Source: Anthracocystis setariae (lineage: Eukaryota > Basidiomycota > Ustilaginomycetes > Ustilaginales > Ustilaginaceae). Taken from it: a DNA stretch of 64,000 nt. Position numbers and translations under genes: made by a program. Every line of letters starts with the position of its first letter. Within the stretch, counting starts at the first letter, position 1. Shown one piece after another: positions 1 through 64,000 of the stretch. A model generated the notes under the pieces. It did no database searches and was not told the DNA's origin. It saw nothing but the letters and a program-made list of their open reading frames with translations. The stretch lies in contig CAKMXJ010000042.1 in assembly GCA_928724745.1 (NCBI GenBank), positions 612,516-676,515 of the forward strand, read 5' to 3'.

Positions 1-1436
1 TCTACCACGACCAGCTCCAGGCCAAGCACAACGACAAGTCGTACCGCTACTTCAACAACATCAACCGCTTGGCTGGCAAGGCTCCCAAAGGCCACCTCTC
101 GGCTGAAGCCGATGAGATCACCGTCTGGTGCGCCAACGATTACCAGAACATGAGTCGTCACCCCGCTGTCATCGAAGCCATGAAGGACACTCTCGACAAG
201 TACGGCGCCGGTGCTGGAGGCACTCGAAACATTGCCGGTCACAACCGCCACGTCGAGACCATTGAGCGTACGCTCGCTCAACTTCACCGCAAGGATGCTG
301 CCCTTGTCTTTGGCTCGTGCTACGCCGCCAACGATGCCACGCTCACCATCCTTGGCTCCAAGCTGCCCGACTGTGTGATTCTTTCCGACGCCTCCAACCA
401 TGCTTCCATGATCCAAGGTATTAAGCATTCCGGTGCCAAGAAGGTCATCTACAAGCACAACGACATGGCTGATCTCGAGGCCAAGCTTCAGGCTATCCCC
501 ACGGATGTGCCCAAGATCATCGCCTTCGAGTCGGTCTACTCGATGTGCGGTACCGTCGGTCCTATCGAAAAGACGATCGAGCTTGCCGAAAAGTACGGCG
601 CTATCACTTTCCTCGACGAGGTCCACGCTGTGGGCATGTATGGTCCTCGCGGTGCCGGCGTTGCCGAACACCTTGACTGGGATGCCCAAGTTGCTCAGGG
701 TCACAAGCCTGGTCTGCTCAAAGGTAGCGTCATGGACCGCATCGACATCATCACTGGTACCCTGGGTAAGGCTTACGGCAACGTTGGTGGCTACATTGCT
801 GGCTCGAACCGCTTCGTCGATCTCATTCGATGCTTTGCCCCGCAGTTCATCTTCTCCACCACGCTTCCCCCTGCCGTTCTGACCGGTGCCAACAAAGCCA
901 TCGAGATCTTGATGGAAACCAACGACTCGCGCATCGTCCAACAGGTTCGGACCCGCGAGACCAAGGACAAGCTCATCGCTGCTGGCATCCCGCTCCAGCA
1001 CAACCCGTCGCACATTGTGCCTGTGCTGGTTGGCGATGCTTCCAAAGCCAAGGCCGCCAGTGACATGCTCTTGGAGGAGTACGGATGTTACGTCCAGCCT
1101 ATCAACTTCCCTACCGTCGCTCGCGGTCTGGAGAGGCTTCGCGTCACCCCCACTCCCGGCCACACATCTGCAGACGTAGATCATCTCGTCTACGCTCTCA
1201 CCCAGATCTGGAAGGAGCTCGGTCTTCGCACTGTCGATGACCTCCGCGCTGCTCCTAAGGGTGATGCCCTTGCTGATCTGTTCAAGGCATCCGAGCTGAC
1301 GGCCAAGGAGAACCCTCTCTGGACCGACAAGTTGCTTGGTCTCGACGAGCTCAAGGCTGGTGTCAGGGCTCATGGCTTCAAGGCCATCGGTGCTGGCGCT
1401 CCTGCTGCTTCGCCTGCTGTTGCTGCCGCTGCCTAG
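1..1436 (+). CDS. HEM1: 5-aminolevulinate synthase, mitochondrial (5' end outside window)
   Basis: This enzyme condenses glycine and succinyl-CoA to 5-aminolevulinate, the first step of heme synthesis in the mitochondrial matrix, and uses pyridoxal phosphate. The reading frame is already open at base 3, so the start and the targeting peptide lie left of the window; the TTG at 69 is not a start. Family motifs are visible: [12 protein letters not shown] near the beginning, [29 protein letters not shown] (the aspartate that contacts the cofactor), and [13 protein letters not shown], whose lysine codon at 768-770 should be the Schiff-base lysine. RVTPTPGH lies near the C-terminus. The end is normal (TAG at 1434-1436) with an Ala-rich tail. 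A 2-amino-3-ketobutyrate ligase or serine palmitoyltransferase is less likely because the DASNHASM and ALAS-type C-terminal motifs fit ALAS best. Confidence 0.95.
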
Positions 1437-2015
1437 ATCGGCTTCTTGGCTTCGTCTGGCAAAAGCGTGCGTGCGTTCATCTATTTTTTCCCTTCATCTC
1501 TCATTCCACGAGCTGAATTGTGTTCCGTACGTCGCCGCAACGGTGTACGAGTTTCGGCTCGTAGTGATTGGACGAAATGTCAAGTCTTTTCACTTTCCCC
1601 CTCATCCTCATCTGACTGTGCTTCTGAGTATGTGTGAGTCTTTGAAAGGCGAAAGATAGATGAGAGCTGATATATCGAACTTTCTCGTGCGAGAGTGCTT
1701 ACAGAGGTGACGACAGGCAGCGTGACCTGCCACGCCTTTCAAGAAAGAAGTTACAGAGTCTAGCGAGCAAAAGCAAACAAAATGGGAAAAAAAAATTGGT
1801 TGCAATCCGAGTTTGGGCGACTTGATGTATCGGCCGCCGTTCGCACAAAGCAAAGCCGCAGAGCAGGAAAGCAGTAGAAGGGTAAGTGCTGTGACTTGAG
1901 AAGGTTGCAGATTTCATGATCATCAACCGACGAGTTTTGATTCAACACCATCACATATCTCGTCCACCTCTTTATTCTCGTTTGGGCTCGCTTCCTACGT
2001 GCCCTTTTTCCCAAC
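1437..2015. other. Intergenic spacer HEM1-MRPL12
   Basis: About 580 bases holding the HEM1 3' untranslated region and the promoter of the next gene on the same strand. An A-rich run lies at about 1790. I see no RNA gene or conserved reading frame. Confidence 0.6.
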
Positions 2016-2684
2016 ATGATGTCCACCTTGACTGGCGCCGTTGCGTCTTCGTCGCGAACTCTTGTTTGCAGCACTCGTCGTTCGGCTTTCCGTTCGGTCC
2101 GTGCTCTGTCCACCACCATCGCGCTCCGCAACGCTGCACCTGTCGATGCGAAAATCTCCAACATTGTCGACCAGATCGAGAAGCTTACTCTGCTCGAAGC
2201 TGCTGATCTCGTCTCGCACCTCAAGACAAGGTTGAACATCACTGAGATCGCCATGCCCGCCGCTTCGGCTGCCGCCGCCCCCTCCGCCGGTGCTGGCGCC
2301 TCGGATGCAGCACCAGAGGAAGAAGTCGCAAAGCCCAAGGAGAAGACCGTCTTCACTCTCAAGCTCACCGGTCTCAAGGACCCAACCGCCAAGGCAAAGG
2401 TCATCAGAGAGGTCAAGGCAGCTAACTCGAATATGTACGTATTCCTTTCCTTTCCTCTCCTCTTTCACTTTTTTTTTCTCCCTTCTGCTTCGATCGCTTA
2501 CTGACAAAAACATCTTTCATCATCTTTCATCTTTGGTGGTGGTGGCTAATACAGGAACCTGGTTGAGGCCAAGAAGTTTGTCGAATCTACGCCACAGGTG
2601 CTCAAGGAGGGCCTGAACAAGGAAGATGCCGAAAAGATGAAGGCAGCAATCGAGGCTGCCGGTGGTACCGTCGAGCTCGAGTGA
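2016..2684 (+). CDS. MRPL12: Mitochondrial large-subunit ribosomal protein L7/L12, two exons
   Basis: This is the mitochondrial version of the ribosome stalk protein that recruits translation GTPases. Exon 1 is 2016-2434 and exon 2 is 2555-2684. The intron 2435-2554 starts GTACGT, ends ACAG and has a CTTACTGAC branch-like site at about 2496. The splice completes a Met codon and keeps the frame across the C-terminal domain, giving 182 residues. An Arg/Ser-rich mitochondrial presequence comes first. The helical dimerisation segment follows ([20 protein letters not shown]), then an Ala/Pro hinge, then the L12 C-terminal domain ([54 protein letters not shown]). Two adjacent ATGs (2016, 2019) could both serve as start. 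Reading through without splicing would truncate the conserved domain, which supports the intron. The gene converges with the L2HGDH gene on the opposite strand. Confidence 0.93.
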
Positions 2685-2937
2685 ACTGCGCCGTGCTCAC
2701 ACAGTACCTGCTAATCATACGACTCCTCCATCCGAAATACGCACTTGCACCACCTGTACAGTAGTTGGGAGAAACCCTCTCGTTCCCCCCTTCTCGAAAA
2801 AGAATGGCACCATTTCGCATCGGCGGCTCATGTTTGCATCCCACAGCCTGTGTCGCGACAATCTCATGCCAAGTGAAACCACCTGCATAGCGATAGCTCA
2901 AAGATCTAGAGTTGGATTGCAGCCACGGCATTTCATT

Positions 2938-4485
2938 CTACGCCCACGCATCTAGTTTATGAGCGCCATCCTCGTTCCTGGCGCCCTTATTCGCGCTCAC
3001 TCTAGCCTGTTTGCTCTCGCCATAGAAACTCTCTGCCACCATATCCCTAACCAACTCACCGATTGCCAAACTGCTCGTCAGACCGGGACTCTCGATTCCC
3101 AGCAAACTGATCATGGCACCTCCGTGCACCCTATCTACACTGTTCCTCGCTTTCGAAACGCAACTCGCGCTCGGAGGCGGCAACCCCGGTGCCCTCTGCC
3201 AAAGCTTCTGCGACGACAGCGACGCGGAATTGTGCCAGAGCAACTGGAAATCCATAAACGCCTTTTGCTGCGGTCCGATGAGCTTCGGTCGAATGCCTGC
3301 ATAGTCTGGCGCCAACCCCGCCTTGTCAATGTTCGGAAGGTACTCTGTGATCGAGGCGTACATCGAATCCAGACGATCCTCCGAAACCGTCAGCGCTTTC
3401 TTCCAAAAATCGACGCCCGTTTCATCTTGTGCTGGTGGCGAGATCCACTCGGTGTCCGGACCGAACTTGATCTGTCCGTTGAGGTCGAGCGTCAGATGCG
3501 TGCCCAACGAAGTGTGTGCGTGCGCGCCTTTGTTGCGTGTATCCGGAACCGGATAGATGAGGTGTTTGACATCCTTGGCTCCGGCTCCCTTGTACGAGGC
3601 GTAATTGCCCTTCGAGTACCACATCGGGATCGGCTCTTGTTGCGAGCCGAGCTCCGAGAGCAGAGAGTTGAGCATCGTCGGACCATTGAGGCCGGACGAA
3701 TTGATGACAACTTTGGCCAGCAATGCATCGGCATCAGAGTCCGAAGTGACGGTCTGGACGATCCAACCGTCTTGAGACCCATCTGCGCCCCGCTTGCTGT
3801 TGACAGCGCTTGGATCGGGTTCGTTTGCATCGATGCGGACCACTTTGGTGTCGTAGACAATCTCGGCGTTGTCCGCGTCCAACAACTCCTGTTCGAGAGA
3901 CGCCATTAGCTCGTGGCTACTTACGATCCCCGTTCGATCCGACAGTAGTGCCCATGCAATATTCTTGGACAGATCTGGCTCGAGCTCGCGAGCCTCGTCG
4001 CCCGAAATCAACCTGGTGGGAGGTGCAAGCTCTCCCAATGCATCGCAGTGAGCCTTCAAGTTGTCTAGATAGCTTTTGGCAAAGTCGGCTCCAACCACGA
4101 GCTTCTTGGTCTGCTTATATCCAAGTCGTAGCTGTTGACAACGCTGATACATCAGCTCGCGACCCCTCAAGCAGAGCTTAGTCTTGAGTGAGTCGGCGGG
4201 ATAGTAGAGGCCGGCGTGGATTACCTCGCTATTTCGAGCCGAGGTCTCTTGGCCAAACGCTTGATTCCGTTCGACGAGGTAGGTGGTCTTGTCGGGCCAG
4301 CGAGTGGCGAGGGCAGATGCGATGGAGAGACCCACTACACCTGCACCAACGACCAGATGGTCGATGCTGAAGTCGGGTTGTTTGAGAGGATATTTGTTCC
4401 GCGATGGCAGAGAGGCCAAGAGGGGTCGGATCGGGGTGGAAGTTGCTGCAGTCGCCAGTCGTCGGCGTGACTGCGCACCGAGCAT
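2938..4485 (-). CDS. L2HGDH: L-2-hydroxyglutarate dehydrogenase, mitochondrial FAD enzyme
   Basis: This enzyme oxidises L-2-hydroxyglutarate, a side product of malate dehydrogenase, back to 2-oxoglutarate with FAD, and so acts as metabolite repair. The protein has 515 residues, a usual length. The first ~40 residues are basic and Ser/Ala-rich, like a mitochondrial presequence. The FAD-binding Rossmann motif GAGVVG follows at about residues 47-52 (DHLVVGAGVVGLSIASALA). RNSEVIHAGLYYP is typical of the DAO/L2HGDH family, and the C-terminal GIESPGLTSSLAIGELV is a second flavin-contact motif. The ATG at 4483-4485 is the only start that leaves room for the presequence. No intron is needed. The symbol is the animal name because yeasts such as S. 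cerevisiae lack a clear counterpart. Confidence 0.88.
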   Translation of the reverse strand: MLGAQSRRRLATAATSTPIRPLLASLPSRNKYPLKQPDFSIDHLVVGAGVVGLSIASALATRWPDKTTYLVERNQAFGQETSARNSEVIHAGLYYPADSLKTKLCLRGRELMYQRCQQLRLGYKQTKKLVVGADFAKSYLDNLKAHCDALGELAPPTRLISGDEARELEPDLSKNIAWALLSDRTGIVSSHELMASLEQELLDADNAEIVYDTKVVRIDANEPDPSAVNSKRGADGSQDGWIVQTVTSDSDADALLAKVVINSSGLNGPTMLNSLLSELGSQQEPIPMWYSKGNYASYKGAGAKDVKHLIYPVPDTRNKGAHAHTSLGTHLTLDLNGQIKFGPDTEWISPPAQDETGVDFWKKALTVSEDRLDSMYASITEYLPNIDKAGLAPDYAGIRPKLIGPQQKAFMDFQLLWHNSASLSSQKLWQRAPGLPPPSASCVSKARNSVDRVHGGAMISLLGIESPGLTSSLAIGELVRDMVAESFYGESKQARVSANKGARNEDGAHKLDAWA

Positions 4486-5232
4486 TGTGCGTCAAGTTGT
4501 CGAGATGGTCGTGCTGATGTTGCGAACCCAACGTAGCTCTTGGCTGTCCTTTGCGATGTCGCCGGCCGCGTTGCCAGCTCACCCTTATTATGCCCGTGCG
4601 CACCTGATATCAGTTGACTGTTCCTTCGGTCTACATAGGCTTCGGCGTGAAGGTCTTTAGCTATCGTTGAGAGAGCCACCGATGACTCGAATGTGGTCTG
4701 GTGGCGTTGATGCGGCAAGAGGAAGGCAGGGTTAAGGTCCTATTACGGAAACATCCGCCTGAGCATGCTGCTCGATGGTATGACAGCAACGTGACAGCAA
4801 CCGACATACAGATAGAGTATTCAAGGATAGGGACCGAAGGCCGAACGAGTTCCTCTGTGAATTATGGTTGATCTGACACTCTGAAATGCGATTTTACAAC
4901 CGAAATGGTCTGCGCAATAGAGTCATCGCATCACACTATAGTGCTACTCTGCGAGTTTCAAGAGCTTCAACTCGACGAGGAGGCGCGTCACAGTCTGCAG
5001 TCACCGCACTGCGTCCTCCACAAGAAAGCAGCCAACATCCAGAGTTACTGTGGCTGAGCAACCGAAAAAAAGGAATTCAGAATGACCCACCCACCCACAT
5101 AACAGTCAGAAAATTGCGCATTTCGTCCAAATGCAGTTTCCGAAAACGAGATCCCTTGGCCTTGGCTCTCGCAGATTGGCTAAGTTGAAAGGAGAGACAG
5201 ACACTGAGAGTCAGGGTCACAGTAGCGCTGTA

Positions 5233-5234
5233 GT

Positions 5235-5267
<33 letters not shown>

Positions 5268-5268
5268 A
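5233..5268. repeat. (GT)n microsatellite
   Basis: An alternating GT tract with two GCGT interruptions near its left end, in the SNF7 promoter region. Confidence 0.95.
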
Positions 5269-5380
5269 ATCGCCTATCGCCTCCTCCAAGCAGCGTGTGA
5301 GCGTGAGCGGCATCTCTCCCCATCTCACTCCACACGATCATTATTGCAACACATCCGCTCAACAACGCAGACAACCCGCG

Positions 5381-5450
5381 TCATCCACATCCACATCCAC
5401 ATCACCATCACCATCACCATCACCACCATCATCACCACCATCATCATCAT
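5381..5450. repeat. CATCCA / CACCAT / CAT microsatellite
   Basis: A compound tract: about three CATCCA units, then CACCAT units, then CAT repeats, some 330 bases before the SNF7 start. It lies in the 5' leader or promoter. Confidence 0.95.
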
Positions 5451-5777
5451 TTATTCCTATCTCTGCATCTAGATTCGATTCGACTGCATCGTCATCGACG
5501 CATCCACTTGCAGCATCTTACTCACAGGTTGTTGCGTTACGAGTAGCCAAGCAGGCTCTGTTACAGCTGCCATCAATTATCGGCTTCCATTGCTGCGCAG
5601 CAAGGTGGCTCAGTTGACAATCAGCACAATCCCTTTTGGACCTTGCCCTTTCGCGATCAATCAACTCACAAGGGCGCGTGATACATCAAGGTCTTTGTAT
5701 CCTGCCAACGCGACGCAATCACTTTGTATTCAACGCCCGACGAGCACACTCATTCAGGTGACATTCCTTTAGCCAAG

Positions 5778-6443
5778 ATGAGTTGGATGAACTTCTTCGG
5801 AAAGAAGGACAACAAGAACTCGGCAAGAGATGCCATCGTCGGATTACGGCAGCAGCTGCTGATGCTGGAGAAGAAGGAGGAGCATCTCAACAAGAAGATC
5901 GAAGACGAACTCAAGAAAGCAAAAGCAAACGTCACCACAAATAAGCGAGCAGCGCAAGCAGCTCTTCGACAAAAGAAGGCATACGAAAATGAGCTCGACC
6001 GCATCGCAGGTACCAGGATGACTCTCGAGACACAGGTCAACGCCATCGAGAGCGCCAATATGAACTTGGAAACCATGACAGCCATGCGCAAGGGTGCCGA
6101 TGCGCTCAAAACAATTCACGGCAGCTTGAATATCGACAAGGTGGATGCGACGATGGATTCGATCCGCGAGCAGATGGATCTGACCAACGAGATTTCGGAT
6201 GCGATCTCCAATCCTGTGGGCATGGGTCACGACATCGACGAGGACGAGCTGAAGAACGAGCTGGAAGAGTTGGAACAGGACGAGCTAAACGAGAGACTCG
6301 TAGGTGCCGACTCGGTACCTCTCCACACCCCCGCTGTGGCTACCTCCGCAGGACCATCCCGCGTCGCAGAGCGCAGGCAAGCGGTGCCCGAAGACGACGA
6401 CGACGCCGAACTTCGCGCGTTGCAGGCAGAGCTTGCCATGTAA
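5778..6443 (+). CDS. SNF7: ESCRT-III core subunit Snf7/Vps32
   Basis: Snf7 polymerises on endosomal membranes and drives vesicle budding into multivesicular bodies; in fungi it also takes part in RIM pH signalling. I chose the ATG at 5778 rather than the upstream in-frame codon because the family N-terminus MSWMNFFGKK begins there. The protein has 221 residues, a normal length. The N-terminal half is basic and helical (LMLEKKEEHLNKKIEDELKKA, with RAAQAALRQKKAYENEL following), then comes IESANMNLETMTAMRKGADALK, the conserved Snf7 core. The C-terminal part is acidic (DIDEDELKNELEELEQDEL), and the last helix (DAELRALQAELAM) is the MIM-like segment that binds Vps4/Bro1. The gene is intronless. 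Confidence 0.95.
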   Translation: MSWMNFFGKKDNKNSARDAIVGLRQQLLMLEKKEEHLNKKIEDELKKAKANVTTNKRAAQAALRQKKAYENELDRIAGTRMTLETQVNAIESANMNLETMTAMRKGADALKTIHGSLNIDKVDATMDSIREQMDLTNEISDAISNPVGMGHDIDEDELKNELEELEQDELNERLVGADSVPLHTPAVATSAGPSRVAERRQAVPEDDDDAELRALQAELAM

Positions 6444-8338
6444 CGGAACAGCCTTCGGTCTTTCCTGCGCCACGTGCTATAGACCGGCGGTGCCTAGCAG
6501 GGCCCTGTGGGATCGTCTAGGAACAATACAGTCATGAGGGGCGCAAGTCTGCATTACTCTTCAACGGTCAGGCATGAGGACGGATGTTCGCATCCAACTT
6601 TCAACATTATTTCAGATTCCTGGCATCATCCTCTGGATTCTGGCAAGCTCATCCTACTGGAAACGTGACCAAGAACAGCATGATGCTGCTAACGGCGCCT
6701 GATCTCGTACATGCAGCGCTGCTGGCGAGTCCATGGTGACGACCGTTTTCTTAGAGCGGACTCGAGCCAGCTGACAAGTCTCGCTATGGCTGACTCTGTG
6801 CACTTTGGATGCGTTCCCCGTCCTCTCAATACTGTCATTATTGATAGACTCTTTCGGCCCAATCGGCGCCTTTTTTTTTTTTTGACGTCCATTCTGGTCA
6901 TTGCTCCAAGATGCCATCTTTCGTAACCTGCTCCGCACACGCCTCCCTGTCTCTTTTACTGCTCCCTGATGTGTTCCGTTTAGCATCTTGTGAAATGTCA
7001 CCCTCCGACAAGCTATATCGACCTTTGCAGTGCAAGACTCGAGTCTGCAGGAAGCGAGCATCCCCCTGAGTATGTTGTTGTCCCGTGTCTCGAGAATGTA
7101 GTCCGAGTGGATGCAGTTGAAATACTCTTCGCTTCTTTTCAATCTGAGCAGACGATACTGTAGCCACACGCCAGCTCCCATGCCCATGCAAAGCTTGCCA
7201 ACGATCCTCAGCAGCAGAGAACGTCCATGATCAAGACATGAGAACCAATAATGAAATTGATCAGCGTTGTGCCTCGAATCTTGTTCGCTTCGCTATCTGC
7301 GCTCACACATTAATCAGGACCCTGATCTTTGTTCATATGTACAACAAGCAACGAGCCGAGGCGGTCTGAGGCCAACCAGTCAAACGAGATTTGACCCGAC
7401 ATCCAGGCCCTCGGCTCTCTCTCCCTCTTTTTTCTCTCTTCTGCTCCCCCCTTTGTACAAATTGATTGTGTACAGGCACTGTACCGGTACAGTATATTAC
7501 TGTGCTATGCGGTCAACTGTTCAATTCCCCCTGTTTAATTTTTCTTCAAAGTATGACAATCAAAATGCATGAGCGGGGATTTTTGCTCTTTTAATTTTTC
7601 TTTTTTTTTTTTTTCCGTTGTCTTTCGGCTGCTGAAGGCAGAGGGCAGGGCGTTTTGAAGGATTCACGCCATTTGAAATTGATTGACTCTAGCACGGCGG
7701 AGCCCACTGTTCTGATTCTGTGCGGGCACAGTAGCGTGTCTGGCGAAACGCCTAACTACTGCAGTCGCTGCACGACAGGGCGTGTCTAGCGTGCAAATCA
7801 TGAATTCTAGACATACAGTAGACCGCGTCTGCTCCTCACCATCTCAATTCACCATCTCTGCGACCTCTCCCTGGATCAGTCCTTCTTTAGAGGCAACTAC
7901 AACTGTTCATACCTGCACCCATCGCCGCTCACGACCTTTGACGACCCTCCTTTTCTCGATACCCGCGCTTTCTGCTTGCTTCACCGTTCCACAACCGTCG
8001 TTTCGGTCGATTTCCTTTGGACCACCCTAACCTGCGTCGCTTCTCAGCTCGCCAATACCTCTAGCACTAACTACGATCAGCGACTCAAACCTGCTCCAAC
8101 GCTGCGCCAATCACTCGCCCCATATACCCCCTTGCAGTGCGAGTGGTGTAACGCATTCACGACCTCTTCGTATTCTTGACTTTTCTCTGCCATGAGCTTT
8201 CTACGCGGCACCTCCGACTGCTAGATAAGCGCGCCCTTTACCAGCATTCCGCAAGCTTCACGGCTCTCTGGTGACAGAATCGGAGCATCCTGCACCGTGC
8301 ACCGCCTCGGTGCTTGTTCAGAAACAAATCAGTACAAT
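6444..8338. other. Intergenic region SNF7-RasGEF
   Basis: About 1.9 kb with T-rich runs (6870-6882 and 7597-7615). A minus-strand open frame at 6654-7187 looks weakly protein-like but shows no motif I know, so I do not call it a gene. The last several hundred bases are pyrimidine-rich and are probably the promoter and leader of the RasGEF gene. Confidence 0.5.
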
Positions 8339-11300
8339 ATGGAACCTGCCGTGGATATTAACTCGGCATCGCCGCGCCATGGGGAGGAGATCACTCCATC
8401 CCACGTCGCTACCCACGTAGACGTAGAAACCACCAACTGGAACGCCGCCAAGATTCTGGCAGCCCAGCACCATATTCCTATCAGCCTCTTGGAGTCCATA
8501 CGTGACGTGGTTAGCTCTCAGCCAACGCAGCTCGACGTTGCGCATGATTTTGGCGCAGAAACGCCATTCCATATTACCGCTTCACGCCTTCCAACAGGCC
8601 GTGTAGTCTTCCGGTTCCGCTCGCATCAATCTGGCTCGGCGCTCAGCCCTGACTCCAGAGAACGCGACGCTGTCGAACTTGCAAATACAGCACAGCAAGA
8701 CGGCATGCCACGATCCAGCTCTTCTGGCGCCATCGTGACGCAACCCGAATCTGATTCAGTCGGGTCTACCTCCTTCACCCAAAGAGGAACTTTGGGCAGC
8801 AGTTTCTTCCGCAAGACAGGCAACTTGAGTCTGAAGCAGTCGAGATCCATCCCCGTTCTACGTCGCAAGGCCTCGGCGACGTTTGGACCCAATCCATTTG
8901 CCTATCCCCGCACAGACCCGACACCTCCTCACAACGTGAATCAGGCCGCGCCGTTGCAATTGCAGTTGCAGCAACTTCAACGAGCAGCGCTTTCCCTTGC
9001 CACAACCTCCAAGGACAGCCTGCTACATCCATACCGTTCTGTAGGCAACACGGCCAGCCTCATGTCGCGTACGGGCAGCTCCCCGGTCAACGGGCCTTAT
9101 GCCAATCGCTTCGCCACGGATCACATCGAAGAAGGTGACGTGCTTGGCGCCGTTCTTGGTCTTAGTCAAGCGGATCGGCGGGCCAAGTTGCTGTTCGATG
9201 CAACGTCAGTACAGAGACAACTCTCAAAGCAGCAAGCGCGTCACAGGCGTTCTTCGAGCAGCTCTTCAGTTGCATCACGGAGCGTTCATCCGATACCGCC
9301 ACCAGAGCTGCGTCTGCCCGACCTTAGCTTTGATTCCGACTCGTCCCAGTCGCCTCGAATCCACCAATTGAGAGAGGCACAGTCGTTCGAGTCGAATGCA
9401 TCGGACGCCACAGCACGTGGAGAGGAGACGCCCGTCTCCGTTGATCAGTATCCTGCCGCACTACAGCCCTTTCTGCGTAGGGCGATGGCTTCCGAACCGC
9501 ATGATGCCAAGGCTCTCATTTTTGATGTGATCCAGTGCTATCACCGACCTTTGCCAGCTCTCGCTTCTCTTGAGGCAAGCACTCCACCTCTACTTCAGAG
9601 CCATCATCACGCACCTTTGTTCAGTCTGAACGACGGACCTACCGCCGCAGGAGCGCAGCATGCCGATTTCATCAGTCGGGCTCATGCTTTGCCGACAACG
9701 GCTTCGCCAGGTGACGATCCACGTTTTGCCGTCTGGGCTGTCAACCGGGACGACCAGCATGGCACTTTCGTAATCAGCAACAGAGAGGGTCAGACAGATG
9801 CAGATCGAATCTTGGCGGACGAGCTCGCTTCTTTATCTACCAACTCGCCTGCTTCCACCACCAAGCGTCGCAATCGCAGAAGCAACAATCCATTCAGTGC
9901 TATATCCAGCTCCGAAAGACGTCTTTCTGGCGTCCTCGATCCGTCCAGCCCAGCAGGCGAGAAACAGGTACACAGCTTGCAAGCCGGCTCATCTCCGGGC
10001 AAAGCAACGTTGCTTGCCGCATCTGCTGCTCGCTTGGTTGCCGAGCTCACATCCGAGATCGACTTGACTCTGCGAAGTGACTTCTTCTACACCTTTCGCG
10101 AATTCATGACACCCCTCGAACTGCTCGAGTTGCTCACCCTTCGATTTGAATGGGCGATCTCAGAGCCTAGTTCGGCAGCCGACGAAGCACGTCGTCGTAT
10201 TGTGCGGGTTCGTACCTACGTCGTCATCAAGCATTGGCTGCAGAATCACTTCGATTTTGATTTTCTACCCAACCGTACGCTACGACAGAGACTCGCAACG
10301 TGGCTCAATACCATCGCCAAGGATCAACGCATCGCCGACCGTCCTGCTGACCTCAACATCGTGAACAGCTTGCGCAAGATCGTCAGGGGCCTCAAGGAGA
10401 CGTACTCGCATTCCGGCGTAGGGGGTCTTCTCTTGCATGACTCTGGTCGATTGACCGACAGTTCGCCCTCCAGTCGCAAGACAGACAGTCTCTCCACTTT
10501 CGGCTCATCTTCGTACGACACACAGCCCAGTGTCGCTCAGACAGCAGCAACTGCATCCAGCGATGAGCCCGGTATGACAAGCTCTGGTTCGGCCTCGTCG
10601 CTGGTGATCGAGGACATCAATCTGGATTTTTCGGATGATCCTGGGTCGCATGATTCCCAGGTCGTAAGGTCACTTCCATTGGAGCAAAACATGAAGGCTT
10701 CGAATGGTGCGGTTAGGTCTGATCCTGCTGAAGCTACGCGGTCCGCACAGAAGGCGGCAGCAGAATCTGTGCTCGTCTCCCATCGACACACGCTAGGATC
10801 TTCCTCTCTGCCTCCTGCGCCGCGATCGAGTACCAGCTCGAACATTGGAGTTTCTCCAGCTCCTCTTCCAAACCCGTCCAATGCATGGTCGCGTGCATTT
10901 GTCCAGACCGTGGGTCGTCTGTCCAAGTTCAAGCGTGTTCTCAATAACCGAAGTCTTGGACTTGACGCTCATCAAGAACTCGACACTGAGGCCGAGGAGT
11001 GCAGTGATATTCTCTTCATGAAGGGTGGATTGGACAGCCTGTTGCAGTACTTTGCTACTGACCAAGCAACGAGGCAATCTATGTCTACACAGCGGCCGAT
11101 CAGACACCTTCGTCAGCGTCCTTTGTCTCTTACCGTGGAAGCGAACGAGGACGAGGAGGAAGGACTCGCTAGTCAAGCCTCCGAGGACAGCACTGGTCAA
11201 GAGGAGACACCAAGCCTTGGTGGCGCCTCTACCAATCGATCTACACCGGCAAGCTCCGTCGAAATCACCGGGTTTCCTGCAAAGCATGCCGAGCATCAAA

Positions 11301-13612
11301 AAGCCGATTCGCAAGGTCTGGGTATTAGTCAGTTTGGTGAAGAAGCTGTCGAACACTCTGGTGATGATGTGCTTGGATTGGACGCGAATATCATCCGACC
11401 ATGGGGCTCTCACATTCGTCTTCAGGCGGAAACGGAGGAACATCTACACCACGTTGCCAGTGAGCAGACACTTCGGTCCGCGCCGCGCGCGTCACTAGAC
11501 AGAACCTCGGCAGATGCCGCATTTGCAGGCCGAGGCTCCTTGCTGACAGACAAATCAGTGCCTCACAAAGTTCGCGCTGCCTCGACACGCGACTCGCTCA
11601 TGAGCAATGGAGCTCCCCGTATTGTCCAAATTGACGACATCGATCTCTCTAGCGACGATGACGATTTCGCCGTGCGAAAGGCTTTGCGACGTTTGCCAGG
11701 TGCACGAGATTTGCGACAGGCCAACAATATCAAGGACCTCGAGTCTCAACTGCCACCCGGTCGCGAAAGCATCGACTCAATGGCTTCCTCCATGTTCAGG
11801 CACCCCGCCACCACGCGTCATCTTCACTTGGACTCGTTTGGCCTTGGTCACCGTCGTGGTCTCAGCACCGACAGTGCCATGCTTGTCTCCGAGCAACTCG
11901 TGCCGGCAGCTCCGCCGATGATCACCACGGTGCAGACTGAACTGCTCGATCCTGACGAGGCGCTGCAAGGGTACGAGCTTGTCAAGGGATTCCGACTTGA
12001 TGATCTCGAAAGCGACGACGAAGAGCCCGGCGATGTCGAAGCTGCTCTTCGACGACTGGAAGGTATCATCGACGAAGACCGACAGAGGGAGAAAGCTAAG
12101 CGAGTCGAGAGGCTTTGGCAGCGCTCATTGGCCCGCAATGCCAACAAAGAAGTCCGGAACGAAGAAGGGGACTTGGTGGCAGACCAGCAACCCAGCCACG
12201 TGTCGCTGCAAGTGATGGCCGAGCGAATGTCGTCGTCGTATGCGGGCGGATCGGTCGCCGATGCTGAAGACGAAGCATCCAATGCATCTGCTCACCCTTG
12301 CGACCGATTAGCAGATGGGCCAAGCCGACCGCATACCAGGTCGCCTACCTCTCCGAAGAAGAAACTACGCGCTCAAGCTTCGTTCCTGGATCTGCGGAAC
12401 AGCAGTTCAGCATCCGAGGATGAGGATGTGTCCGTGGAAAGTCGATCGGCCATGCCGATGCCGCAAACTCACGTTTCCTCGACAAAGCATTCCACAACTA
12501 CCAAAGCCCCAGATGCACTGTTCGGCGCAGTTCCGAGACAATCTTCGTTGGAGGGTCGTGCATCTGGGCAAGATATGCTCCTTCCACCTACCCGGAACCT
12601 TGCAACTGAACCACCTGTCCATCGATCTTTCCTCCTGTCGTACCGATCCGAAACGGTCGCACGTCAGATGTGCTTGATCGAGGCCGAGCTGATCCGATCT
12701 GTCAACTGGGACGAACTGGCTTCCTCGAGATGGCGCGAGCGCCGCTTCGGAGCTGAAGTTACTGATTGGGAGGCGTTCTACCGAGAACGCGTTCGCGATC
12801 GCCTCGAAATGCAGCGTCTGGGCGAGTTGTATCAAGAGCGCGCGGTCGAGGCCATCGTGGCGCGCTTCAATCTTACGTCGAACTGGGTCGCCAGCGAAGT
12901 CGTTCTCACGCGGAACATAGACGAACGAGCTGCGGTCATCGCCAAGCTCATTCGTGTAGCTTGGAAGTGCTATCTGCAGTCCAACTTCGCTTCGCTGGCC
13001 CAGATCATCTTTGGGCTGAGTACACCTTGGGTCGAGCGTCTGCGACGCACGTGGAACCGTGTCGGCTACTTTGAGATGCGCATGTGGCGGGACCTGAATT
13101 CGTTTGTCGGCCCACGCAACAACTTCCGCCATCTTCGAAACGCCATGCTGCAGCTTGTCGAAGGGGTGGGCGGTGTTAGCGAAAGTAGCAGCGGCGGCAG
13201 CGGTACCGGTGCATCTGAGCCGAGTCGGGGATGTATTCCCTTCTTCGGCTTATTCGTGTCGGATCTCATGCAGTACGATGCGATGCCCACTTTCTTGGAC
13301 CCCACTGCGCCAGCTATGCCTGCCGTTACCACCACAACGCAGGACGGCAAGGTGCGATTGCACGCCGCTGAGCCCAAGGCGTTCCAGAAACTCGCGCCGC
13401 TTCCCCCTACTATACAACTCGAGCCGCTCATCAACGTGCTCAAGTTCCGCAGCATTGCCGAGGTCATTCGACAGATGTCCGCATTCCAGCGTGCAGCCAA
13501 AAAGTACACAGCCATGTTCGAAGCTGAAAAGGGCGCCTACGTGCGTTGTCTCAAGCTACGATGTCTGCCCGGCGAACTTTTGGCCAAACTCAGTCACCTG
13601 ATTGAGCCTTGA
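8339..13612 (+). CDS. Large Ras-type guanine nucleotide exchange factor, Lte1-like
   Basis: An intronless gene for 1757 residues. The first in-frame ATG is at 8339; the frame is open a little further left but only from a GTG. Residues 1-560 are Ser-rich and probably disordered. At about 562-665 lies a RasGEF N-terminal (REM) domain (LVAELTSEIDLTLRSDFFYTF, then a run ending LATWLNTIA). About 770 acidic, Ser-rich residues follow. The CDC25-type catalytic domain occupies about 1430 to the end (SYRSETVARQMCLIEAELI, NWVASEVVLT, RAAVIAKLIRVAWKC, LNNFASL-type helix, then the CIPFFGLFVSDLMQY segment). The long gap between REM and catalytic domains is typical of Lte1, the yeast mitotic-exit factor whose exchange activity is disputed. 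The RasGEF family is secure. The Lte1 assignment rests on layout only; no SH3 domain as in Cdc25 is visible. Confidence 0.85.
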   Translation: MEPAVDINSASPRHGEEITPSHVATHVDVETTNWNAAKILAAQHHIPISLLESIRDVVSSQPTQLDVAHDFGAETPFHITASRLPTGRVVFRFRSHQSGSALSPDSRERDAVELANTAQQDGMPRSSSSGAIVTQPESDSVGSTSFTQRGTLGSSFFRKTGNLSLKQSRSIPVLRRKASATFGPNPFAYPRTDPTPPHNVNQAAPLQLQLQQLQRAALSLATTSKDSLLHPYRSVGNTASLMSRTGSSPVNGPYANRFATDHIEEGDVLGAVLGLSQADRRAKLLFDATSVQRQLSKQQARHRRSSSSSSVASRSVHPIPPPELRLPDLSFDSDSSQSPRIHQLREAQSFESNASDATARGEETPVSVDQYPAALQPFLRRAMASEPHDAKALIFDVIQCYHRPLPALASLEASTPPLLQSHHHAPLFSLNDGPTAAGAQHADFISRAHALPTTASPGDDPRFAVWAVNRDDQHGTFVISNREGQTDADRILADELASLSTNSPASTTKRRNRRSNNPFSAISSSERRLSGVLDPSSPAGEKQVHSLQAGSSPGKATLLAASAARLVAELTSEIDLTLRSDFFYTFREFMTPLELLELLTLRFEWAISEPSSAADEARRRIVRVRTYVVIKHWLQNHFDFDFLPNRTLRQRLATWLNTIAKDQRIADRPADLNIVNSLRKIVRGLKETYSHSGVGGLLLHDSGRLTDSSPSSRKTDSLSTFGSSSYDTQPSVAQTAATASSDEPGMTSSGSASSLVIEDINLDFSDDPGSHDSQVVRSLPLEQNMKASNGAVRSDPAEATRSAQKAAAESVLVSHRHTLGSSSLPPAPRSSTSSNIGVSPAPLPNPSNAWSRAFVQTVGRLSKFKRVLNNRSLGLDAHQELDTEAEECSDILFMKGGLDSLLQYFATDQATRQSMSTQRPIRHLRQRPLSLTVEANEDEEEGLASQASEDSTGQEETPSLGGASTNRSTPASSVEITGFPAKHAEHQKADSQGLGISQFGEEAVEHSGDDVLGLDANIIRPWGSHIRLQAETEEHLHHVASEQTLRSAPRASLDRTSADAAFAGRGSLLTDKSVPHKVRAASTRDSLMSNGAPRIVQIDDIDLSSDDDDFAVRKALRRLPGARDLRQANNIKDLESQLPPGRESIDSMASSMFRHPATTRHLHLDSFGLGHRRGLSTDSAMLVSEQLVPAAPPMITTVQTELLDPDEALQGYELVKGFRLDDLESDDEEPGDVEAALRRLEGIIDEDRQREKAKRVERLWQRSLARNANKEVRNEEGDLVADQQPSHVSLQVMAERMSSSYAGGSVADAEDEASNASAHPCDRLADGPSRPHTRSPTSPKKKLRAQASFLDLRNSSSASEDEDVSVESRSAMPMPQTHVSSTKHSTTTKAPDALFGAVPRQSSLEGRASGQDMLLPPTRNLATEPPVHRSFLLSYRSETVARQMCLIEAELIRSVNWDELASSRWRERRFGAEVTDWEAFYRERVRDRLEMQRLGELYQERAVEAIVARFNLTSNWVASEVVLTRNIDERAAVIAKLIRVAWKCYLQSNFASLAQIIFGLSTPWVERLRRTWNRVGYFEMRMWRDLNSFVGPRNNFRHLRNAMLQLVEGVGGVSESSSGGSGTGASEPSRGCIPFFGLFVSDLMQYDAMPTFLDPTAPAMPAVTTTTQDGKVRLHAAEPKAFQKLAPLPPTIQLEPLINVLKFRSIAEVIRQMSAFQRAAKKYTAMFEAEKGAYVRCLKLRCLPGELLAKLSHLIEP

Positions 13613-14393
13613 GCATTGCTCATGATGGGTCGTTCCTATATATCCCCTCTCCTCCTCTCCTGGATCGTATTGGTCTTTTCAGCATCATACTAGTAACCCT
13701 CGCTTTTTAGTCGTCACATCCACGGTCGCTCGGAACCTTGTCTAATCTATCCCCTTGTTTATCGTCTTTGACGTCCAAATTGTGGAAAGCAGAGCCGTTC
13801 TCGTTGCACGAGATTGGTCTGAGAAAACGCAACGGCTCAAGCCAAACGCACCTTGTTCTTGTTTGTTGCCGTGTTTGCTGTGGATTGCATACCGAGCCAA
13901 CAATCGCGCGCCCGCTTTTGTTGTGTTGTCTGTGGCGTAAATTGCCGTACGCGGTTGACGCGTCGCGGTCTGCTCGACGTGTTAATTAAATGTTCATCGA
14001 GGGCAGAACTGCGCCTTTCCAGCCAAGCACGCGCGGGACCCAACACTCGCGGAAAAGTCAGAGGCTCAAAAATGGCTCACTGTTTGGTGTTTTTTTCCCT
14101 CCGTCTGCAGCACTTTGCAGCAGACAAAGAACAAAGCAAGCAACCGAGGGGCGACCAACTCTTAAGTGTTGCGATCCTGTGTGTGATAGGCCTTTTCCCT
14201 TAAACCTTGACCGTCAACCTCCCTTCGCAATCACTTGACTCCATCGACCCAGCGGATACGATCTAGACCTCCCGCATCGCTGGCCTCTTAAAAGTAGCAA
14301 CTCACAAGCACAAACGGTCGCGTGCACAGCTCGCATCCCACTTCCTGTTCAGGACCACCACCTTTCTACGATCACATCCAACAGCAACACACC
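13613..14393. other. Intergenic region RasGEF-MCM5
   Basis: About 780 bases with the RasGEF 3' region and the MCM5 promoter. No gene is visible; one MluI cell-cycle-box candidate is listed separately. Confidence 0.6.
13958..13963. promoter_or_regulatory. Candidate MCB element (ACGCGT) upstream of MCM5
   Basis: An exact ACGCGT lies about 430 bases before the MCM5 ATG, in the context GGTTGACGCGTCGCGG. In ascomycete yeasts MBF binds this hexamer in S-phase genes, including MCM genes. A single hexamer can occur by chance, so this is only suggestive. Confidence 0.3.
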
Positions 14394-16589
14394 ATGTCGG
14401 GCTTCGACTCTGGTCGTGTCTTCTCGGCGCAGGCCCTCGCAGGATCTGAGGCATCTCGTGCTCCCGATGCCCCAGCACAGACCGAACAGACCCTTTTCAA
14501 CTTTGTCCAGACTTTCCGCACAGGCAGCGACTACATCTATCGCGACCGTCTGCGAGCCAACCTGCTCGCCAAGCAATACGTACTCGAGGTCCAGCTCGAG
14601 CATGTCCAGCTATGGAGCAATGATCTCGCCCAAGCACTCCGTGACACTCCTTCGGATATCCTTCCTCTTTTCGAATTGGCAGTCAAGCGTGCTGCCCGCG
14701 CCATCCTCTACCCTGTCATCACTCCTGGTGACCAACGGCCCGAGGCACCCGACTGCCAGGTCACACTTCGTAGTCATGCCAACCTGACTCCCATGCGAGA
14801 TCTCCACGCCGACAGCATCTCGCATCTGGTGCGAGTGCCAGGTATCGTCATTGGCGCCACTACGCTGTCTTCTCGCGCGACGCATCTCCAGATCATGTGC
14901 AGAGATTGCCGCGCAACAAAGTCTCTCCCCGTGGTCTCAGGATTCGGAGGCTTCACTTTGCCAAGATACTGCGACTCGACCAAGATGGACACGACCGCAC
15001 CACAGTGCTCTACCGATCCATATGTCATCCTTCACGACAAGTGTAGGTTCGTCGACAATCAGACAGTCAAGTTGCAGGAGGCACCGGACATGGTGCCCGT
15101 CGGTGAGCTGCCTCGTCACATGCTCATGTCGGTCGATCGTGCGCTTTGTGGACGAGTGGTTCCTGGCTCGCGAATCATTGCCACCGGCATCTACTCTACC
15201 TTTACCAGCGCCAAGGCGGGCAAGGGCACCAAAGCTGGCGCTGTTGCGCTGCGGACGCCCTATCTGAGGGTGGTGGGTCTCGAGATCGACGCCGAAGGAG
15301 CAGGAGGTCGTGGCATGGCGCGGATCTTCTCCGCTGAAGAGGAGGAAGAGTTTGCGCGCCTCTCTAGGACCAGGGACCTCTACGAAAAGTTTTCTGCAAG
15401 CATCGCACCAAGTATCTTTGGCAACCAAGACATCAAGAAGTCCATCGCCTGTCTCTTGTTCGGTGGCTCCAAGAAGGTCTTGCCGGACGGCATGCGATTG
15501 CGTGGCGACATCAACGTGCTCATGCTCGGCGACCCAGGTACCGCCAAGTCTCAATTGCTCAAGTTTGTCGAAAAGGTCTCGCCGATCGCTGTGTACACTT
15601 CCGGAAAAGGCTCATCCGCCGCTGGTTTGACGGCATCCGTGCAGCGCGACCCTCAATCGCGCGAGTTCTACCTCGAGGGCGGTGCCATGGTGCTGGCTGA
15701 TGGCGGCGTGGTGTGTATCGACGAATTCGACAAGATGCGCGACGAAGATCGTGTGGCGATTCATGAGTCGATGGAGCAGCAGACCATCTCGATCGCCAAG
15801 GCCGGTATCACGACCATTCTCAACACACGTACCTCGGTTCTCGCCGCCGCCAATCCAATCTTTGGTCGTTACGACGACATGAAGTCGCCCGGCGAGAATA
15901 TCGACTTCCAGACCACCGTGCTGTCTCGTTTCGACATGATCTTTATCGTCAAAGACGAACACAACGAGCAGCGCGACCGCACCATGGCCAAGCACGTCAT
16001 GAACATCCACATGAACCGTGCCAACGATGCCACCGCCACGGGCGAATTCGACATTGAGCAAATGAAGCGATACATCTCGTTCTGCAAGGCGCGATGTGCT
16101 CCGCGTCTCTCGCCCGAGGCTGCCGAGAAGCTGTCTTCGCACTTTGTCGCATTACGAAAGCAGGTAGCACAGGTCGAGCGGGACAACGACGAGCGCTCTT
16201 CGATCCCGATCACGGTGCGTCAGTTGGAGGCCATCGTACGTATCTCTGAGTCGCTCGCCAAGATCACGCTGTCGCCGACGGTGGGTGAGGAGCATGTTGA
16301 TGAGGCGATGCGACTCTTCCGCTCGTCTACCATGGATGCAGTGCAGGCAGGCAACGTTGAGGGCATGACCCGAGGTGAGCTCGCCGAGGAGTGTCAGAAG
16401 CTGGAACGCGAGATCCGCCGAAGGCTGCCGATCGGTTGGAGCACGAGTTACGCCAAGCTTCGTCATGAATTTGTCGAGAGCCAGGGCTACACCAACCACG
16501 CGTTGGAACGGACTCTGTTCATCTTGGAGAAGAGGGATGTGATTCGCTTCTCGAACCAGCGCAAGGCTCTGACTCGTACCGGTGTTTGA
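14394..16589 (+). CDS. MCM5: MCM5, subunit of the MCM2-7 replicative helicase
   Basis: MCM5 is part of the hexameric ring loaded on origins that unwinds DNA in the CMG complex. I start at the ATG at 14394 ([13 protein letters not shown], typical of fungal MCM5); the frame extends left only from a GTG. The protein has 731 residues, the usual size. The zinc-finger region begins at about residue 169 (CRDC, then paired Cys near YCDS and [13 protein letters not shown]). Walker A is GDPGTAKSQ at about 379, Walker [11 protein letters not shown] at about 439, and the arginine finger LSRFD at about 511. The segment after the finger, [24 protein letters not shown], separates MCM5 from the other MCM paralogues. 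A C-terminal winged-helix region follows. No intron. Confidence 0.97.
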
Positions 16590-17353
16590 GCGCACTGCTC
16601 CTCCTACGGGATCCGTTTCGCTACTTTCATCTGTGCCGGTTGTATCATTAGGTTCGTTTGTCTGTTCCGGGTCGCATGTTTGTAATACAATGCCAGTCTG
16701 ATCGATACATACATGTCGTGATGGGTGTTGCTTGGACACCACAGATCCACAACGTCAACAGAACTTGGGAGTCGCTGAATAAGTTACTGGCACATGTCGT
16801 AAGGAAGCTGATGCAGATACCATCACGGTCATATAGGAGTCGGAAAGCATCTCAGCGACTATCGACATTGGCCGTGCAGCTATGGTGCGGTTCTTCGCTT
16901 AGTTGAGCGCACGGTCTGACTTTTTTCTCTCAGAACAATGGTCTGGGAGCGATGCATTTGCATCCCCGCATGTTCGCATTACCGGCAACAGCAATTGCCA
17001 TCCTCGGAGAAGCAAGGTGGTAAGGGTCAGATACTGTATCGATCAAGCTCCTTTGAACGATGAGCTGTCGCCGATGAAACTTGATACGAGGCCGTGTCAC
17101 TCGAATTTGACAGATCTTCTAGGCAGCTGTCACGAGCACGAAAACGAAGGATTCGAGCAGAGCCACCTTAGACGAGACCAGATCAGGACGATCGGGTTCC
17201 GTGTGGAGCACGCTCGGTGATATCCCGGAGATGACGTTCTCGACTTGGAGTCAAGCATGGCAAGAATACACAGCATACAGTAGCAACGTCGAAAGTGCCC
17301 TGCATGCTTCGTGGAGAAGGGCGAGGAATCAAATACTGTACAGCACAAAGCAC

Positions 17354-17373
17354 TTGTGTGTGTGTGTGTGTGT
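17354..17373. repeat. (GT)n microsatellite
   Basis: About ten TG dinucleotides in a row inside the long spacer. Confidence 0.9.
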
Positions 17374-18427
17374 CAAATTTGGGTCGCGTTCCAGAGTGGC
17401 AACAGCGATGGCACTTTAGGAGAGGACCCAACAATTGCACTCGAACTGGGTTCTTTAATCGCACAATTAGCCTTTCGTCTTCGCTGCCCCAAAATTTCGT
17501 GGTGGCGCATTCGTTTCTGCAGTTACGGTACGGTGCAGTGACGGGCAGAGTGACTGACCCGGAACGAGTTTCCGATATCAAGCTCTAACACATGGCCTGT
17601 TTGCGAACTCTGCCTCTACCCATGGCAATGATGGTCGTGCCGCTGCTGTTGCTCTGTTCTCCATGGGATGTGCAAGTTGAAGACCATGACTTACAGCAGG
17701 TCGCAGTTGGTGGAGTGCAGATGCCGCCCTTTTGATCTCGCACCGACAGACTGGACCGTCGACAATCGGATTCAGGAAGATTTCCGCTTCTTCATACCTG
17801 CTCTCAAAGCTCAATTTCCAGACCAACAACACGGTCTTGGAACGGTCGAAGCGTGCCACTGCGGAATGAGTCTTGTTACCCTTTAGGCCGATCCGATGCT
17901 GAATATCTTGGGCAGGCGGGGCACATATCTAAGCGACGCTGTGCATGCAAGAGCACCTGGCAGCCAGTACTGTCGCAACTGCCGGCTTCACCAAAATGAT
18001 ACTTCCTGGTCGGTCAGATTCGGCGCCAAGCGATGGGGACGTACTTTTCGACAAGTGCAGACTTGACAAGCCACTGATCGCTATCTACACTGTGTGCGCA
18101 CGCACACAATACTGCACAGTACCGTACGTTCGGAGGTTCCGATGCAAATTTGCGCGATAAGTGACAAGCCATGTTGTATGAGCTTGTGATGGGCCATCGC
18201 GAAGTTTTGACACTCTACTGTGCTGTGCAGTGCTGGGGCGAAGGGTCAGTAGCTACAGTAAAACAGTGTTATCGTGCCTGAATTCGAAGCGACGTGGAGT
18301 GCTGCTGCCAATATACAAATCCCTCCCGTCGGAAGTACAACCACCGCTGCAGATGGGCATACAACAAAGCCTAACAGAAAGAGGATTCCTTGCAAAGACG
18401 AATAGAAAACGCATGGCCCACGAAAAC

Positions 18428-18448
18428 AAAAAAAAAAAAAAAAAAAAA
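18428..18448. repeat. Poly(A) homopolymer run
   Basis: An uninterrupted run of about twenty A. Length in the assembly may be unreliable. Confidence 0.9.
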
Positions 18449-19267
18449 GGAAGGAAGAGGCAAAAAAAAGAAACGAACCACACACAACCAGAACGCAGCG
18501 GCACACAGGCAAGTAAAAATTCGAAGGCACTACTCTACTACTCCTGGTGACTACAGTAGCCTGCCCCATGCAACAGAATGCAACACGCCTGTGCCATTTA
18601 AATTTCAGATTGGGTTGGGGCAGGGCCTGCTGAGTGTGCAATCCGTCCAACGGCCAAGCCACGCACGCACGCATCCAACCACTGTGATTTGCTCTGAATT
18701 GGGCTGCACACCTGTGTCGGTCTTGCTCGCTCAGCTTTCGACTCTTCGGTCAAGCGAGGCTTTGCTCACCGCGTTTCCAGGCAACTGCTCTCAGCCATCC
18801 GCACTGCACTCTCTCAACCACGCTCCTCCTCACCATCATTGACGTCCTCGAGGTTGATGGCTCCATTACCACCATTATCTGCGCCTACTCATCCTCACTC
18901 CTGCCACTTTCTTATCGAACCACCAGTCTCTTGCACACCAGCTTGATCGGGTTTGGCTGCTTCGTTTCTCCTTCCCATTGCGGTCCAGCGGGATCGAGAG
19001 GTACTGTGTCCTCTTCAACACAACCTCATAGCTTCGCAGCTTATATACCCTTCGGCAAGCCTGATTTCTCTTCTGAGAGGTCGGCTACAGCGCCACAATC
19101 GACAGCGATCTCAGCATATCTATTCTCCGACCACATCGCAAGTTGGAAAGGGTCTTCGGAAGCGACAGCATTCCTAAGCAAGAATCGTGCCGCAAAGGCT
19201 CAATTCATCATCGACGCTGCAACACCGCTGAAATCTGTTTTGTATCAGCCTCGATCTTTTAATTGCG

Positions 19268-22200
19268 ATGACTACCAAGTTTGCAAGCTCTCATCCACAG
19301 CCCCACTTCACCCTTCAAGCAGAGCCGCAATCCACCTCGCCTCCTAGCTTGACCAATACCAGCAGCCCTACATCCAGCGACTCTACGGGAGACGACGAGG
19401 TTGCGGCCAAGAGCGGTGCGTTTACCAGCGCTTCCGTACGCAGAGCAGGAGAAGGAGCAGCTGCCGCCGCCGCCGCCGCCGCCCCTGTTCAAAACAGTTT
19501 CACCTCCAGCACTGCGTTTTCGCCCAGCATCTTTGGCGAATCTTTCCGGTCTTTGATCCCCGGCCTCGAGATCAACGACCTTGAAGCTCAACAACGAGCC
19601 AAGCTCGGTTCCGAAGGAATGAATTTCGGCAGCTGGGAAGCCAACTTCGCGAACATTTCAGTCCCCAGCGACGCAGATCTGTCCATGGACATGGACTCGA
19701 CTTCCAGTACTGATTATGGCTTCTCGCCTCACTCCATGCTGTCTCCTGCATCCTCTCACAATGCGATGGGCAGTCTTTCCAGCGCTGCGCAAGCCATGAC
19801 ACAAGACAGTCCAAGCGGTTCAGACAGCAAAACCGGCTCGGTACCACGCGACCATACCACAACGAACAGTGTCGCCAGCTATGCCGGCAGTGGGGAGGAT
19901 TCCGATGGTCACGTTGCATGGACGGGGAAAGCCGGTGACAATGATGAGGCAATGTTTGACTCTTTTGTGCAAGCTGGGTCTTTTGATTCGCCCACCATCA
20001 AATCCGAAGCGGTCGCCTCGAACGCAAACGGCTCCAATGGCCACACTTTTGCGTCCATGACGATCCCAACATCCTCCACTGCTCCCATGATGCCGCCATC
20101 GGCACCCAACAAGTCCTCCCGCGCGTCCAAGGGCAATGCCAGCGCCAGCGCATCGTCGTCCCGTCGCAATTCGGGTGATTCATCTGAGCCCAAGAAGCTG
20201 GCTGGAGCGACCGCACCTCGTCGCCTTGGCTCGCAGACCGCGGTTCACAGCAACAATCTGGATGCTGATCTCGGCTATTCTGCCTTTGAAATTGTCCGCC
20301 CCAACCGCGAAGGCCTCAGAGATCTTCAGGTCCACATTCACGGTGTTCCCATGCACGGCGCCAAATCACGCGTCGAAACCCAGATTCGAATGCGAATCGA
20401 GCTTGTTCGCCCCAAGACCGCACCGGCCGGTGGTTGGGAGCGCATCGGCTCCTTCACGCATATCAAACTTCCGCCCCTCAGCGGTACGAAACGCAAATCG
20501 AAAAAGTACCAAAAGACCGACGTGCCTCCCGAGAAGACGCTCTTTGTGGACGCTACCGTTGTCAATGCAACGCCGCCGCATGATCGCGTATTCGTTTGTA
20601 AGGGATGTCGTCAGCGAGAGCGGAAACGCGCTCATCGGAAGAAGGACCCCAAGACTCCTCTCGAAAGTCAACCAACAGAAGAAGAAATGAAGAGTCTCGG
20701 TATCGACCCATCGGCTCCCGACGCTGTGGAAAAGACGCAAGCCCGCATGGAGGAAGAGGAGAAGAAGCGCGTGGTCCTTTTCAACTGCGGCGACTTTGTC
20801 GATTTTGAAGACGGAGAAGCCGTGTTGCCGACTCGGATCACTTGCTATTGTCGACATCACAAGGAAAAGGTTGGGTTCTGTGTTATCTTCACCATGCGCG
20901 ACTGGCAAGGTCGTCTTGTAGCAACAGGTTCTACCCCACCGATCATGATCACAGACGATCACAAGTCGATGGGCATTGCCGCCCAGGCTGCCCAAGCTGC
21001 TCAGGCTGCCGCTGCCTCGAACGCATCATCTCCCTCTGCTCCCTCGTCTTTGGGCGTCATCAAGCAGGTCAACCGCACAAGCCCTCGTCCTCAGCAGACG
21101 ATTCAACACGACGATCAAGCAAGCGCTGCCGCGTCAACCAGCGGTAGTGTCACGCCAAACGGCTCTGCTAGCACCGACATCCCCGCAAAACAGAAGAAGG
21201 AGCGTTCCAAGCCGTACGATGGCAACCGCCGCCGTCGTAATACCTCGGGTAAGGACCTAAATATGACACCCTACTCGGGCACAGGCCAACACACACCCGC
21301 TGTCACTGCCACCTCTCCTGCCCCAGCCACCAACGGCAACGGGAACGGTGCCGAATTCAGTCAAGCCGACTTCTGGAATGCTTTTGCCAGTGCAGGCACT
21401 GCCATGACCGGCAACGGTCTTGGGCGCAGCAACAGCACCAGCACCGGCGCCAAGACCCCTGGCGATGCTTCTAGTGTTGGAGGCTCCCCGGCTCCGGCGA
21501 CCATGATCGGTGCTGGGCCCTCGCAACCGCTGCAACAGCCAAACAACATGCCCCAGCAGCGGCTTCAGATGCCGCAGATGCCATCGCAGATGCAAGCTCA
21601 GCTCGCGCAAGGTTCTCTGTCGCCAAACACTCTGCAGACCAATCTCGCCAGTCTTCCCGGCTTTGACCTCGAATCGTTCTTCCGCAACGCGCAAGCGGGT
21701 GCTTCGAGCACTGTCGACCTTGCGCAGCTTATGGCCATGGCGGCTGCTGCGGCTCTTCCGCCTCAGCTCCGCCTCAATTCGACCAACGCGGGTCCCACCC
21801 CTGCCTTTGCACAAGCTTCGCCTCCTTCGCAGAACAACAATGCTGAGCAGGCACCGATGCCCAGGATCTCCAAGCTCATCCCCGGAGAAGGACCCACCAG
21901 CGGTGGTATCGAGGTGACTGTATTGGGCGAGAACTTCACCGAAGGCGTCACCTGTGTCTTTGGCGATATTCCTGCAGCCAACACCAAGGTGTGGGCGAGC
22001 AACACTCTGGTGTGTTTACTGCCGCCCAGTTCAAGTCCTGGTCCAGTCGTTGTCAGCGTGAAGAGTTCCACACAGGCGGCCCAGCCGGCGCCCGTCAACG
22101 GTCCATTGCAGCTCTTCACCTACATTGACACGACTGACCGCGCACTGATGGAACTGGCTCTCCAGGTCGTCGGTCTCCAAATGACCGGGCAAATGCGCTC

Positions 22201-23956
22201 TGCTCGCGAGGTTGCGATGCGCGTTGTCGGTTCAGGTGGTGGTCAGCAGTCTGGCTTGCCGGCCGGTTTCGGCGCCAATGGAGGTGCGCCCAACGGAGCC
22301 AACCACACTCAAGCCCGGGAGGCAGTCGCTGGTCTTTTCACGAGTCGCTCGCAGAGCTCCAACTTCCAGGACAGTGTGATTCAATTCCTTAGTCTGCTGG
22401 ACGCCGATGTGGATAGCACGGAGACCACTCAGCCTCGTCTCGATGCTATCCGGTTGGCTGACAAGCAAGGTCACACGCTGCTGCATCTCGCCACTCTCAT
22501 GGGTTTCCACCGCCTGGTCGAGGCGCTGCTACGCCGTGGCTGCCCTCTGGATGCTCGCGACCGTAACGGGCTCACTGCCCTTCATTTTGCAGCCGTCCAC
22601 GGCCGCGTCGCCATCGCCCGTCTGCTTTTGCGCGCCGGTGCAAGGGATGACGTTGCCGACATCAGCGGCCTCTACGCAATTGATCTTGCTCGCAACTATG
22701 AGCAGGAAGACGTCGAGCTGATTCTTGACAACACCACTCGTACAGGCCACTGGCAGACGCGTAGACTTACATCGCATGCAGCTGCCAGCTTGCACTACGA
22801 CGAGGATGCTGAAGATTTCCTTTCGGATGAGCTCAGCAGCGAACCCAGTCAGTCGGATGTCGATGATGACAACGTCAGCACCAGCTTTGACGAATACAGC
22901 GACTACAGTGCCTCGGTCAGTGGGGACGAAGCCGAGGATGTACGTCGAACATCGTCCACAGATCCTGCCGATGATGCAGAGGCACGGCAGGCGGCGTCCG
23001 AGCTGCCAACACCTGTAATCGATGAAAAGGCTGCATTCAAGGCAGCTGATGCTCTCATGGTCGAAGAGGCACTCAAAGGCTCTTACCCAGAAAAGAAATC
23101 GAACCAAGACAAAGTCGAGCAGGATGCGGCGGTTAGCAAGTCATGGCTCTCCAAGGCCGGCGACACCGGAGCAGACTGGATGAACAGAGCCTTCCTGCCG
23201 CAGACGGTTGCACACAAGTTTGCACAATTGCACATGCCAGCCATGCCTGCGATCCCGGCCATCAACGTCTTCCACCTTGCCATGCCCAATACGTTCATGT
23301 CATGGTCTGCTGGACAACGCCGTGATCAAGCTGATGGGAATGAGGCAATCGCCGAGGATGTGGGAGGTGACAAGGGCAAGATGCGCTCGGGTAATGTCCC
23401 TGCGGAGCAGGGCTGGGAACATGATGAGCGTGGTCGCCTTCTCACTTTGTGGAGGAACATCGTCGAGGAGGGCGCCTGGAGTCTCAACCCCCTTTATTCG
23501 CCTCCTCCCGCTTACGAGTCGGTCACCGCGTCCGAAGACAACGATGCAGCGTCGATCCCTGCGCCGGAGACGCCCGCTTCGGATTCGATGGCTGCAGCTG
23601 AGATTACCTCGGAAACGAGCACCCCGATCGCTGGGCCGTCCCGTAGGTCTTCCGCGCGACGACGCACAACACATCCAGGTATCGAGGTCGTTGCCAAGGC
23701 CGGCCCATCTTCGAACAACCCATCTTCGGCTAGCTCTGGCAAAGCTAAGGCGTTGCAAGCTCATTCCGCCGTCGCCCGGCGCCGCAAGGGCCAGCTCCAA
23801 TTGCGCGACGATGCCATGCTCGTGTGGTTCTGGATCCCTGTGCTGCTCATCGCCGCGGTCGTTTTGCTCTTCTCCAAGAGCTCCAGTATTTTCAGCTACG
23901 CTGACCTCATGAGCTACCTGGACTTACCTGCGGTCGGTCGTAACCCTGAAGCTTGA
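19268..23956 (+). CDS. MGA2: Mga2/Spt23-like membrane-anchored transcription factor
   Basis: In yeasts Mga2/Spt23 sit in the ER membrane, sense lipid packing, are cut by the proteasome and activate the OLE1 fatty-acid desaturase. This intronless gene encodes 1562 residues from the ATG at 19268. Residues 1-330 are Ser/Ala-rich. The family DNA-binding domain covers about 335-520 (AFEIVRPNREGLRDLQVHIHG, FVDATVVNATPPHDRVFVCKGC). A Gln/Ala/Asn-rich linker leads to an IPT/TIG domain at about 863-945 (SKLIPGEGPTSGGIEVTVLG). Ankyrin repeats lie at about 1057-1147 (QGHTLLHLATLMG, NGLTALHFAAVHG). One strong membrane segment lies near the C-terminus at about 1516-1534 (MLVWFWIPVLLIAAVVLLF). The order DBD-TIG-ankyrin-TM is diagnostic. 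Control of desaturase genes in this fungus is inferred from yeast. Confidence 0.92.
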   Translation: MTTKFASSHPQPHFTLQAEPQSTSPPSLTNTSSPTSSDSTGDDEVAAKSGAFTSASVRRAGEGAAAAAAAAAPVQNSFTSSTAFSPSIFGESFRSLIPGLEINDLEAQQRAKLGSEGMNFGSWEANFANISVPSDADLSMDMDSTSSTDYGFSPHSMLSPASSHNAMGSLSSAAQAMTQDSPSGSDSKTGSVPRDHTTTNSVASYAGSGEDSDGHVAWTGKAGDNDEAMFDSFVQAGSFDSPTIKSEAVASNANGSNGHTFASMTIPTSSTAPMMPPSAPNKSSRASKGNASASASSSRRNSGDSSEPKKLAGATAPRRLGSQTAVHSNNLDADLGYSAFEIVRPNREGLRDLQVHIHGVPMHGAKSRVETQIRMRIELVRPKTAPAGGWERIGSFTHIKLPPLSGTKRKSKKYQKTDVPPEKTLFVDATVVNATPPHDRVFVCKGCRQRERKRAHRKKDPKTPLESQPTEEEMKSLGIDPSAPDAVEKTQARMEEEEKKRVVLFNCGDFVDFEDGEAVLPTRITCYCRHHKEKVGFCVIFTMRDWQGRLVATGSTPPIMITDDHKSMGIAAQAAQAAQAAAASNASSPSAPSSLGVIKQVNRTSPRPQQTIQHDDQASAAASTSGSVTPNGSASTDIPAKQKKERSKPYDGNRRRRNTSGKDLNMTPYSGTGQHTPAVTATSPAPATNGNGNGAEFSQADFWNAFASAGTAMTGNGLGRSNSTSTGAKTPGDASSVGGSPAPATMIGAGPSQPLQQPNNMPQQRLQMPQMPSQMQAQLAQGSLSPNTLQTNLASLPGFDLESFFRNAQAGASSTVDLAQLMAMAAAAALPPQLRLNSTNAGPTPAFAQASPPSQNNNAEQAPMPRISKLIPGEGPTSGGIEVTVLGENFTEGVTCVFGDIPAANTKVWASNTLVCLLPPSSSPGPVVVSVKSSTQAAQPAPVNGPLQLFTYIDTTDRALMELALQVVGLQMTGQMRSAREVAMRVVGSGGGQQSGLPAGFGANGGAPNGANHTQAREAVAGLFTSRSQSSNFQDSVIQFLSLLDADVDSTETTQPRLDAIRLADKQGHTLLHLATLMGFHRLVEALLRRGCPLDARDRNGLTALHFAAVHGRVAIARLLLRAGARDDVADISGLYAIDLARNYEQEDVELILDNTTRTGHWQTRRLTSHAAASLHYDEDAEDFLSDELSSEPSQSDVDDDNVSTSFDEYSDYSASVSGDEAEDVRRTSSTDPADDAEARQAASELPTPVIDEKAAFKAADALMVEEALKGSYPEKKSNQDKVEQDAAVSKSWLSKAGDTGADWMNRAFLPQTVAHKFAQLHMPAMPAIPAINVFHLAMPNTFMSWSAGQRRDQADGNEAIAEDVGGDKGKMRSGNVPAEQGWEHDERGRLLTLWRNIVEEGAWSLNPLYSPPPAYESVTASEDNDAASIPAPETPASDSMAAAEITSETSTPIAGPSRRSSARRRTTHPGIEVVAKAGPSSNNPSSASSGKAKALQAHSAVARRRKGQLQLRDDAMLVWFWIPVLLIAAVVLLFSKSSSIFSYADLMSYLDLPAVGRNPEA

Positions 23957-24253
23957 TGTCGTCTTTGTTCTTTCTATCATTTACGCACGCTCACTTCGTC
24001 TGATTCTAAGCAGCTCTGTTCTCGAGCATTTGCTCATCACAACATCGCTATTGTATTTCGAGGTTGTTCGTCATATAACGTAATTCATGTAGTACCTGCG
24101 CGCCCGTAGTACCTGCGCGTAATGTATCAAATTTTTCTGAGATGATGGTAGTGCTTGTCGTGATCATGAACTCAGCAGTCTGTGATCATAACACAACCAA
24201 ACTGGGGCTTTGAGATGATGTGAGTAGTATGTACATGGTGAATGCATGAGAAG

Positions 24254-24574
24254 CTACAAACAATCAGGGGAATTGCTAGCAATGGGCAGAGTTTCGAAGA
24301 ATCCAAAGAGATCCTCGTCATCGTCGCTGATGTCACTGAGGGGCTCGCCATCATCGAGATTGTCATCAATATTTGTCACCGCAGGTGTAGGCATGATGTC
24401 CAACAATGACGAGACTGTTTTGTTGCAATCATTGACTGCTTCGTCGTGATCCTGGCCTGCCGCAGCAGGTGGTACTACCGCCTGCTTCACCTCCTCCCGA
24501 TTATTGGAAGATACAAGTCGTCTGATCACTATCTCGTGGTGAGCGGACGTCGGAGTTTGATTGCGAACACGCAA
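24254..24574 (-). CDS. Doubtful small acidic protein (106 residues)
   Basis: I do not recognise this frame. It would give 106 residues with an acidic C-terminal stretch (LDDGEPLSDISDDDEDLFGFFETL) that resembles the tail of a real protein more than random sequence does. No partner exon or domain is visible. It could be the last exon or a remnant of a decayed subtelomeric gene. The first AACACGC palindrome overlaps its 5' end. Confidence 0.25.
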   Translation of the reverse strand: MRVRNQTPTSAHHEIVIRRLVSSNNREEVKQAVVPPAAAGQDHDEAVNDCNKTVSSLLDIMPTPAVTNIDDNLDDGEPLSDISDDDEDLFGFFETLPIASNSPDCL

Positions 24575-24585
24575 GGACGCGTGTT
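24566..24585. repeat. Inverted repeat AACACGC-N6-GCGTGTT, copy 1
   Basis: Perfect 7-bp arms separated by six bases. Two further copies follow within 410 bases. Confidence 0.9.
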
Positions 24586-24759
24586 TACCACAATCCTTGG
24601 TTTACTTCAAGCTACGACCTTGAGGGCGTGTTCGTAATCACTAAGTAGTTGTTAATCTTCTTCGGCGGCGAAGCCTGCACAAGTGGGTTGAGAATAACAA
24701 CACTCGTCCTGGTGGGCGCTGTAGGCTAGGAAGCTTGGTAGGTTACCACGTGAGAGACA

Positions 24760-24779
24760 AACACGCAAGCCTGCGTGTT
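24760..24779. repeat. Inverted repeat AACACGC-N6-GCGTGTT, copy 2
   Basis: Identical arms and identical 6-base spacing to copy 1, with a different spacer. Confidence 0.9.
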
Positions 24780-24968
24780 GGTATACTTGGTTGTATGTTA
24801 GGAACACACTTTGTTAGTTGATGATTCGATGGATTTCCGATTACCACACAGTGAAATGCAACCTCTATATATACATATGGCGTGAGCAAACGTGTACGGC
24901 TAAGTGACAACCATCGTCGCTATAGCCTTACTCCAGAAGGTCCCATGACCGACAAGTGTTCGTTGCTA

Positions 24969-24989
24969 AACACGCAATCCTTGCGTGTC
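24969..24989. repeat. Inverted repeat AACACGC-N7-GCGTGTC, copy 3
   Basis: Same left arm. The right arm has one final mismatch and the spacer is seven bases. Confidence 0.85.
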
Positions 24990-25112
24990 TTTCCTCCTTG
25001 TTGGGGGCATCACCGTATGTCTCGTTTGTTGTCCTTTTCTGATTGGTTCGGACCGGCGTGGTCCGTGAATGGGGTTCACCCTAGCCCTAGGCGGTTGTCC
25101 CCGATGGCTGGC

Positions 25113-25177
25113 GGGAGACAAATCTCCCCTGCCAAATTGACCTGACGCGTCTTGTCTCCCACCCCCCAGGAGACAAG
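25113..25177. repeat. Two GAGACA-type hairpins
   Basis: GGGAGA/TCTCCC arms lie at 25113-25118 and 25123-25128. Perfect 9-bp arms CTTGTCTCC and GGAGACAAG lie at 25151-25159 and 25169-25177. Both use the GAGACA word that recurs through the next kilobase. Confidence 0.85.
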
Positions 25178-25380
25178 CCAAATTACACTGCTCAAGTGCC
25201 GCAGGAGAATCAAATATTTTTTGGCTGAGCGGCAGGTTGGACCCTGGGAGACAGCGTCAAAATTGGCAGAAATTGGTTGGGTGGTTCACGTGTTTGGCCA
25301 GACTGCTGAAGTGCTCAGCGGACAAATTCAACTTTTCACACTCATGAAAGAGGGCAGGAGCAGCGGACAGGAGAGCAGGG

Positions 25381-25434
25381 ACAGGAGACGGGAGACAAAG
25401 GCAGGAGACAGGAGACGGGAGACAAAGGCAGGAG
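25381..25434. repeat. 27-bp direct tandem repeat rich in GGAGACA
   Basis: Two identical 27-bp units (25381-25407 and 25408-25434), each containing two GGAGAC words, followed by a partial third. Confidence 0.9.
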
Positions 25435-26169
25435 ACACTCACTGCAGCAGCTGCAACCTTGGCGTTGGTTCACTCAATGCTAGGACATGCACACACGCCA
25501 ATCAGGTAGCAGAGTGAGAGACAAAGATGCTTGAGCATGGGAGACAACAGAGTTTGTGCGCAGGAGACAGTGGTGCAGTGTGGATGGAAGCTGCGGTTGG
25601 GGAGACAAAAGGTATTTGAGCGTGGGATGCAGAGCAAGAGACTATAGATTCTGGCTGCAGGAGACATGCCAGGAAATTCTGGAGGACTGTGACGCTGCCC
25701 ACTATGCCAGGTTAGCAATTTTTCACTGCACAGTCAAGTTTCTTTGTTAGCGGCAAACTCCAAACATACCTTTGTCTCCTGACGCTGTTCTGTGTGACAG
25801 CTCACCGCAAAACACTTTGCCGGCACTACCACCATCTCCCTTTGTCCACCAGAGCCAATGCCTCCATCTTCCTTTGTCTACCGGAGTGGATCCTTCCGTC
25901 TGCTTTTCTATCTGCCCTTTGTGTAGGAGCACCAAATAACCAATGACTCCTACAGTTCTGTTCTGTGCATGCGTGTCTGCACGTGTGTCTCCTGCCCTGT
26001 AGCAGGATCAGTGCCATGTGTTTGATGCTGGCAGCGTACATCTGCTTGAACTTATATACAGCCATGTCTCCTGCTCCCAGTGCCGCCGTCAGCCCATCTA
26101 TCTGCTGTCAGAAAACTGTATACACCATCAAGTCTACGCTGCAACTCTCAATCTCCACCTACCATAACA

Positions 26170-28646
26170 ATGTCTCAGCACAGTGTTACCCCTGCTGACG
26201 GTGCTGATGTGCCTCCTCCTGCAATCATTGTTGCAGCATCTCCTCCTCCAGCTCCAACTGCTGAGTTTGACAGGTACGTCAACCCATTTTCATGCATCAC
26301 TACTTTCCCATCTGTCTCTGACCGTTACCTTTTCCAATTCCACCTCTGCAACAGCAATGCCCTCCCTACTGCCAACCAGGATGCTGCCGCTGGTCCGGTT
26401 GATCCAGACCTTGTTGACCAGCTGGAATGCTTCCAACTACGCCTGGTGCACCATCCCCGGATCTTGGTCTGCACCCGCACCAACTGCCATCTTCAAGTTC
26501 CGCTGGACCCCTCCTTTGACAAAGTGCTTATGCACCTCCAGAGTGACCATCAACTTGCGCTTGGTGACCGGAGGATCTCCGCACTCAGGGAGCTGCTGTT
26601 GGCGCTGGACTTGGATCCTCCCAACACGGTGGTCATCAACAAAGACCTTCTTCCGGTGCCCATGATCAAGGAACTGCAAGTCATGTACGGTGGCTATGCC
26701 TGTCCCTTCTGCTCCTATGCGGTCATGGCACGCTCTCCGGTTGCTGCCATGAGCAAGGTCTTCACCACTTGGCCAGGTGCGCACCGGGACATGGCTCTCT
26801 GGGTGTACCATACTGCACGTCCGCTGGTCTTCATGTGGTTCAACAACTTCCTCTGCGCTGGCCGTCAGATCCAGCAGATGTTCCGCAGCTACGGTCTGGA
26901 AGCTACACATCCCTACAACCTGAAGCCAACCACGGTGGAGAAGCGCTCAGATGGGTGGTCCCACCTACTTGCGCTCCTGTTCTGTCTCTACTTTGATGGA
27001 GATCAGAATGAGTTCTTTGTCAATGGCAGGGATCTGGACGACCATCTATCCCTGGATCACAACATCTGCACTCTACTGTGCAAGATCAAGGACCTCTACA
27101 ACACATCCTACCCAGAAATCAACGTGGATGAGGATCTGGAGCTGGGGGAGAAGGTGGCATCCCTTCTGCTTGACTTGTCGTATGCTCTACTTGCACAGGA
27201 GCCAGCACGCTTTGGCCATACAGAGGAGCTTACGGTGTCAAGGCTGGTGCTTCACTTTTGCCTAAGCAACGAAGGTACACCAAAGATGCTGAGCGCATGC
27301 ACATCAAACATTGCAGGGATTGAGTTTGCCTTACGTGCAGTGCTCCATGAGTACCTTTTGGATCCAGAAGCAGGAGCGCTCAGCAACATCTCTCATGTGG
27401 ACAAGCATGCAGAGGTGATGTCATACATCAAGCGCTTTCTCTGGAATGACAGCCACTCCACCAGCGCCCATCTCCAAAGTCTCCTCCGGTATGGCAAGGT
27501 GCTGGCCCAGGATGATGGCACCAGCTTCACCTTTGTGTGGAGCAAGGACCTCAGCAGCGTCAAGTTCAGCACAGAGATCATTGCTATTGAGCGTCTCCAA
27601 GCTATGATGCAAGGTGCTCAACAGCAAGCAGAAACTCTTTTGCGTTACCTTCTGCTTTTGGATGAGGAGACGCCTCTCATGCTGGACCTCAACACCTTCA
27701 ACGATGATCTGCGCAATACCGTGCCAGACTTCAACTTTGCCGATGCATCCTCCCTAGACCCATGCACGCCAGTCATTCTCCAACATGCTGCTGGAGGCAA
27801 CCTTCCTGCACCTGCACCGTTGGCAGACTACTTTGATGGAGAGCCAGAGTTTGATGCTGCTGCTGCGCGCTTGTACTTTGCAAAGCATGACGAGTTCACC
27901 AAGCTCCTGGCAGTGCTGGTTGAGCTCAGCAGCGGACTTCCAGCAAGAGGTACAGAGCTGTTGCAATTGCAGCACACCAACTCACACATCTCTCCCCGCA
28001 ACATCTTCATCCATGATGGATGCATCTTTACCGCATTGCCAACCAACAAGGGTACTGGACGCCAGAAGATCATTCCACGCTTCCTGCCGCATGCCGTTGG
28101 ATGTTTGGTGGTGCACTATGTGATGCAGGTGGTGCCCTTTGTACGCCAACTCCACAATGCTGTCCTCCATGCCCGAGCACCCTCCTACTTCCTCTTGGCA
28201 GACCACACCGGCAAGCAGTACATCACCACCACCATCAGCAAGACGCTCCAGATGCTGTGCCAGCAGTACATCAGCTCTTCCTCTGAAGGTCTCAACATGC
28301 GCACTTGGAGGCAATTGGCAGTGAGCATCGATCGCAAGCTTATTCGGCCAAAGCCAGTCACGGTGGAAGAGCTGGAGGAGGACAATGCTCATGATCTCCA
28401 AGCAGGCCACTCCACCAACACTGCAGAGAAGCACTACGGACTTGATGCAAGTACGCTCAGCCAGCTCACGCAAGAGAGCATGGATGCAATGCTGGTGGTG
28501 TCAGAGCGCTGGCACACATTTTGGAGGCTACGCTCCCGCTATGGTGAAGACCTCAAGCCATTTGGCAGTCTCTCCTACGGTGGTCCAGCTGCAGACCAGT
28601 CCAAGGTGATGGAAGCTGTGAAGCATAAGCTGGACTTGATGGGGGG
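26170..28646 (+). CDS. Telomere-linked helicase gene, 5' part: OrsD-like zinc region and recombinase-like region
   Basis: I start at the ATG at 26170 (MSQHSVTPADG); the frame is open from a GTG at 26080. The first ~25 residues are Pro/Ala-rich. At about residue 100 a C2H2-like finger appears (CTRTNCHLQV, then HLQSDH), and at about 175 a second Cys pair (YACPFCSYAV); together they resemble the fungal OrsD/DUF3505 region. From about 580 the sequence resembles a tyrosine-recombinase-like fold: LPARGTELLQLQH, NMRTWRQLAVSI, and AGHSTNTAEKHYG, offering Arg, Arg, His and Tyr in the expected order. Catalysis is not assured. The frame matches the helicase part only if one base of the G6 run at 28641-28646 is skipped; unshifted it continues in a spurious frame to 29040. 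I infer one ancestral protein of about 1512 residues. Confidence 0.7.
28641..28646 (+). other. Frameshift site: G6 run splitting the helicase gene
   Basis: With five G instead of six, the upstream frame (ending KHKLDLMG) would pass straight into EDVRSIKQKLEHTPV and the helicase domain. Both sides are otherwise undamaged, so this is either a very recent mutation or a homopolymer error in the assembly. Confidence 0.8.
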
Positions 28647-30709
28647 AGGATGTACGCAGCATCAAGCAAAAGTTGGAGCACACTCCTGTTTTTGCTCCTG
28701 CTGTTGTCACTGCGGCAACCTCTCCCAATCCATCACGCTCAGCAGCGCTTCCAATCCCAGTCAGCAATGCTCTATTCAAGGTCACCAGCAGCTCTTACAC
28801 CAAGGCGCTGGAGCAGGCCTATGCTCTCAATGCTATCTATGCCAAGGAGTCTCCGCTTACCATTGTCATGGCCACTGGTTCTGGCAAGTCTGCGCTCTTT
28901 ATGTCACCACTGCATTGGCTGCCGGCTGCTTCTGTTGTCATAGTGGTGGTGCCGTTCATTGCATTGACCGAGGATCTTCTGGAGCAGTGTCACCGTGTTG
29001 GCATCTCTGCAAGCAAGTGGACTGGCTATCGATGTGCTGACAAGGTGGAAGGCTCCCAGCTGGTCCTTGTTGCTGCAGAGAACTGCTACGACAAGATGTT
29101 TGTCAACTGGGCACAGGAGCTGGATCTGCAGAAGCGTTTGGCAGCCATCTTCTTTGATGAGTGCCATGTCTGCGTGACACAGAGTGACTTCCGTAATGCC
29201 ATGCACAAGATCAAGGCTCTGGTCACCTCTGTGCGTGTACCGCAATACTTCCTCACAGCAACACTGCCGCCAAGCATGGTGCAGACCTTCAAGGCTACGC
29301 TCCACCTCCCTCAAGATGGCACTGGTCTCATCCGAGCAGCAACCAACCGTTCCAACATTGCATATGCGGTGGTCAACGTCAACAATGCTGCAGAGATGTT
29401 GACCAGGCTCAAGCGTCTCCTTGCTGCCACTCCTTCTGGTGCAGTCATGGTCTTTTGCAAAAGCTGCTATGCAGCAGAAGAGACTGCAAAGATCCTTGGT
29501 TGCAAGTGCATATACTCGGAGATGAATCTTGCAGAAAAGCAACTGAAGCTTGCTGACTGGTTGCAGTGCTCACCAGAGGAGCCCAATGATGCCAAGCGTA
29601 TTTTGGTTGGGACTTCAGCCATTGGCACTGGCATCAATCCTCAGCATGTACGTCTGGTGGTCCATTATGGTGATGCATGGGACATGGTCAGCTACGTTCA
29701 GGAGTCTGGCCGTGCCGGACGTAGCGGTGCACAAGCTTCTGCTGTGCTGCTCATTGCCAAGCAACAGGCTCAACAGGAAGAGCAGATGCAGCTTTATGTT
29801 GCAGAAAAGCATTGCCGGCGCACAGCCATCTCTGCATATGTTGATGGCATGCAGGTGAACTGCCGGAGCCAGCCCAACTTTGCGCTGTGTGATCTGTGCC
29901 AAAAGGACACTGTTGCTCCGCAGACACCGCCAAGGGTACCCACAGCACTGGACTCACCGCCAGAGTCAGACAAGCAGGAATGCAAGGCAAGTAGCAGCAA
30001 CATGACACCAACGCGTAGCAGTGCAACCATTGCTGCAAGCCACCATTTGCTGCAGTCTGCTACCGCAGCAGATACTCCTCCATCAACAGTGCAGCGCCAG
30101 CGCCAGCTCACCAACGTATTGCAACTTGCACCGCCCGCAGGTGTAGGTACAGCAGCTACGTACCAGAGCATTGCAGCGCCTCCACTGTACCGTATACCAG
30201 CGCCAACCTTGTCTACCGGTATTGGTGCCATCAAGACACTGCTGGATAGCGTACCTGATGGCTGTACGCTCTGCTTCCTCTTCCGTGACCAGCACACCTG
30301 TGTTGGTCAACACCGCTTCCATGACTGCAACTGCTGGAATGCACTCAAGACCATTGGTGGGCTTGGCACAGATCAGCGTATCAACTCGAGCTGGCTTGGC
30401 AAGATGAAGAAGCTCATCAATGCAGGGCAGAGATCAGGTATTGCATGCTACCGGTGCTTGATCCCCATTGACATTGCCAAGCCCAACAACCACGGTGCTT
30501 GCTCCAACAAGCATGACGACAAGGTACTGCCAGTGGTGGCAGCGGTGCTGAGAAGGGAGGAGCAGTGTGCGTTGGTGTACCGCAAACTGGGAATAGCATA
30601 CAGCGGTCTGGAGCAGGCATGGAAAGATCTTGGCACGCATGTGCGCTACAAGGATGTTGATGTGTTGCTTGCCTTTGCCATATTTGCTGCTGCGGTGGAG
30701 CTCACATAA
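28647..30709 (+). CDS. Telomere-linked RecQ-family helicase, 3' part
   Basis: This is a superfamily-2 DNA helicase of RecQ type, comparable with the subtelomeric UTASa helicases of Ustilago and the TLH genes of fission yeast. Motifs in order: I ATGSGKS (28871-28891), Ia VVVPFIALTEDLL, II DECH (29156-29167) where classical RecQ has DEAH, III LTATLPP, IV MVFCKSC, V VGTSAIGTGINP, and VI QESGRAGRSG, the RecQ signature. After the helicase core come CDLC, a Ser/Thr/Pro linker, and a Cys/His-rich C-terminal region (DGCTLCFLF, HDCNCW, CYRC, HGACSNKH) that may bind zinc. The stop is TAA at 30707-30709. The frame begins without its own sensible start, so it belongs with the preceding part. Such helicases are thought to help maintain or spread subtelomeres; that role is not shown here. 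Confidence 0.85.
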
Positions 30710-31254
30710 ATACTTACACTGCTTTGACATCTTCAGTATGATATCCGATTGCCTCACACCTGCCTCCAAAGCAATAGCATGCTGTCAGCATAGGTGCAAT
30801 GGTTGATATACAATGTGAATGGTAATCTACGTCAAGGCTGCCCTGTACGGTGGACAATGGGGCATCACATGTGTTATTGGGGAAAACACCTCAGGAACAT
30901 AACAAGTACACTTAGCCTAGGTGATTGATGTCTGCATTTTATGTGGATTATTGAGAACCCGCAAGGGAAAAGGGGCCTTTCAGGAATTGAAGGGGCGTGG
31001 GTTCAATCCATGTTGTCGCACTGTTACCGTGTTAATCCTCCGTCACAAGCGCTAGAAGTCTACGGTCAAATCTGTTTTCTATGGATAGCCGTGAACTGAC
31101 AGCGCTTGTGACGTGACTTTGTTTTTGCTGTTGTACTGACATTGTTCTGTGTCTAGCAGACGGGAAAGCATGGGAACCACAGGACGAGTACAAAGCAGTC
31201 TGTGTTGAAGATGGAGAGTCAAATCACGGAGAGCCTTCTTTCCTTTGCGGTAAT
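30710..31254. other. Spacer after the helicase gene
   Basis: About 540 bases without a gene. A GGGTTCAATCC at about 31009 resembles a tRNA B box, but no A box or cloverleaf can be built around it. Confidence 0.55.
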
Positions 31255-31267
31255 TGAATTTTCCAAG

Positions 31268-31690
31268 GCAGCACAGCACAGAGGGGGACGTGTCTCTGAG
31301 AATCAGATTTTTGCTCGGAGAGGAAAGTCCCCCTTTGCCAGAAGTTCAAAGGCAAATTACTTGGATTTTTCAAGGCAGCCCAGCACAGTGGGGGGACGTG
31401 TCTCTGAGAATCAGATTTTTTGCTTGGAGAGACAAGTCCCCCTTTGCCAGAAGTTCGAAGCCAAATTGCTTGAAATTATTTTTCAGGCAGCACAGCACAG
31501 TAGGGGGACGTGTCTCTGAGATTCAGATTTTTGCTTGGAGAGACAAGTCCGCCTTTCCTAGAAGTTCGAAGCCAAATTGCTTGGAAATATTTTTCAGGCA
31601 GCACAGCACAGTGGGGGGACTTGTCTCTTCGATCTACTTTTTGAATCTGAGAGACAAGTCCCCCTCCTTCTCGATGCTGAACCATTGCAA
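31268..31690. repeat. Four ~110-bp tandem repeats, each with a GAGACA hairpin
   Basis: Units begin with GCAGC(A/C)CAGCACAG at 31268, 31375, 31487 and 31598 (spacing 107, 112, 111). Each contains a left arm of the GGGGGACGTGTCTCT type and a right arm of the AGAGACAAGTCCCCC type. In unit 4 the 15-bp arms are perfect complements (31614-31628 and 31650-31664). In the other units the arms differ at one or a few bases. Confidence 0.9.
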
Positions 31691-31879
31691 TCACCCCAGA
31701 CCTCTTAATACATCCATGCCAGCCAAGTCTCAAGCAGCTTTGGATCGAAAGAAGGAGGCCACAGCAGTCAGGGATGCAGAGAGAAGGAGAAGCTATCAAG
31801 ACTTACAAAAAGGAGACCTACAAGATCCATCTTTCTCGAAGGCATCATATCAACAAGGCCTCAGCCCTATTCAGCTTCG

Positions 31880-32740
31880 ATGATCTTGAGCTCAAACCAC
31901 TTGGAGAGGTCAATGACAAGTATCCAACTCAAAAGAAACCTCACTCTAGTGGACAGACAGAGCAAACAGATCGTGCTTCAGAGGATTTCACCTACCAGTT
32001 ACACCAAAATGCTCGAAGCTAGAGCATCCTCCATCAAAGGTCGAGACTACCTGAATGCATACCTATCCAAGAAGGCCTCAGCATGGCATATCAAGAGGTC
32101 AGACATCGAGTCTAGCAAGCAGCAGCTCAAGTTCAAGCTCACAAGAAGGAAAGTTGTCGAACATCATCTTGGCATCTGGCATTCTCGAGGCAAAACCAGC
32201 CTAGACTTCACCAAAGAGACCTTCAATCATCGATACAAGGATCAAGCACTCGATCTTCTCCTCTGGGCAAAGCAGCACATGGCCAGCACAATGCAATCTT
32301 CGAAGAAATTGATTGATTCCAGCTTCAGACACAACCTCAAGACTCAAAGCAAAAGTACCAAGTGGCTAGCCTCAATCTTTGAACCATCCAATGTCAACCT
32401 TCTCCACCCCTACTGGACCACTATAGCCTTCTTCTCCAACTTTGCAGGGGGTCTGCATCGAGATGAGCAGGATTGTATCCCTTCCTTCCTATTCAACTTT
32501 GAAGAAGCAGCTTGGCTGGAGTTGCCAGAGTTCTCGGTCAAGATCCTTATCAATCCTCTCGACATCGTCATACTCAACTCTCACACCTACTGGCATCGAA
32601 CCAAACCTGTGGATTCTGAGTCTACAGCTGGAAAGAGATGGGCATTCAGTGGTTTCTATCGAGAGTCCATCTACAATCAAGAACCTATCACTAGCATTGC
32701 ACATAAGAGACTCGAGGCTATCAATGAGAAGCACAAGTAA
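31880..32740 (+). CDS. Candidate 2-oxoglutarate/Fe(II) dioxygenase-like protein
   Basis: The longest frame gives 286 residues. Its second half looks like the double-stranded beta-helix of 2OG-Fe(II) oxygenases, perhaps the fungal TET/JBP group: HRDEQD offers the HxD iron ligands, IPSFLFNFEEAAWLELPEF the following strands, LINPLDIVILNSHTYWHRTKP the distal His, and RWAFSGFYRE the Arg that would bind 2-oxoglutarate. The first half is Lys/Arg-rich and helical (KQQLKFKLTRRKVVEHHLG). The start is uncertain: an in-frame ATG lies at 31880, but the 31715-31990 stretch is also protein-like in the other two plus frames, beginning MPAKSQAALDRKKEATAVRD at about 31716, so the 5' part may be broken by frameshifts. 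DNA modification is a guess from family; a protein or small-molecule substrate is equally possible. Confidence 0.5.
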   Translation: MILSSNHLERSMTSIQLKRNLTLVDRQSKQIVLQRISPTSYTKMLEARASSIKGRDYLNAYLSKKASAWHIKRSDIESSKQQLKFKLTRRKVVEHHLGIWHSRGKTSLDFTKETFNHRYKDQALDLLLWAKQHMASTMQSSKKLIDSSFRHNLKTQSKSTKWLASIFEPSNVNLLHPYWTTIAFFSNFAGGLHRDEQDCIPSFLFNFEEAAWLELPEFSVKILINPLDIVILNSHTYWHRTKPVDSESTAGKRWAFSGFYRESIYNQEPITSIAHKRLEAINEKHK

Positions 32741-33130
32741 TTCCATTCCAGACTCGAAGAGAAAAAGGGGGATTCTGAATGACCAGCTCCAAAAAGGCTC
32801 GAGACCCCCAAAATCTGACCTGGCTGAAAATTTTTGCCGAGTTTCCCCTATTTTGATCCTGCCACCCAAGTCTGATTTCCGAGTTCCATAATTTCCCTGA
32901 CGTGTTTTTTTGCATTCTGAGTGTTAGTTCATACCAAGTGTTGGTCCAATTGATGATTTTGGTCAGGTATTCCTCATTGGCACGTGTTCTTGACCTTCTG
33001 CGTGGTCTGGTATATACCCTTGCTGATACAGAGCCTCAACAAGAACACGCTTTACTGGATCTCTGCCATATGTAGGAAGTAGCACCAGTCCAAGACGTAC
33101 ACAGTGCACAAAAAGACAGGTCAAAAAGCC
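32741..33130. other. Spacer before the hairpin array
   Basis: About 390 bases with no gene or clear repeat. Confidence 0.5.
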
Positions 33131-34190
33131 TGCATTTTCAGGTACTTACCTTTGACATGCCTTTATCTGTCCAAAATCAGCTAATAAAGGCATGTCAAAG
33201 TGAAGTCACGCATAGGTGAAGCTATCAAGGTGTGACTTAGTGTTCCATACTCAGGAAGAGCCTGTGCAATGTCCTATGGGGTAGAGAAGTCAATATATGA
33301 GCCTTTGTGTTGACGCGTGTTTCCTTGTGGGCCAGTAGCAGCACCCGGTTTCTGCATGGATAGCCAGAACACCTCAAAGAGACAAATGGCTGTCATAGGC
33401 AGCTGCAGCAGGTTGAGAGGAGCCCAGAACACTATTTTGCGTGGAAGATTTCTTGCGTTTTCAGGTACTTACCTTTGACATGCCTTTATCTGTCCAAAAT
33501 CAGCTAATAAAGGCATGTCAAAGTGAAGTCACGCATAGGTGAAGCTATCAAGGCGCAACTTGGTGTTCCAAACTCAGGATGAGCCTGTGCAATGTCCTAT
33601 AGCATAGAGCCACCAAGAAACAAACCTTTGCATTCACGCGTGTTTCCTTGCGGATCAGTAGCAGCACCCAGTTTCCGCATGGATAGCCAGAACACCTCTG
33701 AGAGACAAATGGCTGTCATAGGCAGCTGCAGCAGGCTGAGAGGAGTCCAGAACACTATTTTGCGTGGAAGATTTCCTGCGTTTTCAGGTACTTACCTTTG
33801 ACATGCCTTTATCTGTCCAAAATCAGCCAATAAAGGCATGTCAAGGTAAAGTCCCCGGTCTTGGGTCCATTTTGGAACTGCCTTTTGTGTACACACTCAG
33901 AAGAGGTTGCTCCAGTGTCCTATAGGCTAGAAAGTGGGACAGCTACACTTTAGCTTTCACGCTGTTGCCTACCCCAGCACCTCCTCCAGCAGTGAATTAT
34001 GCAAAGTGCTCAGGAGCAAATCCTATGCTATAAGACACTGCATGATGCTGAAGGGACCTCAGAACACTCATTTGCGTGGAGAATATCTTGCGTTTTATTG
34101 TACCTGCCTTTGACATGCCTTTAATCATCTGAAATCAGCAACTAAAGGCATGTCAAAGGAAAGATTGGTGGGAACAAGTCCACTTTGAGT
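33131..34190. repeat. Tandem array of four ~320-bp units, each with a 16-bp-arm hairpin
   Basis: Each unit has the arms CTTTGACATGCCTTTA and TAAAGGCATGTCAAAG about 19 bases apart: 33150-33165/33185-33200, 33473-33488/33508-33523, 33796-33811/33831-33846 (one mismatch), and 34108-34123/34143-34158. Unit spacing is 323, 323 and 312. Between hairpins the units share patches such as AGCCTGTGCAATGTCCTAT and ATAGCCAGAACACCTC, and diverge toward the telomere. No long frame runs through the array, so it is non-coding. Confidence 0.92.
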
Positions 34191-34193
34191 CTG

Positions 34194-34223
34194 TTAGGGT
34201 TAGGGTTAGGGTTAGGGTTAGGG
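34194..34223 (+). repeat. Interstitial telomere repeat, 5 x TTAGGG
   Basis: Five perfect TTAGGG units in the same orientation as the chromosome end, immediately followed by TTACAAGG. It marks the boundary between the hairpin array and the first OTU element. Confidence 0.97.
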
Positions 34224-34903
34224 TTACAAGGGCTCTCCCACGGAGGTGCTTCACACCGTGAAATCTGTACTAATGAAACTTGTAGAGGGACCCAAACGGA
34301 GGGTGTATGCAAACTTTGGCGTTACCGATTAACGCCAATTCCGAGATATTTGATGTTGAACCTGTGGGGGCTGATCACCCGGGGAAGAAAAAAAAAGTTT
34401 TTGATCACCTCCAAATGGCTTGCTGTCTTAAGTAAACATGTAGAGGAGTGTGTAGGGAGTGTGTACATAGCGTGGCTAGCCCTGAAAGTGCGTGGTTGCG
34501 GAGATATGGCGGTTCAAAGTTGGTCTCAGCGGGGGGTTCACCTGGGGTATGTACTTGGGGTGAACCTAGGGCCAACCTAGGTTGAATCTAGGGTGAAGTG
34601 CCATTGACTGCCGGAAGTACCGTAAAGCGCGGTAAAGTACTCTCAAGGTACTTCAACCCTGGTACAACCATGGTTATGGTATGGTGTTGACGTCAGTAGA
34701 CCCAAGGTCAAAGGTACCTACAACCCACATCAACTGCATGTCAAGCTTGGTCAGGTACATTTAACATGGACAAAGGTACTTCATTGTGAGGAAAACCCCC
34801 CATCTACTGGATGTAGTGGGGATGAAAAACCTCAGATGAGGTCCTGGAAACTATCTACAACTGGGGCTGAGGTATCTACAAGCGGGGTCTGTGTACAGTT
34901 GAA

Positions 34904-36904
34904 CTAGGGTGAAGGGGAGGGAACTGGCTGGTAAGGTACCTTGTACACCAGTTCATAGTGGTTGCCAGTGTAGTAAAGTGCATGCCACTGACCTTTATCT
35001 GTGGTTCCATGCTCTGCCCGCACTTCAAAGTGGGTACAGTCCACATTAACTACCACCAACTTCAGTCCATAGTAGTTGACAGCAGCTGACAAGGTAGCAT
35101 CATCTCCCCATGTACCTAGAGTGTACATACCTTCAAGGTACTGTGCCACAGTACAAGGTGGGTTGAAGGCATGGGGAGTACCATTGGTGGCCACAAGGAG
35201 AGCTTCTACCATGGGTTGGTGGTGTTCAAGGTACTTGACCACCTCTTCACGCACCTTGCCATGGTACTTCTGGGTACCATAAACCAACTTGGCAATGGCT
35301 CTGAACTGGCAGTTCCCATCTCCTTGTATGTACCCGGCAGTTACACGGTAGTTCTTACTTCCTTGAAGTTCAGAGAAGATCTCCAAAGGTCCAAGAACGT
35401 GGGTTGACAGGATGTTGTACTTCTCCAAGCTGGAGTCAAGGTCCCTTGACTTGGTTGAAGTAGGGAAAGGGTCATCTACAAGGTGGCAATGCTTGGTCCA
35501 TTGGTACTTGTACTTGGCAAAGACCTGTTTACCCAACTCCAACTTGGATGAACTGGACCCAAAAGGTTGGTTCCTGCCGTTTGCCCCATGTACATACGCC
35601 CTGTACTTACTTCCCCTCTTGTAGATCTTGACACACCTTAGGATCTCCTGCAGGTGAACCTCCTCCAAGAGGGGATCCTTGAACCTGGACTGGGGGTCAA
35701 CCACAGTTTCCATCACTTCATCAATGTCAACTGTACTTGGAGTCCAGTTCCACCAGGGTCCAAGGTCCTTCTCCCACCTTGAAGTACGTATACCTGAGTT
35801 CCAACCTAGGGCATTGAACAGGTCTTGCAGGATATAGGTACGTACCTTACCTGGTTTCTTGGTAGCTCTACCCTGGAAGACCCTAAGTTCCTGAGCTTTG
35901 GTGAGCAGTTGGTTGAAATTGTTGAGGTAGTCCCTACGTTTGATGAACTTGAGGCTAAGTTGGCAGTTGGCCATGTGGGGTAAAGTGGGATTCAACCACT
36001 CCTTGAGTTCCAGGAACCCACTATCATAGATCTTGAACCTAGCTTCCTGCACTGTACTGGCATGGACAGTAACTTCAACCCGGAGTCCACCAAGTTTAAC
36101 TGCTGGGAACTTGGCCAACCTATCTTGACGGTTCAACAAGTTGGTTTCCTTGAGGCGGCAAGCATGGATGGACCTAGGGTTGTAGTTGTTGAACTTGCCT
36201 GAAGTGGCCTTCATGGCATGTACAAGGAGGGGGTAAACCTTGATCTTGTAGGTATCACCCCGGTACATGGTAGTCATACTGAGGGAACCATGACCATCAC
36301 CCAACCTTGTAAGCATGGGATAGGTGGTACAAGTACCTGAAGGTAGGTTGGGAGCCTTGACCAACACCACATGAACCTGGGCATAGTTCCTTCCAATGTC
36401 ATAGAAGTTGGTTGCAGCTAGGGGATGCTCGGGTTCACCTAGGTTGACCAGATGTTCAACCGGTACATCATCTAGGTTGAACTTCATTCCATAGCTTTGA
36501 ACCCGGACTGAAGTACAGCCAACCGACTCCAACCTATCTACAAGGTCGTACATGGTAACATGCTGACTACCCTCAATCATGGTTGTAGGGTAGTTTGACG
36601 CCTGCAGAGTGAGGGTGTAGTTCAGTTCCTGCAGGAGAGGTACCTTGTACCTAGGGTGGATCTTCAGTACACAGGGACCTGTACCTAGGTAGACCCAACC
36701 TTCATAGTACTTGACATCCCTGATCTGGGGTGCATGGGAGGTTAAGGTAACAATACTGTACTTGCCAAAGGTTGAAAGTAGGTTCCAGGGGTTGCAAGTG
36801 AAGCTAAACCCATCTAGATCCTCCGGTGTCTCGGGATAAGGTACCCTTATAGGGTCAGGGAAGTCGGTATCCCCTAGTTCCTGCTCCTGGTAAACCCAAG
36901 GCAT
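34904..36904 (-). CDS. OTU-domain cysteine protease with novel N-terminal domain, copy 1
   Basis: 666 residues from the first in-frame ATG (36902-36904). Residues 1-480 form a domain I do not recognise, shared with the genes at 39, 48 and 54 kb; conserved points are WVYLGTGPCVLKIHPRYK, VRVQSYGMK, YKIKVYPLLVHAMKA, LGGLRVEVT and DLFNALGW. At about 420-470 a segment aligns in position with the zinc ribbon of the relatives but has lost its Cys pairs. From about 520 an OTU domain follows: GDGNCQFRA with catalytic Cys532 (codon 35309-35311), TWGDDATLSA, and NHYELV with His649. OTU enzymes cleave ubiquitin or ubiquitin-like chains; the substrate is unknown here. Transcription runs away from the telomere. 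Frame and catalytic residues are intact. Confidence 0.8.
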   Translation of the reverse strand: MPWVYQEQELGDTDFPDPIRVPYPETPEDLDGFSFTCNPWNLLSTFGKYSIVTLTSHAPQIRDVKYYEGWVYLGTGPCVLKIHPRYKVPLLQELNYTLTLQASNYPTTMIEGSQHVTMYDLVDRLESVGCTSVRVQSYGMKFNLDDVPVEHLVNLGEPEHPLAATNFYDIGRNYAQVHVVLVKAPNLPSGTCTTYPMLTRLGDGHGSLSMTTMYRGDTYKIKVYPLLVHAMKATSGKFNNYNPRSIHACRLKETNLLNRQDRLAKFPAVKLGGLRVEVTVHASTVQEARFKIYDSGFLELKEWLNPTLPHMANCQLSLKFIKRRDYLNNFNQLLTKAQELRVFQGRATKKPGKVRTYILQDLFNALGWNSGIRTSRWEKDLGPWWNWTPSTVDIDEVMETVVDPQSRFKDPLLEEVHLQEILRCVKIYKRGSKYRAYVHGANGRNQPFGSSSSKLELGKQVFAKYKYQWTKHCHLVDDPFPTSTKSRDLDSSLEKYNILSTHVLGPLEIFSELQGSKNYRVTAGYIQGDGNCQFRAIAKLVYGTQKYHGKVREEVVKYLEHHQPMVEALLVATNGTPHAFNPPCTVAQYLEGMYTLGTWGDDATLSAAVNYYGLKLVVVNVDCTHFEVRAEHGTTDKGQWHALYYTGNHYELVYKVPYQPVPSPSP

Positions 36905-38413
36905 GGTAGGCAAAAGGTAGGTGCAAGTTTGGTAAGGTAGGTTAAGGTAGGTTGAAGTTGGTGAAGTGGGGTGATGGATCAGAATGTGGAGGAGTGATAA
37001 ATAGGAAGGAAAGGAGTAAATGGTGATAAAAGAAGGCTAAAAAAAGCGAATTTTAAATGCAGAAGTTGACCTACGTTTGTCCCAGTATGTACGGCAGTTC
37101 AACGGCAGTTCAACGTACCATGGTACATCATTGTTGTACACAGTTGCAGTTGGCCTCACCTCCATGTATGTTCTAGTAGGGTCAAGACTCCAACAGCCTC
37201 AGTAAACTGTAGTGAAGTAGGGTTCAAGTAGGGTCAACCATTGGCTGAACACGTTGAAGTGCGGTCAAGTGGGGTCTCACATACATGAACCTATGTTGCA
37301 CTCCAGTCAAGGTGTGGCAACTGTTGTTGTAGCTGCAATCAAACCTCAGTTCAAGCAGGTCAAGCCCAGGTACGCCTTGGCAGAAGGTACATCAGGCACA
37401 GGCAAGGTGGATGCTCCTAGGTTGAGCCTACGTATGAGAACGGTGCAAGTATGTTCAACCACCTTTGACACACGTTACACTTCACCAACCTAAACTGGAC
37501 TTGGCTGGAGCTTCACTAGACCTAGGTTGAACGTCCTCCAAGTGCAGGATGCAAGCAATGAAGGTGTTCCAGTCCTGGTTGACCGTACCTTGCAAATACG
37601 GTCAACCACAGGAAGGTCCCACCAGCCTACATTGAACCTAGCTTTCAGCTCAGGAAGGTTACACAAGCCTATGTTGAACCTAGCTGTGAGCTACTTCCTT
37701 GTACTGTTTGGCAGCTCAACCCTAAGTCAAACCAACGTTGGAAAAGTTGGAATTTTGACCATGTCAAAATGAGTTCCAATCGATCTGAAAATGGTACCAT
37801 CATGTGGAGCTGAGTTGTACGGTTCAAACGCACCCCCATTTGCCCCACTTTGCTTTCCATTTGATGCAGCCATTTCAGTTTGAAGCAGTTGCCGGGCCAA
37901 ATTGGCCAAAAATAGATGTCGGATCTTCATCACGCAAACAGCGCTACTGTTTAGAGCCGTTCAATACGTTCAAAATGATACCTCATTTGCATATGATTAT
38001 TATGTCAGTTACGGTGGAAAATCAATAGCAATATTCCCGATGCCCGTATCTCGGTGAAAATTACGTGTTTGAGCAAAAGAATCACATGTCAGAATTCCCT
38101 GCCTGGGGGCCTATATGAACCTACGTTTGATAAAAATGCAATTTCTTGGTGTTGAGTGAGGTTTAACACGTGCCAGGTAATAGTTCTGACCATGTCATGT
38201 GACCATGTCATGTGACCATGTCATGTGACTAACTGTAATTTCAAAAATTCCCACAGCAAGTCATGTGACTAACTGTAATTTTGAAAATTCCCACAGCCAT
38301 GGATGAAAATTTTGAAAAATTTGGGGTTGAAAAAAAAGGATAAATTCTGTTTTTTTGCACTTTGCATCTTTCTTTCCTACCACCACCATCCATCCTCTTC
38401 CAACTTCTCCAAC
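36905..38413. other. Divergent spacer of element copy 1
   Basis: About 1.5 kb between the two divergent genes, closely matched by 41183-42676. It contains repeated CCTAGGTTGAAC-like words and a 13-bp minisatellite at 38188-38226. The promoters of both genes must lie here. Confidence 0.6.
38188..38226. repeat. 13-bp minisatellite GACCATGTCATGT x 3
   Basis: Three units in copy 1; the matching place in copy 2 (about 42467-42492) has two. A ~37-bp pair containing CATGTGACTAACTGTAATTT follows directly. Confidence 0.9.
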
Positions 38414-38460
38414 ATGCCTGCTGATCGCTCTACCACCTCTTCCAAGCCTTCTGGCAAGGG
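38414..38460 (+). pseudogene. Zn2Cys6-like gene truncated by telomere repeats
   Basis: The first 15 codons (MPADRSTTSSKPSGK) match the intact gene at 42677. The sequence then becomes GGGTTAGGG repeats, giving an immediate stop. The break shares GG with the telomere repeat, as expected for healing by telomerase. Confidence 0.9.
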
Positions 38461-38502
38461 TTAGGGTTAGGGTTAGGGTTAGGGTTAGGGTTAGGGTTAG
38501 GG
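38461..38502 (+). repeat. Interstitial telomere repeat, 7 x TTAGGG
   Basis: Seven perfect units, starting inside the broken Zn2Cys6-like gene and ending at TTACAAGG of the next element copy. Confidence 0.97.
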
Positions 38503-39181
38503 TTACAAGGTGATTCCCACGGAGGCCGTTCACACCGTGAAATCTGTACTAATGAAACTTGTAGAGGGACCCAAACGGAGGGTGTATGCAAACTTTGGCG
38601 TTACCGATTAACGCCAATTCCGAGATATTTGACGTTGAAGGTGTGGTGGGCTGATCACCCGGGGAAGAAAAAAAAGTTTTTGATCACCTCCAAATGGCTT
38701 GCTGCCTTAAGTAGACATGTAGAGGAGTGTGTAGGGAGTGTGTACATAGCGTGGCTAGCCTGGAAAGTGTGTGGTTGCGGAGATATGGCGGTTCAAAGTT
38801 GGTCTCAGCAGGGGGTTGACCTGGGGTATGTACTTAGGGTGAACCTAGGGCCAACCTAGGTTGAACCTAGGGTGAAGTGCCATTGACTGCCGGAAGTACC
38901 GTAAAGCGCGGTAAAGTACTCTCAAGGTACTTCAACCCTGGTACAACCATGGTTATGGTATGGTGTTGACGTCAGTAGACCCAAGGTCAAAGGTACCCAC
39001 ACCCCACATCAACTGCATGTCAAGCTTGGTCAGGTACGTTTAACATGGACAAAGGTACTTCATTGTGAGGAAAACCCCCATCTACTGGATGTAGTGGGGA
39101 TGAAAAACCTCAGATGAGGTCCTGGAAACTATCTACAACTGGGGCCAAGGTATCTACAAGCAGGGTCTGTGTACAGTTGAA

Positions 39182-41182
39182 CTAGGGTGAAGGGGAGGGA
39201 ACTGGCTGGTAAGGTACCTTGTACACCAGTTCATAGTGGTTGCCAGTGTAGTAAAGTGCATGCCACTGACCTTTATCTGTGGTTCCATGCTGTGCCCGCA
39301 CTTCAAAGTGGGTACAGTCCACATTAACTACCACCAACTTCAGTCCATAGTAGTTGACAGCAGCTGACAAGGTAGCGTCATCTCCCCATGTACCTAGGGT
39401 GTACATACCTTCAAGGTACTGTGCCACAGTACAAGGTGGGTTGAAGGCATGGGGAGTACCATTGGTGGCCACAAGGAGAGCTTCTACCATGGGTTGGTGG
39501 TGTTCAAGGTACTTGACCACCTCTTCACGCACCTTGCCATGGTACTTCTGGGTACCATAAACCAACTTGGCAATAGCTCTGAACTGGCAGTTCCCATCTC
39601 CTTGTATGTACCCGGCAGTTACACGGTAGTTCTTACTTCCTTGAAGTTCAGAGAAGATCTCCAAAGGTCCAAGAACGTGGGTTGACAGGATGTTGTACTT
39701 CTCCAAACTGGAGTCAAGGTCCCTTGACTTGGTTGAAGTAGGGAAAGGGTCATCTACAAGGTAGCAATGCTTGGTCCATTGGTACTTGTACTTGGCAAAG
39801 ACCTGTTTACCCAACTCCAACTTGGATGTACTGGACCCAAAAGGTTGGTTCCTGCCGTTGTCCCCATGTACATATGCCTTGTACTTACTTCCCCTCTTGT
39901 AGATCTTGACACACCTTAGGATCTCCTGCAGGTGAACCTCCTCCAAGAGGGGATCCTTGAACCTGGACTGGGGGTCAACCACAGTTTCCATCACTTCATC
40001 GATGTCAACTGTACTTGGAGTCCAGTTCCACCAGGGTCCAAGGTCCTTCTCCCACCTTGAAGTACGTATACCTGAGTTCCAACCTAGGGCATTGAACAGG
40101 TCTTGTATGATATAGGTACGTACCTTACCTGGTTTCTTGATAGCTCTACCCTGGAAGACCCTAAGTTCCTGAGCTTTGGTGAGCAGTTGGTTGAAGTTGT
40201 TGAGGTAGTCCCTACGTTTGATGAACTTGAGGCTAAGTTGGCAGTTGGCCATGTGGGGTAAAGTGGGGTTCAACCACTCCTTGAGTTCCAGGAACCCACT
40301 AACATAGATCTTGAACCTAGCTTCCTGCACTGTACTGGCATGGACAGTAACTTCAACCCGGAGTCCACCAAGTTTAACTGCTGGGAACTTGGCCAACCTA
40401 TCTTGACGGTTCAACAAGTTGGTTTCCTTGAGGCGGCAAGTATGGATGGACCTAGGGTTGTAGTTGTTGAACTTGCCTGAAGTGGCCTTCATGGCATGTA
40501 CAAGGAGGGGGTAAACCTTGATCTTGTAGGTATCACCCCGGTACATGGTAGTCATACTGAGGGAACCATGACCATCACCCAACCTTGTAAGCATGGGATA
40601 GGTGGTACAAGTACCTGAAGGTAGGTTGGGAGCCTTGACCAACACCACATGAACCTGGGCATAGTTCCTTCCAATGTCATAGAAGTTGGTTGCAGCTAGG
40701 GGATGCTCGGGTTCACCTAGGTTGACCAGATGTTCAACCGGTACATCATCTAGGTTGAACTTCATTCCATAGCTTTGAACCCGGACTGAAGTACAGCCAA
40801 CCGACTCCAACCTATCTACAAGGTCATACATGGTAACATGCTGACTACCCTCAATCATGGTTGTAGGGTAGTTTGACGCCTGCAGAGTGAGGGTGTAGTT
40901 CAGTTCCTGCAGGAGAGGTACCTTGTACCTAGGGTGGATCTTCAGTACACAGGGACCTGTACCTAGGTAGACCCAACCTTCATAGTACTTGACATCCCTG
41001 ATTTGGGGTGCATGGGAGGTTAAGGTAACAATACTGTACTTGCCAAAGGTTGAAAGTAGGTTCCAGGGGTTGCAAGTGAAGCTAAACCCATCTAGATCCT
41101 CCGGTGTCTCGGGATAAGGTACCCTTATAGGGTCAGGGAAGTCAGTATCCCCTAGTTCCTGCTCCTGGTAAACCCAAGGCAT
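39182..41182 (-). CDS. OTU-domain cysteine protease with novel N-terminal domain, copy 2
   Basis: Same 666-residue product as copy 1, with about ten substitutions, for example KIYVSG for KIYDSG and GDNGRN for GANGRN. GDGNCQFRA, TWGDDATLSA and NHYELV are intact. I start at the ATG at 41180-41182, as in copy 1. In this copy the frame also stays open to 41443, because one base change removes a stop that copy 1 has just upstream, but the extension shows no conserved feature. Most differences are conservative and both copies remain open, which suggests selection on the protein or very recent duplication. Confidence 0.8.
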   Translation of the reverse strand: MPWVYQEQELGDTDFPDPIRVPYPETPEDLDGFSFTCNPWNLLSTFGKYSIVTLTSHAPQIRDVKYYEGWVYLGTGPCVLKIHPRYKVPLLQELNYTLTLQASNYPTTMIEGSQHVTMYDLVDRLESVGCTSVRVQSYGMKFNLDDVPVEHLVNLGEPEHPLAATNFYDIGRNYAQVHVVLVKAPNLPSGTCTTYPMLTRLGDGHGSLSMTTMYRGDTYKIKVYPLLVHAMKATSGKFNNYNPRSIHTCRLKETNLLNRQDRLAKFPAVKLGGLRVEVTVHASTVQEARFKIYVSGFLELKEWLNPTLPHMANCQLSLKFIKRRDYLNNFNQLLTKAQELRVFQGRAIKKPGKVRTYIIQDLFNALGWNSGIRTSRWEKDLGPWWNWTPSTVDIDEVMETVVDPQSRFKDPLLEEVHLQEILRCVKIYKRGSKYKAYVHGDNGRNQPFGSSTSKLELGKQVFAKYKYQWTKHCYLVDDPFPTSTKSRDLDSSLEKYNILSTHVLGPLEIFSELQGSKNYRVTAGYIQGDGNCQFRAIAKLVYGTQKYHGKVREEVVKYLEHHQPMVEALLVATNGTPHAFNPPCTVAQYLEGMYTLGTWGDDATLSAAVNYYGLKLVVVNVDCTHFEVRAQHGTTDKGQWHALYYTGNHYELVYKVPYQPVPSPSP

Positions 41183-42676
41183 GGTAGGCAAAAGGTAGGT
41201 GCAAGTTTGGTAAGGTAGGTTGAGGTAGGTTGAAGTTGGTGAAGTGTGGTGATGGATCAGAATGTGGAGGAGTGATAAATAGGAAGGAAAGGAGTAAATT
41301 GTGATAAAAGAAGGCTCAAAAAAGCGAATTTTAAATGCAGAAGTTGACCTACGTTTGTCCCAGTATGTACGGCAGTTCAACGGCAGTTCAACATACCATG
41401 GTACATCATTGTTGTACACAGTTGCAGTTGGCCTCACCTCCACGTATGTTCTAGTAGGGTCAAGGCTCCAACAGCCTCAGTAAACTGTAGTGAAGTAGGG
41501 TTCAAGTAGGGTCAACCATTGGCTGAACACGTTGAAGTGCGGTCAAGTGGGGTCTCACATACACAAACCTATGTTGGACTCCAGTCAAGGTGTGGCAACT
41601 GTTGTCATAGCTGCAGTCAAACCTCAGTTCAAGCAGGTCAAGCCCAGGTACGCCTTGGCAGAAGGTACATCAGGCACAGGCAAGGTGGATGCTCCTAGGC
41701 TGAGCCTACGTATGAGAATGGTGCAAGTATGTTCAACCACCTTTGACACACGTTACACTTCACCAACCTAAACTGGACTTGGCTGGAGCTTCACTAGACC
41801 TAGGTTGAACGTCCTCCAAGTGCAGGATGCAAGCAATGAAGGTGCTCCAGTCCTGGTTGACCATACCTTGCAAATACGGTCAACCACAGGAAGGTCCCAC
41901 CAGCCTACATTGAACCTAGCTTTTAGCTCAGGAAGGTTACACAAGCCTATGTTGAACCTAGCTGTGAGCTACTTCCTTGTACTGTTTGGCAGCTCAACCC
42001 TAAGTCAAACCAACGTTGGAAAAGTTGGAATTTTGACCATGTCAAGATGAGTTCCAATGGATCTGAAAATGGTACCATCATGTGGAGCTGAGTTGTACGG
42101 TTCAAACGCACCCCCCATTTGCCCCACTTTGCTTTCCATTTGATGCAGCCATTTCAGTTCGAAGCAGTTGCCGGGCCAAATTGGCCAAAAATAGATGTCG
42201 GATTTTCATCACGCAAACAGCGCTACTGTTTAGAGCCGTTCAATACGTTCAAAATGATACCTCATTTGCATATGATTATTATGTCAGTTACGGTGGAAAA
42301 TCAATAGCAATATTCCCGATGCCCGTATCTCGGTGAAAATTACGTGTTTGAGCAAAAGAATTACGTGTCAGAATTCCCTGCCTGGGGGCCTATATGAACC
42401 TATGTTTGATAAAAACGCAATTTTTTGGTGGTGAGTGAGGTTTAACACATGCCAGGTAATAGTTCTGACCATGTCATGTGACCATGTCATGTGACTAACT
42501 GTAATTTCAAAAATTCCCACAGCAAGTCATGTGACTAACTGTAATTTTGAAAATTCCCACAGCCATGGATGAAAATTTTGAAAAATTTGGGGTTGAAAAA
42601 AGGATAAATTCTGTTTTTTGCACTTTGCATCTTTCTTTCCTACCACCACCATCCATCCTCTTCCAACTTCTCCAAC
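41183..42676. other. Divergent spacer of element copy 2
   Basis: About 1.5 kb, near-identical to 36905-38413. No further gene is visible; short frames on the plus strand match in both copies but carry no recognisable motif. Confidence 0.6.
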
Positions 42677-43036
42677 ATGCCTGCTGATCGCTCTACCACC
42701 TCTTCCAAGCCTTCTGGCAAGGCCCCAGCTGATCTCCCAGTCCAGCATCCATGCCAGTTCTGTATTGACTCAGGCAAGCCTTCCTCCTGCACCCCTATGC
42801 CCTCTGACAGATCCCTCAAGTGTTCCAAGTGTTTTGGCAATGGCTTAGGTCCCTGCAAGGTGGTTGCAGAGCCCATTGGCAAGCTCAAGAAGGCCAACAA
42901 CCCTGACCTCCAAGCTCTCAAGGAGAACATCACCATGCTCCACTCCATGATCTCCTGCCTTGATGATGATGTTAGTGGCAAGGCCATGCTCACCACCATG
43001 GCCAAAAGGTGCCTTGACAAGGCCAATGCTCTCTAG
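42677..43036 (+). CDS. Small Zn2Cys6-like protein, intact copy
   Basis: 119 residues. Six Cys at 26, 29, 38, 49, 52 and 60 give C-x2-C-x8-C-x10-C-x2-C-x7-C, close to the fungal Zn2Cys6 binuclear cluster (usually x2, x6, x5-12, x2, x6-8). The first 20 residues are Ser/Lys/Pro-rich. The C-terminal half is helical (NPDLQALKENITMLHSMISC) and could dimerise. A DNA-binding role is inferred from the cysteine spacing only. It is divergent from the OTU gene of the same element. A related gene with exact Zn2Cys6 spacing lies at 56461, near another member of the OTU family, so the pairing recurs. Confidence 0.65.
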   Translation: MPADRSTTSSKPSGKAPADLPVQHPCQFCIDSGKPSSCTPMPSDRSLKCSKCFGNGLGPCKVVAEPIGKLKKANNPDLQALKENITMLHSMISCLDDDVSGKAMLTTMAKRCLDKANAL

Positions 43037-43199
43037 TCTCTTTGTATCTTAGTTCATAACATGCCCTGACCCCCTGGATAAGTCAGGTTGCCTTGGGAGG
43101 CAGACCCAACAATCATAAAAGCAATATAATGTCCATGAACACCCACACTATCCACCATTGTGATGTATAATTGGGCTTATAATGCTTATCCCCAGGATC

Positions 43200-43211
43200 T
43201 TAGGGTTAGGG
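43200..43211 (+). repeat. Interstitial telomere repeat, 2 x TTAGGG
   Basis: Right flank of the complete OTU element; two G then the TTACAAGG of the next block follow. Confidence 0.85.
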
Positions 43212-43213
43212 GG

Positions 43214-43645
43214 TTACAAGGGGGTCTGAATTACAAACAGGGTAGGGTTGCTTAATAAAAGTTGTTCATCTACCCAAAATAGGTATATTTGATTACTTAA
43301 CCCTATGCAAGTTGCATAATAAAATGTTGCTGTACGGCTCCGTCAATATCGGCCCAACTCGACTCGGGTTGGCAAAAATTTCACTTTTCAGGGACGCACC
43401 CATAGTAAAGGGTTACAAGGGGGTCTGAATTACAAACAGGGTAGGGTTGCTTAATAAAAGTTGTTCATCTACCCAAAATAGGTATATTTGATTACTTAAC
43501 CCTATGCAAGTTGCATAATAAAATGTTGCTGTACGGCTCCGTCAATATCGGCCCAACTCGACTCGGGTTGGCAAAAATTTCACTTTTCAGGGACGCACCC
43601 ATAGTAAACTATGGCTCAAATAGGCCCAAATGAACACCCTGGGGT
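43214..43645. repeat. Module B, two tandem copies
   Basis: Starts TTACAAGGGGGTCTGAATT. Copy one spans 43214-43412 and is cut at CATAGTAAA; copy two starts at 43413 and continues past that point. Shared words include TTGCTTAATAAAAGTTGTTC and GTCAATATCGGCC. Non-coding. Confidence 0.85.
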
Positions 43646-43924
43646 TTGATGGGCAAAAAATCGTTGTTTGGACGCGTCCCTGAGAAAATGAGACGGTCGA
43701 TTTGAAAATTGTGCTGAATTTTGAAATGCCAGGAAGACGTGCCACTTCAAAATTATTTTGGATTTGAATTCAGCAGATGACGGTCCACTTCAAAGAAAAA
43801 GACAGACGGTCTACTTCAAATTGGAAGACAGTCAGTAACAATTTGAAGACAATCAGTAAGAAACAGGAGACGGTTGGTAACAAAGCAGAAGACAGTCCAC
43901 TACAATTGCAAAGGCCAGGCAGAC
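43646..43924. repeat. Module E, copy 1
   Basis: Begins GGTTTGATGGGCAAAAAATC and contains degenerate repeats of GAAGACGGTCCACTTCAAA. Related copies lie at 50516-51000 and 51650-52084. It ends at TTAGGG (43925-43930). Confidence 0.8.
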
Positions 43925-43930
43925 TTAGGG

Positions 43931-44060
43931 TTACAAGGGGGTCTGAATTACAAACAGGGTAGGGTTGCTTAATAAAAGTTGTTCATCTACCCAAAATAGG
44001 TATATTTGATTACTTAACCCTACGCAAGTTGCATAATAAAATGTTGCTGTACGGCTCCAG
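43931..44060. repeat. Module B, truncated copy 3
   Basis: Preceded by TTAGGG at 43925-43930 and cut after CTGTACGGCTCC, where GGGTAGGG and the next TTACAAGG follow. Confidence 0.85.
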
Positions 44061-44067
44061 GGTAGGG

Positions 44068-44507
44068 TTACAAGGCTCTCCTCAGCGACTATGAATTTCA
44101 CCATCAAATCTGTACTAATGAGAGTTGTAGAGCTGGCTGAGAGCTGCCAGAAACCATTGAGTTTGGGGTAAAGTTTACTCTATTGACGGAGATACGGGCA
44201 TTTGAAGTTGCTGCCAGGATTCTGTCGGGGAAGAATATTTTTTTTTTCAAAGCGGAGGAAGGGTGGAGGCAATGTGTGGAACAGCTAGAAGAACCTATAG
44301 AGAGGCTGTACACATGTCAAGAGTGGTGAAATTGCAAGTGGTTGCGGTGCTACAGGGGTTCAAAGTTGACACCAAGGTACCTTGAACCTAGGTCCAAGTT
44401 TGGTCAACCCAGGTTTGAAGATGGGGTCCAAGTAGGGTTGACCGAAGTTGAGGGTAGGTTGACTGAGGGTTGAAGTTCAAACTTGGATGCTGGCTGGGGT
44501 GTTCTGG
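44068..44507. repeat. Module C, copy 1
   Basis: Starts TTACAAGGCTCTCCTCAGCG. It carries AAATCTGTACTAATGA and later two GAGATA-type words like module A. Non-coding. A second copy at 45000 runs on into the 3' flank of an OTU gene fragment, so module C is the left end of a divergent OTU element. Confidence 0.85.
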
Positions 44508-44993
44508 TTACAAGGGGGTCTGAATTACAAACAGGGTAGGGTTGCTTAATAAAAGTTGTTCATCTACCCAAAATAGGTATATTTGATTACTTAACCCTAC
44601 GCAAGTTGCATAATAAAATGTTGCTGTACGGCTCCGTCAATATTGGCCCGACTCGACTCGGGTTGGCAAAAATTTCACTTTTCAGGGACGCACCCATAGT
44701 AAACTATGGCTCAAATAGGCCCAAATGAACACCCTGAAACTCCCATGGAAGGGCGCAAAGTGGTTGTGGAGCTATGGCCGACTTGTCGTTTTTGGAGATT
44801 TCGGTCGAAGCTCCAAGGGTCCCCCCTTTGAAAGTGGGAAAATGGACCAGGGTTACAAGGGGGTGTGCTTTTACAAACAGGGTAGGGTTGCTTAATAAAA
44901 GTTGTTCATCTACCCAAAATAGGTATATTTGATTACTTAACCCTACGCAAGTTGCATAATAAAATGTTGCTGTACGGCTCCGTCAATATTGGG
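44508..44993. repeat. Module B, copies 4 and 5
   Basis: Copy 4 spans 44508-44852 and is the longest, ending at AAAATGGACCAGGG. Copy 5 starts at 44853 with the variant GGGTGTGCTTTT and is cut at GTCAATATTG by TTAGGG (44994-44999). Confidence 0.85.
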
Positions 44994-44999
44994 TTAGGG

Positions 45000-45842
45000 T
45001 TACAAGGCTCTCCTCAGCGACTATGAATTTCACCATCAAATCTGTACTAATGAGAGTTGTAGAGCTGGCTGAGAGCTGCCAGAAACCATTGAGTTTGGGG
45101 TAAAGTTTACTCTATTGACGGAGATACGGGCATTTGAAGTTGCTGCCAGGATTCTGTCGGGGAAGAATATTTTTTTTTCAAAGCGGAGGAAGGGTGGAGG
45201 CAATGTGTGGAACAGCTAGAAGAACCTATAGAGAGGCTGTACACATGTCAAGAGTGGTGAAATTGCAAGTGGTTGCGGTGCTACAGGGGTTCAAAGTTGA
45301 CACCAAGGTACCTTGAACCTAGGTCCAAGTTTGGTCAACCCAGGTTTGAAGATGGGGTCCAAGTAGGGTTGACCAAAGTTCAGGGTGGGGTTGACCTAAG
45401 TTGAGGGTAGGTTGACTGAGGGTTGAAGCTCAAACTTGGATGCTGGCTGGGGTGTTCTGATGGAGTCCAAGCTGGGTGACTTGAAGTTGAAGTATGTGCC
45501 AAGTATAGTTTGGACCGAGCTTGAACTGTACTTCCTGCACTTCAACTAAGGTTGATGGTACTTCTGCCTATCTTCAACCATGGCTTGGCAATGTACTTGA
45601 ACCTGGTTGGACTCAGGTTCCAACATACTTGGATGAGGTCTGCCTAGGGTTCAAGGGTCAGTCCACAGAGGTTGATCCTACTTCAGTCTAGGTTGGAAGG
45701 TACTTTGATCAAGAGAAAGGTACTTCATTGTGAGGAAAAACCCTCAGTGAAGAGGATGAAAAAACCTCAGATGAAGTCCATGGGAACTTCAGGAACTATG
45801 TACAACTAGGAGCCAACTATATACAAACTTCGGTCCAAGTAC
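45000..45842. repeat. Module C, copy 2, continuing into an OTU-element 3' flank
   Basis: Identical to copy 1 for about 400 bases apart from small indels. It then continues with GGTACTTCATTGTGAGGAAAA, which also precedes the OTU genes at 34790 and 39055. No gene lies in it. Confidence 0.8.
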
Positions 45843-46061
45843 CTATGCCTCTGAGTTGTACTTCAGTACAAGCTCATAGTGGTTGCCTGTGTAGTAGAGG
45901 GCATGCCACTGGGTAGGAGCAGGTACTTTGTTGACCTCAAAGTAGGATCTATCTGGGTTGATGATCACCAAACTGAGCTTGAAGATGGAGACTGCTGCAC
46001 TTAAAGTAGCATCATCCCCCCATGTACCATGCCTGGCCATCTTAGAAAGGTAGGTTCTGAC
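45843..46061 (-). pseudogene. C-terminal fragment of a divergent OTU protease
   Basis: About 70 residues remain: GTWGDDATLSAAV, LVIINPD, and WHALYYTGNHYELV with the catalytic His. The sequence stays homologous up to about 46055 and then meets TTAGGG at 46062, so everything upstream in the gene, including the catalytic Cys, is missing. The product differs enough from the 34-41 kb copies to be a separate subfamily. Confidence 0.85.
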
Positions 46062-46067
46062 TTAGGG
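46062..46067 (+). repeat. Single TTAGGG junction
   Basis: One telomere unit between the truncated OTU gene and the next TTACAAGG block. Confidence 0.7.
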
Positions 46068-49000
46068 TTACAAGGGGATCTTGTGGTAGGGCTGAAGACA
46101 TAACACCCCCTTCTCTGTGCATTACTGGATAGTGCTAGGTGAGTTTGGCTGAAGTCATTAAGTGGCCCTACGCAAGTTGACTATAAAAACAGGTCAGGGC
46201 GGGTCACCGAAAGTAGGGTCGGGACCCCGGGTCGAGGTAGGGTCTGAGAACTTTTTTTGGATTTTGAGGGATCTGATGCCGCAGGAAGGTGCGTAATGGT
46301 GAAATAGGAATGTATGCAAGAAAGCAGGGATGGGGAATGCATACTGAGGGTATAGGGGCAGCAGAAGTTGAAAAACGGCCAAATCCAAAGGGGGGACCAT
46401 GGGAGCATTTTGTGGACCAAAAAAGTGGCTTGGATGGACTGCATCTCTTAATGACATACATGTCAAATGGTGCCAAATGGCTGTATCTGCAAGGTCAATG
46501 CTGTACCGGTTGCGGTTGCAGCGGGGAAGGGTGAAACGTGTCAGCCAGGCCCTACCCCCGTAGGGTTGGACTCTTCTGGCATAATAAGTGGCCATTTTTT
46601 GATGTGCGCTGGGGTTCTCTGGCATGCAGGAGCCATATCAGACACTATCTAAGCAAGTTGTCTTCCAGGCCCTAGGGCTAAAATTTTTTGGGACCTGAAC
46701 CTAGCCCTAGCCCTACCCTGGTCAGGTAGGGCCGACCTGAACTTGTATATTGAGACACTGCTGTTGAATGTGCGGTGAGGCTCTCACACCTTCTAAAGAT
46801 GATTCAACCACTTTGCAGGTCTGTCTGCCTCTTTTGGTCAGTCACCGGTAGGGCCACCAAACACCACAGACAGGAAGGTGTAGACGTGTATACTATTATG
46901 TATTGGAGCGACTATTTACATGGTCTAGGGGAAAAAACCCAGTGGGAAAAAAGTGCCCTAGACCCCACAACTATTTACATACGGAACACAGAACTTGGAA
47001 CTTGGAACAGATCAGGGGAACAGGAGCTCATAATGCTGGGACTTGGCCAGGTGAAACAGGCCATAGTGGGGTCCCTCTGCATTGTGAGGGTAGATGGTGC
47101 CATGGCTGTCACCGGTCTGAGGGTCTGTGCCAGAGTAGACCATGATTGAGATGCTGAATGCCTGCGCAATGGCCATGAGCATGATCTCGTCACCCCATGT
47201 TCCTGGCTTGGCCATGTTAGCCAGGTATGTGGCAGCGGAGAGATGCCCATCGCCCTGGGCCGCAAATACCAGCAGGATGTCAGGATTCCGCTGCAGCCAG
47301 TGGATTGCTTTTGTCCTGACCATCATATGCTGGTCTTGGTTGCCTGTCAGGTGGTATGCCATGGCCCTGAACATGCAGTTGCCATCCCTGCCAATGATGT
47401 TGCTGACCTTCAGACCATACAGGTTGCGAAGCGTAGCAGCCAGTACAGTGACTCTGTCAACAGCATGGAGGCTGGGCTTGCTCTGCAGTGGCTGACGGGA
47501 GGGCAGGGTGACTGCTGGTGATACCATCAGCTCAGCCACAAAGGGGTTGGGTGTCTCCCTGCATCTGCGGTCTGGGCTGGAGACCAGCTCTGCATCAAGC
47601 TCATCCAAGATGGCCTGAATGCTAGCGCTGGTCTCTGCGCTGCTGCTCCTAACCACAGCAGGGGCTGGCAATGCTGCTGGGAGGAGCACCACTGCATCTG
47701 TGCCATGCGTGTGCAGCTCCACCGTTGGTGCTGCCACTGCAGGAGAGAGACGCCTACGCAGACGGTTGCTCTGACGGCGTGGACCATGCAGAGGATGGAC
47801 AGGAGCCTGGTCAGCTGAGGAATCAGAGTTGCTGCCAAGGTCAGGCATGTCGACATCCTCCTCCTCTGTAGTGACTGCCTCCATTGCTGCTGCCTCTGGC
47901 TCTGGCACTGGCTCTGGACCCAGGTCTACCGTCAGACGGCCTTGATCAAGCAGCTGGCCAAAGTACTCTCGAGCCTGCTCTTGATTGAGGCGTGCCTTGC
48001 AGCCAGTGCACTGCAGGCGGAACTGACGGCGCCCACCTTGGTTGTACAGTGCTGGCGCTGGCTTCTGACACTTGGGACACGGTGTCTGACCTTTGATCTG
48101 GCCAAAGAAGCTACGCAGAGCATCCATGGTGCGCAGACGGGCGCTTCAGGAGAGCCTTGGATGGCTGACGGCGCTCCTCAGCCTGTGTTTCCATCTCCAC
48201 ATCATTGCTGGTGATCACTGGTGCTTCTCCTTGAGAGTGGAGCCACCAGGCAGCTGGATGATCCCAGCGTGTTGGCTCAAAGCGTCCAGTATGCCAACCC
48301 AGCGCATTGAAGAGGTCAATGATGATCTGCTGGGAGTCAGGGTGAGGAGAGCGGCTGTTATTGCCAGAGAACACCTGTTGCTCATCTGCTTTGGCCAGCA
48401 GATCACGCAGGTTCTTGATGTAGTCCTCCTTGTTGATCTTGATGCTCCGTATCTTGTACAGCTCCATTGCCTCAACCCGTGGCGTCATGTACTGGGTTAT
48501 ATTGAGCACAGGAGTAGCCGTGATGTTGCGTACAGCAAGGCTGAGGGTTGGGCTGGTGATCGTAGCCTCAACCCGTATGCCACCAAGCTGTTGGCTTGAT
48601 AGCTTCTCCATGTGCGCCAGATGGCCAAGCAGGGTTGCTCTCCGCTTCTTGCAGATGTAGATTGACTTTGGCTTGTTGAGCATGTGGTTGCCAGCCTGTG
48701 CCTTGATCTGGTGGACGATGCGTGGATAGATCTTCACCCGATATGTCTCACCACCGTACTGGACCGGCATCTGGACACCGCCAAAGCCCTGGCCCACCGG
48801 TGTGAGGATGGGATACTGCTGGAGGCCAGGGATGCTGTCATGTCGGTTGGTCACAAGCCAGATGTTCTGGCTGGGCCAGTTACATGCCAGGTCAAAGGTA
48901 TTGAGGTCCGACATTGGGTGTTGAGGGTTGCCAAGGTCTGGACCGTCATATGGGTAGTTGACCCACATCTTCATGCCGTAGCCTTGGACTCTGACAGTAT

Positions 49001-49860
49001 CAACACCTGCCTTCTGCAGACAGTTGATGAAGACACTGCAGGTGATCACCTGATTGCCCCGGATCAGAGCTTCAGGATAGTCGGAGCCCAGCATGATGAT
49101 GTCGGCGGAGATGAGGACGTTGAGGAGCGGGATCTTGAACTTTGGGTGGATCTTGATGTTGAAGACGCACTGGCCAGCGCTGACCCAGTCCTTGAATGTG
49201 GGATGGTCCTTGATGGTGGGAGCGTGACTGACCAACTGAACAGGTGACATTGGCTTGAACACCTGGAGTAAGTCTTTGGGGTACAGGCTGATGTTCACGC
49301 ATCAAGGTCACGTGGAGCCATGAATCCTTTGGTGACTTGATGGTCCATCCTAATGGGCAATGGATGGTCCATTGTGACGCTCTCAAGGGAATAGAGAGGT
49401 GCTGAAAAGAAGAGAGAGGATTGCTTGGGCGTCTGTGCTGTGTCTGGCGCAAAGTGAGTTGATGTTGCTCGGTCGTTTGATTTGTCCAATGCTTGAGGTC
49501 TTGATGTCCTGGGATCTTGAGGAGGGTTCCTGTGGATGATAATGGGCTTGGTGCAACGTCAAGAAGAGGCTATTGACAAGGTCTTGAGGTGGTCTTGTTG
49601 TCTTGAGGTCCTTTGCTTTGGATTGCTTGATGCTCTTGAGGTTTGTTGACTTTTTTTGTTCCACCAGAGGTGATCTTCCAATCTCCACTAGATATGGTTG
49701 GCCAAGCCACGTCTAGCAGAGAATACAGAAGACAAGACGCCGGGCAGGAGCTCTGTATAGGGACTAGTCACCTAAGTCAAGAGACAGCACCAGTCGTCTT
49801 AGAACACGTCAACTCACTTGCAGACTTCTTGAGGCACAGGGATACGCACACACACTGAAA
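46068..49860. mobile_element. Third, divergent OTU element (decayed; right end unclear)
   Basis: Starts TTACAAGGGGATCTTGTGG after TTAGGG. A non-coding left part of about 930 bases follows, with a patch of CCCTAG-type words near 46700. The frameshifted OTU gene comes next on the minus strand, then about 490 bases of upstream region. No Zn2Cys6-like gene was found, and the block runs into CACAGCCAC minisatellites without a TTAGGG boundary. Confidence 0.5.
47012..49372 (-). pseudogene. OTU protease gene broken by two single-base frameshifts
   Basis: Three frames make up one gene. (1) ATG at 49370-49372 to 49295 encodes MDHPLPIRMDHQ..RDLDA. (2) 49298-48111 encodes the N-terminal domain (NISLYPKDLL, IKIHPKFKIPLL, VRVQGYGMK, VKIYPRIVHQIKA, DLFNALGW). 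(3) ATG at 48125-48127 to 47012 encodes 371 residues with a zinc ribbon (Cys 17, 20, 40, 43), a Ser/Pro-rich linker and the OTU domain (GRDGNCMFRA with Cys251, TWGDEIMLMA, final QHYELLFP with His365). One missing G near 49296 (DA-W-NIS in the pseudogene relative) joins 1 and 2; one base near 48120 joins 2 and 3. Part 3 has its own ATG after a TGA and might be translated alone. Assembly error is possible at both points. Confidence 0.75.
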
Positions 49861-49984
49861 AAGCGACAAGGAAAGAGCCAGATAGGTGGGAGAAAGGGCC
49901 TGTATATATACCTTTCATCCCCCTGACATATGGCGCAGAAATTCGCTTTTTTGCCACCGTGGAGCCATCTAGAAAGCAGTGGAA

Positions 49985-50512
49985 GCTCCTGAGCACAGCC
50001 ACATGCACAGCCACGCACAGCCACATGCACAGCCACGCACAGCCACATGCACAGCCACGCTTCCAGCACTTTCCATCACCTTCCGGAAGGTTCCAAAACC
50101 AGTTTCCATGGGGTTCCACATGCTTCCATTGGTTTCTGGAACATTCTGAAAGATTCCAGAAGTTTCTACTGCACAGCCACATGCACAGCCACATTTCCAC
50201 AACATTCTGGAAGATTCTGGAACCTTCTATCACTTTCCATCGGCTTCCATGACCTTCTATTGGGTTCCATCTGCTTCCATCAGCTACCGGAAGGTTCTAG
50301 AAGGTTCTGCCATGCACAGCCGCATGCACAGCCAAGCTTCCACAACATTCCGGAACCTTCTATCACTTTCCATCGGCTTCCATGACCTTCTATTGGGTTC
50401 CATCTGCTTCCATCAGCTACCGGAAGGTTCTAGAAGGTTCTGCCATGCACAGCCACATGCACAGCCAAGCTTCCACAACATTCCGGAACCTTCTATCACT
50501 TTCCATCGGCTT
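49985..50512. repeat. CACAGCCACATG minisatellite and TTCCATC-rich tandem repeats
   Basis: First, CACAGCCAC(A/G) words recur from about 49995 to 50060. A unit of about 130-136 bases then begins AACCTTCTATCACTTTCC at 50220, 50356 and 50486 (last copy cut). Each full unit carries GCACAGCC(A/G)CATGCACAGCC. All are non-coding. Confidence 0.85.
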
Positions 50513-51000
50513 CGGGTTTGATGGGCAAAAAATTGTTGTTTGGACGCATCCCTGAGAAAATGAGACGGTCCATTTGAAAACTGTGCTGGATTTTGAAATG
50601 CCAGGAAGACATGCCACTTCAAAATTATTTTGGATTTGAATTCAGCAGATGACGGTCCACTTCAAACAAAAAGACAGACCGTCTACTTCAAATTGGAAGA
50701 CAGTCAGTAACAATTTGAAGACAATCAGTAAGAAACAGGAGACGGTCGGTAACAAAACAGAAGACAGTCCACTACAATTGCAAAGACACATCTGAAATCA
50801 AAGGAAAATTTCTCAAACAGGAGAGTCCCCCAGCGGAAGGAAAATGTGCAGATTGCCAGGAGGGGGACTTGCCTGAAATCAACTTGAAATTTCCAAAACA
50901 GGAGAGTCCCCCAGGCTTGGTCAGAAAAGGGGACTTGCCGGAAGCTGGACAAAAAATACTCAAACAGGAGAGTCCCCCAGGCCCAGGTCTACTGGAACCC
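50513..51000. repeat. Module E, copy 2, with GGAGAGTCCCCCAG repeats
   Basis: Begins GGGTTTGATGGGC, directly at the cut end of the preceding tandem unit. After the GACGGTCCA repeats it has three CAAACAGGAGAGTCCCCCAG-type words about 70 bases apart, alternating with GGGGACTTGCC. Confidence 0.8.
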
Positions 51001-51040
51001 GCTTGAATTTTGACCCACTTCATCTTTTGGTCTGGAGTGG

Positions 51041-51259
51041 ATGTCAGCCAGCATTCATCCATTGCAGCCATCTGCCTCTAAGATGCTTCCAACAGCTATT
51101 ACAGCAAAGCAGAGGCTTGATGCTGTCTTTGGAGAAAATTGGTACAGAGAGTTGCCAGCACAGAATCAGGTGCGTGGATGGATTTCAACTTGGAATAAAA
51201 TTTTTGATCAGTGTGGAGGCGCAAATTTAGATTGGAAAGAGGGCATAACGCCAGTATAA
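51041..51259 (+). CDS. Small hypothetical protein (72 residues)
   Basis: I do not recognise it. The second half (RLDAVFGENWYRELPAQNQ, then GWISTWNKIFDQCGG) has a protein-like composition and stops at a TAA. It may be a real small gene or the surviving exon of a larger one; the flanks show no partner exon. Confidence 0.3.
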   Translation: MSASIHPLQPSASKMLPTAITAKQRLDAVFGENWYRELPAQNQVRGWISTWNKIFDQCGGANLDWKEGITPV

Positions 51260-51639
51260 AAAACAGAGATTCATCTCAGGAACACGGCAACATCTATGCC
51301 ACACTGTCAGCAATATGATTCTGCAAGATCTACAGTCTCAAAGGCGACGTGACTTTAATTCCAGAAAATCAGGAGATAAAATCACATCGCCTTCAAACAG
51401 CTGTTGTGCAGCAACCAGCCATGCTGTTGGGATTCTAGAGGTATCATGACATTCCTGAGACCAAGCAGAGTGTCACAAGACCTATTACACAAGAATCCAT
51501 GCAGCCGTTGCGGAGATGCAGCCATATGGCTATAAGACCTGAAAAAGCAGCTCTTATAGCCATGTGCCTGTAACTTTACAGCCAGACATGCTATGATGGC
51601 AAGGCAGCTTCTATGACATTCCTGACACCGAGGAGAGGG
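51260..51639. other. Non-coding stretch with a hairpin
   Basis: About 380 bases without a gene. Two similar CATTCCTGA(G/C)ACC words lie near 51450 and 51618, and a strong hairpin lies at 51523-51566. Confidence 0.5.
51523..51566. repeat. 15-bp-arm hairpin
   Basis: CATATGGCTATAAGA (51523-51537) pairs with TCTTATAGCCATGTG (51552-51566) with one mismatch and a 14-base loop. Confidence 0.85.
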
Positions 51640-51651
51640 TTAGGGTTAGGG
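51640..51651 (+). repeat. Interstitial telomere repeat, 2 x TTAGGG
   Basis: Followed by TTTGATGGG of module E rather than by TTACAAGG. Confidence 0.85.
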
Positions 51652-52084
51652 TTTGATGGGCAAAAAATTGTTGTTTGGACGCATCCCTGAGAAAATGAGA
51701 CGGTCCATTTGAAAACTGTGCTGGATTTTGAAATGCCAGGAAGACATGCCACTTCAAAATTATTTTGGATTTGAATTCAGCAGATGACGGTCCACTTCAA
51801 ACAAAAAGACAGACCGTCTACTTCAAATTGGAAGACAGTCAGTAACAATTTGAAGACAATCAGTAAGAAACAGGAGACGGTCGGTAACAAAACAGAAGAC
51901 AGTCCACTACAATTGCAAAGACACATCTGAAATCAAAGGAAAATTTCTCAAACAGGAGAGTCCCCCAGCGGAAGGAAAATGTGCAGATTGCCAGGAGGGG
52001 GACTTGCCTGAAATCAACTTGAAATTTCCAAAACAGGAGAGTCCCCCAGGCTTGGTCAGAAAAGGGGACTTGCCGGAAACTGGG
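51652..52084. repeat. Module E, copy 3 (truncated by TTAGGG)
   Basis: Nearly identical to 50515-50948. It ends at GCCGGAAACTGG, where TTAGGG (52085-52090) takes over, while copy 2 continues. Confidence 0.9.
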
Positions 52085-53184
52085 TTAGGGTTACATATGG
52101 GTCCCCGTGTGAGTTATGGTGATCATTTGGTACCGTTGGAAAGCTCTTTTCTCGTAGATTGTGATCAGAAAATTCTGGCGAAATCGTTTGCATACTTTTT
52201 TGCGAAATTACGTAAACGTAGGTCCACGCGTACACTTTGGCTGGGGGCGTCGATGAGGAAGCATAACCCTGGGGGTTTTTTTATGTCAGTTTGTGCAGTA
52301 TATAGATAGACTTGGGAACACAAACACCAGGTACGGTGGCTGCACCGTAGCGGGCGTAGTTGACGTAAATGTACGTCTGCGCGTACATGTTGGCTGGTGG
52401 CGACAGTGAGCAAGCCAAACTTTGGGGGCTGCTTGGGGTCAGTGTGTGCACTATATGGGTACACTTTGGCATGCCAAGGCTTGGTGCAGTAGCTGCAGCG
52501 TAGGGGCCGCAGATGGGGAGTCAAGTTTGACTCATGGAGGATCCCGAGCTTCCCGAGCTTCCCGAGCTATTCCGACGCATTCCGAGCTCCCCGAGGTGAT
52601 TTTCCGAGTTTCCGTGTCGGAAATTTTTTTTCGCTTTTTTGCAATGACAGATTGTGTTAATTGGCGCAATCTAACAAATCTGGAAATGTCAGGAAATTTC
52701 CGCTTTTTTTGCAATGCAGAACATGCTACTCAACGCAATCTAACATGTTCAAGAATGTCCAAAATCCTCGCTTTTTTGCGGTGTCGGATTGTGTCGATGA
52801 CGTTGATCGAACACATCCGGTGTCGCCAAAGAGCACTGAGAACGGCGTGTTTGGAAGATGAGGATGGTAGCTGCATGCCTTGGCAAGCGAGCTTTTTTGA
52901 AGCGGGCAACGAAGCTTCTATGGCGGTCCTCTTGTGTGATGGCTTGCCTTAGGGTTGCATAGCAACATTTGAACTGCCAGCATACCGATCAAGACTTGGC
53001 TCGTGTTGCTGCATGGTCTGGCGAGGAAGGATGGGAAAGAGAACAGAGCACAGGAAGATGGCTAGGGGCCACCTGTGACGAGTCGAGTTGACTATATACT
53101 TCCCCAAGGTTCCCGACCCTCGGAAATGGTCGGCAGGATCGGAAGGCACGGGAATGGCCACGGGAAGCACGGAACCGCGTTCCG

Positions 53185-53425
53185 TATCCAGGGTCCAATT
53201 TCGAAATTTCGGAAATTCCACAGGCAGGCACGGGAGGCACGGGTAGCTTGGCCTGAGCACGGGAGTTTGCTCGGAAGCCAGGGCTCAATTTGGAAATTTC
53301 GGAAATTCCACGGACAGGCACGGGAGGCACGGGTAGCTTGGCCTGAGCACGGGAATGTGCTCGGAAGCCAGGGCTCAATTTGGAAATTTCGGACATTCCA
53401 CGGGCAGGCACGGGAGGCACGGGGG
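53185..53425. repeat. 90-bp tandem repeat, three copies
   Basis: Units contain CAATTT(C/G)GAAATTTCGGA and then GGCACGGGAGGCACGGG at intervals of about 90 bases (about 53190, 53280, 53370). Confidence 0.85.
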
Positions 53426-53640
53426 GTTAGGGTAGCTTGATCTGACCACAGTAGCACCTCGGGAAGCACGGGACAACACGGTGTTGCCTCGGCAATGCGT
53501 CCGACTCGGATTTCACACAGAGGCAAAAACATATAAATACAGACCCATTTCATTTCAACCCTAACTCTAACGGAACCATCCATTCCGAGGTTACTGACCC
53601 CCTTATTCCGAACATCCCGAGCCTCCCGAGCCTCCCGATC

Positions 53641-55586
53641 ATGCCAAAGCTACGGAAAAGTCCCGATTCAAAGCCCGAGTCAAGGTAAGCTCAAACATCC
53701 CAAAGCTTGTTGTCACCAAACCCCAAAGGCCCCCGAAGAAGCGCAAGCCTCCGAAAAAGCGTTCCGACCCACGGAATGTCCCCTCCGAATCACCCGAGCC
53801 CACCGAGCCCTCGGTTGTTGTGCTGATTCCCAACACCGAATTTCGAGGTTACCGACCCCACCGAGGAGCCTATCCCCGAGCCACCAGACAATCCGTATGA
53901 CACCGACTATTCCGACCATCCCGAAGAGAATGAAGAGGAGGCCATGGAGGTTGCCGAGCATCCCGAGCATCTCGAGCATCCCGAGCATCCCGAGCATCCC
54001 GAGTGGACGGAAGGTGATGAAGAGGTGGTGACCAAAGCTCTACCAGCACCCGACCTACCCGATGCATCTAATCCACTTACCGAGCCTGGTGCCGAAATCC
54101 CGACCTTGGACAAGCTCGGGAAGGATGGTCCCGAGGATGTTGATGCTTGGAATATCACGGTATACCCCTCGGACCTGGCTCGGATCCACGGAAGAAGCAT
54201 CACATTGGTTCGGTTGGTATCCCGAGCCCCGTACCCAATCATCCGAGACCACGGAATGTACTGAGACTGGGTGTACTTGGCCCAAGGGGTCGGGTACCTG
54301 AAGATTGAGCCTCGGTTCAAGTTTCCGATGGTTCGGGCTCTGCAGCAGCACCTCAGTATACAACCAAACCAGTTCGGAATCGCATTTTCCGCGGGTTGCC
54401 CCACGGTAACCATCGGAATGCTCATTCAAGCACTCGGGAAGGTCGGATGTGACTCGGTGCGCATCCAGGCGTACGGAATGAAGCTTGCACTCTCGGGAGT
54501 GTACACGGAACCAGCCAATCCCGAGCACCCGCTCTCGGGAACAAACCGATGGGACCTCGGGGTCAGCTATGACAGTGCAGACATATGGATGGTCGCATTC
54601 CGAACCCCGAACAAGCCAAACCGAAGCTTCCCGATGCTGACCCCCCCTCGGGAGGGCTCGGAGGAGTAGACATGCAGCTCAGGCATCCCGAGGGGTACGG
54701 AATGCAGCTGAAGATCTACCCGAGGCTAGTTCATGCTCTCAAGGCATTCAACAGCAAGATGGCAAGGTCGGAACCTCGGAGCATGAAAACAGTTCGGAAA
54801 AGACTGACCTCGGTGCGTCGGTTGGTGGAAGATCTGGCTTCCGTGCCTCCCGAGATGCTTGGGGGGGCTTCGGATGGAGGTCTCGGTTTGGGGTGCCACC
54901 CTTTCCGAGGCTGTGAAGTCAATCCAAGGCATCCCGTACCTTTCGCTTCCGACTTATATGCATGCCGGCGACCGTGGTCCCGAGGCCTTCAGCTCCGACT
55001 CTATACAGTACGAGTCTCGGAAATGCTTCGGAATGCTCGGGAAATGCATGCTGCTGCCTCGGGACACTCGGTGCTACATGCAAGAAACACCTCGGAAACC
55101 ACGGAATTAGCTCGGCGCATCACAGCAGATGCTCTCAACAGCCTCGGGTGGAACCCTGGCTATCGGGCACTCACTCGGTGGAACAATGCATATGCTTGGT
55201 GGCTTCGGAAGCCCACGGGAGCCTCGGTCACTTTGACAAACACAGCCAACCCCTCGGGACGGGTACGGGTGATCATTCCGAGGTCGGTCGATCCTCGGGA
55301 AATTTGGAATCACATTCGGTTGTATTTTCCGTGTCGGGACTGCCGGAATGTGAACCGAGACACTCGGTATCACTCGGTAGGCGGGAAGCAGAGGTGGATG
55401 CTTCGGTGCAACACCTGCGGAGCTCGGTTGAATCACAGTGAGACACTGGCATACCTCGGGGATCTGCTCAGCCACGGAAACTATCCCGTGGATCTTGGTA
55501 AATTCGGAATCATGGTGGTCATGCCCTTAGACAGGATGCCCTTCCTTCGGGGGAACATGGTTGGGTCGGTGCCTCGGAATGACTAG
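53641..55586 (+). pseudogene. OTU-family N-terminal domain plus zinc ribbon, OTU part missing
   Basis: A possible start is the ATG at 53641 with a GTAAGC donor at 53685. An acidic Pro/Glu-rich region follows, including a CATCCCGAG tandem, then the family domain: WNITVYPSDL, WVYLAQGVGYLKIEPRFK, VRIQAYGMK, LKIYPRLVHALKA, LGGLRMEVS, ALNSLGWNPG, and a zinc ribbon (CRDC, then CNTCGARLNHS). It then ends at VDLG plus 26 residues, with no OTU domain. Damage: a frameshift near 53845, TGA at 54262-54264 in place of a codon before DWVY, a frameshift at the C7 run 54641-54647, and another at the G7 run 54861-54867 that is compensated near 55085. It shows that the zinc ribbon directly follows the N-domain. 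Confidence 0.8.
53956..54003. repeat. 9-bp tandem GAGCATCCC x 5
   Basis: In frame this encodes alternating Glu-His-Pro, with one Leu variant, inside the pseudogene. Confidence 0.9.
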
Positions 55587-55739
55587 CTTGGTTGAGCACT
55601 GAGGGTTGGGTCTCTGAGCCTCGCGGGAGCCGTCTTTTTTTCCGAGCTTTCCGAGCTTCCCGAGCTTCCCGAGCTATCCCGATGCTGTTCGAGCTTTCCG
55701 AGCATTCTGAGGATATTTTCCGTGTTTCCGACCTTACCA

Positions 55740-56135
55740 ATCCACCTCGGGATCGATTTTCGAATTTCCGAACTCCCCGAACCCCTCGGGATCAATTTTA
55801 ATTATTCCAATCTTACCGATACACCTCGAGATCAAATTTGGAATTTCCGATCTTACCGATCAACCTCGGGATCAATTTTCGAATTTCCGAACTCCCCGAT
55901 CCCCTCGGGATCAATTTTAATTATTCCGATCTTACCGATACACCTCGAGATCAATTTTGGAATTTCCGATCTTACCGATTAGCCTCGGGATCAATTTTCG
56001 AATTTCCGAACTCCCCGATCCTCTCGGGATCAGTGTCGAAATTTCCGATCTTATCGATCCACCTCGGGATTAATTTTCAAAATTCCGAACTCTTCGATTT
56101 TCTCGGGATCAGTTTTCGAATTTCCGATCTCCCCG
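55740..56135. repeat. 40-bp repeats arranged in 120-bp units
   Basis: CCTCGGGATCAATTTT-type subunits of about 40 bases recur nine or ten times. A higher-order period of about 120 bases is clear for the first two units (about 55744 and 55864) and weaker in the third (about 55983). Confidence 0.88.
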
Positions 56136-56460
56136 ATCCCCTCGGAATCGATATTTTATTTTTTATGATCTCACCGAGATATTCGGGCGCGGGTTTTTAT
56201 TTTCCGAGTTCCCGAGATACTCGAGAAACACGGGAAGCACTTCATTAACCTCGGGAAGCACTTTTTCAACCTCGGGAAGCTTTTCGGTCGGAATTCGGAT
56301 CTTAGCTCGGGGTACATTTTTTTCAACTGTTACTCTGACTTCTTTCCTTCCTACTTCTCACTGCCAACGTGTTCTTCAATTCCGACCCTCATTTTCCGAC
56401 CTTTCCGTCACTTACCGAGCTTTCCGACCCTCCTCTTTTTTGTTTTCCGATCCTCCTGTA
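56136..56460. other. Promoter region of the Zn2Cys6-type gene
   Basis: About 325 bases, pyrimidine-rich near the end, with the same CCGA/TCGG bias. No other gene is visible. Confidence 0.5.
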
Positions 56461-57266
56461 ATGCCCGTCGTCACTCACAAGTGTTTCCGATGCCTCAAGG
56501 ACAAGCTTGAGTGCATCCTCACCTCCGACACCTCGGAAAAGTGTCAAAAGTGCTCGGAAGGGAATTCCCGATGCAATCACTCAATGCGCAGTAAGTACAA
56601 GTCTTCTTTCACAGTCCGAGCTCATTCCGTGTATCCCGTACTGACCGAGCTTTTTTTTTTTTTCCCGAAGTGCCTGGATTCAACATTGAGACCGAGAACG
56701 GTCTCCTCCTCCGCGACATCTACTTGGACCGCCTGAAGCACAAGAACGAGGGAAAACCCGAGTCCGAGTGGCTTCCCGTGTCGCCCGACCCTCGGATTTC
56801 CCAAGGTCTCCTTTCCGAAGATCCCGAGCTTTGGAAACGCTGCCAAGCGTGGCTCGATGCCAACCCGAAGATTCCGATGTCCCCGAAGCGTCCGAAAGCC
56901 TCGGGTGCCTCGGAAAGCAGCCCGAGCAAGAAACGAAAATTCCCGACCCCTGTGAGTACTCGTTTCGACTTGGCTTTCGTGGATCCCGAGCACGGAAAGG
57001 AGTACGTGAACACGCTGCGTCCCGAGCTCATCAACCGGCTTCGGGTTGTTGCCAGACTGGCTCGGGATGTGAACATCGAGATCAAGAAGTACAACGGTAT
57101 TCTCGGTGTTCACCAGCTGGAATCCGATGCCTGCAAGAGGCTTCCCGAGTATCCCGTGGTGGAAATGGAGCTTCCCGAGCAGCCCGAGGAGCCCGAGGAG
57201 TCAGTCGGAATCCGAGCTTTCCGGCGAGGGCGACTAAAAATCCGAATCAAAAATTTTTCCCTTTGA
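56461..57266 (+). CDS. Zn2Cys6-type protein, two exons
   Basis: Exon 1 is 56461-56590 and exon 2 is 56671-57266. The intron 56591-56670 begins GTAAGT, ends in a T-run and CCCGAAG, and has CTGAC before the T-run. Splicing completes a Met codon and gives 241 residues. Cys 8, 11, 18, 28, 31 and 38 fit C-x2-C-x6-C-x9-C-x2-C-x6-C, the exact fungal Zn2Cys6 binuclear cluster. Exon 2 is unrelated to known domains as far as I can see; it has a basic patch (KRPKASGASESSPSKKRKF, a likely nuclear signal), a helical region (LINRLRVVARLARDVNIEIKK) and an acidic PEQPEEPEES stretch. Intact frame and splice sites contrast with the ruined neighbour at 53.6 kb. It parallels the OTU/Zn2Cys6 pairing of the 34-43 kb elements, but here both genes are on the same strand. 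Confidence 0.75.
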
Positions 57267-57339
57267 ATTTTCTGTGTGTGCCCGAGTGACTTAGAAAAAA
57301 TTCCGTGTGTGACCTTTACTTTCCGTGATCATGTAATCA

Positions 57340-57950
57340 TTCCGATCCTCTCGGGCGCGATTTGAAAAATCCCGATCTTTCCTGATCCCCTCGGGCGCAA
57401 TTTTTTAATTTTTCCGATCTCACCGATCCTCTCGATACAATTTCCGATCTCACCGATTGCCTCGGGCTGCATTCCGAATGAATTAATTCCCTCGGTATGA
57501 TTTTCGTGCGTGACCTCTCTTCCCGTGATCAATTCAGTCATTCCGACCCCCTCGGGCGCAGCTTTGAAAATCCCGATCAATTGAATTGCCTCGGGCGCGA
57601 TTTGAAAAATCCCGATCTTTCCGATCCCCTCGGGCGCAATTTTTTAATTTTTCGAATCTCACCGATTGCCTCGGGCTGCATTCCGAATGAATTAATTCCC
57701 TCGGTATGATTTCCGTGCGTGACCTCTCTTCCCGTGATCAATTCAGTCATTCCGACCCCCTCGGCGCAGCTTTGAAAATCCCGATCAATTGAATTGCCTC
57801 GGGCGCGATTAGAAAAATCCCGATCTTTCCGATTCCCTCGGGCGCAATTTTTTAATTTTTGGGTTCTCACCGATCCTCTCGATACAATTTCCGATCTCAC
57901 CGATTGCCTCGGGCTGCATTCCGAATGAATTAATTCCCTCGGTATAGGGG
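57340..57950. repeat. Tandem repeats of about 206-240 bp, CTCGGGCGC-rich
   Basis: CTCGGGCGCGATT(T/A)GAAAAATCCCGATC recurs at about 57350, 57592 and 57798; TTGCCTCGGGCTGCATTCCGAATGAATT-type words recur in each unit. The last copy is cut by the telomere tract. Confidence 0.88.
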
Positions 57951-57991
57951 TTAGGTTAGGGTTAGGGTTAGGGTTAGGGTTAGGGTTAGGG
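57951..57991 (+). repeat. Interstitial telomere repeat, TTAGG + 6 x TTAGGG
   Basis: It cuts the preceding tandem repeat and is followed by TTACAAGG of the terminal array. Confidence 0.97.
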
Positions 57992-58470
57992 TTACAAGGT
58001 GATTCCCACGGAGGCCGTTCACACCGTGAAATCTGTACTAATGAAACTTGTAGAGGGACCCAAACGGAGGGTGTATGCAAACTTTGGCGTAACCGATTAA
58101 CGCCAATTCCGAGATATTTAGCGTTGAAGGTGTGGGGGAGTGCTCACGCGGGGAAGAAAAAAAAAGTTTTTGATCACCTCTGATGGTGCTGACGCTTTAA
58201 TGGGATGTGTAGAGGGGGTGTTATACGGTGATGTTCCCAGCATTGCAGTGCGTCATTATGTCTTGTCACGGCTCAGGAGTGGTTCAAAGTTGGTCACCTC
58301 CCATGTCAGACACTGCTGATCTAACACGGCAGAATAATTCTTCCTTTTTTGCAATGTGAGATTGTGTTGACTGGCATAATCTAACAGTGTTTATTAATTG
58401 CTTTATTTTAGAGCCGGAATTTTTGGCTATTTAATTTTAGGTTTGGTTCTAATGCTTATCCCCAGGTGGG

Positions 58471-58865
58471 TTACAAGGGTGTCTATTTTGAACCGCTTTA
58501 CAACTGCAAATCTGTACTAATGAGAGTTATAGGGGTACATATGGACTACCCACACGCCAAGTCCTGGGTTACCGTTTAACCCAGTTGCCGAGATATTGGC
58601 GGTCAAAGTTGATGGGGTCATTCACCCGGGGGGAAAAAAATATTTTTTTGGATCACCTCCAATGATGCTGGACCACTAAGTAAAGGTGTTAGGACGTGTA
58701 TAGAGAGTGTGTGTGCAAAGTATCAGTGCTGTGCCATGTCAGGTGGCAGAGATATGGCGGTTCAAAGTTGGCCAGCCAAAGTGGGCTGGAGCATAGTACC
58801 TACATACGGCAGGGAAGTGCGGGCAGGTATGATCAACCTAGGCAAAGTACAGGTAACTGAGTAGG
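58471..58865. repeat. Module D (first of three copies)
   Basis: Starts TTACAAGGGTGTCTATT after TAATGCTTATCCCCAG. It shares AAATCTGTACTAATGA (58508-58523), a GAGATAT word, CACCCGGGG with an A-rich run, and GAGATATGGCGGTTCAAAG with module A, but differs elsewhere. Confidence 0.85.
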
Positions 58866-59892
58866 GGGTTAGGGTTCTAATGCTTATCCCCAGCTAGGCA
58901 GCTCTGGAAGACGGTCCATTTGAAAATTGGAAGACGTGTCTGTATTCAAATTGGAAGACGGTCCAATACAAATTAAGACGGTCCAATACAAATTAGACCG
59001 GACGCGTCCAACTTAGGGTTAGGGTTCTAATGCTTATCCCCAGTTAGGCAGCTCTGGAAGACTTACAAGGGGGTGTGCTTAGGGTTACAAGGGCTCTCCC
59101 ACGGAGGTGCTTCACACCGTGAAATCTGTACTAATGAAACTTGTAGAGGGACCCAAACGGAGGGTGTATGCAAACTTTGGCGTAACCGATCAACGCCAAT
59201 TCCGAGATATTTGACGTTGAACCTGTGGGGGAGTGATCACCCGGGGAAGAAAATTTTTTTTTGGATCACCTCTGATGGTGCTGACGCTTTAATGGGATGT
59301 GTAGAGGGGTGTTATACGGTGATGTTCCCAGCATTGCAGTGCGTCATTATGTCTTGTCACTTACAAGGGCTCTCCCACGGAGGTGCTTCACACCGTGAAA
59401 TCTGTACTAATGAAACTTGTAGAGGGACCCAAACGGAGGGTGTATGCAAACTTTGGCGTAACCGATCAACGCCAATTCCGAGATATTTGACGTTGAACCT
59501 GTGGGGGAGTGATCACCCGGGGAAGAAAATTTTTTTTTGGATCACCTCTGATGGTGCTGACGCTTTAATGGGATGTGTAGAGGGGTGTTATACGGTGATG
59601 TTCCCAGCATTGCAGTGCGTCATTATGTCTTGTCACTTACAAGGGGGTCTGAATTACAAACAGGGTAGGGTTGCTTAATAAAAGTTGTTCATCTACCCAA
59701 AATAGGTATATTTGATTACTTAACCCTACGCAAGTTGCATAATAAAATGTTGCTGTACGGCTCCGTCAATATTGGGCCGACTCGACTCGGGTTGGCAAAA
59801 ATTTCACTTTTCAGGGACGCACCCATAGTAAACTATGGCTCAAATAGGCCCAAATGAACACCCTGAAACTCCCATGGAAGGGCGCAAAGTGG

Positions 59893-59910
59893 TTAGGGTT
59901 AGGGTTAGGG
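59893..59910 (+). repeat. Interstitial telomere repeat, 3 x TTAGGG (unit 1)
   Basis: Followed by TTACAAGG. The equivalent in unit 2 is 62265-62282. Confidence 0.95.
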
Positions 59911-62264
59911 TTACAAGGGCTCTCCCACGGAGGTGCTTCACACCGTGAAATCTGTACTAATAGAACTTGTAGAGGGACCCAAACGGAGGGTGTATGCAAA
60001 CTTTGGCGTAACCGATCAACGCCAATTCTGAGATATTTGACGTTGAACCTGGGTTAGAGTGATCACCCGGGGAAGAAATTTTTTTTTTGGATCACCTCTG
60101 ATGGTGCTGACGCTTTAATGGGATGTGTAGAGGGGTGTTATACGGTGATGGTCCCAGCATTGCAGTGCGTCATTATGTCTTGTCACGGCTCAGGAGTGGT
60201 TCAAAGTTGGTCACTTCCCGTGTCAGACACTTCTGATCTAACACGGCAGAATAATTCTCGCTTTTTTGCAATGTGAGATTGTGTTGACTGGCATAATCTA
60301 ACATTGTTTATTAATTGCTTTATTTTAGAGCCGGAATTTTTGGCTATTTAATTGTTAGGTTTGGGTTACAAGGTGATTCCCACGGAGGCCGTTCACACCG
60401 TGAAATCTGTACTAATGAAACTTGTAGAGGGACCCAAACGGAGGGTGTATGCAAACTTTGGCGTAACCGATTAACGCCAATTCCGAGATATTTAGCGTTG
60501 AAGGTGTGGGGGAGTGCTCACGCGGGGAAGAAAAAAAAAGTTTTTGATCACCTCTGATGGTGCTGACGCTTTAATGGGATGTGTAGAGGGGTGTTATACG
60601 GTGATGTTCCCAGCATTGCAGTGCGTCATTATGTCTTGTCACGGCTCAGGAGTGGTTCAAAGTTGGTCACCTCCCATGTCAGACACTGCTGATCTAACAC
60701 GGCAGAATAATTCTTCCTTTTTTGCAATGTGAGATTGTGTTGACTGGCATAATCTAACAGTGTTTATTAATTGCTTTATTTTAGAGCCGGAATTTTTGGC
60801 TATTTAATTTTAGGTTTGGTTCTAATGCTTATCCCCAGGTGGGTTACAAGGGTGTCTATTTTGAACCGCTTTACAACTGCAAATCTGTACTAATGAGAGT
60901 TATAGGGGTACATATGGACTACCCACACGCCAAGTCCTGGGTTACCGTTTAACCCAGTTGCCGAGATATTGGCGGTCAAAGTTGATGGGGTCATTCACCC
61001 GGGGAGAAAAAATATTTTTTTGGATCACCTCCAATGATGCTGGACCACTAAGTAAAGGTGTTAGGACGTGTATAGAGAGTGTGTGTGCAAAGTATCAGTG
61101 CTGTGCCATGTCAGGTGGCAGAGATATGGCGGTTCAAAGTTGGCCAGCCAAAGTGGGCTGGAGCATAGTACCTACATACGGCAGGGAAGTGCGGGCAGGT
61201 ATGATCAACCTAGGCAAAGTACAGGTAACTGAGTAGGGGGTTAGGGTTCTAATGCTTATCCCCAGCTAGGCAGCTCTGGAAGACGGTCCATTTGAAAATT
61301 GGAAGACGTGTCTGTATTCAAATTGGAAGACGGTCCAATACAAATTAAGACGGTCCAATACAAATTAGACCGGACGCGTCCAACTTAGGGTTAGGGTTCT
61401 AATGCTTATCCCCAGTTAGGCAGCTCTGGAAGACTTACAAGGGGGTGTGCTTAGGGTTACAAGGGCTCTCCCACGGAGGTGCTTCACACCGTGAAATCTG
61501 TACTAATGAAACTTGTAGAGGGACCCAAACGGAGGGTGTATGCAAACTTTGGCGTAACCGATCAACGCCAATTCCGAGATATTTGACGTTGAACCTGTGG
61601 GGGAGTGATCACCCGGGGAAGAAAATTTTTTTTTGGATCACCTCTGATGGTGCTGACGCTTTAATGGGATGTGTAGAGGGGTGTTATACGGTGATGTTCC
61701 CAGCATTGCAGTGCGTCATTATGTCTTGTCACTTACAAGGGCTCTCCCACGGAGGTGCTTCACACCGTGAAATCTGTACTAATGAAACTTGTAGAGGGAC
61801 CCAAACGGAGGGTGTATGCAAACTTTGGCGTAACCGATCAACGCCAATTCCGAGATATTTGACGTTGAACCTGTGGGGGAGTGATCACCCGGGGAAGAAA
61901 ATTTTTTTTTGGATCACCTCTGATGGTGCTGACGCTTTAATGGGATGTGTAGAGGGGTGTTATACGGTGATGTTCCCAGCATTGCAGTGCGTCATTATGT
62001 CTTGTCACTTACAAGGGGGTCTGAATTACAAACAGGGTAGGGTTGCTTAATAAAAGTTGTTCATCTACCCAAAATAGGTATATTTGATTACTTAACCCTA
62101 CGCAAGTTGCATAATAAAATGTTGCTGTACGGCTCCGTCAATATTGGGCCGACTCGACTCGGGTTGGCAAAAATTTCACTTTTCAGGGACGCACCCATAG
62201 TAAACTATGGCTCAAATAGGCCCAAATGAACACCCTGAAACTCCCATGGAAGGGCGCAAAGTGG

Positions 62265-62282
62265 TTAGGGTTAGGGTTAGGG
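62265..62282 (+). repeat. Interstitial telomere repeat, 3 x TTAGGG (unit 2)
   Basis: Same context as 59893-59910. Confidence 0.95.
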
Positions 62283-63824
62283 TTACAAGGGCTCTCCCAC
62301 GGAGGTGCTTCACACCGTGAAATCTGTACTAATAGAACTTGTAGAGGGACCCAAACGGAGGGTGTATGCAAACTTTGGCGTAACCGATCAACGCCAATTC
62401 TGAGATATTTGACGTTGAACCTGGGTTAGAGTGATCACCCGGGGAAGAAATTTTTTTTTTGGATCACCTCTGATGGTGCTGACGCTTTAATGGGATGTGT
62501 AGAGGGGTGTTATACGGTGATGGTCCCAGCATTGCAGTGCGTCATTATGTCTTGTCACGGCTCAGGAGTGGTTCAAAGTTGGTCACTTCCCGTGTCAGAC
62601 ACTTCTGATCTAACACGGCAGAATAATTCTCGCTTTTTTGCAATGTGAGATTGTGTTGACTGGCATAATCTAACATTGTTTATTAATTGCTTTATTTTAG
62701 AGCCGGAATTTTTGGCTATTTAATTGTTAGGTTTGGGTTACAAGGTGATTCCCACGGAGGCCGTTCACACCGTGAAATCTGTACTAATGAAACTTGTAGA
62801 GGGACCCAAACGGAGGGTGTATGCAAACTTTGGCGTAACCGATTAACGCCAATTCCGAGATATTTAGCGTTGAAGGTGTGGGGGGAGTGCTCACGCGGGG
62901 AAGAAAAAAAAAAGTTTTTGATCACCTCTGATGGTGCTGACGCTTTAATGGGATGTGTAGAGGGGTGTTATACGGTGATGTTCCCAGCATTGCAGTGCGT
63001 CATTATGTCTTGTCACGGCTCAGGAGTGGTTCAAAGTTGGTCACCTCCCATGTCAGACACTGCTGATCTAACACGGCAGAATAATTCTTCCTTTTTTGCA
63101 ATGTGAGATTGTGTTGACTGGCATAATCTAACAGTGTTTATTAATTGCTTTATTTTAGAGCCGGAATTTTTGGCTATTTAATTTTAGGTTTGGTTCTAAT
63201 GCTTATCCCCAGGTGGGTTACAAGGGTGTCTATTTTGAACCGCTTTACAACTGCAAATCTGTACTAATGAGAGTTATAGGGGTACATATGGACTACCCAC
63301 ACGCCAAGTCCTGGGTTACCGTTTAACCCAGTTGCCGAGATATTGGCGGTCAAAGTTGATGGGGTCATTCACCCGGGGAGAAAAAATATTTTTTTGGATC
63401 ACCTCCAATGATGCTGGACCACTAAGTAAAGGTGTTAGGACGTGTATAGAGAGTGTGTGTGCAAAGTATCAGTGCTGTGCCATGTCAGGTGGCAGAGATA
63501 TGGCGGTTCAAAGTTGGCCAGCCAAAGTGGGCTGGAGCATAGTACCTACATACGGCAGGGAAGTGCGGGCAGGTATGATCAACCTAGGCAAAGTACAGGT
63601 AACTGAGTAGGGGGTTAGGGTTCTAATGCTTATCCCCAGCTAGGCAGCTCTGGAAGACGGTCCATTTGAAAATTGGAAGACGTGTCTGTATTCAAATTGG
63701 AAGACGGTCCAATACAAATTAAGACGGTCCAATACAAATTAGACCGGACGCGTCCAACTTAGGGTTAGGGTTCTAATGCTTATCCCCAGTTAGGCAGCTC
63801 TGGAAGACTTACAAGGGGGTGTGC

Positions 63825-63985
63825 TTAGGGTTAGGGTTAGGGTTAGGGTTAGGGTTAGGGTTAGGGTTAGGGTTAGGGTTAGGGTTAGGGTTAGGGTTAG
63901 GGTTAGGGTTAGGGTTAGGGTTAGGGTTAGGGTTAGGGTTAGGGTTAGGGTTAGGGTTAGGGTTAGGGTTAGGGTTAGGGTTAGG
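63825..63985 (+). repeat. Telomere, 26 x TTAGGG plus TTAGG
   Basis: 26 perfect TTAGGG units (63825-63980), then TTAGG. The G-rich strand runs toward the right edge, as expected at a right chromosome end. It interrupts the third 2.37-kb unit. Confidence 0.97.
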
Positions 63986-64000
63986 TGCTGGTGTTACCGT
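63986..64000. other. Non-telomeric tail after the terminal repeats
   Basis: Fifteen bases (TGCTGGTGTTACCGT) unlike any module start in the window. It could be assembly or adapter residue, or the beginning of further sequence beyond yet another interstitial tract. Confidence 0.7.

What the first reader, a model, noticed from the sequence alone, without database searches (positions are those of the whole stretch)
38503..43199. A complete two-gene element flanked by telomere repeats: candidate new telomere-associated mobile element
Directly seen: a 4.7-kb block begins TTACAAGG after seven TTAGGG and ends shortly after TAATGCTTATCCCCAG before two more TTAGGG. It carries an OTU cysteine protease and a divergent Zn2Cys6-like gene and nothing resembling a transposase or reverse transcriptase. 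A second near-identical copy lies in tandem to its left. Members of the same protease family recur in three more subtelomeric blocks, and a Zn2Cys6-type gene accompanies one of them. Inference: the pair travels together and is targeted to, or maintained at, telomere repeats.
Basis: partly seen in the sequence, partly recalled or inferred. Interest (0 to 1): 0.9.

Follow-up and report, generated by a model that had tools for sequence, protein, structure and literature searches.

The report
Telomere-hopping DNA elements in smut fungi
Chromosome ends of a smut-like fungus carry mobile pieces that are joined to the chromosome at one exact point, in which no reverse transcriptase was found, and whose protein has a predicted shape resembling bacterial DNA-nicking enzymes, which hints at a new way for DNA to move onto chromosome tips.

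The parts
34194..34223 (+). (TTAGGG)5 acceptor tract in front of the first element copy
34224..38459 (+). Element copy 1 (b-type end), cut at query position 4220 and capped by TTAGGG; keeps about 15 codons of the Zn gene
   Evidence: 98% identity, starts at position 1
34904..36904 (-). Open NTD-OTU reading frame of copy 1 (666 aa); 12 synonymous and 10 non-synonymous differences from copy 2
38461..38502 (+). (TTAGGG)7 acceptor tract
38503..38510 (+). TTACAAGG: the exact proximal border, proposed nick/joining point (5' end of the transferred strand)
38541..38553 (+). AATCTGTACTAAT, conserved in the aligned ends of families a, b, c, e, g, h (one substitution in i and in one a-type copy)
38595..38617 (+). 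Covarying hairpin TTGGCGTTA-CCGAT-TAACGCCAA inside the border
39182..41182 (-). NTD-OTU protein gene (666 aa, open)
40019..41110 (-). N-terminal domain (NTD) folded alone: pLDDT 89.6, pTM 0.86; best structural matches are the Rep_trans nickases
40511..40513 (-). Codon of the invariant Tyr (Y200 of the NTD, residue 224 of the protein), proposed nucleophile in KxYPxxxH
   Evidence: role inferred
39212..39652 (-). OTU cysteine protease domain with GDGNCQFR and NHYEL motifs
42677..43036 (+). 119-aa Zn2Cys6-like ORF (CX2CX8CX10CX2CX7C), opposite in orientation to the OTU gene
43180..43195 (+). TAATGCTTATCCCCAG, the 16-mer of a second border family; here close to the distal break of this copy
43214..46060 (+). 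Run of d- and c-type elements, most of them short and cut, each starting at TTACAAGG
46068..50512 (+). f-type element with NTD and OTU in two separate frames (ORFs 48111-49298 and 47012-48127, minus strand)
52091..57955 (+). Block with another border (TTACATATGG): degraded NTD gene in the opposite orientation and a Zn2Cys6-like frame from 56461
57992..63823 (+). Terminal array of short elements of several families up to the telomere

Best explanation
These are telomere-end DNA elements that move as one DNA strand. The element's Rep_trans-like protein (the NTD, here fused to an OTU protease) nicks the outward-running (TTAGGG-sense) strand exactly in front of TTACAAGG and keeps hold of the new 5' end through its invariant tyrosine. 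The displaced strand, from the border toward the donor telomere, is joined by its 5' end to the free 3'-OH of another chromosome end: often TTAGGG, but also eroded ends, most of them finishing in G, GG or GGG. The strand's 3' end is wherever it broke or stopped, and telomerase caps it with TTAGGG. The border is therefore precise and the distal end variable; no target cleavage and no reverse transcriptase are needed. Shown: the exact border, one orientation, variable distal ends, joins to non-telomeric flanks, blocks shared between contigs that start at the border, a covarying hairpin near the border, dN below dS in the NTD genes. Predicted: the fold. Inferred: nicking, covalent linkage, strand transfer, and any help from the OTU protease or the Zn2Cys6-like protein.
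Confidence: 0.5

Rival explanations
1. Telomere repair (ALT-like break-induced replication, with microhomology and telomerase healing). Eroded or healed ends carrying a few telomeric nucleotides invade the interstitial telomere repeats beside the blocks and copy outward; copying stops early and telomerase caps the end. The borders only mark where interstitial repeats lie, and the NTD protein is a passenger or a telomere-binding factor.
For: The border types seen start with TT after GGG; 31 of 70 flanks end in 6 or more telomeric nt and many others in G, GG or GGG; tandem arrays of multi-element units are present; such repair is described for Pyricularia (passages of PMC7367193 and PMC8381367). 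Family ab contains only 3 internal GGTTA and no GGGTTA, so telomere-like homology does favour the border.
Against: C6 and C8 share a 5.5-kb block with non-telomeric flanks on both, though a third, telomere-flanked donor is possible; 11 of 70 flanks (about 8 independent joins) have 0-1 telomeric nt, for which only TTA (34 sites in ab) or GTTA (8) could guide the join, yet 126 of 133 fragments start at the border. It does not explain a covarying hairpin or an NTD gene kept under selection in several border classes.
Confidence: 0.25
2. MoTeR2-like retrotransposition in trans. An RNA read toward the centromere ends ...CCUUGUAA(CCC), primes on the TTAGGG 3' end and is copied by a reverse transcriptase supplied elsewhere; 5' truncation gives the variable distal ends.
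For: Geometry of the ab, e and f elements: the OTU ORF reads toward the fixed border; the fixed side is hardly ever truncated (126 of 133); different bodies share one end, as MoTeR1/2 share ends (passages); FoTeR junctions are likewise asymmetric (section 19).
Against: No reverse transcriptase found in a border element in sense orientation: PF00078 gave 150 scored of 206 candidates, compared by eye with the 100 listed of 175 borders. The hairpin's G.T bias is on the strand opposite to such an RNA. 9 of 10 long class 2 NTD matches lie 1.6-1.8 kb behind their border and read away from it. A block of many elements starting at the border is hard to copy from one RNA.
Confidence: 0.17

Closest known systems
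MoTeR1/MoTeR2 and FoTeR telomeric retrotransposons (Magnaporthe, Fusarium)
   Same: Sit in telomere repeats, one orientation, precise proximal end, truncated distal end capped by telomere, head-to-tail arrays, ends shared between elements with different bodies (FoTeR abstract and section 19; MoTeR passages)
   Different: No reverse transcriptase found in the element; joins to non-telomeric ends; NTD gene orientation differs between border classes; a covarying hairpin with G.T bias on the outward strand
Rep_trans / MOBT rolling-circle initiators and relaxases (pT181 Rep, NicK of ICEBs1), and archaeal Rep-Arvir
   Same: Predicted fold, order and placement of the D, R, [R/K]xY and RxE positions, hairpin beyond the gene's 3' end
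   Different: No significant sequence similarity; one metal acid missing; fused to OTU; eukaryotic chromosome ends; no circular form seen; no activity shown
Helitrons/Helentrons
   Same: Rolling-circle transposons that also carry OTU proteases (passages)
   Different: No HUH Rep, helicase or apurinic endonuclease matched in the element ORFs scanned; chromosome-end acceptor; variable distal end
Agrobacterium T-DNA (VirD2), recalled only
   Same: Relaxase-bound 5' border precise, 3' border often truncated
   Different: Different relaxase family; cross-kingdom transfer; from memory, no call
UTASa/UTASb of Ustilago maydis, telomere-linked helicases; Y' elements
   Same: Subtelomeric repeats beside telomere tracts (passages)
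   Different: No helicase matched in the element's ORFs; the telomere-linked helicase of this window is a separate gene at 26-31 kb

Membership tests
Rep_trans (PF02486) / MOBT | Significant match to the family by sequence profile | tested here: not met
   hmmscan of 16 NTD-bearing members at E<=10: no PF02486; genome search at E<=10: none, while the control rang in B. subtilis; hhalign P 0.63 and 0.58
Rep_trans (PF02486) / MOBT | TBP-like crescent fold of the catalytic domain | tested here: inconclusive
Rep_trans (PF02486) / MOBT | Catalytic Tyr in motif III ([R/K]-x-Y, polar residue at +5) and R-x-E in motif IV | tested here: met
   Invariant K198-x-Y200-x4-H205 and R251-x-E253 in A4, A5 and A7; strand/helix placement as described. 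The correspondence is by order and secondary structure, not by a printed structural alignment
Rep_trans (PF02486) / MOBT | Basic residue at Tyr+2 (K193 of RepDE) | tested here: inconclusive
   R or K in 8 of 9 rows of A5; Leu in the reported element's own protein
Rep_trans (PF02486) / MOBT | Three metal-binding acids | tested here: not met
   Two of three (D7, E253); the motif I Asp is Q, S or G. Changing that one had minimal effect in the archaeal enzyme (passages)
Rep_trans (PF02486) / MOBT | Nicking and religation of its origin | not testable with these tools
   needs protein
MoTeR/FoTeR telomeric retrotransposon | Insertion next to telomere repeats with a precise proximal and truncated distal end | tested here: met
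MoTeR/FoTeR telomeric retrotransposon | Reverse transcriptase in the element or in a partner sharing its end | tested here: inconclusive
   none in the element ORFs scanned; no partner seen by eye among 150 PF00078 hits and the 100 listed of 175 borders
Helitron/Helentron | HUH Rep plus helicase | tested here: not met
   no such domain in the element ORFs scanned; the genome-wide PF14214 search rang nowhere, controls included, so it is not informative
Helitron/Helentron | OTU protease carried along | tested here: met
   Helentron OTU from passages
Y' / telomere-linked helicase element | Helicase gene in the repeat | tested here: not met
   no helicase in the element ORFs scanned; the helicase at 28673-30706 is outside it

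The most novel reading that the evidence does not exclude
A new class of eukaryotic mobile element: a relaxase-like (Rep_trans-fold) protein, of a kind reported so far from bacteria and, since 2026, archaea, nicks a fixed origin in subtelomeric DNA and hands the 5' end of the strand to the 3' end of another chromosome, so that whole chromosome tips spread without target cutting, reverse transcription or homology. Several border/protein classes coexist in the subtelomeres of this fungus.
Probability: 0.45. Interest if true: 0.97.

Novelty: categorically new. Interest (0 to 1): 0.87.

Why it matters
If true, it adds another enzymatic route for DNA to move onto chromosome ends, besides telomerase and reverse-transcriptase elements, and places a Rep_trans-like nickase in eukaryotes. 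The paper on the archaeal family says Rep_trans enzymes had appeared restricted to bacteria (passages of PMC13107129). It would explain how fungal subtelomeres reshuffle whole ends, link the recurring OTU protease of rolling-circle transposons to a second, unrelated nickase fold, and give a short, testable join (GGG|TTACAAGG). Even if the mechanism is wrong, an exact border joined to non-telomeric ends needs an explanation beyond homologous telomere repair.

Tried and rejected
Complete 4.7-kb transposon with two borders: rejected, the distal border is not shared. The 16-mer as the right end: rejected, it is a separate fixed start. Chance: rejected. Rfam match for the conserved end: none at gathering score; one weak miRNA-type hit elsewhere. 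RNAalifold on alignment A3: no structure, perhaps because gaps break the hairpin; the hairpin was then placed by a 9-5-9 search (60 of 89 sites with at least 5 inner pairs; the other 29 sites, 5 variants, keep a 7-bp TTGGCGT/ACGCCAA stem). So the tested structure was chosen from the sequences. On 24 non-redundant ends RNAalifold gave similar energies for both strands (-26.1 and -25.9); mean single-sequence RNA energies were -36.9 (outward strand) and -33.2. NTD as a reverse transcriptase: no convincing support in the fold searches; Foldseek's first two rows are a viral RdRP at E 0.22-0.34 with TM-score 0.08. Fold search of the full protein: the rows with support are OTU domains. Profile of the NTD against PDB chains: nothing at E<=10. 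Cf1c phage Rep as a Rep_trans yardstick: its ORF looks HUH-type by eye, so dropped; MOBT relaxases from Bacillus were used. Protein search: 8 relatives at E<=0.001, but only candidates sharing short words are scored, so remote relatives are not excluded. Literature: no listed title or abstract start in searches describes an OTU telomere element or a eukaryotic Rep_trans protein; lists were capped (20 of 61, 20 of 31 and 12 of 252) and only openly licensed PMC papers are held. In one search the e-type comparison used a wrong frame (28 stops) and is disregarded. In one search my script's 'other' class (54 of 81 rows) is mostly borders preceded by shared telomere repeats; by eye 6 of 69 non-edge rows start away from any border and 5 at a TTACATAGGGG border not in my list; rows are not independent.
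Full report
What the window is. The window is the last 64 kb of a 676.5-kb contig (C36) of a 21.5-Mb, 36-contig genome. The protein's one relative with an organism name is Ustilago trichophora UTRI_05404 (64% identity), so this is a smut-like fungus; the species was not determined. The contig ends in a run of 26 TTAGGG repeats plus a few bases.

The border. TTACAAGG at 38503 follows seven TTAGGG. Searching the own genome with the 4.7-kb block gives 118 matches; by eye more than half start at position 1 and stop at different places, and most others are diverged internal stretches. TTAGGGTTACAAGG occurs 175 times (100 forward, 75 reverse; reversed-pattern control 0); the 100 places listed all lie within about 21 kb of a contig end and point outward (by eye). 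In the DNA I could read (left ends of 20 contigs, one of them N, the window, and pieces of other ends) there are 148 TTACAAGG sites, 105 distinct up to the next border. With five family references, 250 of 250 alignments have the same orientation; of 136 chosen fragments 3 touch a locus edge, and 126 of the remaining 133 start at position 1-2. The 7 exceptions are short or diverged internal alignments, among them a 62-nt piece at 97% on C12. Distinct alignment end points number 16 in family ab, 13 in d, 10 in c, 5 in e and 2 in f; by eye about 10, 10 and 9 in ab, d and c are real cuts followed by TTAGGG or another border, the others contig edges or changes of body.

The border does not need telomere repeats. 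Of 70 distinct 20-nt left flanks, 31 end in 6 or more telomeric nucleotides and 39 in fewer: 9 with none, 2 with one, 8 with two, 9 with three, 7 with four, 4 with five. By eye 4 or 5 of the 39 are slipped telomere tracts, and the 11 with none or one represent about 8 independent joins. Pieces of 13-16 nt sit between joins, for example TTACAAGGTGAGGG|TTACAAGG and TTACAAGGGGGTGTGC|TTAGGG.

Two natural experiments. C19 and C36 are 99.95% identical over 6,200 nt, beginning 2 nt before TTACAAGG; proximal to that, C36 has (TTAGGG)7 and C19 has a cut c-type element ending TTCCTGG. The C19 end aligns again to the end of C36 (99.4% over 5.9 kb and 98.6% over 3.9 kb), and borders listed for C19 fall at matching distances; the middle of the C19 end (about 10.0-18.8 kb) was not read, so a transfer of about 25 kb is an inference. 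C6 and C8 share 5,520 nt at 99.9% that begins GG|TTACAAGG, with two different non-telomeric flanks (CCAATGT and CCTCAAG). Recombination through telomere repeats does not predict this directly, although a third, telomere-flanked donor cannot be excluded, and an RNA copy of a stretch with many elements is unlikely.

The bodies. Families share ends but not always bodies. The f-type border (11 places with up to 1 mismatch) carries NTD and OTU frames in the window and, by positions, NTD genes about 2.1 kb away on C18, C19, C31 and C32; on C6 and C8 only 659 nt are shared, followed by a Zn2Cys6-like gene and a Copia reverse-transcriptase fragment (RVT_2 E 6.3e-68) near the telomere. The left tandem copy of the reported element stops after about 15 codons of the Zn gene. 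The pair is therefore a recurrent association, not a fixed unit. Other borders exist: TTCTAATGCTTATCCCCAG (its 16-mer at 159 places with up to 2 mismatches), TTTGATGGGC, TTACATATGG and others.

The origin-like end. Ends of families a, b, c, e, g, h and i (14 rows) align with invariant CCTTGTAA and TATCT and a nearly invariant ATTAGTACAGATT (reverse strand). A 9-5-9 hairpin 92-94 nt inside the border appears in 11 variants; every kept non-Watson-Crick pair is G.T on the outward strand (17 against 0 on the other; changes are few and related). In 12 rows 85.0% of cells pair against 69.4% in shuffles, 5 pairs change on both sides, covariation is 0.510 against 0.231 with 0 of 500 shuffles reaching it, and slid versions fall to 0.02-0.15. 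The structure was derived from these sequences, which inflates paired cells. Whole-end DNA folding is ordinary.

Mechanism. A nickase that holds the 5' end at TTACAAGG and passes it to a free 3' end gives these features at once: exact proximal border, variable distal end, telomere cap, joins to eroded ends with a preference for terminal G, transfer of everything distal to the border, no reverse transcriptase, and indifference to gene orientation. Steps shown are the joins and the sequence constraints; nicking, covalent linkage and strand transfer are inferred. The OTU protease may act as proposed for Helentrons, where OTU proteases recur (passages of PMC4067079).

Rivals. Telomere repair with microhomology (0.25) accounts for G-ending flanks and arrays but poorly for C6/C8 and for joins with 0-1 telomeric nt at the same base. 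Retrotransposition in trans (0.17) fits the geometry of the OTU-bearing elements and the MoTeR2 precedent (passages of PMC7367193; FoTeR section 19) but lacks a visible reverse transcriptase and conflicts with hairpin strand bias, class 2 orientation and block transfer.

Noticed in passing
window 26080-30709 (+): Telomere-linked RecQ-like helicase: DEAD and Helicase_C domains in the frame 28673-30706, preceded by an overlapping 986-aa frame without a Pfam hit at E<=0.01, possibly one spliced gene.
   Followed up: partly
window 33150, 33473, 33796, 34108: Four copies of an inverted repeat CTTTGACATGCCTTTA...TAAAGGCATGTCAA spaced 312-323 nt, just proximal of the first border.
   Followed up: no
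L022 1-5589 (C6) and L024 235-5746 (C8): f-type border carrying a Zn2Cys6-like gene and a Copia RVT_2 fragment (scanned on C6) close to the telomere repeats.
   Followed up: partly
L034 (C18), L023 (C7), C3 1800762-1810192: Regular tandem arrays of border units, about 1.19 kb, 453 bp and 446 bp (C3 by positions only), suggesting later amplification by another route.
   Followed up: no
window 63981-64000; L024 contig start: Beyond the terminal TTAGGG run both ends continue with GGTGCTGGTGTTACCGT, which looks like an untrimmed nanopore barcode (recalled, not looked up) and so would mark true physical chromosome ends.
   Followed up: no
window 43645 and 51652 onward: Another border family, GGG|TTTGATGGGCAAAAAAT, with GACGGTCC-type repeats behind it.
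   Followed up: no
window 31880-32740 (+): 286-aa ORF without a Pfam hit at E<=0.01 between the helicase and the inverted repeats.
   Followed up: no
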